A stretch of 64,000 nucleotides of DNA from Phoenix dactylifera. Lineage: Eukaryota > Streptophyta > Magnoliopsida > Arecales > Arecaceae. The stretch covers positions 10,486,480 to 10,550,479 of the forward strand of contig NC_052404.1 of NCBI RefSeq assembly GCF_009389715.1. The letters run 5' to 3'. This document shows, in pieces, positions 1 to 64,000 of this stretch. The position numbers and the translations under genes are program-made. The notes under the pieces were generated by a model. The model worked only from the letters and a program-made list of their open reading frames with translations, did no database searches and was not told the DNA's origin. Position 1 is the first letter of the stretch. Each line of letters opens with the position of its first letter.

Positions 1-658
1 GCAAAAATAGTAGAACAAAAAATTTGGGAGAGAAAAAAATAAATTTGTTCCAAAGAAAATAAAAATTGAAACAAAGAGTTCAACTCCCTTACCTCACCAA
101 AAATAATTCTCTCCAAGTTTTCGCATAACTTTCTCCCTCTATTTATGAAACCACACACTCTCTTCTACTGCAAGGCAAACAAAAACATTAATATTCCGCT
201 TCAACTAATAAACAAATTTAAGTATATCAAGCTTAAGGCTCAACCTAACTAAAATAGCCAGCACTAAAAAGACAAACTATTCTAACTAGAGTTAGAATAA
301 AAAATAAAGATAAACTAGGAATGGAATCCTCGAACAAAAAGGATAAGAAATGGACTTCCAACATTATTTGATTGAGATGCTCATTCCTCACTTCATTTGC
401 ATTCAGTTTTTCTCAACCAATATTGTCATCTTGCTATGTTATTTTTTATTTTCAAAGATTAAGAAGTTAGGAGACTCTGTAATGTACAACCAGTGTCCTA
501 TTACCTTACTGTTTTTTGTGCCTCGCCGCTAGCTTATTTGTTGGATACCTACAAATGCCTGTCTTTGATTTATAAAAGCTAATGGACCTATTTAATACCA
601 GAAAGCTGTTTGATAACTAATAATACGGACTTCTCGTTGTCTTTATCTTCTACTATAG
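1..658. other. probable intron of the left-edge gene
   Basis: AT-rich sequence with no supportable exon. It precedes the acceptor at 658 and is probably intronic for the gene ending at 2108. Short reading frames here have no coding character. Confidence 0.4.
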
Positions 659-2108
659 ATTGATAGCCCTTCTTCCCTGTTGGCTGGTCAGCCGCATCAT
701 GTATGGACTGCTCAATACCCGGCCCCCATTGAGGTAATGTTTTACAATTTTTTCTTTTTATCGCAAATTCTCCTTAGCTAAATGTCAAATAAGATTAGCT
801 TAATCCTTTTTTTTTTAAAAAAAAATAACTTGATTTGTCAACTCTTGCAGAAGCTGGTGGTTTAGATTTTGAAATTCAACCATTTATTTTAGCTTCTAGT
901 TTCACTGTATTGCATATGGTTTTAGAAATCAGCAAGTTCTGGTAGTTATTTTGCTTTGTCTTTTGCCACAACAATTGTATATGGTTGGGCTTTGTAAATT
1001 TAGTAAAGTTAGTGGTACTCGCGTCTGAAACGGTTCCCTGAAATGAACATCTAGTAGTTGACATTCCGAACCGCTCAACAGCTTGTGGAAATGCTATAAT
1101 TTTTATTGGTCAAAAATTTTCTCCTTTGCAAGCATCTGACTACGAGGTAGGATAACTTGTTAAGCTATGGATACCCAGTGACACTAGACTTACTGTTTTC
1201 TGGTAACTTTTTATCTCGGTGAAACCAGATCGTTAAGACGTGTCTCATCCACCATTAGCTGTGAAATGCATATGTCACGCATCTGAGATTTCAGTTTGAA
1301 ATTTTCTGAATGAATTATTACCTAAGAGCCAGTTCCCTTGACATATCCGCTCATTGGGAGGGTGTCATATGTCACCATCCACGTCAATTTCCATAATAGA
1401 GTGGGCGCAGGGCACGGGGGGGCATCTGTAGCATTGGTCATGGTAAAAATTTAGCGGTCCTTTTTGAAGGTTTCATCAGTTTGGCTTCAGCCTAAATAGT
1501 AAAGTGTCTCTTATTTAAAGTATCTTAATTGTAGCCTAAGGGGCATACATAATTTCATTAATACCTTCTTTGGCGAAACAGGTCTTATCCTTTTGGGAGC
1601 GAGTATCAATTAACCTCAGAAGTAGGCACATCGAAAATCAAAGATTAATGTCTAACCTGTAATTGTACAAGAGCAACCATATTCCATTCAAGGATAATTA
1701 GCCTTTTCTAGGAGGTCACCTAGCTCGTAACGTTGCAGTCTTATTCTGTTGACAGCCATTTGTCGCAAGTTACATAGATACTGAGCTTTCATAATATGCT
1801 ATTGACATGCTCTGTTTTTCCTGTATCATTTGTTTACGGCATGTATCGCATATAGTTGTGTCGACTGCATGTGATTAGTTGCTGCCTATGATTTACAGGA
1901 AAGAGCAAGGGAGAAGAGGCCTGAGGTTGGTTCTCCAGCTCTACCCACCTGGGCATGGCAGATGCATGGCCCTGCTCCATTTTCGCTGCTCTCTTCTGCA
2001 GCATCATCAGGATTCTCAATTACTGCCGTCACATCTGCCCATCCTTCGGCATCCCTGCAATCCCAGTTCGACCCACTAGCTCCGTCCAATTTTCTTTTCG
2101 AGAGCTGA
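659..2108 (+). CDS. 3'-terminal exons of an unrecognised plant gene
   Basis: Two exons on the + strand fit together. The first is 659-733, with an acceptor ending CTATAG and a donor GAG|GTAATG. The second is 1899-2108, with acceptor TTTACAG and a TGA stop at 2106-2108. Both are phase 0 and give the last 95 residues of a protein. The exon join reads ...YPAPIE/ERAREKRPEV..., and the tail is rich in Ser, Ala and Pro and ends NFLFES. The intron between them is about 1.17 kb. No domain is recognised. The composition resembles the disordered C-terminus of a nuclear or regulatory protein, but that is only a guess. The gene must begin to the left of the window. Base composition of the exons is clearly more GC-rich than the AT-rich flanks, which supports coding. 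Confidence 0.6.
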
Positions 2109-3215
2109 ACCCATGTGCTTGGACTTCTGCATGATGTATGCTCTCGACGCCAACATCTCTAAAGGGAGCGGCGGAGGGTAGCCATCTGCCAAGTAATAAT
2201 ACGGGGATGGTGCTTTGTTTTCAAATTTCCCATGGTGCGAGTTCGGATTTTTAACAGTTGTACGCCAGCTAACTTAAAGAGTGGATGGTCGTGATTGGAG
2301 ATTAGCTTTTGGCCTGCTGCTGGGACTTTGTGGGTGTCCTCGAATGGAGCCTTTTTTTTTTTTTTCTTTGCCTTTTGAGGGTACGTGGATTCGAAAGAAG
2401 AAAGACCGGCCAGTTGCCACTCTGGCTCCGAGCTCTCTTCTGGCTGGCCTGAAAGCATCCTTCCTGACTGCTTGTTCTGAGTTCTCTTCCTTTATTTATC
2501 TTCTCATCTCAATGGATTCCAGCAGGGCCCTGCTTTTGGCAAACGCGATGCTGTGCCACCGTTATTATTGATGGGTTCCCTTGCAATAAAACTGACGAAG
2601 CTGTGCCGGATGGTTTGTCTGGGCTTGTTTTGTTTTTTTACATGGATTGATTGATGGGATATTCTCAGTGAAGTATTCTTGGCAAGGTACTTTTTTTTTG
2701 GTTTCACTTCTGTGTAAACAGTTGAAACGGAAGCGGGGGGGTAGAGATACGTCTCTTTGTGGTGGTAATGTAGCTGGTCTTTCGTATCAGGAAACAGCCA
2801 ACGGTTACCGGCTGAAGCCGGTTATAACAATTGTTTCTTCTGGGCTGCACGCGCAACGTAACTCCTTCCACTCTCGGTCCAAGCGCGTACGCTGCGCCGA
2901 TTCTAATGCTCTTGGGTTCTAGCTTTGTGTTTTGGGAGGCTTGTCAAATCACGTGAAAAGCCTGGTCCGGCGTACACAAAAGCCAGGGGTATCCGTGGTG
3001 CGGTTGTGGTGCGTTCCGCCTTGTATGTATATCAGCGCTTTGGTTGGATTAGATATAGATGTCAAAGGATGAGATGTGATGTACCGGCCAGCTGCGAGTG
3101 GACGTCTCCCTCAGTAATTTTCAAGTTCATTTTCGTGGGGAGCCCCCCTCCCTGCATCCCCGTGAGCAGACGCACTGCAGATTTTCCGATGAAGAAGGTA
3201 GTCCACTGTAATTTA
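2109..3215. other. 3' UTR and intergenic sequence
   Basis: The first few hundred bases after the stop at 2108 are presumably 3' UTR. T-rich tracts occur at 2349-2364 and 2692-2699. I see no further gene; the open frames at 2647-2922 and 2925-3299 show no recognisable protein. Confidence 0.4.
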
Positions 3216-3219
3216 ATGC

Positions 3220-4280
3220 TCTATTTGGGAAAAAATTTAGAGAGCCAAAAAATATTTTTTAATTTTTTAAAAATATTTTTAGATAAAAATAGTGTTTGAT
3301 AAAAATTTTAAAAAATTGTTTTAGTTTTTTAAGAAAGCTGAGAGCAGCTTTTTGGAAGATGTTTTGTTTTGGAGCTTTTCGAAAAAATTGTTTTGAACTT
3401 TATCGGAAAGTTATTTTTTTCACCAAAATATTAATAATAAAATATAATAATTAAATACTGTTTCTTTATAAATTTAAAAATTTACTACAGTAATCTTAGC
3501 CATGAATCATACTTTCTTCCGTGTAACAAAAAATATTATTGTTTCTTATTATTGTATTATACTATAAATATAATACTATATTATATTATATCATAATGTT
3601 ATATTAAATAATTTAATATTATGTTATATTATGAGGAATTAATATATGCTAATAATTATAATATTTTTATCTTTATTATTATATTATACTATAAATATAA
3701 TATTATATTACATTATATTATACCATATCGATATGTTATATTAAATAATTTAATATTATATTAAGTTATTATGTTATATTACTATATTATAATAATATTA
3801 TATTATATTATAGTAATATTATACTATATCATATATTTATGTATTAATATATGTTATATTTTATTATGCTCTCTTTTATAATACTATGTAATGTTCTTTA
3901 TGATAATTTCGTTATACAAAAATACTTTCTCAATTTATTTATTAAACATATGTTAACGTGCTATTAAATAATTTAATATTATATTAAGTTATTATGTTAT
4001 ATTACTATATTATAATAATGTTATATTATATTATAGTAATATTATACTATATCATATATTTATGTATTAATATATGTTATATTTTATTATGCTCTCTTTT
4101 ATAATACTATGCAATGTTCTTTATGGTAATTTCGTTATACCAAAATACTTTCTCAATTTATTTATTAAACATATGTTAACGTGCTACAGCACTTTAAAAA
4201 TATAGTTACCAAACATCAAATAATTTTTTATAAAAGTTATACTTTTAAAAGTTCTACGACTAACAGCTCCTCCAAGTAAA
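3220..4280. mobile_element. AT-rich MITE-like element (copy 1)
   Basis: The left end starts near CTATTTGGGAAAA and the right end finishes near CAGCTCCTCCAAG, giving roughly inverted termini. Both end regions match the elements at 38137-38605 (opposite orientation) and 54228-54345, so this is a dispersed family. The interior is almost pure A/T and has been lengthened by an internal tandem duplication. No coding capacity. A hAT-type or other MITE is likely; no clear target duplication was fixed. Confidence 0.6.
3741..4186. repeat. tandem duplication, 223-bp period
   Basis: Two near-identical units, 3741-3963 and 3964-4186, both end in TATGTTAACGTGCTA and differ at only a few positions. They lie inside the AT-rich MITE-like element and explain its greater length compared with the copy at 38.1 kb. 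Confidence 0.8.
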
Positions 4281-4284
4281 GCAT

Positions 4285-5642
4285 GGTTGGATTGATTGGT
4301 AACTTCGAACTAAGAATTTTCACCGTAACAATTTTCACTTGTATAAGAATTCATGCTCTTGAGAATACAACGTTCATGACTCAAAAACAGCATCCCCGAC
4401 TTGCAAACTTATGAAGGGACACGACTGCCGAGATGACTCTCAGGTTTGCCTGCGGGATTTTTACGGCCCCCGTTTCCACGTACGTATCGTCTGAAATCTG
4501 TCCACAGAGCTTGCGCCACATCAGTCGAAGTCTGTGAAGACGCGGAGATGGCACATTAGCCTCATCGTATTGACTGTTTCAGTGACGCCCTCGCAGCCTC
4601 TGGAGGATCCATGCAGAAATAAAGTTGCCTGTATATGTTTTTCAGAAAAATAAAGATGTCTACATTAATACCCTCGCAGAAGTGTACAAGAGTTGAGTGA
4701 TGCTAGCCAGACACAAAAATCTCATGCACAGAAAGAACTACCCATCTGATGGGAAACATGGCTTTGTAAGAAGGTGACAGGATCCCACGTTTGTATTTTG
4801 AAAGAAATTCCAACTAAAATAACAAAGATGCATGTATTCCCTTATTATTAGTCGTCAAAGATGAGTTTTTCATCCATATGAGCGATGTCCTTCAAATATA
4901 ACAGGCTGGATAAGCACCTCTATTTTTCTTCCTGAAAGCTGATAAGAAGAACTGTCTCTTTTTTTATGCAGTGATTCAAAGAGTAACACAAGTTAGACTT
5001 AATAATTAATTCATCACTCGCATTAATTACCTTCCTAAGGTAGCATTTTTTCACTTGTCAGTTGTCACAAATTAAGCAAGCCAATAAATGGAGAACTATA
5101 AATTAAGCAGACAGTGCATGCAACTGTACCATGCGCACGAGTTACGTATCTTCGAGTCAAACAGGCAATATCCAAGTGAAAATTCCAACCGTAGTCAAAG
5201 AGTTGATTGAATTTCAGAATAATTATTACATGCAGCGTGGTCGCATTTAAACATAGAATGCCTGTTTCAGCTTTTCTCTCAGGTCAGTCGGCCTCGCTTG
5301 TGCAATAAACAACAAAGGAGGTTTGAGTAAAAGTTCAGATAGGAGATATGCCTTTGCATGCATTGAGGGGATACGGTAATTATTTAAAATACGTGGTCCA
5401 AGGTCATGAGGCATCACATCCCCTCTTATAAGTTTTCTTCTACAATAAAGATAAACAAGAAATTTAAAAAAAAACAAATAGCAGGAAAATGTAAAGAAAT
5501 ATAGGATAAAACCAAAAAAAAAAACTCATCCTCAACAAATAAAGAACAAATACAAGAAAAATGAAAACCTATTTATGCAAGTCATTGAATATGTATGATT
5601 GTGGAAGAAAAAAAAAGAATACATACAATATAATCCATGTAT
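4285..5642. other. gene-free stretch
   Basis: No convincing exon, RNA gene or mobile element was seen on either strand. Confidence 0.4.
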
Positions 5643-5647
5643 CTATT

Positions 5648-6295
5648 TGTTGGGGGGGGAATAGTCCCACATCGGCTAGTAGCAGAAAGGTTTTGTACCT
5701 TAAATGGAAGGTGGAAATCCTTTCCTCTCGAGGGCCCTTTTGTGGGACAAAACCGTGAGGGCACAAGTCTCCCCCCGTCAGCACTGGACGCGTGGACCGG
5801 AGCGTCCAAAGCGGACAATACCTCGGGAGGAATGCAGTTCTCTTTCGCTGCTAGCTTAATGTAGTCTATGCTGTTGTGTGAGGTTCCGGCCAAAGCGTCG
5901 TCCCCGCAACAGATGGCGCCGTCTGTGGGAAGGGCCCCCTCTGCCGTTGACTACCCCTCAGGTTGCCTGGGAGGCTGGTAAAGCCGAGTTAAACCGGCAC
6001 AGTACCTTCCCGCTGGGGGGCTATGTTGCGGGGGGAACCTGAAAATAGTCCTACATCGGCTAGTAGCGGAAAGGTTCTGTGCCTTAAATGGGGGGTGGAA
6101 ATCATTTCCTCTCGAAGGCCCTTTTGTGGGACAAAACTGTGAGGGCACAAGTCTCCCTCCATCAGCGTTGGACGCGCGGGCCGGAGCGCCCAAAGCGGAC
6201 AATACCTCGGAAGAAATGCATTTCTCTTTTTCTGCTAGCTTAATATGGGCTATGCTATTGTGTGAGGCTCCGGCCAAAGCACTGTCCCCGTAATA
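5648..6295. mobile_element. complete TRIM (short LTR retrotransposon), family A
   Basis: Two long terminal repeats, 5648-5911 and 6024-6295, both start TGTTG. The first ends CAACA, the second a mutated TAATA. They flank a 112-bp internal segment with no protein. A 5-bp target duplication, CTATT, lies at 5643-5647 and 6296-6300. The internal segment starts with GATGGCGCCGTCTGTGG, the usual primer-binding-side sequence of many plant LTR elements, and ends in a G-rich polypurine-like run. Size and lack of genes match terminal-repeat retrotransposons in miniature. Open frames across it are not genes. Confidence 0.88.
5664..5674 (+). promoter_or_regulatory. USE-like motif in the TRIM LTR
   Basis: GTCCCACATCG matches the plant snRNA upstream sequence element (RTCCCACATCG). 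A weak TATA-like TTAAAT begins 25 bases after it. The second LTR has one change (GTCCTACATCG, near 6048). Function in the element is inference. Confidence 0.4.
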
Positions 6296-6300
6296 CTATT

Positions 6301-9174
6301 CATTTTTTTATTCTACTTCACACCTTCTGCAAACAATCCATATATCATGCTGACACACACCGACCCACCCCAACCTTGCAAAAAAAAAGAAAAGAAAAGC
6401 TCCACTGTGGTGGCCCTGGTGGGTGATGACTGTGTCAATTCTCTTAGATTATCCCAGATGAGAGTGAGCCGTTATATAAATTTCAATTTGACTTATCTTT
6501 TGTCAAATCCCAGAAGGTCCTAGCTACACACTGTTTGCTGATTGAGAGCATTCTCTTTTTTAAATAGCCCTAATTATTCCTGCTGCCTATCAAATGCATC
6601 CCTACACCAAAAGAGGTGACGCCAAGTTCGAGCTTATCAGGTTTAAGTTGACCCCACAGCTTGCGGTGCCAAAGAAGATATATTTTTTTTTGATACAAGA
6701 AAGAAGATATTTTTGGTGGCTCCTTTCTCAGGCATGGCTTTGGTGCCTCCTCGATCTGGGATTCCTTGAGTTCGACAAAACACTACACAACTTGGAAGCC
6801 GTACGTTTCCTCGCTTCGATTTCTCTGCTTTCTTTATTGGGAGTAATGCGTCACTGCATGCGTATGCACTCTCACTGTTGCTTATACTAATCTTCTTGTG
6901 TCACGTGGATTTGTATTTTTTTTTTATTTTCTTGTTAAGGGTCAATCTCCAGGTCCACGGACGTTGTGTTCTTTCCTTTTATTTTATTGAGAGTTTTAAA
7001 CACCAGCTGTCTGTCATTATTTTTGGATATTATAAAAAATATATAGGATTTATGACAAATAATGGCGACAACAAACTGGTATCCAACGACGACAGGATCC
7101 AACGCCGCTTTAAAATAGATCTCACCTCTGGACCCAAATATTTATGTTAAAAATTAGCTGTAGTTCTTATCAAAAAAAATAGTTGTAAGCAAGTTGGCTA
7201 CGCCACGTATCTCGCGATCTTTGTTGCAGATCGTGCAACCCTGCCACGAAAAATTAGGTACATCATCACATATCTTTAAAAATTAAAAATAAAAAAGTCA
7301 AATTCGAATTATTCTTTTCCATAGATGAAGTCGCAGGTAATGGGTTCTTAATCTACCAGCCAGAAGAAAGATTTCGCTGGAACAGCAAGGCATCGGAGTT
7401 GTCCGGGTCACCTTGACCGTCCAATACAAATCTTGTTTGGTTACTCGGCAGCCCCCTCCCTTGGAGTAGTGAAACTTGGGCGAATTTGAGAAGAATTCGG
7501 CAACCGGTGGGCCAAATCATTCATGCAGCAGCTAGATCCTTGCCTATATCTTTAGTGCCTGACATTTGAAGACTTGAAGCCCTCCAATATTGGAGTTAGG
7601 ATTATGATCCATATATTACCGTGGGTCTTGTGGCATCCCTTCCTTGCCGGCCAAATAAATCTAATTATGAGCTGGGCTTGGGCACAGAAAATATCAAATA
7701 TTATATAGTCTCGACCTGAAGCTCCATTAAAGATAAATAGAGTTTAGGTCCGAGTCTGCAAATGATCAGCTCTACGCTCGGGATACATGTAGGCGCTCTT
7801 ACCGCATACCTTAAGGTGTGGTTTGTGGCCGGCACTACATGGGCCCACCAAAATAGTCCTCCTCGTATTGGACCTCGTGCATCTCTGTTTTGGGCTTTGT
7901 GGGAAGTTGGAATGCGAATAATGGGCCCATTTAGCTACGGGGCACTAGAAGACCTGGGTTTCGTGCACTCAACCACTCATTGACTTGTATGAGAACAGGA
8001 GACAAGAAGCCTTGGATAGTCTCATGACTTGAAAAAAATTTATTACATCAGCAGGCATGTATGATGCGCATAAAAGTGATATACAGCTGCAAATCTACCT
8101 GCTTTCCCCTCCAGATAATGGAGAAAAAACAATAAAAAGATGGTTGTGATGAAGCGTCACACGAGGGGAAAAATAGCTATAGGAAATATTCTAGACTGTT
8201 AGGTTAGAAAATAAAAAAAATCTGATACAGTAATGCAGTTTCTGTATGATTAGCCATATAAGTCATCATTGAGCAACATTGTTTATTTTTCTATAAACAT
8301 AAGCCATCTCAAAAAAAAATATAGAGTAGAAGCCATTCTCCTGCTGTCCTAAATCAAGTGATGGTATTAATTTCAAAAAAATGGTAGATTTGACAGCCAC
8401 CCAATCACCATCAACGATTCCCTTCAAGTGTAACGAAAAAAAAATCAAGAATAATATGATTCACCCTCATTTGTTTTATTGCATACAATAGTCCTTTCCA
8501 TGCCCTCGGCCAATGAAACTTGATATCTGAACAAGTCTAACGCTACCTACTGCCACTCGTATATGTTTTAATCAATGGATATGGCTCTTTTCAATCGCAC
8601 CCACACAAAGGTAGCCCTATCATATCTTGCATGGAAGGAAATCTTAGATCTTGTATCGAATGCGGCTTGGAATCTAGTGAGCTTAGTTTTCATCACATGT
8701 TTAATATCATTCAATGCGCAGTGAATAGAAATAATGTCATGCATTAAATGTCGTATTAGAATTGGTGACGCAGAAGGAAACTTGCGAAATATACTCATGG
8801 GGGGACTATAGTTCTTATTAGTGGATTTTCAGAACCACACGTCATTATAACCGTTCTTTGGTACACGCTATCTGTGCTGGATCTCAATCCTACCTTATAC
8901 ATGGATATAGCCCAGAGGCTGGACCATCTTGGAGCTCATAAAATTAAAGGGCGTTGCACAAGAATTTCTTAGTCATTCACAGCCTCACGAGCAGCCAGAC
9001 TTGACTTAAGCGGATATGTCCCCACTCAGTTTGGAAGGGACAGGTTTTGGTTTTGCTGTATGCATGCATAATAAGCATAGGTAAGCGATTAATAAGCTAG
9101 GAAGTTCTGTAGGTACACCTTGCCATGGCATACATGTCACGCTTTGGCATATGCTAACATGTGAACCATCGTAT
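6301..9174. other. gene-free stretch
   Basis: Only short frames without coding character are present. Several A- and T-runs are visible. I see no recognisable gene, RNA or complete element. Confidence 0.4.
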
Positions 9175-9179
9175 CTTCT

Positions 9180-9623
9180 TGCGAAGATTCGTGCGAATGT
9201 GTGTTTAGTTCTATATCAGTTATGCATTGAATAGATTTTGGATCCTCATATAAGGCCAAGAAATCTAAATAATACCTTTCGGCTAACTTTTTTGAGGTGA
9301 GGTACTGAATTGTGACAAAATGGTATCAGAGAGAGTCTGACCTATAGTCTATATGGACCAGGAGATTCTGCAGCACGAGCCCCTTAGAGAGCTGACCATG
9401 GGCCAACCATAGTGCTTACGATTAGAATTGAATGTATTTGAACCCTTAGCCTGGTGAGTACGTCAAAGCTTAAACGAAGGAAGTATGTGAGAATCCATGC
9501 CGACATATATTTAGCCCTACATCAGCTATGCAATGAGTAGATATTAGATACTTAAGAAGGGCCAAAGAATCTAAATAATATCTTCGGACTAGCATTTTTG
9601 GGTGAGGTCTTTAGGTTGTGACA
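9180..9623 (+). mobile_element. TRIM retrotransposon, family B (copy 1)
   Basis: Two 138-bp LTRs, 9180-9317 and 9486-9623, both begin TG(T/C)GA and end TGTGACA. Three bases after the first LTR comes TGGTATCAGAGAGAG, a primer-binding site for initiator tRNA-Met. A purine-rich GAAGGAAGTA precedes the second LTR. Flanks CTTCT (9175-9179) and CTTCC (9624-9628) form an imperfect target duplication. The 168-bp interior has no gene. A related copy lies at 54812-55230. Confidence 0.85.
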
Positions 9624-9741
9624 CTTCCCCTCTCCCAAGCTTTTGATCTACATAGCTTACTAATAGATGACCAGTTATTCCACACAAAGATTTCAGATAT
9701 CTCAGGCTATTTCTTGCGTCACTTTCGCATTCGTATCCCTC

Positions 9742-9835
9742 CGCGCTCTGTATGAATTTTTCGAGCCACAATAAATGGACTTCTGCGCTTTGTATGAATT
9801 TTTCGAGCCATAATAAATGTAGGTCTGCGCTTTGC
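9742..9835. repeat. 41-bp tandem repeat, about two copies
   Basis: GCGCTYTGTATGAATTTTTC recurs at 9742 and 9782, each followed by GAGCCAYAATAAATG; a partial third copy starts near 9822. Confidence 0.7.
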
Positions 9836-10554
9836 GTTATCTGTTTGATGAAATTGTTTCACAAAGACAACATAGATGACTGATGGAGAACCCATGCATG
9901 GTTCCCTCCCTGTAGACCGTCCAAACACAGGACCCATCCATTCCAATTCCCAAGTGCACAATATATAAACCTTAATCTTCACAAGTCTATGCTCCTTTTT
10001 GGCACCAATCTGTGTGGAAAGTGCAATTTTTATTTTCTGAGCAAAACGGTGGCAAGCTGCCTCACATTTCATTGATAACTGCAATTTTAATTTTCCATGG
10101 TCTCTTTTGTACCATTCAATATATCCAATGGAATTGAGATGGGATTGTCATCCAATATATTTTAGCAACAACTGAAACAGCAACAAATTATCATCTAATA
10201 TTGCTCAGATAATCTCAGTCAAAATCTTATTTACACCAAAAAATTTACAAGACTTCTAGGGAGGGAAAGGATTTCTACCCATACAGCAATACCCTGCTCC
10301 ACATCTGTTCTTCAAGGAGAAGTGAACAAAAGGGGCAGGCAGAGACCACTAGAGTTACATACGAAAGCAAACGACTATAAATTCCTTATCTGAAACTAGC
10401 AAGCCGAGCTCAAGGAATAACTTTCCAAGTGATCAACACAGTGAGAAGAAATTAAAAAAAAAGAAGACGACTTCTGAGGCACCTCAAGTTCTTTACAAGG
10501 GCTATGCCGAGTATTGGCCGGATTCGGGACGCTCCTTGCCGAGTTATATACTGA
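9836..10554. other. gene-free stretch; probable 3' flank of the 67-residue gene
   Basis: No exon recognised. The part next to 10555 is probably the 3' UTR of the minus-strand small gene. Confidence 0.35.
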
Positions 10555-10758
10555 TCAACACTCAGAGCCGGCTTCTGAGGTGTAGCCGCTCGGCGATGGA
10601 GTCGACGGGGAGAACCCTTCTTCCCGGGACTTGTCCCCTTTCTTCGAGCCTTTAGGGATGACCGCTCGCACCAAGGTTCCAAATATCCTCGCTTTGATCT
10701 GGCCTCGCTTCGGCAGCGGCCTCCCCTTCTTTGGAAGATCGGACACCTGACGCTCCAT
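10555..10758 (-). CDS. small basic protein, 67 residues
   Basis: A single uninterrupted frame starts at the ATG at 10758 and ends with TGA at 10555. The protein begins MERQVSDL, is rich in Lys and Arg (PKKGRPLPKRGQIKARIF) and has a Ser/Pro/Gly-rich tail. It has the look of the short plant proteins with an N-terminal LPKRGQIK-type motif. I recall such a family but cannot name a function. A good TATA box lies 123 bp upstream on the same strand, and the leader between them is CT-rich, as expected for a real transcription unit. An in-frame non-ATG extension upstream exists, but ATG is the preferred start. GC content is distinctly higher than the surroundings. Confidence 0.6.
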   Translation of the reverse strand: MERQVSDLPKKGRPLPKRGQIKARIFGTLVRAVIPKGSKKGDKSREEGFSPSTPSPSGYTSEAGSEC

Positions 10759-10880
10759 CACCGACAGAGTTACAAATGGAAAGCAGCGCAAATCTTTCAG
10801 AAGATTAGGAGGAGGTGGAGGAGGAGATCGTCTCCGTGGCAGCGATGAGAAGAGTGATGGTGAGGAGCCTGGAGAGATGA

Positions 10881-10890
10881 TATATTTATA
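10881..10890 (-). promoter_or_regulatory. TATA box of the 67-residue gene
   Basis: On the minus strand the sequence reads TATAAATATA, 123 bases before the ATG at 10758, followed by a pyrimidine-rich leader. Typical plant TATA placement. Confidence 0.55.
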
Positions 10891-10899
10891 GAACTGGGG

Positions 10900-13003
10900 T
10901 TGGGGCAGTTGGCTCCCGAGGCAATGGGTTCCTTGGGGGGCAAGGATTTCCCTTCATTCACGGAGGAGGAGGCAAGGTAAGAGAATCTTTTGAAAGGTCA
11001 AAGGAGGCCAAAATTTAGGCTAAATTTTCTTGAAGAGAAAACCGTTAGACCCATTAAAATATGTCATATTTCCTCACTCCATACGTCAAAACTACGGACA
11101 CTTTACTTTTAGTGTCGTGAGACATGATGAGATGCTGAGGTGCGTCCTGACCGAAGATGCTCGGGATGTAGCCGAAAGCTGGGAGACGGAATTAATCAAA
11201 CGGTCAAAAGGCGTATTTGGATCACAGTGAGAGGAGATAATGCGAAAATTATTGGGCAGCAGTCAACAAGCCTAGTTCGTTTGAACCTTTTACCAGAGAC
11301 CAATGGTCATGGCTTCGCCTCCAAGCCAGGTTGTACGTGCCAATTCCATTCACATGTGTCAGCCCCCACGTCAGCCAGCTTTGAAGTCTTATCAGGGCTA
11401 TATCAAATTACGTGGCCAGATATATGGATGTTTTATTCTTCTTTTAAACAGTATTATGATGTTTCATCCAAATATATTGTAATTATTTGGTAGAGTCATT
11501 AGGATTAGGTACTGGTAATTCCAAATCGGACTTCCTGTTATCCTAATTCTGAAAAAAAAAATCAATATATGCGATACTAGACCTGGATGTGTTGTGAAAT
11601 CAAATAATGAGTACATACATCCATTACTTGGAACAACATTTTTAGTGGAACATCGTTGCATGAGCCATTCATCAACTTTTTGGATCTAGATTACTCAAAA
11701 CACTAGTGCTTCGTTTCATGTCTGTATGTGAATCAACTAGATTCTAAAACATTGCATAACCCGAGCAACCACAGCTTGCATGGCTAAACAAGAATACAAA
11801 AAGGAGGCGTCAAATCTAAAGCAGATGAGGAATTGAATGCAGAATGGATGACTAGTATGTGTTGATTAATTCCTGATGCCAAGGCATATCATGTTCCAAG
11901 TTAGCTGATATGATGACCAGTCCGAGACCCAGGACCCTGAACTCCTGCAGCCAGGTCAAAATTCAGGGCTACTCAAGCAAATCTTGGAAAAATATGAACC
12001 CTCGTTAAACAAAATTTAGCAAGAATGGAGTCAACCATCTTGGATCCTAAAACTTCATAAATAATAGTTCTCCAACCAAATACCATTAATTAAGTTGAAT
12101 CACGCACATGCATACACATACGCATCCTTAACAAAAATAGAAAATATAAGAAAGGTAACTTAGTCTGTCTCCTACGGTCTAAGGAAATTAAAGCCAGGCC
12201 CGGCCATTGTTGGCATTTGAGAACTCCCATCCTGCCAGCGCATTGTATCTAACCACACTGTGGCAAATCGATACAAGTAGCTAAAGATCTCGCATCCGAC
12301 ATCTCCGGCCGAACGGTTAGGCAACACTACGGCGCCTGGGTCAAAATCCCGTTTAGATTTTAGGCTTGTTGTATAGTTTCGATAGTAACAGCTTCTCCAA
12401 CAAGGCCTCTTGAGCCTCGGGCGCAGTTGAAGAAAGATTCTCCTTCGGCTTGTCTTTGTCGGATTTCTTTTTCGTCTGCTTCTGGGGTGCGTCTGTGTCA
12501 GCGACGGCTGTCTGCTCCCTTATCCGCATGGTCTTTAAAACCATTGCTTAGCCCCTGCCCGGCGCTTTCCCCACCACCTCTTCTCTTCCCTCCCTTGCTT
12601 CGGACAGATATAGAGATATTGGACCTCTTCATTATTGTATTTATTCTGACCTCCATACTTAAATCGAGATATTGGACTTCGCGAAGCTTAAAAAGGAGTC
12701 AAAGCTACCCGCAAGATGGCATTTGAAATAGAAGTTTTGACGGTTTTTTGCTCCTAAAATTGCATGCTTACTTCAGCCCATCAGATCATGTGCATGGATT
12801 CCCAAGATAAACTACCAAACAGAACAAGAAATTTTGAAGGTGATGTAGCTCTGTCACCAGGTACTAAAAGTAAATCCATGTCCAAGATTCTCGGGTTTTT
12901 GATGGCGAACTAAAGACAACTAAGGTTACCAGCTAGCCTAGACTAGATTCCACATACCGTCCCATGAAATGCTACTTGAGGATATAATAATGTAATGCTT
13001 TTA
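10900..13003. other. gene-poor stretch
   Basis: Only one weak coding candidate (12353-12544) is present; the rest shows no exon, RNA or complete element. Confidence 0.35.
12353..12544 (-). CDS. weak candidate small Lys/Glu-rich protein
   Basis: A 63-codon ATG frame with a charged, Lys-rich centre (QTKKKSDKDKPKE) ends LLLSKLYNKPKI. The region upstream of the start is C-rich on the + strand, as in a leader, but no TATA or homologue is recognised. It could be a chance frame. Confidence 0.22.
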   Translation of the reverse strand: MVLKTMRIREQTAVADTDAPQKQTKKKSDKDKPKENLSSTAPEAQEALLEKLLLSKLYNKPKI

Positions 13004-13300
13004 CACTACAAGAAAATTGGATATTACCGACGCTTTTTAATGTATATACCAAAGCGAATAAGCATTGGTAGTTTTATTTCCGATACTTTTTAAAGTGTCA
13101 GCTATGCTACCGTCAAAAACCAACTTTAGAATTCCGATGCTTATAAGCGTCGTTAATTGCCGGCACTTATAAGCGCCGATGATGAAGCGTCTTATATCAG
13201 CGACGTTTATTTGCGTTTCTAATCAACGACACTAATAAGCGTCACTAATATATGTTTTAACGATGCTTTAAAGCGTCGTAAGAGTTAACTATGAAGCATA
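13004..13300 (+). mobile_element. CACTA (En/Spm-type) terminal fragment
   Basis: It starts with the canonical terminus CACTACAAGAAAA at 13004-13016. Many short subterminal units of the AAGCGTCG / CGACGCTT type in both orientations follow, to about 13290. This layout is diagnostic of a CACTA end. The matching opposite end (TTTTCTTGTAGTG) was not found downstream, so this is either a solo end or a deleted copy. Confidence 0.75.
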
Positions 13301-13838
13301 GGATATTGAAAAGAAGATGCTTCAGAAGAGGCTATCATGCATGTTACTGCCAGGTACTTGTGACTCTACATAAGCTAAGGTGGATACAATTTTGTCTTCC
13401 ATGATCAATCAAAAGACAACTTGTTGAAGTAAAACTCAATAATCAATGTGGGGTCAAATAATATGGTAGTTTCTAGTCCGCTGAGGACCATCCAATTAGG
13501 TACAGCTCTCAGTTGACATATGTTCTTATGATCTAGGATTAGGTAATTCAAGTAAATTCTGGATGCCATTTAGCCCATGTCAATTGGCAGGAGTAGATTA
13601 TGTTCGATGCTCGTCGGACCATCGAACGGTCTGATGCAGCATTGGACATACGGTCGCTCCTAGAAATGCATGATTTAGAGTCGCATGTTTAGAAGGATCC
13701 TCCACATCGTGCAGTGCAGCATCAACTGCCCATGCATGGAGATGCGTGAAGCTGCATGATCTGGAGATGCACATCCATAAGAACTTCGTGCACCATATCT
13801 CACTGCATCTTTAAGAAATTTCGACATGAAATCAAGTG

Positions 13839-14050
13839 GTCAAGGTAGCACCGGACCATCAATTAATTGGACCCACCCTGCTCCCATCAATTTGTCTTTG
13901 CCTAAAGTATGGGTCGACTATTGAGAACAATGAAAGAAAAAGAGGTCAAGGTAGCACCGGACCATCAATTAATTGGACCCACCCTGCTCCCATCAATTTG
14001 TCTTTGCCTAAAGTATGGGTCGACTATTGAGAACAATGAAAGAAAAAGAG
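13839..14050. repeat. 106-bp tandem duplication
   Basis: Units 13839-13944 and 13945-14050 are essentially identical (both begin GGTCAAGGTAGCACCGG and end GAAAGAAAAAGAG). The open frames crossing it are produced by the repeat and have no recognised product. Confidence 0.85.
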
Positions 14051-14398
14051 GTGAAACATGCCCGCTGCCACCTACTACCAAAGTAAATTTGTTTTCTTTT
14101 GGCCCCACGGAGGAAGCCAAAGAAAACATTGAAAGCTACCATCCTAAAACTTCCCTCAGACAAGGCAGGCAGATGTTTGACGGTGCTTTTCCAATAGTAC
14201 ATATATTTTCCATAGGTTGGTCCCCACAACTCTTCAATCTTGACATCCAAGAATCTCACAATTTCTTCCTAAAACTGAACTCTCACGACGACCAACTTAC
14301 AAAAGATCACATGTGTTTATCGAACATTTCTTTTAATACGCCAGCACTCTATCTATTGAGCACAAATCCCCTGCAGTGCGCGGCTTGCATTGCAAATT

Positions 14399-14775
14399 AT
14401 TGTGCAACACTCGATGGCTGCCATCAAGAGATGGATAGTTATTAAATAAAGCGGTCTAATATGTCATATGCAACGCGTCTTATTTGATAGCCGTCCATCT
14501 CTTGATGGCAGTCATTGAGTGCTGTGGTTGGCACATACGTGGCTCGGTTGGCAACTGGTCCGCTTGGCCAGCAAGCAGAAGGCCTGCCTTCAAGCACATG
14601 ATTTGGCTCCGATCATACCTGAGGTCGGTGTCGTGCTCGGTCGAGTCGTCGTGGATGGCATGGATTTGGCTCGCCCGAGTGGGGTTCTCATTGGTGGTCT
14701 AATATGTCATATATGACGCATCTTATTTGATCGCTATCCATCTCTTGATGGCGATCGTTGAGTGCTGCACAATAT
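14399..14775. mobile_element. foldback / MITE composite
   Basis: The left arm at 14399-14447 (ATTGTGCAACACTCGATGG...) is the inverse of the right arm at about 14723-14774 and also of an internal arm near 14470-14523. The two right arms are direct copies of about 72 bp (14452-14523 and 14697-14769). The structure reads as a short foldback element with a second right end, or two nested copies. About 170 bp of GC-richer unrelated sequence lies between the two right arms. No protein is assigned. Confidence 0.65.
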
Positions 14776-16338
14776 TCTGTAGTGTAAATAACATACCATA
14801 AAGGATTCCGGTCGCCATCCACTGCTCCAATAGGAGATGGCAAGTTTGTTTTTTTTCTAAATTTCTCTCACATGGATAGGTGAGAATCTGATAGCATGTT
14901 TTCCGCCCGGTAGTAATTCTTATCAGTAACTTCTAGGAGGTATGGTTGGCTTACCATGATGGTCTTGGAAAATATTACAAAATGTTAAATTCTCAGAAAT
15001 CGAAAATATTTGCAAGAGCCTTTTATAGATGATAGAAAATGTAGAATATAAGCCGCTAGAGTATGATATAGAGAGAAAGATGATAGGAACCGCCCCCACA
15101 AGCAAAACTTGGACAAAAAAAATGGAGAACTAGGGCAATTTTAACATTAGCATTTGAAGTGGTTAGTTGTTGACTAAAAACACCTTCTTCAGCATGATTG
15201 CTTGCCAAGTAAATCCTCCAAGAGTCATGGTGCCATCTTCTCATTTCTTTTTCCCTTTTCCTAGTGCCTTCGGGACCACTATGACAGCGAAATCAAACAG
15301 AACTAGAACTGTCTTAGCTTTAACCTGGCCTTGCTTTGGCAAAGGGCATCTACTCCACTTTCTTGAGGGAGTTGGTAGAACTGCATACCACTGCCACAAG
15401 CTTCATAGACTTGATGAAGATGCAAGCAAACTAGTCTGGTTTCTTAGAAGTAGAGTATGAAGAGAGGAGAATAGGTGACAGATAGAATGGCTTGCTTGGA
15501 CATGTATACTGCTGCAAGACTCATCTGGTACTTGATTACCTCAGCTTGCAAGGTTTCAATCCAAACAGAGCAGGGTTTTGTCTAACTAGAGGAAAATGCA
15601 AATGGTTGTCTCAACATCATCTGCTTGCTGCATCACATCACAATCTAAAGAACACTAAATTTCAATGTCATGCTCCTACTTTGACAAAATAGAAGTATAA
15701 ACAAAAGAAACTGTCCATCATTTGGTATAAACTTCACATTTATATCATGATTTGCTAACTGCGAGGCTCGTATTATCAAACCAATACAAAAATATAGGGT
15801 TCAATATAACATAGCGGCATGCTCAAAAAGTATACATGGTCAATGAAACAAGATCTATCCATTCACTTTACCAGAAAATCTAGCGATTCTCTGTAAAAGC
15901 ATCTTCTTGAATTGACTATGGTTTAAGAAGGATGATAGAAGCAGCAAGGAGAGGAATTCCTGATAGCTGTAGCCTAAACCTTATCACCTTACAGCTGCAA
16001 GAGGGACCGCACCGGAGCAGCAAGACCCATGATACAAGAATAGAACGGTCTGACTGACATACATGTTTCCTACCAATTGGAGAGCTTAAACAAGGCTTGC
16101 TCAAGGTTGCAGAGGGAAGAAGAGGGGAGAATTTTGTCCCCCTGCCGTATCCCAGGTGCTTGTGGTTGATGCTACTTGTTCAATTCCCCTCAAGAAGTCA
16201 AAATCTTCTAGTAATATCCTTCGGAGACAACATAAGCCTGGAATTGTTAGTGTTCAAATGGACCTAAAAACTGAAGACCTTAAGAGGCACATTAGAAGTT
16301 TAAAGAAGAGCAGTTCACTTACAGAATTCAACTGAGAG
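14776..16338. other. gene-free stretch
   Basis: Several short frames occur, but none has a recognisable product or consistent splice context. Confidence 0.35.
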
Positions 16339-16353
16339 ATGTGCACTTGACCA

Positions 16354-16406
16354 GTGATAAGAACAGACACTACACTTGATCTTAGCCAAAAGGCCGAGGA
16401 AGGTAT
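16354..16406 (-). pseudogene. retroposed 5' fragment of U2 snRNA
   Basis: Read on the minus strand from 16406, the sequence begins ATACCTTCCTCGGCCTTTTG and continues through the GGCTAAGATCAAGTGTAG segment to TTCTTATCA. That is the first 52 or so bases of U2 snRNA, including the branch-site-recognition region, with two or three changes. It stops there, so the Sm site and the rest are missing. A perfect 15-bp direct repeat, ATGTGCACTTGACCA, flanks it at 16339-16353 and 16408-16422. It is therefore a retroposed fragment and not a functional U2 gene; no USE or TATA is seen at the expected distance. Confidence 0.88.
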
Positions 16407-16422
16407 TATGTGCACTTGACCA

Positions 16423-17012
16423 AGTCCGAAGAACATGTTCATATGACTAGCATGTGGAAGACACTAGCTTGTACCATTTCAGATCACACTGGTTATGGTA
16501 TACTCATGGAAAACCCAAAAAAAATGCCTGAAATGATATTAGTAATGATATGAGACTCAGTCCGGACAGCTTGTGAATCTGCCAATCTGGTAATCTCAAT
16601 CTACGGATTCATATCCTCAAAATATTTCTTCAGCTCACTAATCTGTTACTCGCAGAATGTGAATCTATATAAATTTATTTTTTTCAGAAGTGAGCGAAAA
16701 GCAATACACAAACATGATAATGGTCATTGGTTTTTAGATAGAAGTCTTAAATATACAAAATTTTGAATAACTAACAGAACTGATATGCCTAAAACATTTC
16801 TGAACATGGAAATGAATGGAAGAATGAGAACATATGGTGGCATCAAGAACTCTTTCTGAGAAGAGCATTTCATGTGACAGATGGAAGCTTATGCATTTAA
16901 ATACAAAGTGCACATGCTGCACTTCCTCCAATATTTGTGGGTCATCATACAGATAGAAAATCATACATAATTGTGGGCACCCACTTTCTGTGTAAAATAT
17001 AACAGGTTGAAA
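16423..17012. other. gene-free; probable 3' flank of the 122-residue gene
   Basis: AT-rich, no exon. The part adjoining 17013 is probably 3' UTR of the minus-strand gene. Confidence 0.4.
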
Positions 17013-20000
17013 TTACTTGGTTGGGAATATCAGTGTATAGATTAGAAGCATCGACACCACAACTATGGCTCCTACCAGAGTGAACTTTGGACTTGTCCAT
17101 AACTCGAGATTGGATCTCTCTGTTCTTTTGATGGGATCAACCTCCTCTGACAATGGGTATTCAGAACGCCGTGGATTCCAGCTGACATATTTGTCTGGAA
17201 TAAACCGTGAGAAGAGAGATTTCTTTCCCCGTTTCCGGAAGCTTGACCAAGCTTTGTCCCAATCTGTAGACAGTCTATCACCTGAGCAATATGCAGAGAA
17301 GGCAGTAAATTTTGTCACACAAAATTGATATTGCAGTTGGGATAAGTATAATCCTCCAGATGATGTTGCAATTTGCTACTTCTCCAAAAGGAGTGTTGGA
17401 TAACAATCTGAATATGAGGTGAAATCAAACTGCATAATCCTATACGTAATTTCAGAAAATATTCAAGATTGCAGCTTCTTATTTGTAGTCCATCCTAATC
17501 ATTTCAAAATTACTAAATGCTTAAGTTATGAAGGTATCTAACTAGATGCAGAGCTTATATAGTTGTACATTGAAGATACATAGATCCTTCAAATCACTTA
17601 TGAGATTGTTCAGCTTGTTGAACAGTTTAACATGTCTACTTACAGACCAGTACCTTTTGTAAAAGCTTTTTATTGTTTTTTTCATATTTTTCTTTCTTGC
17701 AAATCCTTTATAAATAGTTTCTGTAAACTTCATTTTTCTAATAAAGGCCGGGTGGCTTTGCCTCCCTCTTCATCAAAAAAAAAATGAAGGTATCTAACTG
17801 CTCTGAGGAAGAATATGATACTAATACCCGGTACATCATGTCCTTCTATGAAAGTTTTAGGCATATGATTTACCATGAGTTTGACAGGGTAGTTCAAGAT
17901 AGGGCTAGAATATCATAATTATACTCAGTCCTGTATGGTAACATTGCACAAAGACAGAAGCATGTGGATTCTTCTCTTTTTCATCAAGACAAGGCATATC
18001 TAGCAACCCGTTCAAATGAAAAAGCTTGTATATTCCATTTTCCATCAACTTTTAGCAGGGGGTTAGTGCGTGAATCCTTGAACTTGCAGTCAGTAAGCTG
18101 GAAGATGGGAATGTGTTAATTACAAAGTCAAAAAAAAAGATAATTGTTTTTGGTTCTTGACTAGACTAGGAAATCTTACCATTTTACAAATAAATTGTAA
18201 AGGCCAATATAATAAAACTTAACATACCAAAACCAATCAGAAATGGTAAGACTTCAGCCGCAAATGATAATCAAGTAATAGAAATTAGAGACTATTGTCT
18301 GTGAACTTAGTTCTAAAAGTGAATTAGTTGAAATATCTACTCACAACACAAACTCCTAAATTTACTTGGTATCCAATTGACTAGCCTGTCTTGAAATTAG
18401 GCCTCCCATTAAATCATAACCATCAAAATACATGGCCCAATTTATACTTTACTCGTGGAAAAAAATATGAAAACACATTATAGTTACATCTAATGTAAGA
18501 CAGAGTAAATTTGCTGCTAGAGTAAGAGATGTTAATTTTAGCGATTATTATATTTTAATGATTTAAAGAAAACAAAATTGAACTATAAATGCTAAAATTT
18601 AAAGATGACCAGCAAAGTAGATCTGTTTATTCACAACATATGCTTATCTAGTCCAAGTTTCCAAATCCAAACAATTCATTTGATTCACTCTACTAGCTGC
18701 ATTAGGTTTCCAATTAAATCATAATCATCATGCATCGCTTTTCTTTTTATAATCATGGTACCATCAAAGTGTCCTAATTTTCAGCTATCAGACTTGGTAG
18801 ACTTTGCAAGAACAGTCGCTATTAAATAGTAGCAAAGTACCATAAATCTTTCGTGCAGGTTAAAAATGTAAAGTCAAGTTTCATTGAGGTAAGCTACTTT
18901 TGCCAACAAAAAGCAACTTATGTTAGAAATATCTTTAGCAAATGAGATTTACAAAAATTGCACACTAATGCAATGCAACTTATCTCCTGCTTGATGTCTT
19001 TGCAATTCAGAGATAAAATCAATGGTGAATTTTGGTGAACTTCAATTCACCCTTAAGCAAAGTACGCCGTACCGGTACTGGCAGGTGTACCGGTTTAGAC
19101 CGGTTCGGACCGGTTTAAACCAGTATCGAACCAAAAGGCAATTTTTCTACGTGCGCGCGGACGCACGCGCCCCACATTAAATGCCAATGCCACTCTGTGG
19201 CATTACATATCCCACGGGGGGGCAACCGAGCTGCCCAGTGCATGTGGGGGCACAGAGTGGCTTTAATGCATTAAATGCCACAGATGTGAGGATGTCGATT
19301 CGCACCATCCAAACCAGTCCAATTCCATCCAGTTTGCTCTTGTACCGGCCGGTATGGGCTCCATATTGTTCGGTTTCGGCCCAAATAGGGCCGGAACCGT
19401 TTTCCACGGCTGTACCGGATCCTGATCAGTCCGGTACAGATTGAACCAGCCAGTACGGGTCGGTTCAGCATATCATGCCGTTAAGCAAACTACGAACCTA
19501 CTGGATTTAGTGAACAAAGTTACACATCATGCTCTGTTACTCTGAGAAAAAAAAAAATTAAAGCCAATGCCTGAGTCTTTCCGAGAAAGTCTCACATCAG
19601 GTTATGGTAGCTATGTTTTCACTAGTGTTTTGTCACATGAGTTTCTTCACAGGAAACTAAACAAATGAGCAACATAATCTGCAAAGGATCACTTTGCAGG
19701 AGACCTGCTGATTAAATTAATCAGAATTTTTCATGAGTAAACACTATAAGAAGCTGATTGCCTTGCATTCCCATTGTGAATGTCCCTATCAATCATGCAT
19801 CATGACAACGTTATGACATAGTTCATGGAAATTCTTGTAGCAGTTGAATGGCATGATCAGTCTTGGTAAGGAATTGACATAGAAATCAAAAATTTGTTTC
19901 TCAGACCACCATCTCTCCAATATTGTTGGTTCAAGTTTCTAGTTCAAGTTATCGTCTTATGGAGCCATTTATTTTCTTCACAATAATTATCTGTAAGACT

Positions 20001-20909
20001 TCATCTAAGCCGGAGGCCAGTTGCAATAGAGATTGGTTGTGCATTCTGACACTTTTGTCCTCTCTGAAAAATGTTGTTGTTATGGCTTCACATATGCTCG
20101 AGATGTCTTAGAAACTGCATTCTGACTGGCATATGAACTCCCTGTATATTAACTGAACGTTGTTGTCTCCTTAACAAGAATTTTAGCAGGAGCTTCGACA
20201 CTGACATCGACCAAGTCAGCCTACAAGCAGTAGGACTACGAGGAGATGGTTCAAAAAAAAGAAAAAAAAGAAGAAAAAAAAGAGGTAGTAGAACATAAGT
20301 ATTAAAACAGAGAATGGAGATAGGAATATCTTGCAATCCACAAAAAAGTGGGAAAAAACTTTCTAAAAAGAAAAGAAAAAGCAGAACTAATGACTGTTGG
20401 CAATTCAACACATTCAATCATATTCTTAGGGATGCCTGCAATCCTACATAGTGAGCCAGTTACTTTAATCTCCGTGCAAAATAGAATAAAATAGATACAA
20501 ACTTTTCTCATAAGAAAGCAAATCTATATTGTCCTTAAATCACCTTCTTAAACTATCATTAATTTATCGTTCCAAAACCATCACCCGTTCCGGGCGCGCG
20601 CGCGAGAGAGAGGAAAAAGATGACAACTTCATCAATCTTAGAAATAGAAACTATCTATTTCACAGATTTCGGCCTTGACACATCAACTTGCTCATCCGTA
20701 TTGGTTCGGAAAATTAGTAAAAACATATACTGCAAATATTCAATCACAATACTAGACAAGTAGAACATTAATCTGACGAAAACCTTGGTTTCGGGGGCAA
20801 GTACTTTACCTTTGTCGTTTTTCCCTTTCTCCGGAGGGCGCGAGTCGTCTCGGGAACAGCGAGGTCGGAGAGGGATCCGCGCCGTCAGTCTCCCCAGGCC
20901 GAGATCCAT
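17013..20909 (-). CDS. 122-residue plant protein with a C-terminal membrane segment
   Basis: Two minus-strand exons join cleanly in phase 1. Exon 1 is 20909-20810 (ATG to AAAG|GTAAAG) and exon 2 is 17281-17013 (acceptor GCTCAG, TAA stop). The product starts MDLGLGRLTARIPLRP, has a conserved-looking core (DWDKAWSSFRKRGKKSLFS, then WNPRRSEYPLSEEVDPIKRT) and ends with a hydrophobic helix at about residues 99-119. I recall similar short plant proteins ending in one membrane span, often predicted to be plastidial, but no biochemical function is known to me. The 3.5-kb intron contains a truncated LINE and an ACCGGT-rich insertion. A SINE lies about 200 bp upstream of the start. The frame on the opposite strand at 17065-17328 is a shadow. 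Confidence 0.8.
17528..17799 (+). mobile_element. 5'-truncated LINE (L1-type) fragment
   Basis: A 240-bp insertion (17544-17783) is bounded by a perfect 16-bp target duplication, ATGAAGGTATCTAACT, at 17528-17543 and 17784-17799. Its 3' end reads AATAAAGGCCGGGTGGCTTT, then CATC and an A-tail. A short GC hairpin before an A-tail is typical of plant L1 3' ends. It lies inside the intron of the 122-residue gene. Confidence 0.85.
19053..19494. mobile_element. ACCGGT-rich insertion with a 14-bp target duplication
   Basis: A 414-bp segment (19067-19480), much more GC-rich than the intron around it, is flanked by TTAAGCAAAGTACG (19053-19066) and TTAAGCAAACTACG (19481-19494), one mismatch. Both ends are rich in ACCGG/CCGGT motifs (for example GTACCGGTACTGG near the left end). 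There is no A-tail and no reading frame. A retroposed origin fits the duplication length; the family is not identified. Confidence 0.65.
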
Positions 20910-21126
20910 CCCAAATTAAATGGAGAAAAAGGGAAAGAGGGATGGAGATTTGAGAACGCGAGGACTTTGCAGCTTGAGAGGCTCCTGGGAGTGGCGGCCT
21001 CTCTTCTCCTTCCCTTGTGGATTGGACTCGTTGCTACAGTGATCCGAAACAGACGTGGAGTACGAATGGGGCCCAGCGTAGGTGCGATACATCGTTCGGC
21101 TGCCAACCGCAAACACTACTTATTAG

Positions 21127-21535
21127 CCACCAAGGTGGTAGCCTAGTGGTACTGGGCAGCAATTCTAACCATAAGGTCCCAAGTTCGAATCGCTGCGGCG
21201 ATGATTAAATTGTGGATCGAAGCTCACTACTTTGGCCACTGCTTGGACTTATGGTGTAGGACCGCTCTTGAACCGCTAGTAGCCGGGATGGTGCCGGGTG
21301 TGACGTACTCACACGTGGGACTCGAGCCAGAGCTCAGAGGAGTAGCTGAGCCGGGCCTACGGGTGGGGAGGGTATGAGTAAAACCGGTCGGGGTGCCCAA
21401 CACACGGCCATTTCTGCCCGCATCGAACATTCTCCTGGCGGGGCGGGGGCCCAGTGGGGGCTGCTACGCGGGGGTGGGCTTGTCCCTTCCTCCCCCTACC
21501 CCTTTTTGCATTAGTAAAAAAAAAAAAAAAAAAAA
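21127..21535 (+). mobile_element. tRNA-derived SINE with A-tail
   Basis: The head contains an A-box-like TAGCCTAGTGGT (about 21140) and a B-box-like GGTCCCAAGTTCGAATC (21175-21191), as in a tRNA-derived pol III promoter. A GC-rich body follows, then an A-tail of about 20 (21516-21535). The target site AAACACTACT(T)ATTA is duplicated at 21111-21125 and again after the tail from about 21533. It sits upstream of the minus-strand gene starting at 20909. It is not a tRNA gene: no acceptor stem or anticodon arm is formed. Confidence 0.82.
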
Positions 21536-21541
21536 CACTAC

Positions 21542-21611
<70 letters not shown>
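21542..21611. repeat. (ATT)n microsatellite, about 23 units
   Basis: An uninterrupted TAT/ATT run immediately follows the SINE's distal target duplication, which itself contains TATTATTA. Poly-Ile, poly-Leu and poly-Tyr frames here are artefacts. Confidence 0.95.
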
Positions 21612-21661
21612 GGCACAGCGAGCAATGCTAGATGCGGATAGAGCTGAGGGTTAATTTTAAT

Positions 21662-24600
21662 CCTATCCAATATCTAAATCTTTTAATCTTGTTTCAATTT
21701 AACTTTGTTGTATGTTCCGACCAAATCCAATTGAAATCCAAAGAAGCAATAGTTGTAGCTTATAGATGGAGAAAATCAAGTGAATAGATGAGGGATACGA
21801 TGGCATAAGGTGAGGAAGTGTGGAACATTTTTTTTGTTTAACCTTTTTTCTCCACCTTATTATATGTTATGTAACTTTAGTAGACCGCCCCCATAAAATG
21901 GTTCTTTCTATTTAGATTATGTCTTTTTTATGTTATTTTCCCCAACTAATATTATGTTTGAACAAATCAAGGATCCACGCCTTATCAGCATGGGAGTCTT
22001 TCCCCTTGCCGCTTGTAATTGCGAAACAACGCTGGAAACAGTCAGGTCCACCACGGGACATCATAACGGGGGAAGAAAAAATAAAAATAAAAATCCAGAA
22101 CAGCAAAATGAAAATTTCTAGAAATATAGATAACTGCATACGGAAGGAAGTATATATATACTATCGCTTTATTCTCCGTAAGTGATGTTTATAAAATAAT
22201 ACATTGTGAAAAGGTCAAAGTATATGGAGAAAAATTGTAGAATCTGTCATTAGGTGCTTGAGGGTCGTCACACGCGCAATTATAGCCTCGTCTCATGCGT
22301 CAGCCGAAGCCTCTGACCTCTAAGGATTCAAAATGCTGTACCTCCACATGATAACCAGGGCAGGTAATCTTTCACTTCTCCAATTAGGTAGGGGATGGTG
22401 GAGATTTTCACCAGTCCTCCTGCCCCCTTCAACAGCAAATTATTGCACCCGAGAAAGGTGCATAAAACCTTATCTGCACCAGGACTCTAATGCACAGGAC
22501 CCAAAATACTATCATAGATGGCTCTTTCATCATCTATAGATAGACGGCTCTCTTTATTATTGCAATACACCGTGTACGCACTAACAGTGATCATTGTCTC
22601 CGTAAAAGTTGTATTATAGCATATTCGAACTCGATGCACAATGATCTGCCATCTATCGCGTGAAGAGATGTGTGAAGGAGCAATTCGTTGGATATCTTGG
22701 TGCCTGTTGTATAGGTTTCCTTGCTAGATTTCTCATCTTTCTCAAATAATATATGTTGTACCTTCCCTAACCGTGCTCTGCACTTGTTTTTTTTCTGTAC
22801 CTTAATTGGCCACATCATTATAACCACATGTTTATGCAATGTCCTCTAAGAGTCTTCAATCGCATATTTATAGGTTGAAGCTCGTGGACGATCCATGTTC
22901 TAGTTCTTTCGGTTCCGCTGATGATCTATGAGAGCTTCAGTAGCATATTAGAATTGGCCACCCCCTCTCTTTCTCGAGCCCATCCTGCCGGGTATTCCCA
23001 AACAGGCCATCTTCTTCTGGTAGGTAAACATCCACAAGTTATGGTCAGTCCTGGCTGGTGCTGAAGTTCCTTAATGGGCAACCTTGTATACCCGTCCTTG
23101 CACATTCCATATTAATTTGGTCAAAATTATTTTGGGTGTTGCAATTTTCATTTCTGGTATAATAGGCTGCTAGTTTACCTTGCCAAGCTATCAAAGTCCC
23201 AGAGTCCCATTTGACATTCCTACAGCTTCAGCTGAGTTACACAGATACTATACGCTGCATTCATAATGGACGTCCTGTTTCTCGGCCACCGAGTTGGATG
23301 TTTATTTGAAAGATCTCATTTATCGTTATATCCAAAGACCTTGGTTCTGGGTATATAACATGTATCCAATTGCCAGCAGAAACCAGTCCTTGAAATTAGA
23401 AGAAAAATGTGAAACGTCACCTGTTTCAATCCCTGCCAAGTTCCCAGTTCTATGTGGAAGTTGGTAGCCGGCTGAATGGTATCCAGGGTCCCTTACAGCC
23501 AGCACCTACCCCCTTCACGCGCCAATCCCTGACTGCCATTCGCGAGAGGGAATTGCAGGGTGATCAAAATGGGCAACCTGAAACAATACTCAGCAGAGTG
23601 TCAAGTCCAGCAGTCACGGTTTTGGATCCAGAAGCCAATTGCCTGAAAGCATAAAAAAGCAACTTCGAAACGATCTGCTACTTCACAACCATCATAACCG
23701 TCATTTTTCTGCCTTGGTCGTCCATTGATTTATGGCTGTCATGAAATCTCAAATTAAAAGGCTGTCGCCATGTTTGTGGATGCTAATGACAGATACCTTC
23801 CAAACCTGGTTTCCCTTCAGCTTTTTGGTGTTTATCTTGCACTGTTTTGTAACTGCTGCAGTCACACTGTTCTAGCCAACAGAATAGAATAACAAATGGA
23901 TCTATCTAACAACGGGTATTATCAAATTTAACAGAACACGTTAATGCTGTAAGCACATGTTCCCAAATGGATCTGATTTAAAGGGTCAAATTGCAGAAAT
24001 TATTAAAGAATGAAAGGCTCAATTGACTAGATAGCTTGTGTATGCATCCATCATGCACCATGATATCAACCAGCCAAACTTAAAGAGCCTCCATATCTTG
24101 CACTGGCTTCTGCAGGCAAAAATATACACCTACTTAGGGTAAAGAAAATAATAAACCAGCTGGTTATATGAGGTTCTTGACAGGCACTAAAAAATTGACA
24201 TGAACAGCACTATAATACAGACCGATATATCAGCTGAGATGAAAACCATGTGAACATCACAGATCTCTGAAGTTGCTATAAAATTATCCAACTCCCAAAT
24301 AAAGAAATCACCAATGAAGTTGTCCAAGTAGTATGGCTACCATATTGGGCCTAGTCTAACACCCCAGAAGGCACTAAAAGAAAAGGCCCATATCTATAAC
24401 ATATATGAGTGAATCCAAAATCTTAGTCCAATGAAGGCACCACAATCTCCAATCAAGTTCAGAACTAGAAACGTATCTCAAGGAACCAGAGTGTGATCAT
24501 TTGCTGGTCTTCGTTTCAACTTATCTGAAATAAGATTAAAAGAAAAGCCTATTTCGTTCTCTCATGGAGTCATGGAATACCCAGATGCATTACTTTATGA

Positions 24601-26506
24601 AATCCAATTCATCATTGAAAGACATCATCTACGATTATCTGCTTCTCATCAGAGGCAGCATGAAGCCCTCATCAATGCAAGAAGGATCATAAATTGCAGC
24701 TTCATAGAGATAGGCCTCCCTAAGTCCCAGACAAGGCAAGGACAGCCTATCTCCATGAAAGCCCACTCCCACTAAAAACAGCCTTGCTACATACTGAAAG
24801 AAAAGAAATCTACCTACCCATATTTTGCATGAAATTACAAAATTCTGCCTTTCACAAGCAGGCTTCCCTGTTGGCTGGCTTGAGTGTCTTTTTCAGTTCT
24901 ATTAAGTTACAGGTCATTAACACTGTAATCCAAGATGAACCTTGCTCTTATTTGCAGTACTTTTCATGATCTACTTCTAATGTCTAATTTACCTCCTTTA
25001 AACTCTTCCTAATAAATTTTCACCGCTTAAGAAGCATCCCCCTCTTCAACATTGTTAAAGCATATTTTAAGTTGAATAATGTTTCAATATCATTTTTACA
25101 GTTATGCATGACCACACATACACGCCACATATAATAGACAAAAAAGGTTAATAAAAGAAGAAATTAAGCACATGCCTTTCATAATCTAGAACAAACTTGC
25201 TTGCATCCAAAATACACATGAATCCTAGATATTTGGTCTAGTATATGGATATGTACTCATCCTTCGAAATCAAAGGTCAAATCTGCAATTTAGCCAATGC
25301 TCCATTGTTCGAACACATAAATAATTTTAGGCTACCACCCTCCTTGCCTCAACAGGGTGTACCCTTTAAATGTACAGATGACTGACACTTCTCAAAAACA
25401 TCATGTAACAGAAATTTTAGCAATAGAAGTATAGAGCCCAATCCTTAGTCTCAGCCTAACAAACTGACCACTTGAAACATCATTTTGAACACATACATTT
25501 TTTAAGAAACAAAACTGAGACCAGATAGAACTACATATACAATTTGTGTGGAAAAGAAGAATATGAAACCTCACCTATTTTGCATTGCCATTTGTGAGAT
25601 TTTCTATTTAGCCATTCTGGTTTGCCTAGAAATCTATTAAACTGTTTTGATACAATTGATGCACACACTTGCTGGATCATTTTGGAAGGGAAGCAACTTC
25701 AGATTTTGAAAATAAGACTGAGTCTAAATGTTTTATGAAATGGTTTGTTCAGGGCTTTTGACATCACATCTTTCTATCTGATAATTCTCAAGGTATGACG
25801 AGGTGATCAAATCCTTTCCTCGATTGCTAGTATTTGGTAACTTGGTTCTCTCTTAAGGCTCCTAGCTTCATATCACCTTAATATGACTGAGAGAAGACCT
25901 GTACACTTTCACACTTTATGCTTCATACATTTTTCATCCAATTGGAGAAAAATGCACAAACTCATTATCTGACCTGAAATCAATTGGATGTGCTTCCATT
26001 GACAATCAAAATCATGCTACTGTAAATAAGCTTCTGCAGTGCCTCATCATATTAGCAAAAGGAACCATAAGGTGATACCCACTCAACCACCATCGATACT
26101 ACATTCAACTAAAAGAACACCAACCCCAAACCCTAGTGCAAAATCATATCCATAACAACTAAAACTTGGATGTGCTTATACAGTCTTCTACTTCGCACCC
26201 TGTACAAGTCTAATAGTTTTCCTATGCATGCATCTCTGACAACATGGTGGAATAAACAATCATCACTTCCTCATATTCCTTTACTAGATCAGAGAACAAT
26301 GATAATATCTTCCAGTCTCCATCTCAGGGAATAGTTAACCAAATCCCAGAAAAGAAAGTGCCATATTCTCCAACTTATGAAAGAGAATAACCTCATCCAT
26401 CTTCTCACAAACTATGTATTTCTATATGCACTAATGCCTTGGTTATGAAGGTTGTAAAAATTCCAGATACATCATCATAAGGTTCATCTGAAAGCTTAAA
26501 GTAATA
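21662..26506. other. gene-free stretch of nearly 5 kb
   Basis: I see no exon with coding character, no RNA gene and no bounded element on either strand. It lies between the SINE and the 3' side of TOP6A. Confidence 0.4.
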
Positions 26507-26790
26507 GTTGACTCCAAACCCTCTGTCTCTAAAGCAAAATAGCATAATGTAAGCACTAAAGTCTTCTTACAAGTTTCAATCCATGCTCTTAAAGGTATAC
26601 CTGAATCATTTTCAATTTCTGAAGGTCACTTAAAAACTTAGACAATAGTTTCGATCCCATGCCCTCTTTTTCTAAAGCACCACAAGTGCAAGGCCCACTC
26701 TCTCACAAACAATAGAGCCTCCTTATTCACAAGTTCAATCCAAGTTCTTGCAGATATACCTGAATCATTAAAAGAATTTTCACAAAACCA
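26507..26790. repeat. imperfect duplication, about 160-bp spacing
   Basis: TATACCTGAATCATT with preceding ACAAGTTTCAATCCA-like sequence recurs at about 26575-26610 and 26731-26772, and CCCTCT...TCTAAAGCA recurs at about 26520 and 26660. Likely an old tandem duplication in the TOP6A 3' flank. Confidence 0.55.
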
Positions 26791-26925
26791 GAAGATTCAT
26801 AGATGTAGAAATAAAATGCCATTACAACATATGAGGAACAAGTATCGGGCAGATCCTTGATCAGAATAACTAAGAAAATGAAACAGGACAGGGGAGACCA
26901 AAATGAGTTTTACCTGAGAAGTAAC

Positions 26926-28230
26926 TTACAGCCAATCCTTCTGCTGCAGCTTTAGGGGCATGTAGACCTCGGTGAGGTACTGGAATCCGAACGAGCTGAG
27001 GGCCTGTATCTCAGCCTTCTGCCTCGTCCTCACCATCGACTCCAGCTCCTTCACCCAGCCCTCATTCCTCTTCACAAATTCCTCCTCGAGCAGGTCCTTC
27101 CCAGCTTTCACGTCCTGGTCGGTCATGGGCAGCCGGCACTGATCTGGAATCTGGTATTTATCCAGGTCGCTCGGCCGCACCCCCAGCCACTTGATGTCCG
27201 GCGTCGTCAAGTTCGAGCTGTCATACGACATGTTCTTCGACCCGCACATGTACACCGACAGGATCTTAAGGCCGTAGGGATCGCTATCAACAAGGGCCAG
27301 CACCGGCAGCTTCAGCTCAGCCTTCATCCTCTTTAAGAAAAGCCTGGTGGCGACATCGGGCTGGCCTTTAGCGGTGACAATTATGCAGGGGAATCGGTTG
27401 TAGAACCGGTCCTCCGCCAGCCGCATAAAGGCGGCGTCTTTCTCGACCAGGAGGATGAAGAGGGCATCACTCTCAAGGTTACCGACACGGTCGATGTTGG
27501 GCGGTATGGCCTTGCCGCCGATGCCCATCTTGGTGCAGTCAATGCGGTCACCATCATCGGTAAAGACAAGGCGGCCGACGACGACACCCTTCTCCGATGC
27601 CACGACATGGAGGGAGGATCGGGTGCAGCCGAGCATGCAAGATGCGTCGTCGAGCACGGCGTCGGATTGGGACTGGTCCTGGAAGAGCTTGACGTCGGTG
27701 TAGAAGAGGTCACGCTTGGTGACATGGATGTCGCGGAGGAGGACGGCGTAGACGAGGGATAGGACGCGGGCCGTGATGGTGGCCTTGCGGACCGTGGAGA
27801 GGTTGGCGAAGGCGCGGGAGGAGGACTTGTCGCGAAGGACGATGCGGTCGAGCTCGGGGACGTAGAGCTGGTTGGAGGCGGAACGGGAGGGCACGTCGAA
27901 GGAGAAGCCGCGGCCGGCGAGAATGGAGCGGGCGATGTCGAGGATGGCTCGCTCGATGGCGAGCTTGACAGAGGAGGCGTCGCAGTCGGACACCTCGCGG
28001 CAGGCGGAGGAGAGGTTGAGGTCGGAGAGGGTAAGGGTTTTGGAGGAGGAGGCGGCGGCGGACTGGGCCTCGTCGTACATGCGACGGAGGGAGGCGAGGA
28101 TCTCCGAATCAGGTTTCAGCTGCTTCCGGAGGTCGTGGGCGTGGGAGCTCCCCCTCGCCCGCGATTTTTTGGTGGCCGCCGTGGGGCCGGAGGGACCCGG
28201 ATCGGCGCGGCGCCGCTTCTTCTCCGACAT
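26926..28230 (-). CDS. TOP6A: DNA topoisomerase 6 subunit A (SPO11-3/RHL2/BIN5-like)
   Basis: An uninterrupted 434-codon frame begins at the ATG at 28230. The product matches the plant topoisomerase VI A subunit, which pairs with TOP6B (and RHL1/BIN4) to pass DNA duplexes through double-strand breaks during endoreduplication in the nucleus. The N-terminus is basic (EKKRRR, KKSRAR). The winged-helix/5Y-CAP part carries the catalytic tyrosine Y177 in RDLFYTDV. The Toprim part shows E263 in LVEKDAAF, D315 and D317 in DSDPYG, and [10 protein letters not shown] at about 287-296. All key residues are intact and length is normal for the family. It is distinguished from meiotic SPO11-1/-2 by overall motif match from memory; a comparison would confirm this. 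No intron is needed in the coding region. Confidence 0.95.
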
Positions 28231-28351
28231 CTCGGACCGAATGGGGATCGGACAGCAAGCAGCAGGCGGGAAATTTCTAGGGCTTGCCTAAAGAGCCCGG
28301 GTTTTGACAACGGCGTTATAACGATTACCCAGCCGTCAAACACCTTTCATG

Positions 28352-29162
28352 CCTAGGGGGATATTTGATATGGAGTGATCGTCTCATAATTAAGAATAAT
28401 ATGGTTGGAGATGATGAGGTTACCACGTTTGCTTGCACCACAGTGATCCTACGTAGCGGTGATCCTAAATCACCTCTACTTCTCAAATCACCGCCCAACC
28501 CGCTGATGGAATATCCGTTCTTGAGATCGGAAATCCAAGATTACCCCAAAACAGTGATTCTGGATTGAAAGTTAAAGATAAAAATATCTCTCAATTTAGC
28601 AGAAAAATTGATATATCAATATACTATCAATATATTATATGTATATATATATATAATATTATGTTGATATTATATATTATATTATAATATATTACTAATC
28701 ATATTATTATTGAAGTTTAACCCAAAAAAAATATTATTATTGAAGGATAATATATTTTATATGATTAATAAATATATGATAAGGGCTACTAAAAATAAAA
28801 TATATGACAAAATTATGGAGCTATTATAGAAATTAGTATATTAACTTATATTTTTGATTTATGAGAATTAAAAATACATAAAAAAAATCCATTTAAGATA
28901 TATCAGGAGTATTTGTGGTATTATATGGTCGGTGATCTTTGATCTTTGTACCATACCAAACAAGTTATTCATGAATGCCTAAAAATTTTTAATCACTAGA
29001 CCATGACCTACCAAACATATTGATCTTAAATCACTGGACCATGGCCTACCAAATCACTCCAGCATTCGGATCACTGGGGATCAAATCACCCCAGCATTCG
29101 GATCACTGAAGATCTTAGATCACCATGGTGATCCTGTTCGGGTTACCAAACATCCCCTAAAG
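28352..29162. mobile_element. MITE-like element upstream of TOP6A
   Basis: The left end CTAGGGGGATATTTGATATGG and the right end TTACCAAACATCCCCTAAAGG are inverted relatives (TAGGGGATRTTTGRTA). The interior is very AT-rich. The right part has short direct repeats containing CCAGCATTCGGATCACTG (at about 29060 and 29090) and repeated GATCACTGG units. No reading frame of note. It begins about 120 bp upstream of the TOP6A start codon, so the gene's promoter is short or partly within the element. Confidence 0.65.
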
Positions 29163-29767
29163 GGCATCGTCGTTGCAGAGTTGATTTTACCATTTTTTAT
29201 GTAATTAAAAAAATATTTTAAAATATAAAGGTAAAAGCGATATCATTAACAACTGAGGCCCAGAGACATTGTAAAAATATGATCTGATTTAGAAAACCTA
29301 ATTAAACCAGAGTAATATTTTTAGATAAAAAAGAAAAGCTGTTTGCATGTAGATATTTGTGGCATTTTGGAAATGTCGTACGCCATGATAACACCCAATG
29401 TGGAGCTTATATCTCTGTTGAGACTTGACTTGAGATATTGTCAGTTCAACAGAGTTCAGCCACAATAACTGATCTGAATATAAAGGATTCAGTTTATTAC
29501 CGAACCCACCTCGCCAAACCCTCCATCCAAAAAAAGAGCGGAACATGTGGACAATAAAATATTTGACGAAAGAGTTTTGAATTTCTAATTACAGTATACT
29601 GAAACTTCAATAGTCTTCATCCTTTTTCATTTTTCTAAAGCACATAAAATATAATATACCAAAAGGCATATCCTCAATTAGTACAAATATATACAGTGAA
29701 ATTTAGCCATGCATACCATGTGTACAAGCTTGCAAAGGTACCGATAGATAGACACCCACTGAATTTT
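29163..29767. other. intergenic and 3' flank of the PRXL2C-like gene
   Basis: AT-rich, no exon. The right part is the likely 3' UTR of the minus-strand gene. Confidence 0.4.
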
Positions 29768-32700
29768 TTATAGACAGCATGCTTTCACAACATCTTCAAT
29801 ATCTGGATCATCTCCAGCTTCTTTGTCCTGTTAAAAGAGGAAAACTTCTAAATTAGTAGGAATAAGAAATTCATACAAATCTACGAACTTGAATCTAGAG
29901 AAATGCGAAATGATTGCAAGTCTCTTCTGACATAATCATTTGGGGCAATATTCTGGGGATACATGACCTTTCTGGATATCAGATGGGACTGTAGACAGAG
30001 AACATGGAAACTAGGTCTCACAAAATAGCAGCCATAACCCAGGGCCATATGGCCTTTACAGCCAACAGTGTTTGTATGTAGTTCATTTCAGTAGATAAGG
30101 AAATGCTAACCTTGTGGATATATGAGATGTTACTAACTCCAGGGCCTGCTACCAGAGTTCCTCCTTGTTGCCTGAAAGCAGCCAATGCAATGTACTCATG
30201 AAGCTAAACTAGAAAGAATGATCTTCAAACAAAAAATTCACTAAGCATGGAATGATTGGATATCATGAGTTTCTAAAATTTTTGAATGTTTTATGTGACA
30301 ATTATTTCAACCAAAACCAATGCTCAGCGAAGAACGAGCTAGACATCTAAGGGTTAACAAAATTAAAGGCAGGGGAAAAAAGAGATAAGAAAAGCCATTT
30401 ATAATGCCCTCAATTTCAATGAAGATAAAACTTAGATTTATTAACATAATCGAATAAGGAACATGCCACAGATTTGGAGCTACAAGGAAACATGTACTCG
30501 GTTGGGAGTGCATGTGTAGTATCAAGAATCAATTTAAGGTAGATAGCTATGATATGAATAGAAAAAGGCAAATGGGAACATGCTCTGATCGAATATGAAA
30601 CTATAAAGGGAGAAAATAATTGAAGCAATTAAGTTGGTTGGCCAATTTTTGACAGGGGTTATTGATATTTTACGAAAGTTGAACAATGGATCATAATCAG
30701 TTTGATTCTTCTAGTTTTGGAATGGCAATATGCAGCTAAGAAAAGAAAGTGCAAACTCATTTACCATATAAAATTGATGCGGTCAGGCTAACATCTTTTT
30801 CAAAAGAGAAGTATCAGTATTTAAAAAAATGCAGTTCATGTCTGGTACAGATTGACTGGATGGTCTGCATTATGCCTTCCTCGTCTATGTGGGCTTGAGT
30901 TCTTGATCATGTGCAGTATCCAACTGAAACTTCAAGTAATGTGGAGCAATTGTTCTTACCAGAAAATCCAATACCAAGAGAAGAAAAAAAAATATGGGGG
31001 TGGTCTTGCACATATTTTGAGAAAGGGATTTGGACAGAGATTGCTAATAAAGTCCTGAAGAAGAAAGAACAAGAAGGATAGTTTGGCAAAAGGTCAAATA
31101 TAAGTTCTCTTTATGGTTCTGAAAGGCTTCATATCTGAATCAAGAGTAAGTGCTTTCGTCCCTGTTGTTTTTACATTTTTTTGGACTCTCCCTCATTAAC
31201 ATTTTGTCGAAGTCCTCTTTGTTTAACACTATTTATAGAGACGCTTTCTGCTCGTTCCAAAGGATCATTTTTCAACTAAGCATGCATAACAAGAAAAAAA
31301 ACCTATAGTTCATTCAAAATAATTAAATCTTTCTTCAAATGTTGCAAAAACCACTGCAGGTAAAATTCAGTAGCCAATCAAGTAAAAAGGTACTAAGGTG
31401 GAAGTTCTCTAGATGTCCAACATACCAACCACCTCTGCTCATGGTGTTCTTTTTTAATGACAGCCCCCAGTCCTGTCTATAACCTTCAATGTATGACTGT
31501 ATAATCTTCATTCCAGCCTGAGATGTCAAAATCAACTGTATTACATGTATGATCCTGAACCATAAAAGGCAACAAGAATATTTATTTTAAGGCGAAATTC
31601 TTCAGAATTAACTTAAAGATTTTTGTTAGGTACCAATGGAGTAAATGTTGTTGATACTCCATAAGCAAAATCAAGAGCATTAAATGATGAATGGCTAGGA
31701 TCTGCATAAACTTCTGCAACAAAATGCAGTAGCTGTCATAATAGGACAACATAAGGACAATAATCAGAGCAGCAAATATTAGCGTAGAATCCACCATATA
31801 TCTAGTCAAGAAAAATTGAAAAGTAATCATGCCTCTGTGCATGCATATAATATAATAAATTCACCTATCTGATCAAAGGGTGTGTATGCGTGTTGGGTGT
31901 GTGCATGCGTATGTGAAGAGTAGTTTTGCAAAGTCAACAATTTTGATACTTTAAAGCAATGGAAATATAATATAATAAATTCACCTCACTGATCAAAGCT
32001 GGATAACTGTAACTTTGATGTACTAAATCACTTTCTCCTAGATGGCAATGGTGTTAGAAATTTGGCTCCCAAAATATCGGATTCATGTGGGACACTGGGG
32101 TTATTCTCTATGACATAATGAATAATGGATATTCATATATTATCAACATTTAATTCTTGCTTCTTCAGCAAAATCTTGCAAGATGATCAGCAGGGAGATG
32201 AGATCTGGAAAGGCCGACAAGAAAAAAAAAAGGAGGCATTCTATGTTTGGCATTTGATATTTCTCTACTAAGCAAAATTCAACAAACATATTCTAGCCAT
32301 GATATAGACAAAGCTGCGATTATGTTGCCAGTGCTAACATGTTCAACACCAACTGCTCGGATACATGTGAATAGCAAATTAAGGTCATAGTACTGGTGAT
32401 ATCATAGCATCATGGAAAGTCAGCTCATGCTTTCAATCCGAAGGTTACCTTTGCCCAAGGTTAAAGACAAGGTTTAGCCTATTTTCTGTGCAGCTACGTA
32501 AGAAACTTGTCGGAATCAATAATTTCATAGCTATCAATATTTCATCCAAAAGGCTACTAAAATATGCCATAGAAATGCTAAAAACCAAAATTGTCATATA
32601 AACAAGAAAAAGTTTCTGTTTTAAGGTCTTTTCTTCTTTTGATCGTGCAATGATATATAGTGCCATGACACACCCTGTTTAGACTAATTTTGGACAGTAG

Positions 32701-35700
32701 ATGATCTAAACAAAACAACCAGTCCCTTAAGAATACATGAATTGTAAGAACTAATGGTTTACATACACTATGCATTACCTAAATTTGTATATTTTTGTTG
32801 ATTATTATGGCAACACATGTGACTTTCAGATGACACTCATTTAGGTAGCCTACCTCCTTTGAATTTGGTTTGCTGAACAAATGCCTTCGCCTGGACCAAA
32901 ATAGTCATAAAGGTCAGGACAAGAACAAGTCTATTTAGAATTATAAATAAGCAGTAAAATCATAAATAATTCTCAACATGTAGTAGGAATTAAACCTTGT
33001 AGATTGAATATCTTTGCCAACATGTAAAATACAAAAATAAAACTTTTGAACATAGCACATACAATCCATTTTTAAGTTCACCAACTATGACTCTCATGGA
33101 ATCCTTACAGTGTTAAAGAGGCGAACCTCCAGAAAAATGCATTCTTCAGGAAATTAATGCAGTATAAGACAGAGATCAACTTTTGCAGCATGATTTGCCA
33201 AATTTATCACCCAAGAACAAGCAACTAAACATTCACTGATGTCTGAATCAAAACATTATTTCAAGAATGCGTGTGCAGACATATAGTGAGAGTTTTTTTT
33301 CCATTTTATTGGGAAAACCATGGAGTCAAGTCCAAATTAATTGAACCATAAATAGGTACAACTAAATGTGTCCGCCTAAGTCGAAGAAGCTAAGGGGGAA
33401 TCTATAATATTGATTGAGAAAGTGTCAATGTTGCATGGTTAGCCAACCAATATGCAGTCTGGTTCCCTTCCTGGCATATGTGTGAGGTTTTGAAAGTGTG
33501 TAGATCAACAGAAAAATTCAATTAAGCAAACCAATATATCACAGAATGTGGATGACTTTGAGAATCTATAAAATCAAAATCTTAAATCACAAAGTTCAGC
33601 AATAATTGTAGCAAGAGGAGGATTTATTGGACCAGAAAAAAATGAGGGCACTTTGAGGAAGTAACACACACTGAAGATAGAATAACAGGCCAAGCAGTAT
33701 ATAGGAAAAACAATGGAAATGTATTAAAATTCAAACATTGACTAATAAAGCTATAAAAGGTGAAAAATATACCTGTTATATATGATGTGCATGCCATAAT
33801 TTTAAAAATAACAGTTAATCATGAATACATACAAGTTATTCGAGTGACTCCAAAAAAGTGTCAATTCCCATATCAATTTCATTCTATCATTCTAAAAGGC
33901 AAAGGCAACCTCTATTTTTTTTCAACTAGCATAATCTAAAAGGTGAACTTCTAAGCATCAGCAGCTAAAAACTCTCTACCCTGACCAACTAGTCAGATAT
34001 CTTATTTAGCAATTATTGTTAAATGAGCTAAAACTTGTTCCGACTTAAATTAGATTATGTTGGACAAAAAGGAGTTAATTTAATGTGCAATGAAAAAATT
34101 AATAAGCCACATATCATATGGTTTGTTCAATTGATCTTAAAAGAAGCTTAGAACTTTCTTCTCTATCCTACATCGGAACAATGATAACCAAAGAACTAGC
34201 ACATTTTGACAGCTCAAACATTCACATAAGTCAAATGACATAGACCTCTTTAAAATAATTAAAGGAATAATATAAAGTTGAGAACTCAACTTTAGGGTAA
34301 GGATAAGTAGTTGAGCTGACCTGACTCATGATGAATTTCTTTTAAATGTCATGCTTAAAAGCTTGTTGGTAGGTTAAGTCCACTAAGCATCTTTTGGGCT
34401 AGAAATAGAACATGTCAAGACACTTAATTACTATGTTTTCTCCCAAGCCACATGCAATTTCATTGTGATTTTATAGACAATAATTATCCATAGTCTCACA
34501 TCTATCACGCTCTCCTCTTTGTTTCTTTCATGCTACCATATATTTTGAATACGAGCAATTGCATAGGTGGCGCTACTTCCCAGCAACACACTACAGAAAG
34601 TATTCTATGAATAATGCATATCACCACTATCTGGCTACAGTTTTCCTCAGGTCATCGTATCTAAACATCTTTGTTTTGAACTCAGATTACTACTTCAGTA
34701 AAAGGAACTTATCTGAAGAAAGAACTGAGAAACATTACTTATGTTTATTTTGCTGACCACCAACCTATGTTTTATTGCATTTGGGGTTAATTTTTGCCAA
34801 CTGAACAATTAAAAATTAATTATACAGTCTTAGAATTTAGAAACATTATTAACAATTACCTGATCGGTGCTACCTGGTCCAATTAAAACAAGTGCAACCC
34901 CAGCAGCATCCATGAGCTCCTGCAAACAAATAGTGTGCATCAAACATGTCTGATAAAATATTCTATATAAGTCAAACCAGTTCTTTAGATTATGAGCTTA
35001 ACTTTCCTGAAACTCAAGGACAAGGACTAATAGACTTTATTCGAGAAATATATACACACAGACATGTACATAAGTACATAAAGTACATACATATATGAAT
35101 GCATGCATGTATGTACTATAGCTAGCAGTATAATATGTCCTATATAAATGCATGCATGTATGTTCTATAGCTAGCTATACACATACATACATACATACAT
35201 ACATATGCATAGGATACATGCATTTAAATATGTGCTATAGCCAACAAATTTGCAAATTAAGCATGTTGACAATATAGAAGGAAAAGGTGTTTATTTACTT
35301 TACTGATGCAGAATTATAATGTTAACTCAAGATTGGTTAAGAATAAACTCTTCCCGTACTAGTGATATGATTATTATACTATACTCTAGGTTATGCTGTG
35401 TAGAATTTATATTGCTGGAGGTCCTATATACAAATCCATTGAACTAAAAAAGATTGTTATAATAGAAAGACACAGCTCCTGGTATTCAGCTTCATTTAAC
35501 GTGTTTAGAGCATGAGTGCAACCATATAGAGCTCGAACAAAATATGGCTTCATTTTTCAAGTCTGCTTTTATTAATTTCTATAGCTTTAAGAGATTTCAC
35601 TTGGTACAGTCTTCCTTCTAACCAACAGCTTTTGTTGTAAACTTTATCATCATGTATGCACCAGGAGATGATAATTTTTGATTAGAAGTGAAATCAGTTG

Positions 35701-37943
35701 GTAGCCATTATGTCATGCATCTTCCTTAATAAAGCCAGGTCATTACTGTGAATATGGAAGGCCAGAAGCATGAAGAATATTGTGTAGCTCATTTAGAGAA
35801 GGGGAATATTACCACAGGAGAAGAGTTTTTTCCGAGGCTTTTTTAACCCTAGACAACATATGTCTTCTAATTAAAAATGGTCTCCTTTTGTATTTGATGA
35901 ACACCATGTCAGGAAAGCCACACCATGGGCTTGTCAATTCAATTTGTTGTCTTTTCTCAAAAAGCCATTACTGCTACGAAAAATCCCACATTGCCAATTC
36001 AGGATGATCCCTTTCTTGAGTTATTTCTTGAATATTTTGTTGCTTAATCGTCTTCATGGAATTCCTATGACAGTTGGACCCTGATTGAGCCCATAAATCT
36101 TAAGATTAAGCTCTAGCTGACACTTAGAGGCAACACAAGCTTTATCCTTGCCTTATAGATGGTAAAGTTTCATCAAGCAACCAGATACCTTCCCACTGAT
36201 AATTTTGTTAGATAATTCATTGGCATATCATTTTGTTCATTGATGGCACTATGCTTTGAATAAATCCTAGTCATGAGTCACGACCAGATCAATCCTTAGC
36301 TTTCAAGTTTCAAAAGACCAAAAGTTATTTTTCATATCAAAGTATAGTGTGCATCTGCATACCTTTTTGGAAGCAAGAAGATCAGCTCGCTTACGGCACA
36401 GAACACATCTGCAATAAACAGAAAAGAACTAATTATTCATCTACAAGCAACTTTTATATAAAATTCTTCAACATGTTGCACAGGAAAGAAGGGAAAGAAT
36501 AGAAACATCTTACCCAAAATGGCGTGCAAATGCGACTACAGCTTTCCTATTCTTCCACAAATCAGTTATAGGAATTGCTTTCCCAGTTATATCAAAAACA
36601 TCTACTCCTTCTAGGGAACTTGTAAGACCTTCAGAAGTAACTGCAGACTTGCTTCCTGTACAGAAACATTTTTCTAAAGCTGAAAGGGGCAATAATAACA
36701 AAATCTTTACATGTAAAAGTTTTATAACTTATGATTTCACAGGCATTTAATAGAGAAGGAAAGCATAAAAACCTACTCAAACCACAAAGTAGAGAACTAG
36801 TGATGTTTGAATTTGTTTCATGCATTTACCAGATCAGATGACTAAATTGAGTGATAGGATTTCCTTGGAGCAAATCAAAAATAGAAATTTCAATTATGGT
36901 CTTCAAATATATGTGAATGGAAAATATCAATGCAGATGATATATGTGTTTCATGTTCGATACTATTTTAACTTGCATTAGTTAGAAATTGCAACATCCAA
37001 AAAACGGGAGTAAGTGGTTAAGAAGGCATAGCCTGCACAATAATAAACCCCAAATATGAAAATCGCCAAAAGTTAAACAATAGTATAATTACCATATATG
37101 TGTGCATATACATACAAACATTTAAATGTACATCCCTATAGCCATCAGCTATCTCTTGGTCTCAATTTCAAGGGTTATTTTTGGTTTTTATATTGTCTAA
37201 CTTAATATCTTTTGGCTTTGGCGCCTGACAGGTGATTAGATTGATCTAGAAAAGCCACTTTATTTATCACTATCAGTAGCTTCTTTTGCAGCTCATAAAG
37301 TTAAGAGAGGGTCATCCACAGCCTCCACCACTCTAATTAACGCCAAGAATGTGAGCTATGAATTTATGAAAAAAGATCAATTTTAATATTATTAACTGCT
37401 TCGTAGACTCCAGGTTAATCTTTGTTGTAGAATTCAATCCATATATCTTTTCCTACCTTTCCGTCCAATACCCATAACTTTCTTGAGGGCCTATCAACTT
37501 CTTGTAAACCTATGATTACATCACACGGATAAATGATATAGATATCTAAATTCAAGCACTGACACGTGTAATACAATTTTCTTAAAAACATATGGTAATA
37601 GAAACATGCAGCAAATCATTTCTCTAAAAAATCTATGATCTTCTATATATGAAGAAGAGAACTCAAGTAAGATGAGTTCCACGAACGGAAGAAAAAAGAA
37701 ACGATTAAAACAAGGAGACTAATGGAGAACGAGGAAGGAGGGAACGCTACCAAGAGAATCGGAGGTCGCGGCGACAAGAGGGAGGGAGCGGGAGCGTTCG
37801 TTGCTCCTCTTGCGCTGAAATGAGAAGCGAGGGTTCGGGCTAGAGTGCTTAGGGTTTCGAAGAAGAGTAGTTGCGTGCCGGTCGCGCCTAGCCTCTATCC
37901 AGACGGTGGTAGCGGGTGGAGCAGCGCGCAGCGGCATCGCCAT
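29768..37943 (-). CDS. chloroplast PRXL2C/AAED1-type thioredoxin-fold protein, nine exons
   Basis: The minus-strand exons are 37943-37751, 36655-36514, 36408-36363, 34919-34860, 32890-32854, 31713-31634, 31517-31426, 30171-30111 and 29827-29768. Every junction is GT-AG and all phases agree, giving 771 coding bases (256 residues, TAA stop). Residues 1-60 are basic and Ser-rich like a plastid transit peptide. The rest follows the AhpC/TSA-like AAED1 family: VDVFDITGKAIPITDLW, AVVAFARHFG, then the CVLC pair at about residues 113-116, ALVLIGPGS, EVYADPSHSSF, YGVSTTFTP and a C-terminal GDDPDIEDVVKACC. The family has a thioredoxin fold and is presumed to act in redox control; its precise substrate is not known to me. 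Introns carry old repeats, including a LINE piece. Confidence 0.92.
33293..33665 (-). mobile_element. LINE remnant with RNase H-like coding
   Basis: On the minus strand, about 33480-33420 reads HICQEGNQTAYWLANHA, like the REGN..AD.LA motif near the end of plant LINE RNase H domains. The frame contains stops. The segment ends in AATAAAATGGAAAAAAAA at about 33293. It is a decayed insertion in the fourth intron of the PRXL2C-like gene. Confidence 0.55.
35098..35206. repeat. ATGCATGC direct repeat and (CATA)n microsatellite
   Basis: GCATGCATGTATGT followed by CTATAGCTAGC recurs at about 35101 and 35151, and an (ACAT)n run follows at 35181-35205. It is intronic. Confidence 0.8.
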
Positions 37944-38136
37944 GGGGATTGGAGGTTTGGAAGAGGCCGTCGCCCGGGGCCGCTTGCGGCTTTACAAGAG
38001 CCACATCTTTGAAACGTTTTCTGACGAAGGCTCTCGCGTGCCGGGGACGCGGGCCAAATAATCACGTGAACTGCACGCGACTAAATTTCATAATTCTAAT
38101 CTTATGCTGTCCGTGCAGCAATTGCTGATCTACCGC

Positions 38137-38605
38137 CGGTAATAGTACTTTTGAAAGTAGAAATTTTATAAAAATCTATTTGCTGTTTGATAACTATATT
38201 TTTAAAGTGCTATACCACTTTAATATGTGTTTGGTAGACAAACTGAGAAAGTACTTTTGATATAACAAAATAACCATAAAAGACATTAAATAGTATTATA
38301 CAGCAAAATAAAATATAATATGTATTAATACATAAATATATGATATAGTATAATATTACTATAATATAAATATAATATTATTACATAATAATAATAATGG
38401 TAAAAAAAAACAGCTTTCCGACCAGACCTAAAAGTATTTTTCTAAAAAGCTCCAAAATGAATCTTCACCCAAAAAACTGTTTTTAGCTTTCTGAAAAAGC
38501 TAAAATAGCTTTCCAAAATTTTTACCAAACATCCCTATTTCATCTAAAAGTATTTTTGTAAGGCCAAAAAATGGCCCTTCAAAAGCTTCCCCAAACGGGC
38601 CTTAG
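38137..38605. mobile_element. AT-rich MITE-like element (copy 2)
   Basis: It is the same family as 3220-4280 in opposite orientation. The left end matches CTTTTGAAAGTAGAA...GTTTGATAACTATATTT. The right end runs AAGCTTCCCCAAACGGGCC. It lacks the 223-bp internal duplication. It starts about 190 bp upstream of the PRXL2C-like start codon. Confidence 0.65.
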
Positions 38606-39080
38606 TATTTCTTCTGAATTGGCCTCAACTATTGCATTGCCTCAAAGATTAAAAGCTATGATCTAGGCTGATAAGGCCGGACACCAAGGCCAAAAATTAA
38701 GAAGAATAGTGCTGGTGAAGTCCATCAATGGAGACCGAAAATGTAGCATTTTACATGGCATAAACTTCTCTATGATCACAATGACAACAAAATTTGCAGA
38801 AAATAGTATTTCATTTACATTAGCAGAACAAGAATATATGCAATTTAATTGTGCACTAACATGGTTTGAGTTCCAAAGACTAGTCCCCAGCATTAAATAT
38901 GAAAAAAACGAGCTCATCGCAGAATTAGCTATAGTTAATAACTAAAATGTTAGCTTGATAACTGATTAATATTACGAAAAATTGAAGATTGTTTGTCCAG
39001 CAATATAGTAGCTCGCAGTCTCATACGATTAGAGTTTCATTGCACATCTGCAAATCGCACAACCGACTCCAAATTTTCAA
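38606..39080. other. gene-free stretch
   Basis: No exon or element recognised between the MITE and the promoter of the uL10c-like gene. Confidence 0.4.
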
Positions 39081-39260
39081 GCCCATTAAGAGGGTCCCAT
39101 ATGACCCTCTTACATCCTGATGAACTCAGCCCATTTACATCGTATTTAGGCCCTTAAACCTTCCACTGTCTCGTTTCGGCCCGTAACACCTTCCCTCTTA
39201 TCTTTCTCCGCCTCCGCCCCTCTCCGGCACCGCCGCAGCTGCCGGCTCCAATCTACTACA
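39081..39260 (+). promoter_or_regulatory. ribosomal-protein-type promoter and leader
   Basis: Four GGCCC/GCCCA-type site II-like motifs lie at about 39081 (GCCCATT), 39129 (GCCCATT), 39149 (GGCCCTTAAACC) and 39179 (GGCCCGT), followed by a CT-rich leader up to the ATG at 39261. Such motif clusters are common ahead of plant ribosomal protein genes. Their presence argues that the gene below is at its native promoter and is not a processed copy. Confidence 0.5.
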
Positions 39261-39857
39261 ATGACTTCCTTGCGCTCCGCCATATCCTCCTCCCTCCCAT
39301 CGATCCGCGCGGCGGTCAACCGATCGAAGCGGGAAATGGTTCGGCGGGAGATGGAGAACTGCCACCTGGTGGCCGGGATCTGGTGCCATGGCCTCACGGT
39401 GAAGCAGCTCCAGGCCCTCCGCGGCGTCCTCCCGGAGACCACCAAGCTGGTGGTGGCGAAGAACACCCTCGTCGAGAATGCCGTCGAGGGCACCAAGTGG
39501 GAGCCCCCCTCAAGCCCTGCATCAAGGGCATGAACGCCTGGCTCTTCGTCCACTCCGACGAGATCCCCCCCGCCCTCAAGCCCTACCGAGACTTCCAGAA
39601 GGAGCGGAAGCTCGTCCTCAACTACTTCACCGGCGCCGTGTTCGAGGGCCGGCTCTACGGGCCCGACGACTTCCAGGCTCTCGAGACGATCGATGCCCAC
39701 CCGGATGGAGTCGTATGCCTACCTCCTGGGCTGCCTCCAGACCCCGGCGATCTCGCTGGTCAGCACGCTGCAGTCGCCGGAGTGGGATGTCGAGAAGCCC
39801 GAGGGAGAGGGCGAGGCTGCTCCAGCCGCCGCCGCCCCGGCTGCCACCGATAAGTAA
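39261..39857 (+). pseudogene. plastid ribosomal protein uL10c (L10)-like, frameshifted
   Basis: uL10c anchors the L7/L12 stalk on the plastid 50S subunit. The sequence matches in three pieces. Frame 1 (39261-39503) encodes ENCHLVAGIW, GLTVKQLQALRG and KLVVAKNTLVENA. The next frame (39509-39688) encodes LKPCIKGMNAWLFVHSDEIP and KPYRDFQKERK. The first frame returns at 39693-39857 with METs of MPTRMESYAYLLGCLQTPAI and a TAA stop. The shifts look like +2 in a C-run (39504-39509) and a 4-base CGAT duplication near 39689. The N-terminal helix before MENCH and the C-terminal DVVxVLxAYV segment are also shortened. Either a decayed gene or poor sequence; the separate deletions favour decay. The transit peptide is short. 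Confidence 0.8.
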
Positions 39858-39963
39858 CAACTGTAAGTTTGGTCCTCTTGTTTCCTTTCTTTCTTTCTGT
39901 AGCTGCTCATAAGTGCTGCAAATTTTTGGATGATCCTTTTGCGTGAAGATTGCTGCTTTCATG

Positions 39964-39972
39964 TTTATTGTA
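39964..39972. repeat. left target-site duplication of the MULE
   Basis: TTTATTGTA, identical to 54061-54069 on the other side of the element. Nine bases is the standard Mutator duplication length. Confidence 0.95.
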
Positions 39973-40057
39973 GGGGAAACTAATCACCGGTCCAGTGTTG
40001 GACCGGAGTATAACGAATAGTCCCTGTTGACCGAAAATGTAACTCCCGGTCCAGAGA
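39973..40057 (+). repeat. left terminal inverted repeat of the MULE
   Basis: 85 bp, inverse of 53976-54060. The only differences are at positions 8 (C/T) and 18 (G/A). It contains an internal small dyad, CCGGTCCAGTGTTGGACCGG. Confidence 0.95.
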
Positions 40058-40169
40058 CTCAGGAAACCATAATTTTCGGTCCCTGGGAGGAGAAATGTCC
40101 AAGAAAATTTGCCTAATATGCCCCGATCCAGTATTTTGAAGGCGGGAAATGGAGACGTTTGGAGTTTCG

Positions 40170-40530
40170 ATTCGGTCTGGCCAACGGAAGAGGAGATTCT
40201 GTTTGAAGGCGGGAGGAACAATGTCGTTTGGAGTTCGGCACCGATTTCCTGTTCGCGTGGCCAACGGAAGGCGGGAGAGGAAGACCGTTGGAATTCCAGA
40301 GAAGACTTTGGAGCTCCACAAGCATTCTGCTCTGTTCTTTGAGGTTCGAACGGACTGTAGGGCGGCTTTTTGGTTTGATGTCCTCTGTTCTTTAGAGCTC
40401 CACAAGCATAGTTTGTGCTATTCTGTCAGGTTCCAACGGACTGTATGCTTATCGGCCCAGCCAACGGAAGGATTTTTAGAGCAAGACCTTGGGGACCCGA
40501 ATTGGAGGCCAACGGAAGGCTTTTTGGTTT
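40170..40530. repeat. subterminal GCCAACGGAAG repeats of the MULE
   Basis: GCCAACGGAAG occurs at about 40179, 40259, 40457 and 40509, and GAGCTCCACAAGCA occurs twice (about 40310 and 40397). Short subterminal repeats of this kind are often transposase-binding sites in DNA transposons; binding here is inference. The open frames crossing it are not recognised as protein. Confidence 0.6.
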
Positions 40531-40842
40531 GAAGGCGGGAGAAGGTGTGGGGAATTAACTTAACTGTTTTCCATCTTGTTTCATTTTGCCATAGCTTGTG
40601 GGGAATTAAGTTAACTGTTTTCTTTGTTTATGAATGCCTTGTTCTGCTCCAGTGTGCCATCTTCTTCCGTTTTGCCTTAGGGTGTGGGGAATTAAGATCA
40701 GGTGTGCCTCTAACTTTGTTTTAACAGAGATATTTTGCTGATGTGCCTCTGATTCTGCACTCTTCGTCTGACTTTGTTATAACAGAGCTGAGGTCCAAGA
40801 ATTGTCGCCAAATCATTTGTGCTGATCCCTCCTATTTTCATT

Positions 40843-43227
40843 ATGATGGCTTCAAAGAACAGTAGTAGCCCGGTTTTGATGGCCATTTGTTGTTACGGTA
40901 GCGAAGCTGTTATTATTTCCATATGTGTAGACACAACTCTTGATCAAATATTCAAGGAAATAGTGGAAAGGTGGAGACATTTATCTTCTACAATGATAGA
41001 AATTAAGTTTTATATTCCAAACAAATCTAGAATGGTTGTTACGCTCATGAGCGATAAAGATGTTCATAACATGCATCAAATACATGTGAACTTAAATGCG
41101 GCAGTGATTGAGATGGTTGTTACTCATTCTCCAAGCTTGATCGAAGCTGGTGATGTGGTAATCAATACCAGGTATTCCATATTTGAAATTTTATTTTGTT
41201 CATTTCAAGCTAAAAGAACATTAATAAGTGTGCTGAAATTATGTTTATCGTTTTGTATGGACAGTGGCTCATCCCATGGTGCTGAAATTAGTTAGAGATC
41301 CAAAAATATTTCAAAGAGTAGCTCAAGTAATTTTGTCCAAGTTGTTGAAGAGACGAGAGCTGCAATTGAAGAGGAAGGAAGTCAAAGAAATTCATTGGAT
41401 GCTTGGAAAAGTTGTATAGAGGGCGTTGGTCAGGAGTTCAGGAATGTCGAAACTCTTCGTGACAGCATTTGCAACTTTTGTATCGCAAATTGCAGAGATT
41501 TTGTGTTCATAAAGAACGATCGTGAGCGACTTACTGTGGAATGTGCATATGAAGAATGTGAATGGCGTATCCATGCTTCTCGACTTGGTAATGGTGAAAA
41601 GTTTGCAATTAAAAAAATGAACGGTAACCATACATGTGGAGGAGGGATGCAAGTCCGGTCGCATCCGAAGGCTTCAAAACGTTGGGTTTCGAACATTGTC
41701 AAAGATAAACTTCAAGATATGCCATTATATAAGCCGACTGACATTGTAAAAGATATTCGTCGGGAATATGGTGTTCAATTGCCGTATCATCAAGCTTGGC
41801 ATGGTAAGGAGGTCGCTATGAAGGAGATTTATGGTGATAGATCGCTATCTTATGACCGAATTCGGTGGTATTGCGACGCCATTGTTCAAACCAACCCCGG
41901 CAGCATTACAAAGTACGAAACATGTGAAGGTCGATTCAGACGTCTGTTCATTTGTTTTCATGCTTCACTATTGGGTTTCATAAAAGGATGTCGACCTCTA
42001 ATTTTTATGGATGGGACATTTATAAAACATAAGGATGGGGGTGTATTGCTTGGCGCCACTACCAAAGATGGCAATGATGATATGTTTCCTATAGCTTATG
42101 GTGTGGTAGATACAGAAACTGATGAGAATTGGGAATGGTTTTGCCAGATTTTTAAAGAAGCTATTCATAGTTGCAGTGCGTATCATGGTCAAAAGTTCAC
42201 ATTTATGACAGATAGACATCAGGAAATTATTAAATCGGTGCCGAAGTACTTTCCTGGTTGCTACCACTCATATTGTATTCGTCATGTGAAAGAAAACTTC
42301 AAGAATCAGGTTTGCATCATAATATTGAAAATAATTTTAAGTAGAAAGTATCTAAGTAATATACCATCCGGAATGTCTGATATTTAATTGTGATCGCAGG
42401 TGCTTGTCCATTATCGTGCAGCTAACAGAAAGAGGCTGCTTGATTTAGTAAATGCTGTTGCGTATACTCCAAGGCTTAATATTTTTCAGAAGCTAATTGG
42501 GAAGCTTACATCAGAAGTCCCTGGTGCTTCCACCTTTCTCCTACATGCCAACCCCGAGCATTGGGCAAACGCAATTTTTCCGGGTCCACGCTGGGGCACT
42601 ATGACATCTAACGTGGCTGAGTGTTTTAATAGTTGGATCTTGGAGGCTCGTCATCTGCCTATCCCTCATATGGTTGACCATATCAGGCTTCAAATTATGC
42701 AGATGATGCATGAACGGCGTAATCAAGGATATAGCATTCAAACCCACCTATGTCCAGATGCTGAGAAAGTGTTACATAAAAATGCAGAAGATGGTCGGAG
42801 ATTATCCTTGTTTACGTCCAACATAATGTTATATGACGTAAAGGATACAAACTACTCATGTAAAGTTGACCTCCAGAATTGCAGCTGCTCTTGTGGCGAG
42901 TGGCGAATCTTCGGCATGCCATGTAAGCATGCTTGTGCCTGCATCGAGAAGGCCGGCAGATCCTTGTACCAATTCACTGACATTTGGTTCCAAGCTGAAT
43001 TGTATAGAACAACATATGCCGAAGCAATTAATCCAATTCCTGATATTGAGGAGCCGCACAGTGCATCTGAAGAGATTCACATTCTACCCCCTATGAAAAA
43101 GACACGTCCTGGCAGGCCTAAAAAGAAGAGAAGACCTTCTCAAGTTGAGTTAGTACGTGATATGAGATGTGGACGATGCGGGAAGCTTCGGCACAACAGA
43201 AGGACATGTAATGAGGTCATACTGTAA
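40843..43227 (+). CDS. MuDR/MULE transposase, three exons, in-frame stop
   Basis: The exons are 40843-41171, 41265-42309 and 42400-43227, with GT-AG junctions. Exon 1 resembles the PB1-like N-terminus of plant MuDR proteins. Next is the MuDR DNA-binding region (about 41450-41640; CAYEECEWRIHAS, NHTC). The MULE catalytic domain shows D at 42010 (FMDGTF), D at 42211 (FMTDRHQ), the CYHSYCIRH zinc motif and E at 42619 (NVAECF). A SWIM zinc finger CSCGEWRIFGMPCKH lies at about 42886-42930, and a CxxC...H..C knuckle near the end. If the exon 1-2 junction is as drawn, TAG at 41293-41295 interrupts the frame ten codons into exon 2. Either the copy is dead, it is read through, or the junction differs. 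The catalytic core is otherwise open. Confidence 0.88.
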
Positions 43228-43257
43228 ACAATATGGTGCTCTACTATACATTGAAGG

Positions 43258-43372
43258 TATCGAACACCTTTGGCACACCCTTGGCACACCTTTTGCACAC
43301 CCTTGGCACACCTTTGGCACACCATTGCATACAGTTTCAATCCCATGGCACGCCATGGCACACCCTGTATTC
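43258..43372. repeat. short GGCACACC minisatellite
   Basis: About six to nine units of 10-12 bases of the form CTTTGGCACACC or CCTTGGCACAC lie just 3' of the transposase stop. A lone TGTGCCATGGCACACC relative lies at about 49480 on the far side of the internal region. Confidence 0.8.
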
Positions 43373-43943
43373 TTATTTTAAATGCCATTATACTCCATGT
43401 TTTTTAATAGAAATCTGTAGAAGAAAAAAAACATCGCTTTAACCTCTGTGCACACAGTTACCTGTTACCTGCTTCTCTGCACACAGTTACCTGTTACTTG
43501 CACTCAGATATGGTTTCTGTGCACACTTAAAACTTAAGCAATCTGATTTTTTTCCCTTTACTTATCTGGTACTTTCAGATTCTAGATGGTTTAAAAGTGG
43601 TGCAATTGCAATGGCCAAATGATTATCGATGGTGCAGTCGAGAATGTATGCCTAACCTTTCATGTTTATGTTTCTTTTTCTTTGCCTATGCTGCAAGTTC
43701 ACATTACTTATATTTAGTAATTTTTTCCATTGTCGTCGCAGATGGGGAAGGATGTGGTGACGTTGTAGTAAAGGAAGACCTTTTGAAGTAAAGGAAGTTG
43801 ATTGTTGATGTTGTCAACTAATACAAATTTTGGATTATTTCAGAATTTATCAATGTGGAATACTATTAAGTTCCTTTGTCATATTAATTTTTTGATGTTA
43901 GCTGATGCTATGTCTTTTTGGGTGGCTGATTTATGTGGAGAGA

Positions 43944-44345
43944 GTCGACCCCATAACTCTCTCAGAGTATTCCAAATAGCGCCTGTGTACGCAGCCAAGC
44001 TACGAGTCGACCTCTCATCAAGAGGGAGTCGACTCCATTTCGTAGGAATCGACTCGGGCTGCCTGAGGTCGACCCGACTGATATTTGGAGTCGACCCCAT
44101 AACTCTCTCAGAGTATCCAAATAGCGCCTGTGTACGCAGCCAAGCTACGAGTCGACCTCTCATCAAGAGGGAGTCGACTCCATTTCGTAGGAATCGACTC
44201 GGGCTGCCTGAGGTCGACCCGACTGATATTTGGAGTCGACCCCATAACTCTCTCAGAGTATCCAAATAGCGCCTGTGTACGCAGCCAAGCTACGAGTCGA
44301 CCTCTCATCAAGAGGGAGTCGACTCCATTTCGTAGGAATCGACCC
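43944..44345. repeat. left GTCGAC-rich tandem array, 145-bp period
   Basis: Units start GTCGACCCCATAACTCTCTC at 43944, 44090 and 44235 (about 2.8 copies, nearly identical). Each contains five or six GTCGAC or TCGACTC sites. Frames across the array on both strands are repeat artefacts. Confidence 0.9.
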
Positions 44346-44502
44346 GTAACTCCAATAAGGAAATAAAACCTGAGGTCAATCGACTCCCTCTTCCCTTCTA
44401 TTTCCGTGGTGTCGACCTAAGTTCCCTTCCCGTGCTCCTTGCGTCTCTTCGTTCGTCGAATTCCTTACTTCCCTCCTCTCTATCTATCATCCATCCGTCG
44501 CC

Positions 44503-45900
44503 ATGCCGAGGAAGCAGGTCGTGCGGCCTTCAAAGAAGAGAAGTAATGTTCCGGAAGCAACCGAGCGAAGGTCCAAGGCAAGAAACGACGTTCCTCCTCC
44601 TCGTCCGCATGCTCCATCTCCTCCTAGGCAAGTACCCTTGGTAACTCGTCGTGTTTCTCTCGGTAGGAAAATAGATTTCGACTTCTTAGAAGGCCAGGGT
44701 TTTACCATAGGTCTGAAGCTGAAAGCCATGGGTTGGGAAACCCTATGTTCCCTTAACATTCCGACGTACCCGAACCTTGTTCGCCAATTCTATGGCAATC
44801 TCAAAACCGGAATTGCTAGCATTGAAAGTGTGGTAAACAAAACCCCAATTCTGCTAAACCCGGAAACCCTAGGGAGTCTTGTGAACATCCCAACCTCTGG
44901 TTCAACCGAAGATTTTTTAGAAAATAGAGTGTTGGGCATTCAATATCTTCTTGGCACAGAAAATGTTAGTCCACTTGAGCAAATTTCAGCCAACCGACTT
45001 ACTGTGGAAAATCGACTATTACATCATATTGTTAGCCGAATCCTCTTTCCGAAAACAGGTAGGTTTGATTTTGTGTCCGAAAGAGATATTCTTGTTATGT
45101 TCCACATTCTGAATGGTAGCCCCCTTAGTTTACCTCACCTGATGATTAGACACATGGTAGAGTCTGCCTCTAGAGCTAAGGCATCCTTGCCATATGGAAT
45201 GCTCTTAACCTTAGTCTTTGAGGAGTTCGGTGTAAATACTGAAGGGGAACCATCTACAACTCTTGGTCCTTGGGATACTTACAATGACCGGTCGCTACAT
45301 CGAATGGGTTTTCGTAAGAAAGATGGTCAGTGGATAAGAAAAGATAAAGGGAAGAGCAGTGCGTGCCATAGAGAAGAGCAGCAACCTGTCGAAAATGAAG
45401 AATCATTTCATCCTCCCACTGAAGAACCAATTGGCCAAACTCAGCAGCCCACTGAAGTTAGACTTAGTGCTGAGCAGTTCAGAGCACTAAGGGAAGATAT
45501 CGTGCAAGAGCTAAGAAATTCTAGAGATGTTGCTTGTACAGACTTGGTACCTTCCAATGCAACCGTGTGTGAATTGGTCGCTGATATGAGGGCGGAAATG
45601 GTCAGTCTTCGATGTCTTGTTCAAGGACAGTACCAGAGATTTGTGGACATAGAAGAGGAGACAAAAAAACTTCAACAATCTGTCAGAAAGGACATGGAGA
45701 ATCTGAATGAAAATGCACAGGATGTATGCGACAAACTACTACAATCACTTCATAAGATCAATCAGACTTTAGCTGACCTGAACAAGTCCTATCTCCAGTC
45801 CAACTCTGAAGTTGCAGCCATTCTGCAGAAAGTTTCAGAGGTTCTGGGTCTTGTATTGGGGAGACTGCCAAGAGCTTCTTCGAGTTTCACTGCCCCATGA
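44503..45900 (+). CDS. putative plant transposon protein with a C-terminal coiled coil
   Basis: An intronless 465-codon frame starts at an ATG in a good context (CGCCATGCC). Residues 1-50 are basic and Pro-rich. Residues about 55-285 match the 'putative plant transposon protein' domain seen in many plant repeat-associated ORFs (FDFLEGQGF, GLKLKAMGWETL, HHIVSRILFPKTGRFDFVSERDILVM, LPYGMLLTLVFEEFGV). Residues about 310-350 are Glu/Gln-rich, and about 365-455 are heptad-rich and likely coiled coil. I see no DDE triad, reverse transcriptase or protease, so its role in the element is unknown. GTCGAC-rich arrays flank it on both sides in inverted orientation, which suggests an independent nested unit. 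Confidence 0.75.
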   Translation: MPRKQVVRPSKKRSNVPEATERRSKARNDVPPPRPHAPSPPRQVPLVTRRVSLGRKIDFDFLEGQGFTIGLKLKAMGWETLCSLNIPTYPNLVRQFYGNLKTGIASIESVVNKTPILLNPETLGSLVNIPTSGSTEDFLENRVLGIQYLLGTENVSPLEQISANRLTVENRLLHHIVSRILFPKTGRFDFVSERDILVMFHILNGSPLSLPHLMIRHMVESASRAKASLPYGMLLTLVFEEFGVNTEGEPSTTLGPWDTYNDRSLHRMGFRKKDGQWIRKDKGKSSACHREEQQPVENEESFHPPTEEPIGQTQQPTEVRLSAEQFRALREDIVQELRNSRDVACTDLVPSNATVCELVADMRAEMVSLRCLVQGQYQRFVDIEEETKKLQQSVRKDMENLNENAQDVCDKLLQSLHKINQTLADLNKSYLQSNSEVAAILQKVSEVLGLVLGRLPRASSSFTAP

Positions 45901-46125
45901 TTTCTTCTTTTCCTAGAAACTAAGGTTATTTTGTCTGCAAGAGTTTAATAGATCTCGAGGAGACTCATTGTAATATATTTATGTAATGTCTACAAGTGCA
46001 ATGAAATGTTCTATTTCTGACCAACATGGCTTGTATAATGATATTTTGATTCTATGGTAATTGTGTATTCGTAACATCCAGAAGATTGCTAAATAAGGGA
46101 AAAGAAAGAATAATTAACTAGATTA

Positions 46126-46790
46126 AGGGAGTCGACCCCAGTGAATGGCGAGTCGACCCCTTAAGTGGCACAGAGCCAAGACAGAGAGCACCCAAAAACA
46201 GCCAGCGACGCCTAAGTGTCGACCTCAGGCATACTGGAGTTGACCTCTGGACATAAGAGAGTCGACTCCAGTGAATGGCGAGTCGACCCCTTAAGTGGCA
46301 CAGAGGCAAGACAGAGAGCACCCAAAAACAGCCAGAGCCTAAGTGTCGACCTCAGGCAGACTGGAGTCGACCTCTGGACATAAGGGAGTCGACTCCAGTG
46401 AATGGCGAGTCGACCCCTTAAGTGGTATAGAGGCAAGACAGAGAGCACACAAAAACAGGCAGAGCCTAAGTGTCGACCTCAGGCAGACTGGAGTCGACCT
46501 CTGGACATAAGGGAGTCGACTCCAGTAAATGGCGAGTCGACCCCTTAAGTGGCACAGAGCCAAGACAGAGAGCACCCAAAAATAGCCAGAGCCTAAGTGT
46601 CGACCTCTGGACATAAGGGAGTCGACTCCAGTGAATGGCGAGTCGACCCCTTAAGTGGCACAGAGCCAAGACAGAGAGCAACCAAAAATAGCCAGAGCCT
46701 AAGTGTCGACCTCAGGCAGACTGGAGTCGACCTCTGGACATAAGGGAGTCGACTCCAGTGAATGGCGAGTCGACCCCTTAAGTGGCACAT
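46126..46790. repeat. right GTCGAC-rich tandem array, about 127-bp period
   Basis: Six copies, with AGTCGACCCCTTAAGTGGCA at 46151, 46281, 46408, 46535, 46641 and 46768 (spacings 130, 127, 127, 106, 127). Read in reverse, the left array shows the same order of blocks (GTCGACCTCAGGCAG, then GGGAGTCGACTCC/GGAGTCGACTCCC, then a tail), so the two arrays are related and inverted. Confidence 0.88.
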
Positions 46791-49330
46791 ATCTGTGTGC
46801 AGTAATCGATAAACTGTGTGCAAAAAGCAGAAAACTGTGTGCAAAAAAAAAGCAGAAAACTGTGTTTCGGGATAAATTAAGTGTGTGCCAAGGTTAATTA
46901 AGTATGTTTCCAGGTTAATTGACTTTGTGCCATGCTCTAGGCTTACAACAATAAGTGTGTGCAAATGACACATATCTGTGTGCAGTAAACAATAAATTGT
47001 GTGCACAGAGCAGAATGCTGAACTTAACTGTGTGCACATGGCACATATCTGTGTGCAGTAATCGATAAACTGTGTGCAAAAAGCATAAAACTGTGTTCGG
47101 AAAATTGTGTGCATGGAGCAGAATGCTTAACTTAACTGTGTGCACATGGCACATATCTGTGTGCAGTAGTCGATTAACTGTGTGCAAAAAGCAGAAAACT
47201 GTGTGCAAAAAGCACAAAACTGTGTTCAGGGATAAATTTAGTGTGTGCCAACGTTAATTAAGTATGTTTCCAGGTTAATTGAGTTTGTGCCATGCTCTAG
47301 GCTTACAACAATAAGTGTGTGCAAATGACACATATCTGTGTGCAGTAAACAATAAATTGTGTGCACAGAGCAGAATGCTTAACTTAACTGTGTGCACATG
47401 GCACATATCTGTGTGCAGTAGTCGATTAACTGTGTGCAAAAAGCAGAAAACTGTGTGCAAAAAGCACAAAACTGTGTTCGGGGGTAAATTTAGTGTGTGC
47501 CAACGTTAATTAAGTATGTTTCCAGGTTAACTGAGTTTGTGCCATGCTCTAGGCTTACAACAATAAGTGTGTGCAAATGACACATATCTGTGTGCAGTAA
47601 ACAATAAATTGTATGCACGGAGCAGAATGCTGAACTTAACTGTGTGCACATGGCACATATCTGTGTGCAGTAATCGATAAACTGTGTGCAAAAAGCAGAA
47701 AACTGTGTGCAAAAAGCATAAAACTGTGTTCGGAAAATTGTGTGCATGGAGCAGAATGCTTAACTTAACTGTGTGCACATGGCACATATCTGTGTGCAGT
47801 AATCGATTAACTGTGTGCAAAAAGCAGAAAACTGTGTGCAAAAAGCACAAAACTGTGTTCAGGGATAAATTTAGTGTGTGCCAACGTTAATTAAGTATGT
47901 TTCTAGGTTAATTGAGTTTGTGCCATGCTCTAGGCTTACAACAATAAGTGTGTGCAAATGACACATATCTGTGTGCAGTAAACAATAAATTGTGTGCACA
48001 GAGCAGAATGCTTAACTTAACTGTGTGCACATGGCACATATCTGTGTGCAGTAGTCGATTAACTGTGTGCAAAAAGCAGAAAACTGTGTGCAAAAAGCAC
48101 AAAACTGTGTTCGGGGGTAAATTTAGTGTGTGCCAACGTTAATTAAGTATGTTTCCAGGTTAACTGAGTTTGTGCCATGCTCTAGGCTTACAACAATAAG
48201 TATGTGCAAATGACACATATCTGTGTGCAGTAAACAATAAATTGTGTGCACAGAGCAGAATGCTGAACTTAACTGTGTGCACATGGCACATATCTGTGTG
48301 CAGTAATCGATAAACTGTGTGCAAAAAGCAGAAAACTGTGTGCAAAAAGCATAAAACTGTGTTCGGAAAATTGTGTGCATGGAGCAGAATGCTTAACTTA
48401 ACTGTGTGCACATGGCACATATCTGTGTGCAGTAATCGATTAACTGTGTGCAAAAAGCAGAAAATTGTGTGCAAAAAGCACAAAACTGTGTTCGGGGGTA
48501 AATTTAGTATGTGCCAACGTTAATTAAGTATGTTTCCAGGTTAATTGAGTTTGTGCCATGCTCTAGGCTTACAACAATAAGTGTGTGCAAATGACACATA
48601 TCTGTGTGCAGTAAACAATAAATTGTGTGCACAGAGCAGAATGCTTAACTTAACTGTGTGCACATGGCACATATCTGTGTGCAGTAGTCGATTAACTGTG
48701 TGCAAAAAGCAGAAAACTGTGTGCAAAAAGCACAAAACTGTGTTCGGGGGTAAATTTAGTGTGTGCCAACGTTAATTAAGTATGTTTCCAGGTTAATTGA
48801 GTTTGTGCCATGCTCTAGGCTTACAACAATAAGTGTGTGCAAATGACACATATCTGTGTGCAGTAAACAATAAATTGTGTGCACAGAGCAGAATGCTTAA
48901 CTTAACTGTGTGCACATGGCACATATCTGTGTGCAGTAGTCGATTAACTGTGTGCAAAAAGCAGAAAACTATGTGCAAAAAGCACAAAACTGTGTTCGGG
49001 GGTAAATTTAGTGTGTGCCAACGTTAATTAAGTATGTTTCCAGGTTAATTGAGTTTGTGCCATGCTCTAGGCTTAACTGTGTGCACATGGCACATATCTG
49101 TGTGCAGTAGTCGATTAACTGCGTGCAAAAAAGTAGAAAACTGTGTGCAATAGGCTTACAATAATAAGTGTGTACGACGTTCTTGTAACTGATTGCATTA
49201 TTTCTTTATTTCTACGTATTAGGAAATGCTTAACTTAACTGTGTCCACATGGCACATATCTGTGCAGTAATCGTTAAACTGTGTGCAAAAAGCAGAAAAC
49301 TGTGTTTCGGGATAAATTAAGTGTGTGCGA
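46790..49330. repeat. GTGTGCA minisatellite with higher-order structure
   Basis: The basic unit is about 20 bases, ACTGTGTGCAAAAAGCAGAA and relatives. It is organised into blocks that begin GGTTAAYTGAGTTTGTGCCA at about 46913, 47273, 47525, 47906, 48158, 48539, 48791 and 49043. Block lengths are 360, 252, 381, 252, 381, 252 and 252, so two tandem 633-bp higher-order units (252 + 381) are almost identical. Past 49070 the array decays. The many roughly 64-, 85- and 107-residue frames here are artefacts. Confidence 0.92.
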
Positions 49331-49829
49331 TGGTTAATTAAGTGTGTTTTCAGTTTAAGCGACTATGCGCCATACTCTACATAAATCGGAATCCTTAACT
49401 TAACTTTGTTAAGTATGTTTCAAGCTTAATGAACCAAGCAACACTGCTGTGCCAGGGGATCTGAAACTGTGTTGCATGGTGTGCCATGGCACACCATTTT
49501 TATAGATCAAATATTGTAGTTAGCCCTAAAGAAAAAAGGCATCATAAGGTCTCTCCACATAAATCAGGCACCCAAAAAGGCATAGCATCAGCTATAATAG
49601 CGGCACGGCATGGCACAGTTAACATATGTAACTAGACATTTTATAAATCATTACAACCAATTTAGAGCACGACAAGATAGACAATAATGCCAATCATCTG
49701 AATAATACAAATGTATTCATCATAACTGTCTCATTGTTACATTACACAAAAAAAGAAAAATGTATTCATCATAACTGTCTCATTGTTACATTACACAAAA
49801 AAAGAAAATGTAGGAGTAGGTTGCCTGCT
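49331..49829. other. array remnant and 3' flank of the ULP1-like gene
   Basis: Contains degenerate GTGTGC units, a TGGTGTGCCATGGCACACC palindrome at about 49479, and a direct repeat of about 53 bp around 49716-49805 (GTATTCATCATAACTGTCTC twice). Confidence 0.6.
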
Positions 49830-52800
49830 CTAATCTCTCTTTCTACATATCTTCTCATACCAAATCCAGAAACTATCATTTGTACTGCAATGGTCATTCA
49901 ACAAAATATTGCCCGCAACCCAGCTTCTATATAAAGAGGGATCCTTGAACTGTTCCAGCAATGGTCTCGAAGTGCCCCGCATCAGTTCCTCCGCATACAT
50001 GAGCAAGTATACCCCACAGTCGAGAGTATCCGGCATTTGCTGTGGACACTCTCGAATTTCATGAATGATAGTTTCCGGGATATGGTATCCTACGTGGTCG
50101 CTTAGCCAAAATCGCAGAAATGATGCCTGCATGGATGTGAAGAATATATTATTTTAATGTACCTGTGAGTCTTAAAAAAAATGTAACAAATCTTTAAAGT
50201 GACACTCACAAATTTAATATTATACTTTGCATCATTGAAGCTCCACATAGAATTGTAGCATTGAAAACACTGCTGCTTCAAGTCCAAAACAAGTAAATAC
50301 CAATGCCATTCCATATTCATTGGAATGAATAGATATCTATAGTTTTGGAGATCGCAGAGTTGTATGTCCCCTAACCATTTTATAATACTAGGCTGCAAGG
50401 ACTGTAAAATACTTTTTGTAACATCAGCAGTTACCTCACCAATGCCCAATAGATGTCGATTCACGGCAGCCTACAAAATTCATTATGTCAGAATACACAT
50501 AATTTGTAGGAGAGTCTTAAAAAATTTTGGGTGATTCAAAACCTGTATTTCACAACGCAAGAATATAGATGGGTTATCAACAGACTCAGTCTTCTCTCGA
50601 TGCCAAAGCTCCATGACACGAAAGTAAACGTTGACGACCTGCATTTATTAAAAGAACTCCATCAAATAGAACCGTTGAGAAGAGAAATACATGTGAGGTA
50701 TGTCTTCAATTAACCTACATCACTGCGTAGTGGCCCATCATGTAGGAGCTGCTCTATAGCATCACCGTTGCATGATGGTTTCAAAGTATCTGCATCCTCC
50801 CAAATGGTGTGCCTACAAAATTCATTCCAATATTTAAGCTACTTACATAGTGATAAATGTGAAATTGCAAACTTAATTTAGGTAACTTACTCCGTGTGAT
50901 TTTCTTGAAGGAAGAAATCAATAGCTTCTTCATGGTACATAGGGAGCACACCTTCTCCCTTCCCGTAATACATATGTTTCCTTGCCATTTTCAGTTTACT
51001 CTTTGGCGTCTCCACTCTTTCAACATCAATGAATTTAGTGGTTTCTTCTAAAAGCTAAGTGAAATGAAACGAGAATACAACAATTTTACTTACCAAAGAA
51101 CATGATATGGTAGAACAAAATTGCATATGTACGCAGAATATTTAAGGAACAGAACAAATTTGTATACCTCTATAGGGGGTGATGTTTCTTTGTCGAGTGG
51201 AATTGACTTGCGGAGCTCCATAAGTGCAGTAGTGATAGGCTCCAATAATTTACTCGGCCGAGTGGGCAAATCCTCCTTTTTAATTGCTAGTGCCCTACTA
51301 CCTTCACCTTGAGAGGCTATTTTTTGTTTCTTTTTTGCCCTTCTATAAGTATTTGGAAAGTGTGCTATGGCCTTTGCTTTCTCTGTTGCCTTTCGCTCAC
51401 GTGCTCCAAACTTCACGCGCCGGCATAAGGAGGAAACATATTTCGAGGAGATAGGTCCAACTTCTTTCTCACCCTCAACATCAGTGGCCCAAATAACCTG
51501 ATAACAATATGCATTTCATCTAATAAACAAGATAGTATAATGATAAAAAATTTTTTTATCAAAATCAAATAAATACATACCTCCACCTCATCTGCACTAT
51601 CCTGAATTTCATCTTTCTCCACTACACCTTTGTCCTTAGCTTCAACTGCAGTATGCTCTTCACTCACCTAATAATGAGTTGTATTTAACAAATAACAACA
51701 ACCATGATCCCCACGACAACATACTTAATAATTCATCAAACATTGCTTACCTCGGTAAAATCTGTATCATGCTTAACATTTTCGTCATCCACTAAGAGAC
51801 CATTATCTCGGAGGACCTTCTCAATTCTGGACACCCTCTTATCAACCAAAAACAAATACCTCTCAGCCACTTTTAAGCGGGTATGTAAGCTTTCCAATGT
51901 AGGTCCTTCACTCTGGCTGGATGATGGAAACTAAAACAACACAATTATCCAATTTAGAGTATGTCTTTAACTAAGTGCCACCAAATGAAATTAAATGTGT
52001 ACCAAGTGGTTATAAGTTTGTGCCGCAAAATAAAAGGTGCGTGCCATATGGAAATAAATCTGTGCCAAGTACTTGTAAATGTGTACTACCTGACTTTTCT
52101 CTTTCGGAGCTTCTAATATTGGCCTTCCTCGCGAGAGAAGGTGCAACTCCTCCTTTCTAGGCTCTAGCTTCTCGATCACCTGTCGCAAGCAAAAACTTAA
52201 GTCTTGCATCATGTAAAAATAAATGTGATGTTACAAATTAATATTCAAACCTGAAATTTTTTTAAGTTCTTCATAACTTTGGCAATCACGTCCACCTTGC
52301 GAGAAAATTTGGCATTGCTCCAACGCAATAGACGTGGATACATAAACGGTGGCCGGTGCCTGCCTAAAATGATATTCGAATGCTCAACAGCCCATACCTG
52401 CCAAAAAACAATGTGAACATCAAATTTCAACACAATATATATCTTAACAATGAAATTTAAAAAAATATAAAGATGCTTTCCACCAAAGCCACCGTGCATC
52501 CATCCATATATCCACCACATCCATTCCCGCTGATGTTCCTTCTCCGGACACTCTCGGATATAGTAGGTAGCTGCTGCCGAATAAAAGCAAAAACGGCAAG
52601 ACCCCAACTATATGAACCTAACCGCCCTAAATCATCAATATATGAACATAATGCCTTTGGAATATTGTAGTGTACAGTTGGAAACAGAATAGTGACAAAG
52701 AGGTATAAAACCCATAATTTGGTAAAATCCTCTACATCTTGTCGTCCTCTCTTTCCAACTAGTATTTGTAATCTATTTTCTATTGCATCCCTACCGGCCT

Positions 52801-53185
52801 TTTTGTGGTCACCATCAAAAAAACGGGTGATAAGGTCAGAAGTAACCCTCCCCTCTCTATACAATTCTACTTCATCACCCGGGGCACTCAAACCTAGGAT
52901 GAGTGCAAACTCACTCCCTAAAAAAGGCACTAAAACTTTACCAAACCAAAAATCTTCTTCGACATCATCCCAAAAAGAGACCAAAGTGTCTAGGACAGGC
53001 CTACTCTGCTTGATATACGGCAAACTTAGCATATGTCCAAAAGGAGTTGCGGTCACCCTATCATTCTGCTCCCGAGACATAGACTGCACAAGGGTGGCAA
53101 TAAATTGGACATAGCGGCTGAAGTAGCACCTTCCATTGACCATATTATTCGGGCCAACAATTGGAGCCATATCAAATGTCTGCAT
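49830..53185 (-). CDS. MULE-carried ULP1-like cysteine protease (C48 family), multi-exon
   Basis: Supported minus-strand exons include 53185-52484, 52397 to about 52252, a coiled-coil exon at about 51932-51753, a basic linker at about 51500-51170, 50470-50210 and 50126-49830, with several short exons between. The first exon resembles the DUF1985-like N-terminal domain usual in MULE ULP1 proteins (PFLGSEFALILGLSAPGDEV). The last two hold the protease fold. His lies in MEWHWYLLVLDL, the usual Asp position reads Asn (CYNSM), and Gln and the nucleophile Cys lie in CPQQMPDTLDCGVYLLMY. Such proteins are predicted SUMO-protease relatives of unknown target. The start is uncertain because an acceptor-like TGCAG overlaps the first ATG. 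The gene converges on the transposase. Confidence 0.8.
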
Positions 53186-53975
53186 CAAAAATATTAATGA
53201 AACACGTTATCCATAAAACAAATCTTTCAAGAATGCATTGTCAAACAAATAATAAAGATCAAATTAAGAATCACTGCAGGGTAAAATTAAAGATAACAGC
53301 AACCTTATATCATGTATTCGCAGGAAACTATACCAATATATCACCTACCAATAATCTTCCCTGGGCGAAATCAATAATCGATTCCATAGCATTCAAAAAC
53401 GAAATCAAAATATTATTCCGAACAAAAAAAACGGAAAGCAAGAGAGATTACGGTTTACCTTCCACTATAGCCAGCATTATGGTTCTCAAAAAGTAAGAAC
53501 AAATCTTCCCTAAGCCAAATCATTATTTCATTTCGTAACATTCAAAACCCAAAAGAAAAATTTCTTCGGAAAAAATATTTGGGAAGCAATATTGATTAGG
53601 GTTTAGCTTCGATAATAGCAAGCATTATGGTATCCACATTGGGCGAACGGAACCTTACCTGCGATTCGGAATGCTTATCGGGGCGGACTCGATCGGCAGG
53701 AAGACGACTCCGTCGACTGGAAGAGGACTCCGTCGACACGAACAGGAATCGTTCGAGAGGAAGAAGAAGAAGGGGTTCTTTCCGAAGGCGAAAGAGAAAT
53801 TCTTTCGGTCGAGAGGGAAACGAAGACGAAGAAGGGTTTCTTCCTGGGTACAGAGGAAGAAGAAAATGAGAGGAAGAGGAAGAGGACTCGACCGAGCGAA
53901 AGAGGAGCAAAGGAAGCCGGAAAGCCCAACGGATGAGAAAAGGGTAGTTTCGTCACCATTTAGAAAGCCAAAAAC

Positions 53976-54060
53976 TCTCTGGACCGGGAGTTACATTTTC
54001 GGTCAACAGGGACTATTCGTTATACTCCGGTCCAACACTGGATCGGTGATTAATTTCCCC
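53976..54060 (-). repeat. right terminal inverted repeat of the MULE
   Basis: 85 bp, inverse of 39973-40057, ending TTTCCCC at 54060. It is followed directly by the second TTTATTGTA at 54061-54069. Confidence 0.95.
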
Positions 54061-54227
54061 TTTATTGTATTGATTTTTTCCCATTTTCCTTTTTTTCGTT
54101 TGAAAATATGATTCTGCTTCCCTATCATTGCAAAAAATAAAAAAGGAAAAAAAAAAAGAGAGAGAGATTTTGCTTTTTCTGCTGTACCTATACTACTCAT
54201 CATTCAGGACTATTGAGCGCAAGTATC

Positions 54228-54345
54228 AGAATACTTTAGAAATATAGTTACTAAATAGCAAATAATTTTTTTATAAAAACTTTACTTTCAAAAATACTAC
54301 TTTTAATAATTCTATTCCCAACAGCCCTTCCAAATAGGGCAACTT
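54228..54345. mobile_element. fragment of the AT-rich MITE-like family (copy 3)
   Basis: ACTTTAGAAATATAGTTACT through CCCAACAGCCCTTCCAAATAG matches one end of the elements at 3.2 kb and 38.1 kb. The other end is missing. Confidence 0.55.
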
Positions 54346-54811
54346 AGCATGGCGATTTATAGGAGCGCGGCCCGCGCCCACAGGAACATGTAAAAAGCCA
54401 CGAGGAATGGAGGTAGGATGGCAATTTTCGTTTAGGAGAGGGACAGAACGTCGACAGCAGCTGCCTGGTATTGGGAGAGCGTGATGTTTTCTTCTTAAAC
54501 ATGTTCGGATTTTTTTTTCTTCTTTTTTTTCGCGCCGCAAGTGCCCCTCCCGCCCATTTGTAGAGGGTGTGACTGAGATGCGCATCAACACCTTTGTGAG
54601 TCCTGGAAAATATTTGTCGGACTCTATTATTAGGATTCTACTTTTCATGTATGCATGCTAATCTCCTTTCTTAAAAAAAGACGTATACATGTTTTTATGT
54701 TAGGCTTGTATTCGTTCAAAGTGCTCCTGTTGATATTGGCACTCAACATAGTTACATCTTAGCATGCGTCGTGCACGATTATTCATCTGATGATGTTTGG
54801 TGTCGATTGGG

Positions 54812-55230
54812 TGCAGTATGAAAATAAGGCGTGTTTAGTCCCACAATAACTAGTCACCGAGGAGATTTTGGGTACTTATACAGAACTCAAAATTTACCTT
54901 TCAGCTAGCCATTTTAGATGAGGTGTTGGATTGCTACAAATGATGTTAGAGTAAACTCGGCCCATAGCCTATGTGGATTATGGGACATTGCAACACGAGT
55001 TCATGGAGACAACTATGGGCCGATCGTAGTGCTTGTGATTAGATTTGAATAGATTTGAACTCTTAGTCTGACGAGGACGTCAAGACTTGAATGAGGGGAG
55101 TATGTGAGGATCTGTGCGGGCGTGTATTTAATTCCATATGGATTATTCGCCAAGAAAATCTTGAGTGAACTAAGAAACTCAAAAAAAAATTTATGGCTAG
55201 CCATTTTGGATGAGGTACTGAGTTGTCACA
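54812..55230 (+). mobile_element. TRIM retrotransposon, family B (copy 2)
   Basis: LTR-like ends at about 54812-54938 and 55103-55230 share the TAGCCATTTTRGATGAGGTR block and end CTACA/TCACA. The interior (CATGGAGACAACTATGGGCC, GTGCTTGTGATTAGATTTGA, GACGTCAAGACTTGAATGAG) is the same as in the copy at 9180-9623. The primer-binding site is decayed (ATGATGTTAGAG) and no clear target duplication remains, so this copy is older. Confidence 0.75.
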
Positions 55231-58200
55231 TGCAGCCACTAATGAACTAGAATTAATTACAGTTCTATCACAAGATTATTGTTGGCTTTAGGACAATCAT
55301 TAATGTTTGGTCATTCAACTCGTGATCAGGTAACCGGGAGCAATGTTTAAGCCTTCTCGAACCCCTCGTCCCAACGTTGAGCCACTGATTAACAAGAGAG
55401 AAAAGGAGAATTAGAAGATTCTACCATGGAAAATTTTTGGTGGGTATCTGAAGGAACCTGACCTGGGCCAGCCCACATCAGACATGAGCATAACTTTATT
55501 TTTCAGTAATCATCCAAATAAAATCACAGCATTCTAATAAGGTAGCTCGAAACAACTAAATTCGTTAATTTAAGAAGGAAACGACAGTATTTGAATCCCC
55601 TCGAGACACACACATGTAGTTCTCCAGTGACGTAGCCTTAATAACCGCATGTTTGTCTGAAGAAAACTAAGTAAACACATGAACATTTGTAGCCTGGTTA
55701 TATTACCAGAGTCCAAGTGAGGGGAAAAAAATGTAGCAGTCGGTGTACGATTTTTTTTTAAAAAAAAATAGTCCAGATGACCTAAGAATTTGCCATAAAG
55801 CTGTTCTAACTGATCAGATGCTATGCAAAATCCCAAAAAGCATGGACCAAGAGAATCCCAAAGAGGCAAAGGGCAGGGAAGAAGGGATGAGACCTTATCT
55901 CAGCTTGGAACCACACCAAGTAAGTTGAAAACCAGAAAAATAAAGATGAAAGATGAGAAAAGAGACAACCAAGGCCAGACGCGCAGGAAAAGAGGAAGAT
56001 CCAAAGTAAAACGATAAGATTGCCTTTTGATGCCACCCGTGGATAACTTATAGTCCTTGGTATTCATCCCTTGCGAGCGGTGAATAAAGTTATTCCTCCT
56101 TTGGTTGGTCCTCCCTGTCCACCATTACTGCCATCTTGCAAAAAGTGAAGAAATGGTAATAAAGAGATGCAAACAAATTATATCCAAGGATAAAATTGAT
56201 AGGGAAGATTGAGGCTGCAGGTGTAGTTTAAGTTAGTTCACTCTCCCCCTAAAATTACTTTTACCCTTACGTATCTTTTGGGCTTGTTGACTACATAATA
56301 TTATTCAGGCTTTTAATCAGGTGTTTGGTTGGTTAGCTGGATAATTTTATGTTATCCACCTGCTAACTAATATCCAAAGGTTCAAAGGTTCTCGGAGGCA
56401 TGTATTTCGCAGGATTATATAGCCACTATATCAACCATCTTGATAATGCATAGCTCTCCTTCATCCGGGAAATCTGAACATGTTACGTTCAGCGTGATAT
56501 ACGATTCAGTGCGAAAAGAAGGAGAGCTAGCTATCACTCCGAGATGGAAGATGTAGCGACTATCCAGGACTGTACAGTCTTCTGCAATGTAAAATAAACA
56601 TCATTGAGGATCCTGACGCCTATCCAAGAGTTTGGATGTTCATGATATATGTTTTGCATTGTATGGAGTTGTGCATGCTTGAACAACCACCATGGGACTC
56701 ATTTCGGAAACAAAGAGCTTTCCCGCAATCCCGCAACCATATGTTAGAGAGGTCAATAGAGAGTATTTGTGTTCTGAATATGTGGGGTGAGAGATTGTAC
56801 TAGATCCCCCTATTTTCAAGATGAGCAAAGCAGTTCTCTGAGCGTAAACAACTGTCCATTGTGCAAAATACATACCATAGAGAATTCGAAGTTAGTATCC
56901 AAATATATGACACCAGTTGTTGACATAACGAAGAAATGATAAAATAAAGAAGAGAAACATTAGAATTTGATGATATGACCATACCCCCTCCAAGCCTATC
57001 ATTATACTCCCATTAGAAACACTATGCTAACAAAAAAAGGGATACATAAATGTAACCCATACACTATGGTATTATTATCCTTTATGATCACTTGCAGGTC
57101 ATTATTTTGGACCATGTCCACAAACTGGTCAGTCGGATGAATGGAGCAAGTGCAGGTCGAACGAGAAGCTTGGTGGCGCTATCGCAGTAGGTGGTGATGA
57201 TATATAGTGGGCCTACAAGAGCTGATGGACATAGAGGAGTTTATGAAGGAGCTGATGGAGGCAGTAGTAATGAACGACACTGAGGCGAAGCGGAAATAGA
57301 TGGGGATAGGGCGGAGGAGATGCTAGGAAAGGCGATGATATAGATGAGATTAGATGAAAAATTTATATCCTACGCCTGATGTACCAGCTCAACAGTACAT
57401 CAGACCAATTCTTTTTCGCCACATGAGGGAGTCTAGCCACCTCAGTGTAAAAATAAAAAGAAAAAAAGAAATATTCAAGCACTCCATTGCTCTCTTGAGT
57501 GAATGGAACCTAACTACCTCCTCTCCTATGTAAATCACAGAGAGCTAGCACCATCTGTGTTGACTCTTTTCCAAGCATCCTCTTCCTCCTAAGCGCCACT
57601 CCTCTACTACGACCACTCTGCCCTCCTCTTGAGTGAATGACACCATTCACAAGCATCGCCTATGTTCCGAATCACCGTCCTCATCTTGATCCCAAGGCCA
57701 CCCCTCATATCCTTCCCTTTCGTCTCTAACCGAGCATTCGACATGCGGTTGAAGATATTTTTCAGCAAGTGCCACTTTGGTGGTCCTCCGACATCGACAT
57801 ATACCATATGGATAGATCTCGCTTCTCAAAAAAGATAGGGATGTTGGCGTTGGTTGGCCGTCCAAAACGGATAAGACCGTCACGTCGGTTAACTTTTATG
57901 AATCTTCCATTAGATAACGCACGCAAATAAGATAAATGATACTGTGACAAACGACTCCAGCATTTTCCGTTGATGATGTCCGGTCCCACGCAGCTGGTCC
58001 TTCATTGCTGACGTGGATTATTAGATACTAACTTTAACATCATGGTGGATGGCCGGTCTATTTGTACATTCTTACGTCAGCACCCACTCAGATAAGGCCG
58101 GTAAATTATCACAACACCAACCGGTCAAAATGTGATTGATCTTCCAACACCCGCGTCTCAGATGCATGAAAGAGAGGTTCGCATGCATGCGAATGTGTCT

Positions 58201-59814
58201 AATCACACCCAACATCCTCCATTAGAATTATACAAGCACTGTTTTGAAGGGAACTTAATTTTATTATTTATTATTATTTATTTGTGCATAAGAAAGATGG
58301 AGCTAAAATTGGATGAGATACGATCGGATATCGGTATCATCATGTTCATATTTATTTTGTTTGATGAATACGGATAAAGATATTAATGTTAGTCGAATAC
58401 AAAAATTTATATCTATATTTATTTTAAAAACGGATGTTGATACAGATTGGATATTGGAAGTATGGACATAGATATAGATATAAGTCGGTTAATTAAACTT
58501 TATGAGGATAGAATCAAGGATATTATCTAGTGGATGGTAAATTAAATCAATAATTTATAAATATGGTTATTTTATTTTTTTTAAAAAAATTATGAGTGCT
58601 ATATACTATTAAAAAGAATTACAAATAGAATCGAATATTTGGAAATAGATCTAATAGTGTCTATCTGTATTTTTATCCTTTTTTTTTTGACAGATATGGG
58701 TATGGATATTAGCCGAGTGCTCAAATTTCTATTTATATTTATATAGATTCAGATGCAAAACTAGATCTGAACTGATTTTATTGGAGAGTGAGTTTTGTCC
58801 GTATCCCATAGAGGATGATTCTAGCCTTGCACGTATACCCCAAACTCGCCAAAGTAGGTCCAATGAGAACAAGTGGATGTGACCAGATTCATCAAGTGGT
58901 CCTGCTTGTCCATAGCTAAATCTTGGACTGAATCTCTAAACCCTGGTACAGGTATATGGATGAGTTATGAACTGAACTAAATCTCCAAGCATCCATCCAT
59001 GATCTATCATTTGGAACCTAATCTCCATGATCCATCCATGATGGGTGGTACGCATATCCACCAAAATGAGGCACTCCACCGAGCACCTATGGCCTATCAT
59101 TTCCATGTCACAAGATATACCAAGCATGCATACAAAGTCATTATTATTTATATGTATGTGGTTAGTCACTGCATAAAAAGACTTATTAATGACATCAAGC
59201 TCAGAACTATATTTGGATTTCTAAATAAATTTTATTTTAGTTTCAAAATAAATTATTCAATAATTATTTTATATTTTTTGAATGAACACATGTTCTAGGA
59301 TCTTCTTAGAGGTGTCTCTAAGAGAAACATCTCTTGGGTCATAAATCTAAAAGATACATTTTTTGGCAGCGTATCCCTTGATTTAAACTCAGAAGACATC
59401 TCTTAAATTGCTAGCTAAGTGCAAAAGATATATGCTTGCATTAAAGAAATACAATTTGTCCAGGGAACATACCTATTAAATGAAGGAATGTAATCCTCCA
59501 CTTTGAGACACCTATTCACTTGCATCTCATCCATCTATAAACATTGTATGTGTAAACTCTATCCCATTCAACTCAAGATCCAAAAGTAAAAGAACAAGGG
59601 TGGATTACCACCTTTGTCTTTGTGAGATTTTGGAGTGCAAGTGAGTTAGGTGTGTATATATTGGGCTTACTATCTAACTAGGCGTGCATAAAGAGAGATT
59701 TTGTTGTATCTTGTGAGTATATGCATAAATTTTATTCTGGAGAAAGTACCTTCTATGGCATGCCTTGAACTGAGTTCTATTCCCTAACTTCTTATGCTTT
59801 TTGCTTACTATGAT
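55231..59814. other. gene-poor stretch
   Basis: No exon with a recognisable product, no RNA gene and no bounded element. The frames at 56640-56982 and 57607-57989 (minus) were examined and not recognised. Confidence 0.35.
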
Positions 59815-59959
59815 CATAGTAGAATTCTATATCATTTTTTTTTTGCTGAATCGGAAGTATCATACTACACAAGTACGTATACGGCCAAGAAAATCAAAAA
59901 GCAGTACATTTCGGAGAGCACTAGGCAACTCCGCCTCATAGTAGAATTCTATATCATTT
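59815..59959 (-). mobile_element. short retroposed insertion with a 23-bp target duplication
   Basis: A 99-bp insert (59838-59936) is flanked by a perfect 23-bp direct repeat beginning CATAGTAGAATTC (59815-59837 and 59937-59959). On the minus strand it runs from AGGCGGAGTTGCCTAGTGC to GATTCAGC and then an A-tail, so it is a 5'-truncated SINE or LINE 3' end. Confidence 0.85.
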
Positions 59960-61300
59960 GAAGAAACATTATTAGTATGAAAATGGGACGTCCACCAGGT
60001 AGTTACCTCCAGTCCAAGGTTGGTTGTTTTGTTTGCATTGCAAAGCTTTAGAAATTCAATTAAATGCTATGCATGGATGAGGTGATGGATAATATTATTA
60101 TTATGATCAAGTGCGCCCTTGTCTATTGGAAGGCCCCATATGCCTCGTACAAGACTATGAGCCTCATGAGATTGAGGAAGTTATCACATAGAACTCTCTT
60201 TGAGTAAGTATATATGATGACATTGTTGCCAACGAGCCATTAATTATCCTCTATTTGATTTTTGTATACACGGCTATATAAACACACACACACAAACAAA
60301 TGCACATACATGTACTTGTGTGTATGTGCGTGCTTTTGGATATAAATTAAGAAATATTATGCACACAAGATGTCCAGAGAACTTTCCTACTTGATGTAAA
60401 CTATAAATGAATATGTTTCACCATCCTCAATGAAGGAGAAATTTTTGGCCGAAGATGTTAACAAGACATACTATCTCTTGGATAATGAACAAACAATGAA
60501 ATAGTACAAATTTTGTGGCAAAAGCAACTAGTGGCCCATACTGCGTACGATAAGAAGTTCCTAAATCTGAAGGACACATGAGGTTGTCATGGATTGAAAT
60601 CTTGTCTTTAATTAACAATTGAATTGCTTATGCCTGCTGTCCGATTTTTATTGGTTAAAGATCAAGAATTAAAGCTCAATTCTCAGCTAGTTCAAATTCC
60701 CATTAACCGTGCTTGTCGCAATAAAGTTTATACTCTGCATCCATGGTAACTCCATAACTCATCAGTGTTACTATATTGATGATGTCGTCGAGAATTGCTA
60801 CCGATAGAGAGGGAGTGACTTGCAATTTCACAATAGGAAATGTTCATGGTTCAGCCCATTTTGTGACTGTGTCGAGCCAAGTTAATTTGAGATTGGATGA
60901 CTAAAATCCAAACCCACTTGGGCCCATTTTTTGTCCTCCTCGTTCTGGTTTTTGGAGCACTAAACCGTCCATCCAATAAACAAGCCCCACCTAAACCATG
61001 AAGATGGCATCATCCTTCGGCATCATAATTATTGTACAGCTTAGCATTTTTTACGCATGGGAGTACTGCACTTGGCGGGCCCTCTCCATGACATTCCGCC
61101 CTCTAGAACGTTCCTCCCTCTCCTATCGTTCCAATAGCCCTCGAACCGCGAATATTTATTTCATCGTACGTGTACCATGAAAAAAATAAATTAATAAACT
61201 ATACCAAGCGCCCGAGACGGGGTTATTCCTGTCATTTTAATTTAATTCATTAACCCCGTCAAGCGCCCGTTAAGATTTTATCTCAGGCGCGTGGGCCCGG
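59960..61300. other. gene-free stretch; distal upstream region of the PRR gene
   Basis: No exon seen. A short CA/TG-rich tract lies at about 60283-60330. Confidence 0.4.
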
Positions 61301-61432
61301 AGAGCGATCTGGAGAAAACGACGCCCTCGATCATGGTAGGGCCGGGGCCTGGGAGAATCCCGACCAACCGCATGGTGCCGGCCCTTTATTTATCCGTTAA
61401 CAGGTAGTGACGGCGGGCGCTGCGAATGGCGC

Positions 61433-61438
61433 CACGTG
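61433..61438. promoter_or_regulatory. G-box in the PRR promoter region
   Basis: GCCACGTGGTC contains the palindromic core CACGTG, about 1.1 kb before the PRR start codon in a GC-rich region. G-boxes bind bHLH (PIF) and bZIP (HY5) factors and are common in light- and clock-regulated promoters; use here is inference. Confidence 0.5.
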
Positions 61439-61699
61439 GTCACTAGCCAATCTGGACTCTGGAGGATCCTCCGCGATGCGGAACGGGAACGTTAGCTTCT
61501 GGCTTTTGATTTTGCCCAGCGGGGATGGCCACGTCGGACGAGTCCCGTCCCACCTCCGCACCACCGGGCGCTGTCCACCGCCATCTGATCCACGTCACCA
61601 CCCCCGGCTCGGACCGAGCCTAATTTCTCCCCCCAACCAATCCCCTCCCCCAAAGCCTGGGATATCTTCCTCAAAACTCCCAAGCCATGGCGCTCCTCT

Positions 61700-62529
61700 C
61701 TGTTCAGTAGGATTTGGGACTCCTACCCCCCCAAGACTCGAGGCAGTTCTTGCTCTTTTCTCCCAATCGTTTTCTTCTTCTTCTTCTCCTCTCTTCTTCT
61801 TGATCTCGGGCGGAGGTCGCAGCACCTTGGATCTCCGCCGGGTTCTTGCTCTCCTCCCCTCGCAGAAGCCTGGACTTTGATCGGGCAAGAAGGTATACGA
61901 ATCTTGTTTTTCCTCTCTAGATTTGTTTCAGGAACTGGAGATTTTTTCGTTCTTGAACCGATTTCGAATTCTTTGGGTCTTTTCGTGTCTTTTTTTTTTT
62001 GGCTTAAACCCTTGTTTGTTGGGATCTCTTGTCTCCGTGATTCTTGGTTTCTGACTATTTTGTGCTTTCATTTTTCTTTTTAATCGATGGATGCATGTGG
62101 TTTGGAGGCGAACTAGGGTTGTAATCTTACATAAGTGCCCTGTTTCTTGAACAATGGGGAAGAGTGATTTCTTGGGCATCATGTGCGTCTGAAACGTTTT
62201 TTTCTTTTAACAACTTGCCTCTGTTGGTGGAATCTTTAGGTTTTGAATGTGAGTTAGAGATCTAGCTGGGTAACGGCTGCTGTGTGTCGGTTAAATCTAA
62301 GAGAGAGTGATTTCTAGGGCATTGGGTTCATCAGAGAAGGTTCTTTCTCCAATATTGTCGTGACATTAGACTCAGTTCTTTGCTTATGTGATCTAGTTCG
62401 TAGGTCGGAGTTGTTAGTCAAGAGGTGGTGTTCTTGAAGGCAACGGAATGTGTGCGTTCTCTTCTTGGACAAGGAAGCGTTTTCCACTGCTCATTCCAGC
62501 ACCATTATTGGTCATTTTGAGTCTGGTTG
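61700..62529 (+). promoter_or_regulatory. 5' leader of the PRR gene with a probable leader intron
   Basis: A CT-rich leader (about 61780-61870) is followed by a strong donor, AAGAAG|GTATACG, at 61892/61893. T-rich intron-like sequence continues to about 62.4 kb. A likely acceptor is CTCATTCCAG at 62499, 30 bases before the ATG; others are possible. A spliced leader is common in this gene family. Confidence 0.5.
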
Positions 62530-62905
62530 ATGGGAAGTGTTGATGAAGCAAGCCCTCATGGGGCTGAGAACCAAGGGCCGGCGGAACTAAACTATCACAT
62601 CCGTGATGAGCACAAGGAAGTTAGGGATGGCCTTGTGGGGGAGGGCCAGGGGCTTTCAGAAGAAGATGAGTCAAGGATTAACGAGGTCACACAAGATTTG
62701 AACTACAACCAAGAACGTGATGTGGCTGCCCCCCTGGCACATCAGCCTGGTCCACAGAAACTGCAGCAGCAGCAGCAGCCACCAGGACCAATGATTCAAT
62801 GGGAGAGGTTTCTTTCTGTTAGAACACTGAAGGTCCTGCTCGTAGAGAATGATGATTCCACCCGGCAAGTGGTCGGTGCATTGCTCCGTAACTGTAGCTA
62901 CGAAG
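62530..62905 (+). CDS. PRR37: pseudo-response regulator, PRR7/PRR37-like, first coding exon
   Basis: Starts MGSVDEASP at 62530. The exon ends at 62905 with donor CGAAG|GTAAGC (phase 1) and encodes 125 residues. After an acidic N-terminus and a short Gln run (CAG)5 at about residues 79-83, the sequence MIQWERFLSVRTLKVLLVENDDSTRQVVGALL starts the pseudo-receiver domain, typical of PRR7/PRR3/PRR37/PRR73 proteins. These are nuclear repressors in the circadian clock (repressing CCA1/LHY) and affect flowering time. The rest of the receiver and the CCT domain lie beyond the window. PRR7/37/73 paralogues cannot be told apart from this exon alone, so the symbol is provisional. The next exon is not within the remaining 1.1 kb. 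Confidence 0.9.
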
Positions 62906-63062
62906 GTAAGCAGCTTAACTTTTATTTTTATTGTCCCTATATGGAAAATCTGCACAGAATTTTATATTCCTTTCAACTGATACATTTACTTGCATGCTGA
63001 ACTGTTGACTTTGTTGTGAAGCATTAACTACTGTTCTGTTTTTGCTATATACATGGGACTGT

Positions 63063-63603
63063 AATCGAGCCGAGCTTGATCAAGATTGGTTTGAAATTAA
63101 TTTTGTGCTTGAGTTCCAAGATCAAGCTTGATTTATTTACCTTTATTTCAAGCTCAATACAAGCTTAACTTCAAATCAAGCTGAACATGAGCCTGCTTGA
63201 TCAGGTTGATTATCCTTAATCAAGCTGAAATCAACTTGTGTTTAGATCATGCCTGGCTTCAGCTTAAATGAAATCTTGATTCTTGATTTCAAGCTTTGGT
63301 TCAAAGTTTGGTTCGGGTCTAAATTAATATTTAATTGATCCAAAGAATAAAAGAATACATCAATTAAAACTTTAATCTAATGATGCATTATATATGAAAT
63401 ATACAATATAAATAATTTAAGTATATTCGAGCCTCATCAAGCTGAGTTTGATCAAGTTGTCGATTTTTTTGGCTTGGCCCGAAATTAATTTTGAGCCTGG
63501 CTTGTTAGTTCAAGCTTGGTTTGTTTAGCTTCAAACCGAGCTTGATTTGAGCTTTTCTTGCCGGAGCATAGCTCAAGCTGATCTGCTTATTTGACACCCC
63601 TAT
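63063..63603. repeat. AGCTTGA-rich interspersed repeat in the PRR intron
   Basis: A segment dense in CAAGCTT/AGCTTGAT motifs in both orientations, ending TTGACACCCCTA. Similar short sequences flank it (TATATACATGGG at about 63047, TATATATACATTGGG at about 63602), suggesting a target duplication. This type of GAGCTTGA-rich repeat ending in GACACCCCTA is common in plant genomes. Confidence 0.6.
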
Positions 63604-64000
63604 ATATACATTGGGTTCTCTGTTTTAAAAGGGCTAACTGTGTTACCAAAAAAAAAGGACTAACTGCTGTTGGATGCTTTATATAATTTGCTTTCCTAGT
63701 GTAGTTGGGCATAAGACGTCATCTTTTTAATTTCATTCTGTTTCTTGGTGTTTAATTGTTAATTTCTGTTGTTTTTGCTTACACATTTACAGATTGTAAG
63801 TAGTAAGTTTTGGTGAAGGAAGATTAACTATAGTTGCATGTGACTATTGAGATATTTGGTTGTCTTATTGCTCGCCATGGTACTATTGATGATAAAATAT
63901 ATTATTGTTACTTGAATACATTACTATATCTGAAAAAACAAACAGGATTTTCGATATTTGAAACATCTTATTTTTATATAGAATTCGGCTTTTGTAGATG

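Follow-up and report, generated by a model that had tools for sequence, protein, structure and literature searches.

How was the 14-kb segment at positions 39,964 to 54,069 of the window (the whole stretch of 64,000 nt analyzed here) assembled, and do its parts share one history? The initial annotation had described a complete multi-gene MULE with 85-bp terminal inverted repeats (TIRs), two mismatches between them, and a perfect 9-bp target-site duplication (TSD), and direct sequence comparison confirmed this. The mismatches are at positions 8 and 18 only, 14,088 bp lie between the two perfect TSDs (Table 1), and an inverted pair like these TIRs is expected ~1e-36 times by chance anywhere in 64 kb, assuming independent bases. 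The repeats listed for 30-64 kb of the window include two inverted pairs of at least 40 nt, and the TIRs are the longer one. A search of the host assembly for other copies with the same ends, as had been suggested, returned six two-ended copies (C105, C14, C581, C6, C59, and C82) beyond the window copy, which we call W. Each has its own perfect 9-bp TSD (7/7 with W included), although that of C59 is all A and is weak evidence taken alone; C581 is an internally deleted copy, and C82 was counted by its ends and TSD alone. Because these six copies carry both ends and separate TSDs, the two ends of W belong together, which answers the concern that they might come from different elements. W is a real Mutator-type (MuDR-type) plant DNA transposon of ~14 kb and a member of a multi-copy, TIR-bearing MULE family. 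We infer transposition of the family solely from the seven two-ended copies with separate TSDs. Nine further loci (L020-L028) are diverged or partial relatives, and L025 has a second, degenerate end.

A search of the host assembly with the joined flanks gave matches to the two window flanks alone, and thus no empty site; alleles lie beyond what one assembly can reveal. The near-identical ends had been read as a sign of youth, an argument that fails: C105 has the same two mismatches as W, C14 has none, and C59 has 13 of 85. Since mismatches are common to separate copies, TIR identity is unusable for dating, and so the TIR differences are older than these insertions or were rewritten by conversion. 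The relative youth of W is supported instead by its unique sequence, which is 99.1-99.6% identical to that of C105 and C14.

Two of the genes previously assigned to the element could be placed by profile searches. W encodes a mudrA-type transposase with DBD, DDE, and SWIM domains, as expected of a MULE, and PF03108 (6.5e-17), PF10551 (8.4e-18), and SWIM (PF04434; 1.6e-5) each score above their Pfam cut-off; the limits of exon 1 were deduced from where the frame stays open, from GT-AG, and from indels among relatives. The frame is broken in W, where codon 120 is TAG. This codon is TGG in 5/5 same-family copies compared and TCG in E10 and E17, two elements of a sister family (E); none of these seven copies has a stop there, and the full frame is present in C105 and C14. 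Through this stop, W has lost its full-length transposase and is probably non-autonomous. The ULP1-like protease is likewise real: PF02902 matches two minus-strand exons (4.4e-6 and 2.4e-4) just above its cut-off. Our model of this antisense gene covers three exons, at 49,830-50,126, 50,210-50,470, and 52,484-53,170. Its DUF1985/PMD-like exon scores 28.9 bits for DUF1985 (cut-off 35.1; E 1.3e-6) and 25.7 bits for PMD (cut-off 34.9), and the likeness to VANC is weak at the sequence level because both matches are below the Pfam cut-offs.

Table 1. Features of the window copy, in window coordinates
Feature	Position	Strand	Remark
Left TSD, TTTATTGTA	39964..39972	.	exact match to right copy
Left 85-bp TIR	39973..40057	+	
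Transposase exon 1, weak PB1-like (PF00564 0.0047, below cut-off)	40843..41171	+	limits deduced
Transposase exon 2 (domains DBD_Tnp_Mut, MULE DDE)	41265..42309	+	contains TAG at 41293-41295 (codon 120)
Transposase exon 3 (SWIM zinc finger; zinc-knuckle-like CGRCGKLRHNRRTC at C-terminus)	42400..43227	+	knuckle by eye
Left copy of internal 45-bp inverted repeat, end of transposase-side sequence	43899..43943	+	
5' GTCGAC array of cassette	43942..44343	.	units of 145 bp; frequent palindrome spacing 21-22 bp
Transposase_32 (PF20167) gene, 465 aa	44503..45900	+	open
3' GTCGAC array of cassette	46124..46789	.	
21-bp-phased AACTGTGTGC array	46783..49075	.	higher-order period ~252 bp
Right copy of internal 45-bp inverted repeat	49550..49594	-	
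Ulp1 (Peptidase_C48) last exon, PQQ...DCG stretch	49830..50126	-	PF02902 match
Ulp1 exon, HW stretch	50210..50470	-	PF02902 match
DUF1985/PMD-like exon	52484..53170	-	below both Pfam cut-offs; taken as first coding exon of antisense Ulp1 gene
Right 85-bp TIR	53976..54060	-	
Right TSD, TTTATTGTA	54061..54069	.	

The tandem arrays had been put at about 4 kb; the arrays are there (0.4, 0.7, and 2.3 kb), but their size is nearer 3.4 kb. The motif AACTGTGTGC occurs 34 times in W, 10 times in C14, three times in C581, and not at all in E10 or E17. Conversely, AACTGTGTTC, the repeat of the sister-family array, occurs 10 times in W versus 69 and 72 times in E10 and E17. The two families share the same 21-bp phase, with a prevailing one-letter change between the motifs, and neither motif was found in the window outside the element. 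By eye, degenerate units of the AACTGTGTGC array run on to ~49,420.

The remaining gene, annotated initially as a coiled-coil transposon protein, proved to be a genuine transposon gene, Transposase_32 (PF20167 at 2e-21; 77.4 bits against a curated cut-off of 45); AlphaFold, run on one sequence, gave an unusable model (mean pLDDT 40.9). The gene and its GTCGAC arrays are absent from C6, C59, and C581, which have 3-4 GTCGAC sites versus 30-39 in W, C105, and C14. For C581, the absence could reflect its large internal deletion. Elements of family E have the same gene order of transposase, Transposase_32, and antisense Ulp1. Between W and E10, however, dS is 0.035 for Transposase_32 versus 0.360 for the transposase (dN/dS 0.24), 0.83 for the DUF1985-like exon (dN/dS 0.20), and 0.93 and 1.01 for the C48 exons (dN/dS 0.34 and 0.32). 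This tenfold unequal synonymous divergence shows, at the level of sequence comparison, that a cassette was exchanged between two MULE families, E and the branch of W, C105, and C14. Judged from these alignments, the Transposase_32 gene with its arrays is a cassette whose history differs from that of the rest of the element, and its absence from C6, C59, and C581 points to transfer from E to W.

Among 33 Transposase_32 places (at least 61% identity; W, C105, and C14 included), 22 have a same-strand MULE transposase less than 10 kb upstream and 11 have no transposase within that distance. The gene is also present, with stops, in C487, a MULE with 77% transposase identity. Its frame is open in W, C14, and 5/5 sister-family copies read, frameshifted in C105, and interrupted by a stop in C922. 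In the six pairs given a significance test, purifying selection on the MULE gene was not significant (dN/dS 0.54-0.81, p 0.08-0.32); the other pairs gave dN/dS of 0.07-1.27.

In the eight places checked (C45, C3, L027, L019, C1163, C169, C908, and C175), distant Transposase_32 relatives lie behind copia pol. C45 matches RVT_2 at 1.4e-58 and PF20167 at 5.9e-15, and the gap between pol and the gene is 502-560 bp in C1163, C169, C908, and C175. Similar 21-bp-phased GTCGAC arrays flank the gene on both sides in 3/3 distant relatives inspected; GTCGAC at 20-22-bp spacing flanks Transposase_32 in both MULE and retrotransposon. W has no pol 3' end, its gene sitting in the MULE and not behind pol, and pol is absent from the 1.5 kb upstream of 4/4 intermediate (62-79%) copies. 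The MULE and retrotransposon proteins share 41-42% aa identity, and ~42% is the closest retrotransposon link found. At the DNA level, the cassette and the C45 and C3 retrotransposons share short stretches, namely 29-38 bp in array motifs and at most 87 bp in coding patches, so what ties them together is the protein, its position, and the array architecture. The low protein identity suggests that the passage between retrotransposon and MULE happened long ago; abundance and the literature, rather than a rooted tree, indicate which way it went. At the cassette junction, an inverted copy of the neighboring array is accompanied by a 45-bp piece of transposase-side sequence and 7 bp of common letters: the AACTGTGTGC array of W is inverted relative to C6 and C59, and TGGCACA at 46,783-46,789 is common to the cassette units and that array, resembling a microhomology junction.

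We propose that the locus is probably one insertion of a MuDR-type MULE, a three-module, VANDAL-like mosaic with a retrotransposon-related cassette. One module would be the transposase and TIRs, a structure seen directly and presumably moved by cut-and-paste with 9-bp duplications. Another would be the antisense DUF1985-like/Ulp1 gene and the AACTGTGTGC array, acting like Arabidopsis VANC/KIU. Passages from PMC5735166 and PMC10398659 present VANC as an anti-silencing system with own-family motif arrays; by analogy, the AACTGTGTGC array is the proposed target of the element's own DUF1985/Ulp1 protein, which would bind the array of its family and remove DNA methylation. The third module would be the cassette (GTCGAC array, Transposase_32, GTCGAC array), akin to the Ty1/copia third ORF and the arrays on either side of it. 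It may have joined a MULE lineage long ago; recently it moved between family E and the branch of W, C105, and C14, presumably from E to W. Template switching during gap repair could have formed the junction, matching the inverted array copy, the 45 bp, and the 7 shared bp. With its transposase broken by the stop, W would need help in trans.

Could the cassette have a simpler origin? The ancestral family might have had it and C6, C59, and C581 lost it, with no exchange between families. The gene order shared with E fits such a history, yet the synonymous divergence of Transposase_32 relative to its neighbors in the same pair is impossible without exchange, and we regard this account as very unlikely. 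That a retrotransposon-derived element inserted whole into the MULE, without being part of it, is scarcely credible: an internal 45-bp inverted repeat does frame the foreign segment, but the repeat is transposase-side MULE sequence, the pol 3' end is missing, and the same cassette occurs in E-family MULEs. A whole nested element between the 45-bp repeats was thus rejected as a candidate.

What the cassette and arrays do, if anything, is a separate matter. Transposase_32 and its arrays may be inert passenger DNA without a role, brought in during gap repair much as Pack-MULEs acquire their cargo, and we rate this somewhat below an even chance. The C105 frameshift and the C922 stop suggest a passenger, as do selection indistinguishable from neutral and the two-ended insertions lacking the gene; the open frames retained in W, C14, and the sister family, the proximity to transposase in most places and in C487, and the arrays kept on both sides of the gene speak against it. 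It is also possible, if somewhat doubtful, that the arrays are ordinary satellite-like expansions with no protein partner. Array length differs strongly among copies, as such expansions would, but the 21-bp phase common to both families, the one-letter motif change, the confinement of the motifs to the element within the window, and the published VANC precedent argue otherwise. An unlikely but more far-reaching option is that copia retrotransposons evolved Transposase_32 and the 21-bp-phased GTCGAC palindromes as a self-contained protein/target-site module, for example an anti-silencing or transcription switch, which a MULE then took over whole. If so, the element would run two systems together, its own DUF1985-Ulp1/AACTGTGTGC and a borrowed Transposase_32/GTCGAC.

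The mosaic reading can be set beside known elements. Like Arabidopsis KI-MULE/KIU and VANDAL (VANC), W has a mudrA-type transposase, an antisense Ulp1 gene that includes a DUF1985-like exon, and non-coding short-motif tandem arrays whose motif differs between related families; unlike them, it has an extra Transposase_32 cassette and a DUF1985 match below the cut-off. KI-MULEs are described as non-TIR, so W, with its 85-bp TIRs, is not filed as one despite its antisense Ulp1 domain. The excerpts of PMC9168764 describe the Abermu Type I MULEs found in barley and its relatives, which have long TIRs, mostly A/T-rich 9-bp TSDs, and, between the TIRs, a transposase, a same-strand ORF2, and an antisense ORFR; W shares these traits, the genes being compared by their order, and the barley element is 8.2 kb with ORF2 and ORFR functions unassigned in that text. 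Nor is 14 kb exceptional for a MULE, as had been thought: Table 4 of PMC2528002 lists the grapevine families Mutavine-18 (16.2 kb, with ULP1 noted as part of it) and Mutavine-1 (17.7 kb), with TIRs of 230-263 and 70 bp, and the parts of that paper examined make no mention of a Transposase_32 cassette. Like Pack-MULEs, W holds foreign sequence between MULE TIRs, but it has its own transposase gene, and its cargo is kin to mobile elements rather than to host gene fragments. On the retrotransposon side, a PF20167 gene follows pol in the copies checked and may correspond to the envelope-like or additional third ORF of Ty1/copia Sireviruses; excerpts report PF20167 in an extra ORF of sunflower Athila (PMC11728184) and repeat boxes near the envelope-like gene of Sireviruses (PMC2829016). 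The gene and arrays of W differ in lying inside a DNA transposon. None of the literature titles, abstract openings, and passages surveyed described a MULE with an envelope-like or Transposase_32 gene. Length and Ulp1 content are thus already known for MULEs, and the mosaic is the unusual part.

Copying of host genes by MULEs is well known; in this case, the module carried, gene and arrays together, is kin to a different class of mobile element and has been exchanged between two MULE families. Should the arrays be protein targets, the sister pair, with AACTGTGTGC versus AACTGTGTTC and the GTCGAC cassette in common, would test VANC-type anti-silencing and motif co-evolution outside Arabidopsis, and would give a first handle on the role of PF20167-type retrotransposon third ORFs.

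W, the copy of the MULE in the window, is a real, well-formed element. A recheck returned the 85-bp inverted repeats with two mismatches described in the initial annotation, and the TTTATTGTA duplication is, as claimed there, exact at both flanks; chance is excluded as the source of the inverted ends. We searched the date palm's own genome assembly (773,078,369 bp, 2391 contigs) with the first 100 bases of the element and obtained 40 matches from 54 candidates. Of these 40, fourteen match up as the left and right ends of seven elements, W and six others; this was the search for further copies suggested in the initial annotation. The family has a strong A/T target preference: all seven TSDs are perfect at 9 bp and differ from each other, and 62 of their 63 letters are A or T, the single exception being a G. 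The C59 TSD, all A, is weak evidence taken alone; that of C82 is TTTATTTTA. C82 probably contains nested insertions: in the right-hand stretch of it that was inspected lie a copia pol and a gene resembling Transposase_32 (42.8%). A shorter copy, L025, was left out of the seven. The proposed look for an empty site gave nothing: in the one assembly searched, joining the two flanks of W gave a query without further matches, and neither an empty nor a paralogous site turned up.

Elements, copies and neighbouring features
Feature	Position	Description
W proper	window 39973-54060	14,088 bp, without TSDs
W transposase, three inferred exons	window 40843-41171, 41265-42309, 42400-43227	733 codons
C105		two-ended copy, 14,255 bp
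C14		two-ended copy, 12,039 bp
C581		two-ended copy, 6,611 bp, internally deleted
C6		two-ended copy, 11,710 bp
C59		two-ended copy, 11,483 bp
C82	25934-69045	two-ended copy, 43.1 kb
L025 (C4)	1011-5699	one end good, the other degenerate; flanked by runs of T on either side
E10 (C10)		whole element of sister family E, 13,278 bp; diverged ends, gene order as in W
E17 (C17)		whole element of sister family E, 13,463 bp; diverged ends, gene order as in W
U2 snRNA match	window 16253-16406 (-)	52.3 bits, against a gathering score of 46
Predicted topoisomerase VI A / SPO11-like gene	window 26926-28287 (-)	one frame of 453 aa; TOP6A-Spo11 Toprim (3.7e-67) and TP6A_N
Ribosomal L10-like sequence	window 39150-39857 (+)	PF00466 (1.6e-8) in frame 39150-39533
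Open frame	window 62521-63000 (+)	no Pfam match at 0.001

Near-identical ends had been read as a sign of youth. TIR identity is no clock here, because the two mismatches of W recur in C105, none occur in C14 and 13 occur in C59. Identity to W in unique sequence is 99.1% (left) and 99.6% (right) for C105 and 99.1% and 99.4% for C14, with C6 and C59 at 96.3-97.8%. The transposase frame is open in C105 and C14. Codon 120 is TAG in W, TGG in C105, C14, C581, C6 and C59, and TCG in E10 and E17; the TAG may be a sequencing error or a polymorphism. Other stops occur in C581 and C6, and a frameshift in C59.

The Transposase_32 gene and its GTCGAC arrays (the cassette) are present in W, C105 and C14 and absent from C6, C59 and C581. 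The AACTGTGTGC array of C6 and C59 runs opposite to that of W. A 45-bp sequence at the break has a single orientation in C6 and C59 (two direct copies each) and in C581 (one), and forms an inverted pair framing the segment in W and C14; at the threshold used, C105 has the right copy only. The joint between cassette and array is TGGCACA, contributed by both sides. Together with the inverted pair, this joint makes the break in W look like template switching during repair.

Family E has a perfect TSD at C17 (TTTTATTAA) and flanks agreeing at 7 of 9 letters at C10. Between W and E10, dS is 0.035 for Transposase_32, 0.36 for the transposase, 0.83 for the DUF1985-like exon, and 0.93 and 1.01 for the two C48 exons. 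Values so unequal are impossible from one common ancestor; the two families have exchanged the cassette. Five copies of the sister family were compared, and C173 comes closest to W, with 98.8% DNA identity and dS 0.019. In the protein tree, C173 and C1 stand unresolved next to two clusters, whose support is below the tree's starred level, so the direction of exchange rests on the absence of the cassette from C6, C59 and C581.

The Transposase_32 gene may be a passenger in the MULE. Its copy in C105 is frameshifted, and significant constraint was not found either between L044 (600 bases) and five MULE copies (dN/dS 0.64-0.81, p 0.16-0.32) or between W and E10 (0.54, p 0.08). The transposase, DUF1985-like and both C48 exons give 0.20-0.34 for W versus E10, and for the related gene of the retrotransposons, C45 compared with C3, the ratio is 0.19 (p 1.6e-29).

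Among the matches listed, 33 of 87 Transposase_32 places are at least 61% identical to W, and in 22 of these 33 the MULE transposase precedes the gene on that strand at a distance below 10 kb. More distant relatives in C45 (42%) and C3 (41%) are third ORFs 3' of copia pol, with RVT_2 and PF20167 both confirmed in C45; L027 and L019 likewise have pol, then a relative of the gene. Among the matches listed, pol end and gene start lie 502-560 bp apart in five cross-listed places including C45, the two cross-compared lists being drawn from 10,546 and 21,501 first-look candidates. No pol was found in the 1.5 kb upstream of four out of four 62-79% intermediates; GTCGAC occurs 5-11 times in three of these stretches and is missing from the fourth. 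GTCGAC palindromes spaced 20-22 bp flank the gene on both sides in MULE and retrotransposon alike, this spacing making up 19/31 of short spacings in W, 27/47 in E10, 16/32 in C45, 22/37 in C3 and 16/28 in L027. The letters next to the palindrome differ somewhat between MULE and retrotransposon, and GAGGTCGAC occurs often in W and E10 but hardly at all in C45, C3 and L027. We call the copia relatives 'Sirevirus-like', a tentative label drawn from the third ORF; PMC11728184 places PF20167 in an extra ORF of sunflower Athila. The copia retrotransposons in L038, L039 and L027 combine GTCGAC arrays with a third ORF of PF20167 type, and the genome holds a great many genes of that type (~10,000 first-look candidates).

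The big array of W (motif AACTGTGTGC) and that of E10 (motif AACTGTGTTC) share a 21-bp phase; counts of the two motifs are 34 and 10 in W, 0 and 69 in E10, and 0 and 72 in E17, and both are zero in the window outside the element. In Arabidopsis, VANC proteins bind short motifs of tandem repeats outside coding sequence, with parallel divergence of protein and motif (PMC5735166); PMC13317346 describes the KIU proteins as resembling VANC and having Ulp1. The parallel is suggestive of a possible VANC-like role in W, but the DUF1985 and PMD matches of W are below Pfam cut-offs.

The left TSD of W starts ~107 bp past the L10-like sequence, whose likeness seems, by eye, to jump frames and whose two other frames have no Pfam match; it is perhaps a pseudogene. 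The open frame near the window's right end resembles the first part of a clock gene of the pseudo-response-regulator (PRR) kind.

The length of W had been presented as unusual, most MULEs being given as 1-8 kb; MULEs of 16-18 kb, and MULEs with Ulp1, are already in print (PMC2528002), as are the three-gene Abermu MULEs with an antisense ORF (PMC9168764). Literature searches turned up no description of a MULE with a Transposase_32 or envelope-like cassette, a negative that only weakly suggests that none has been published. W is a variant of an already known kind of MULE.
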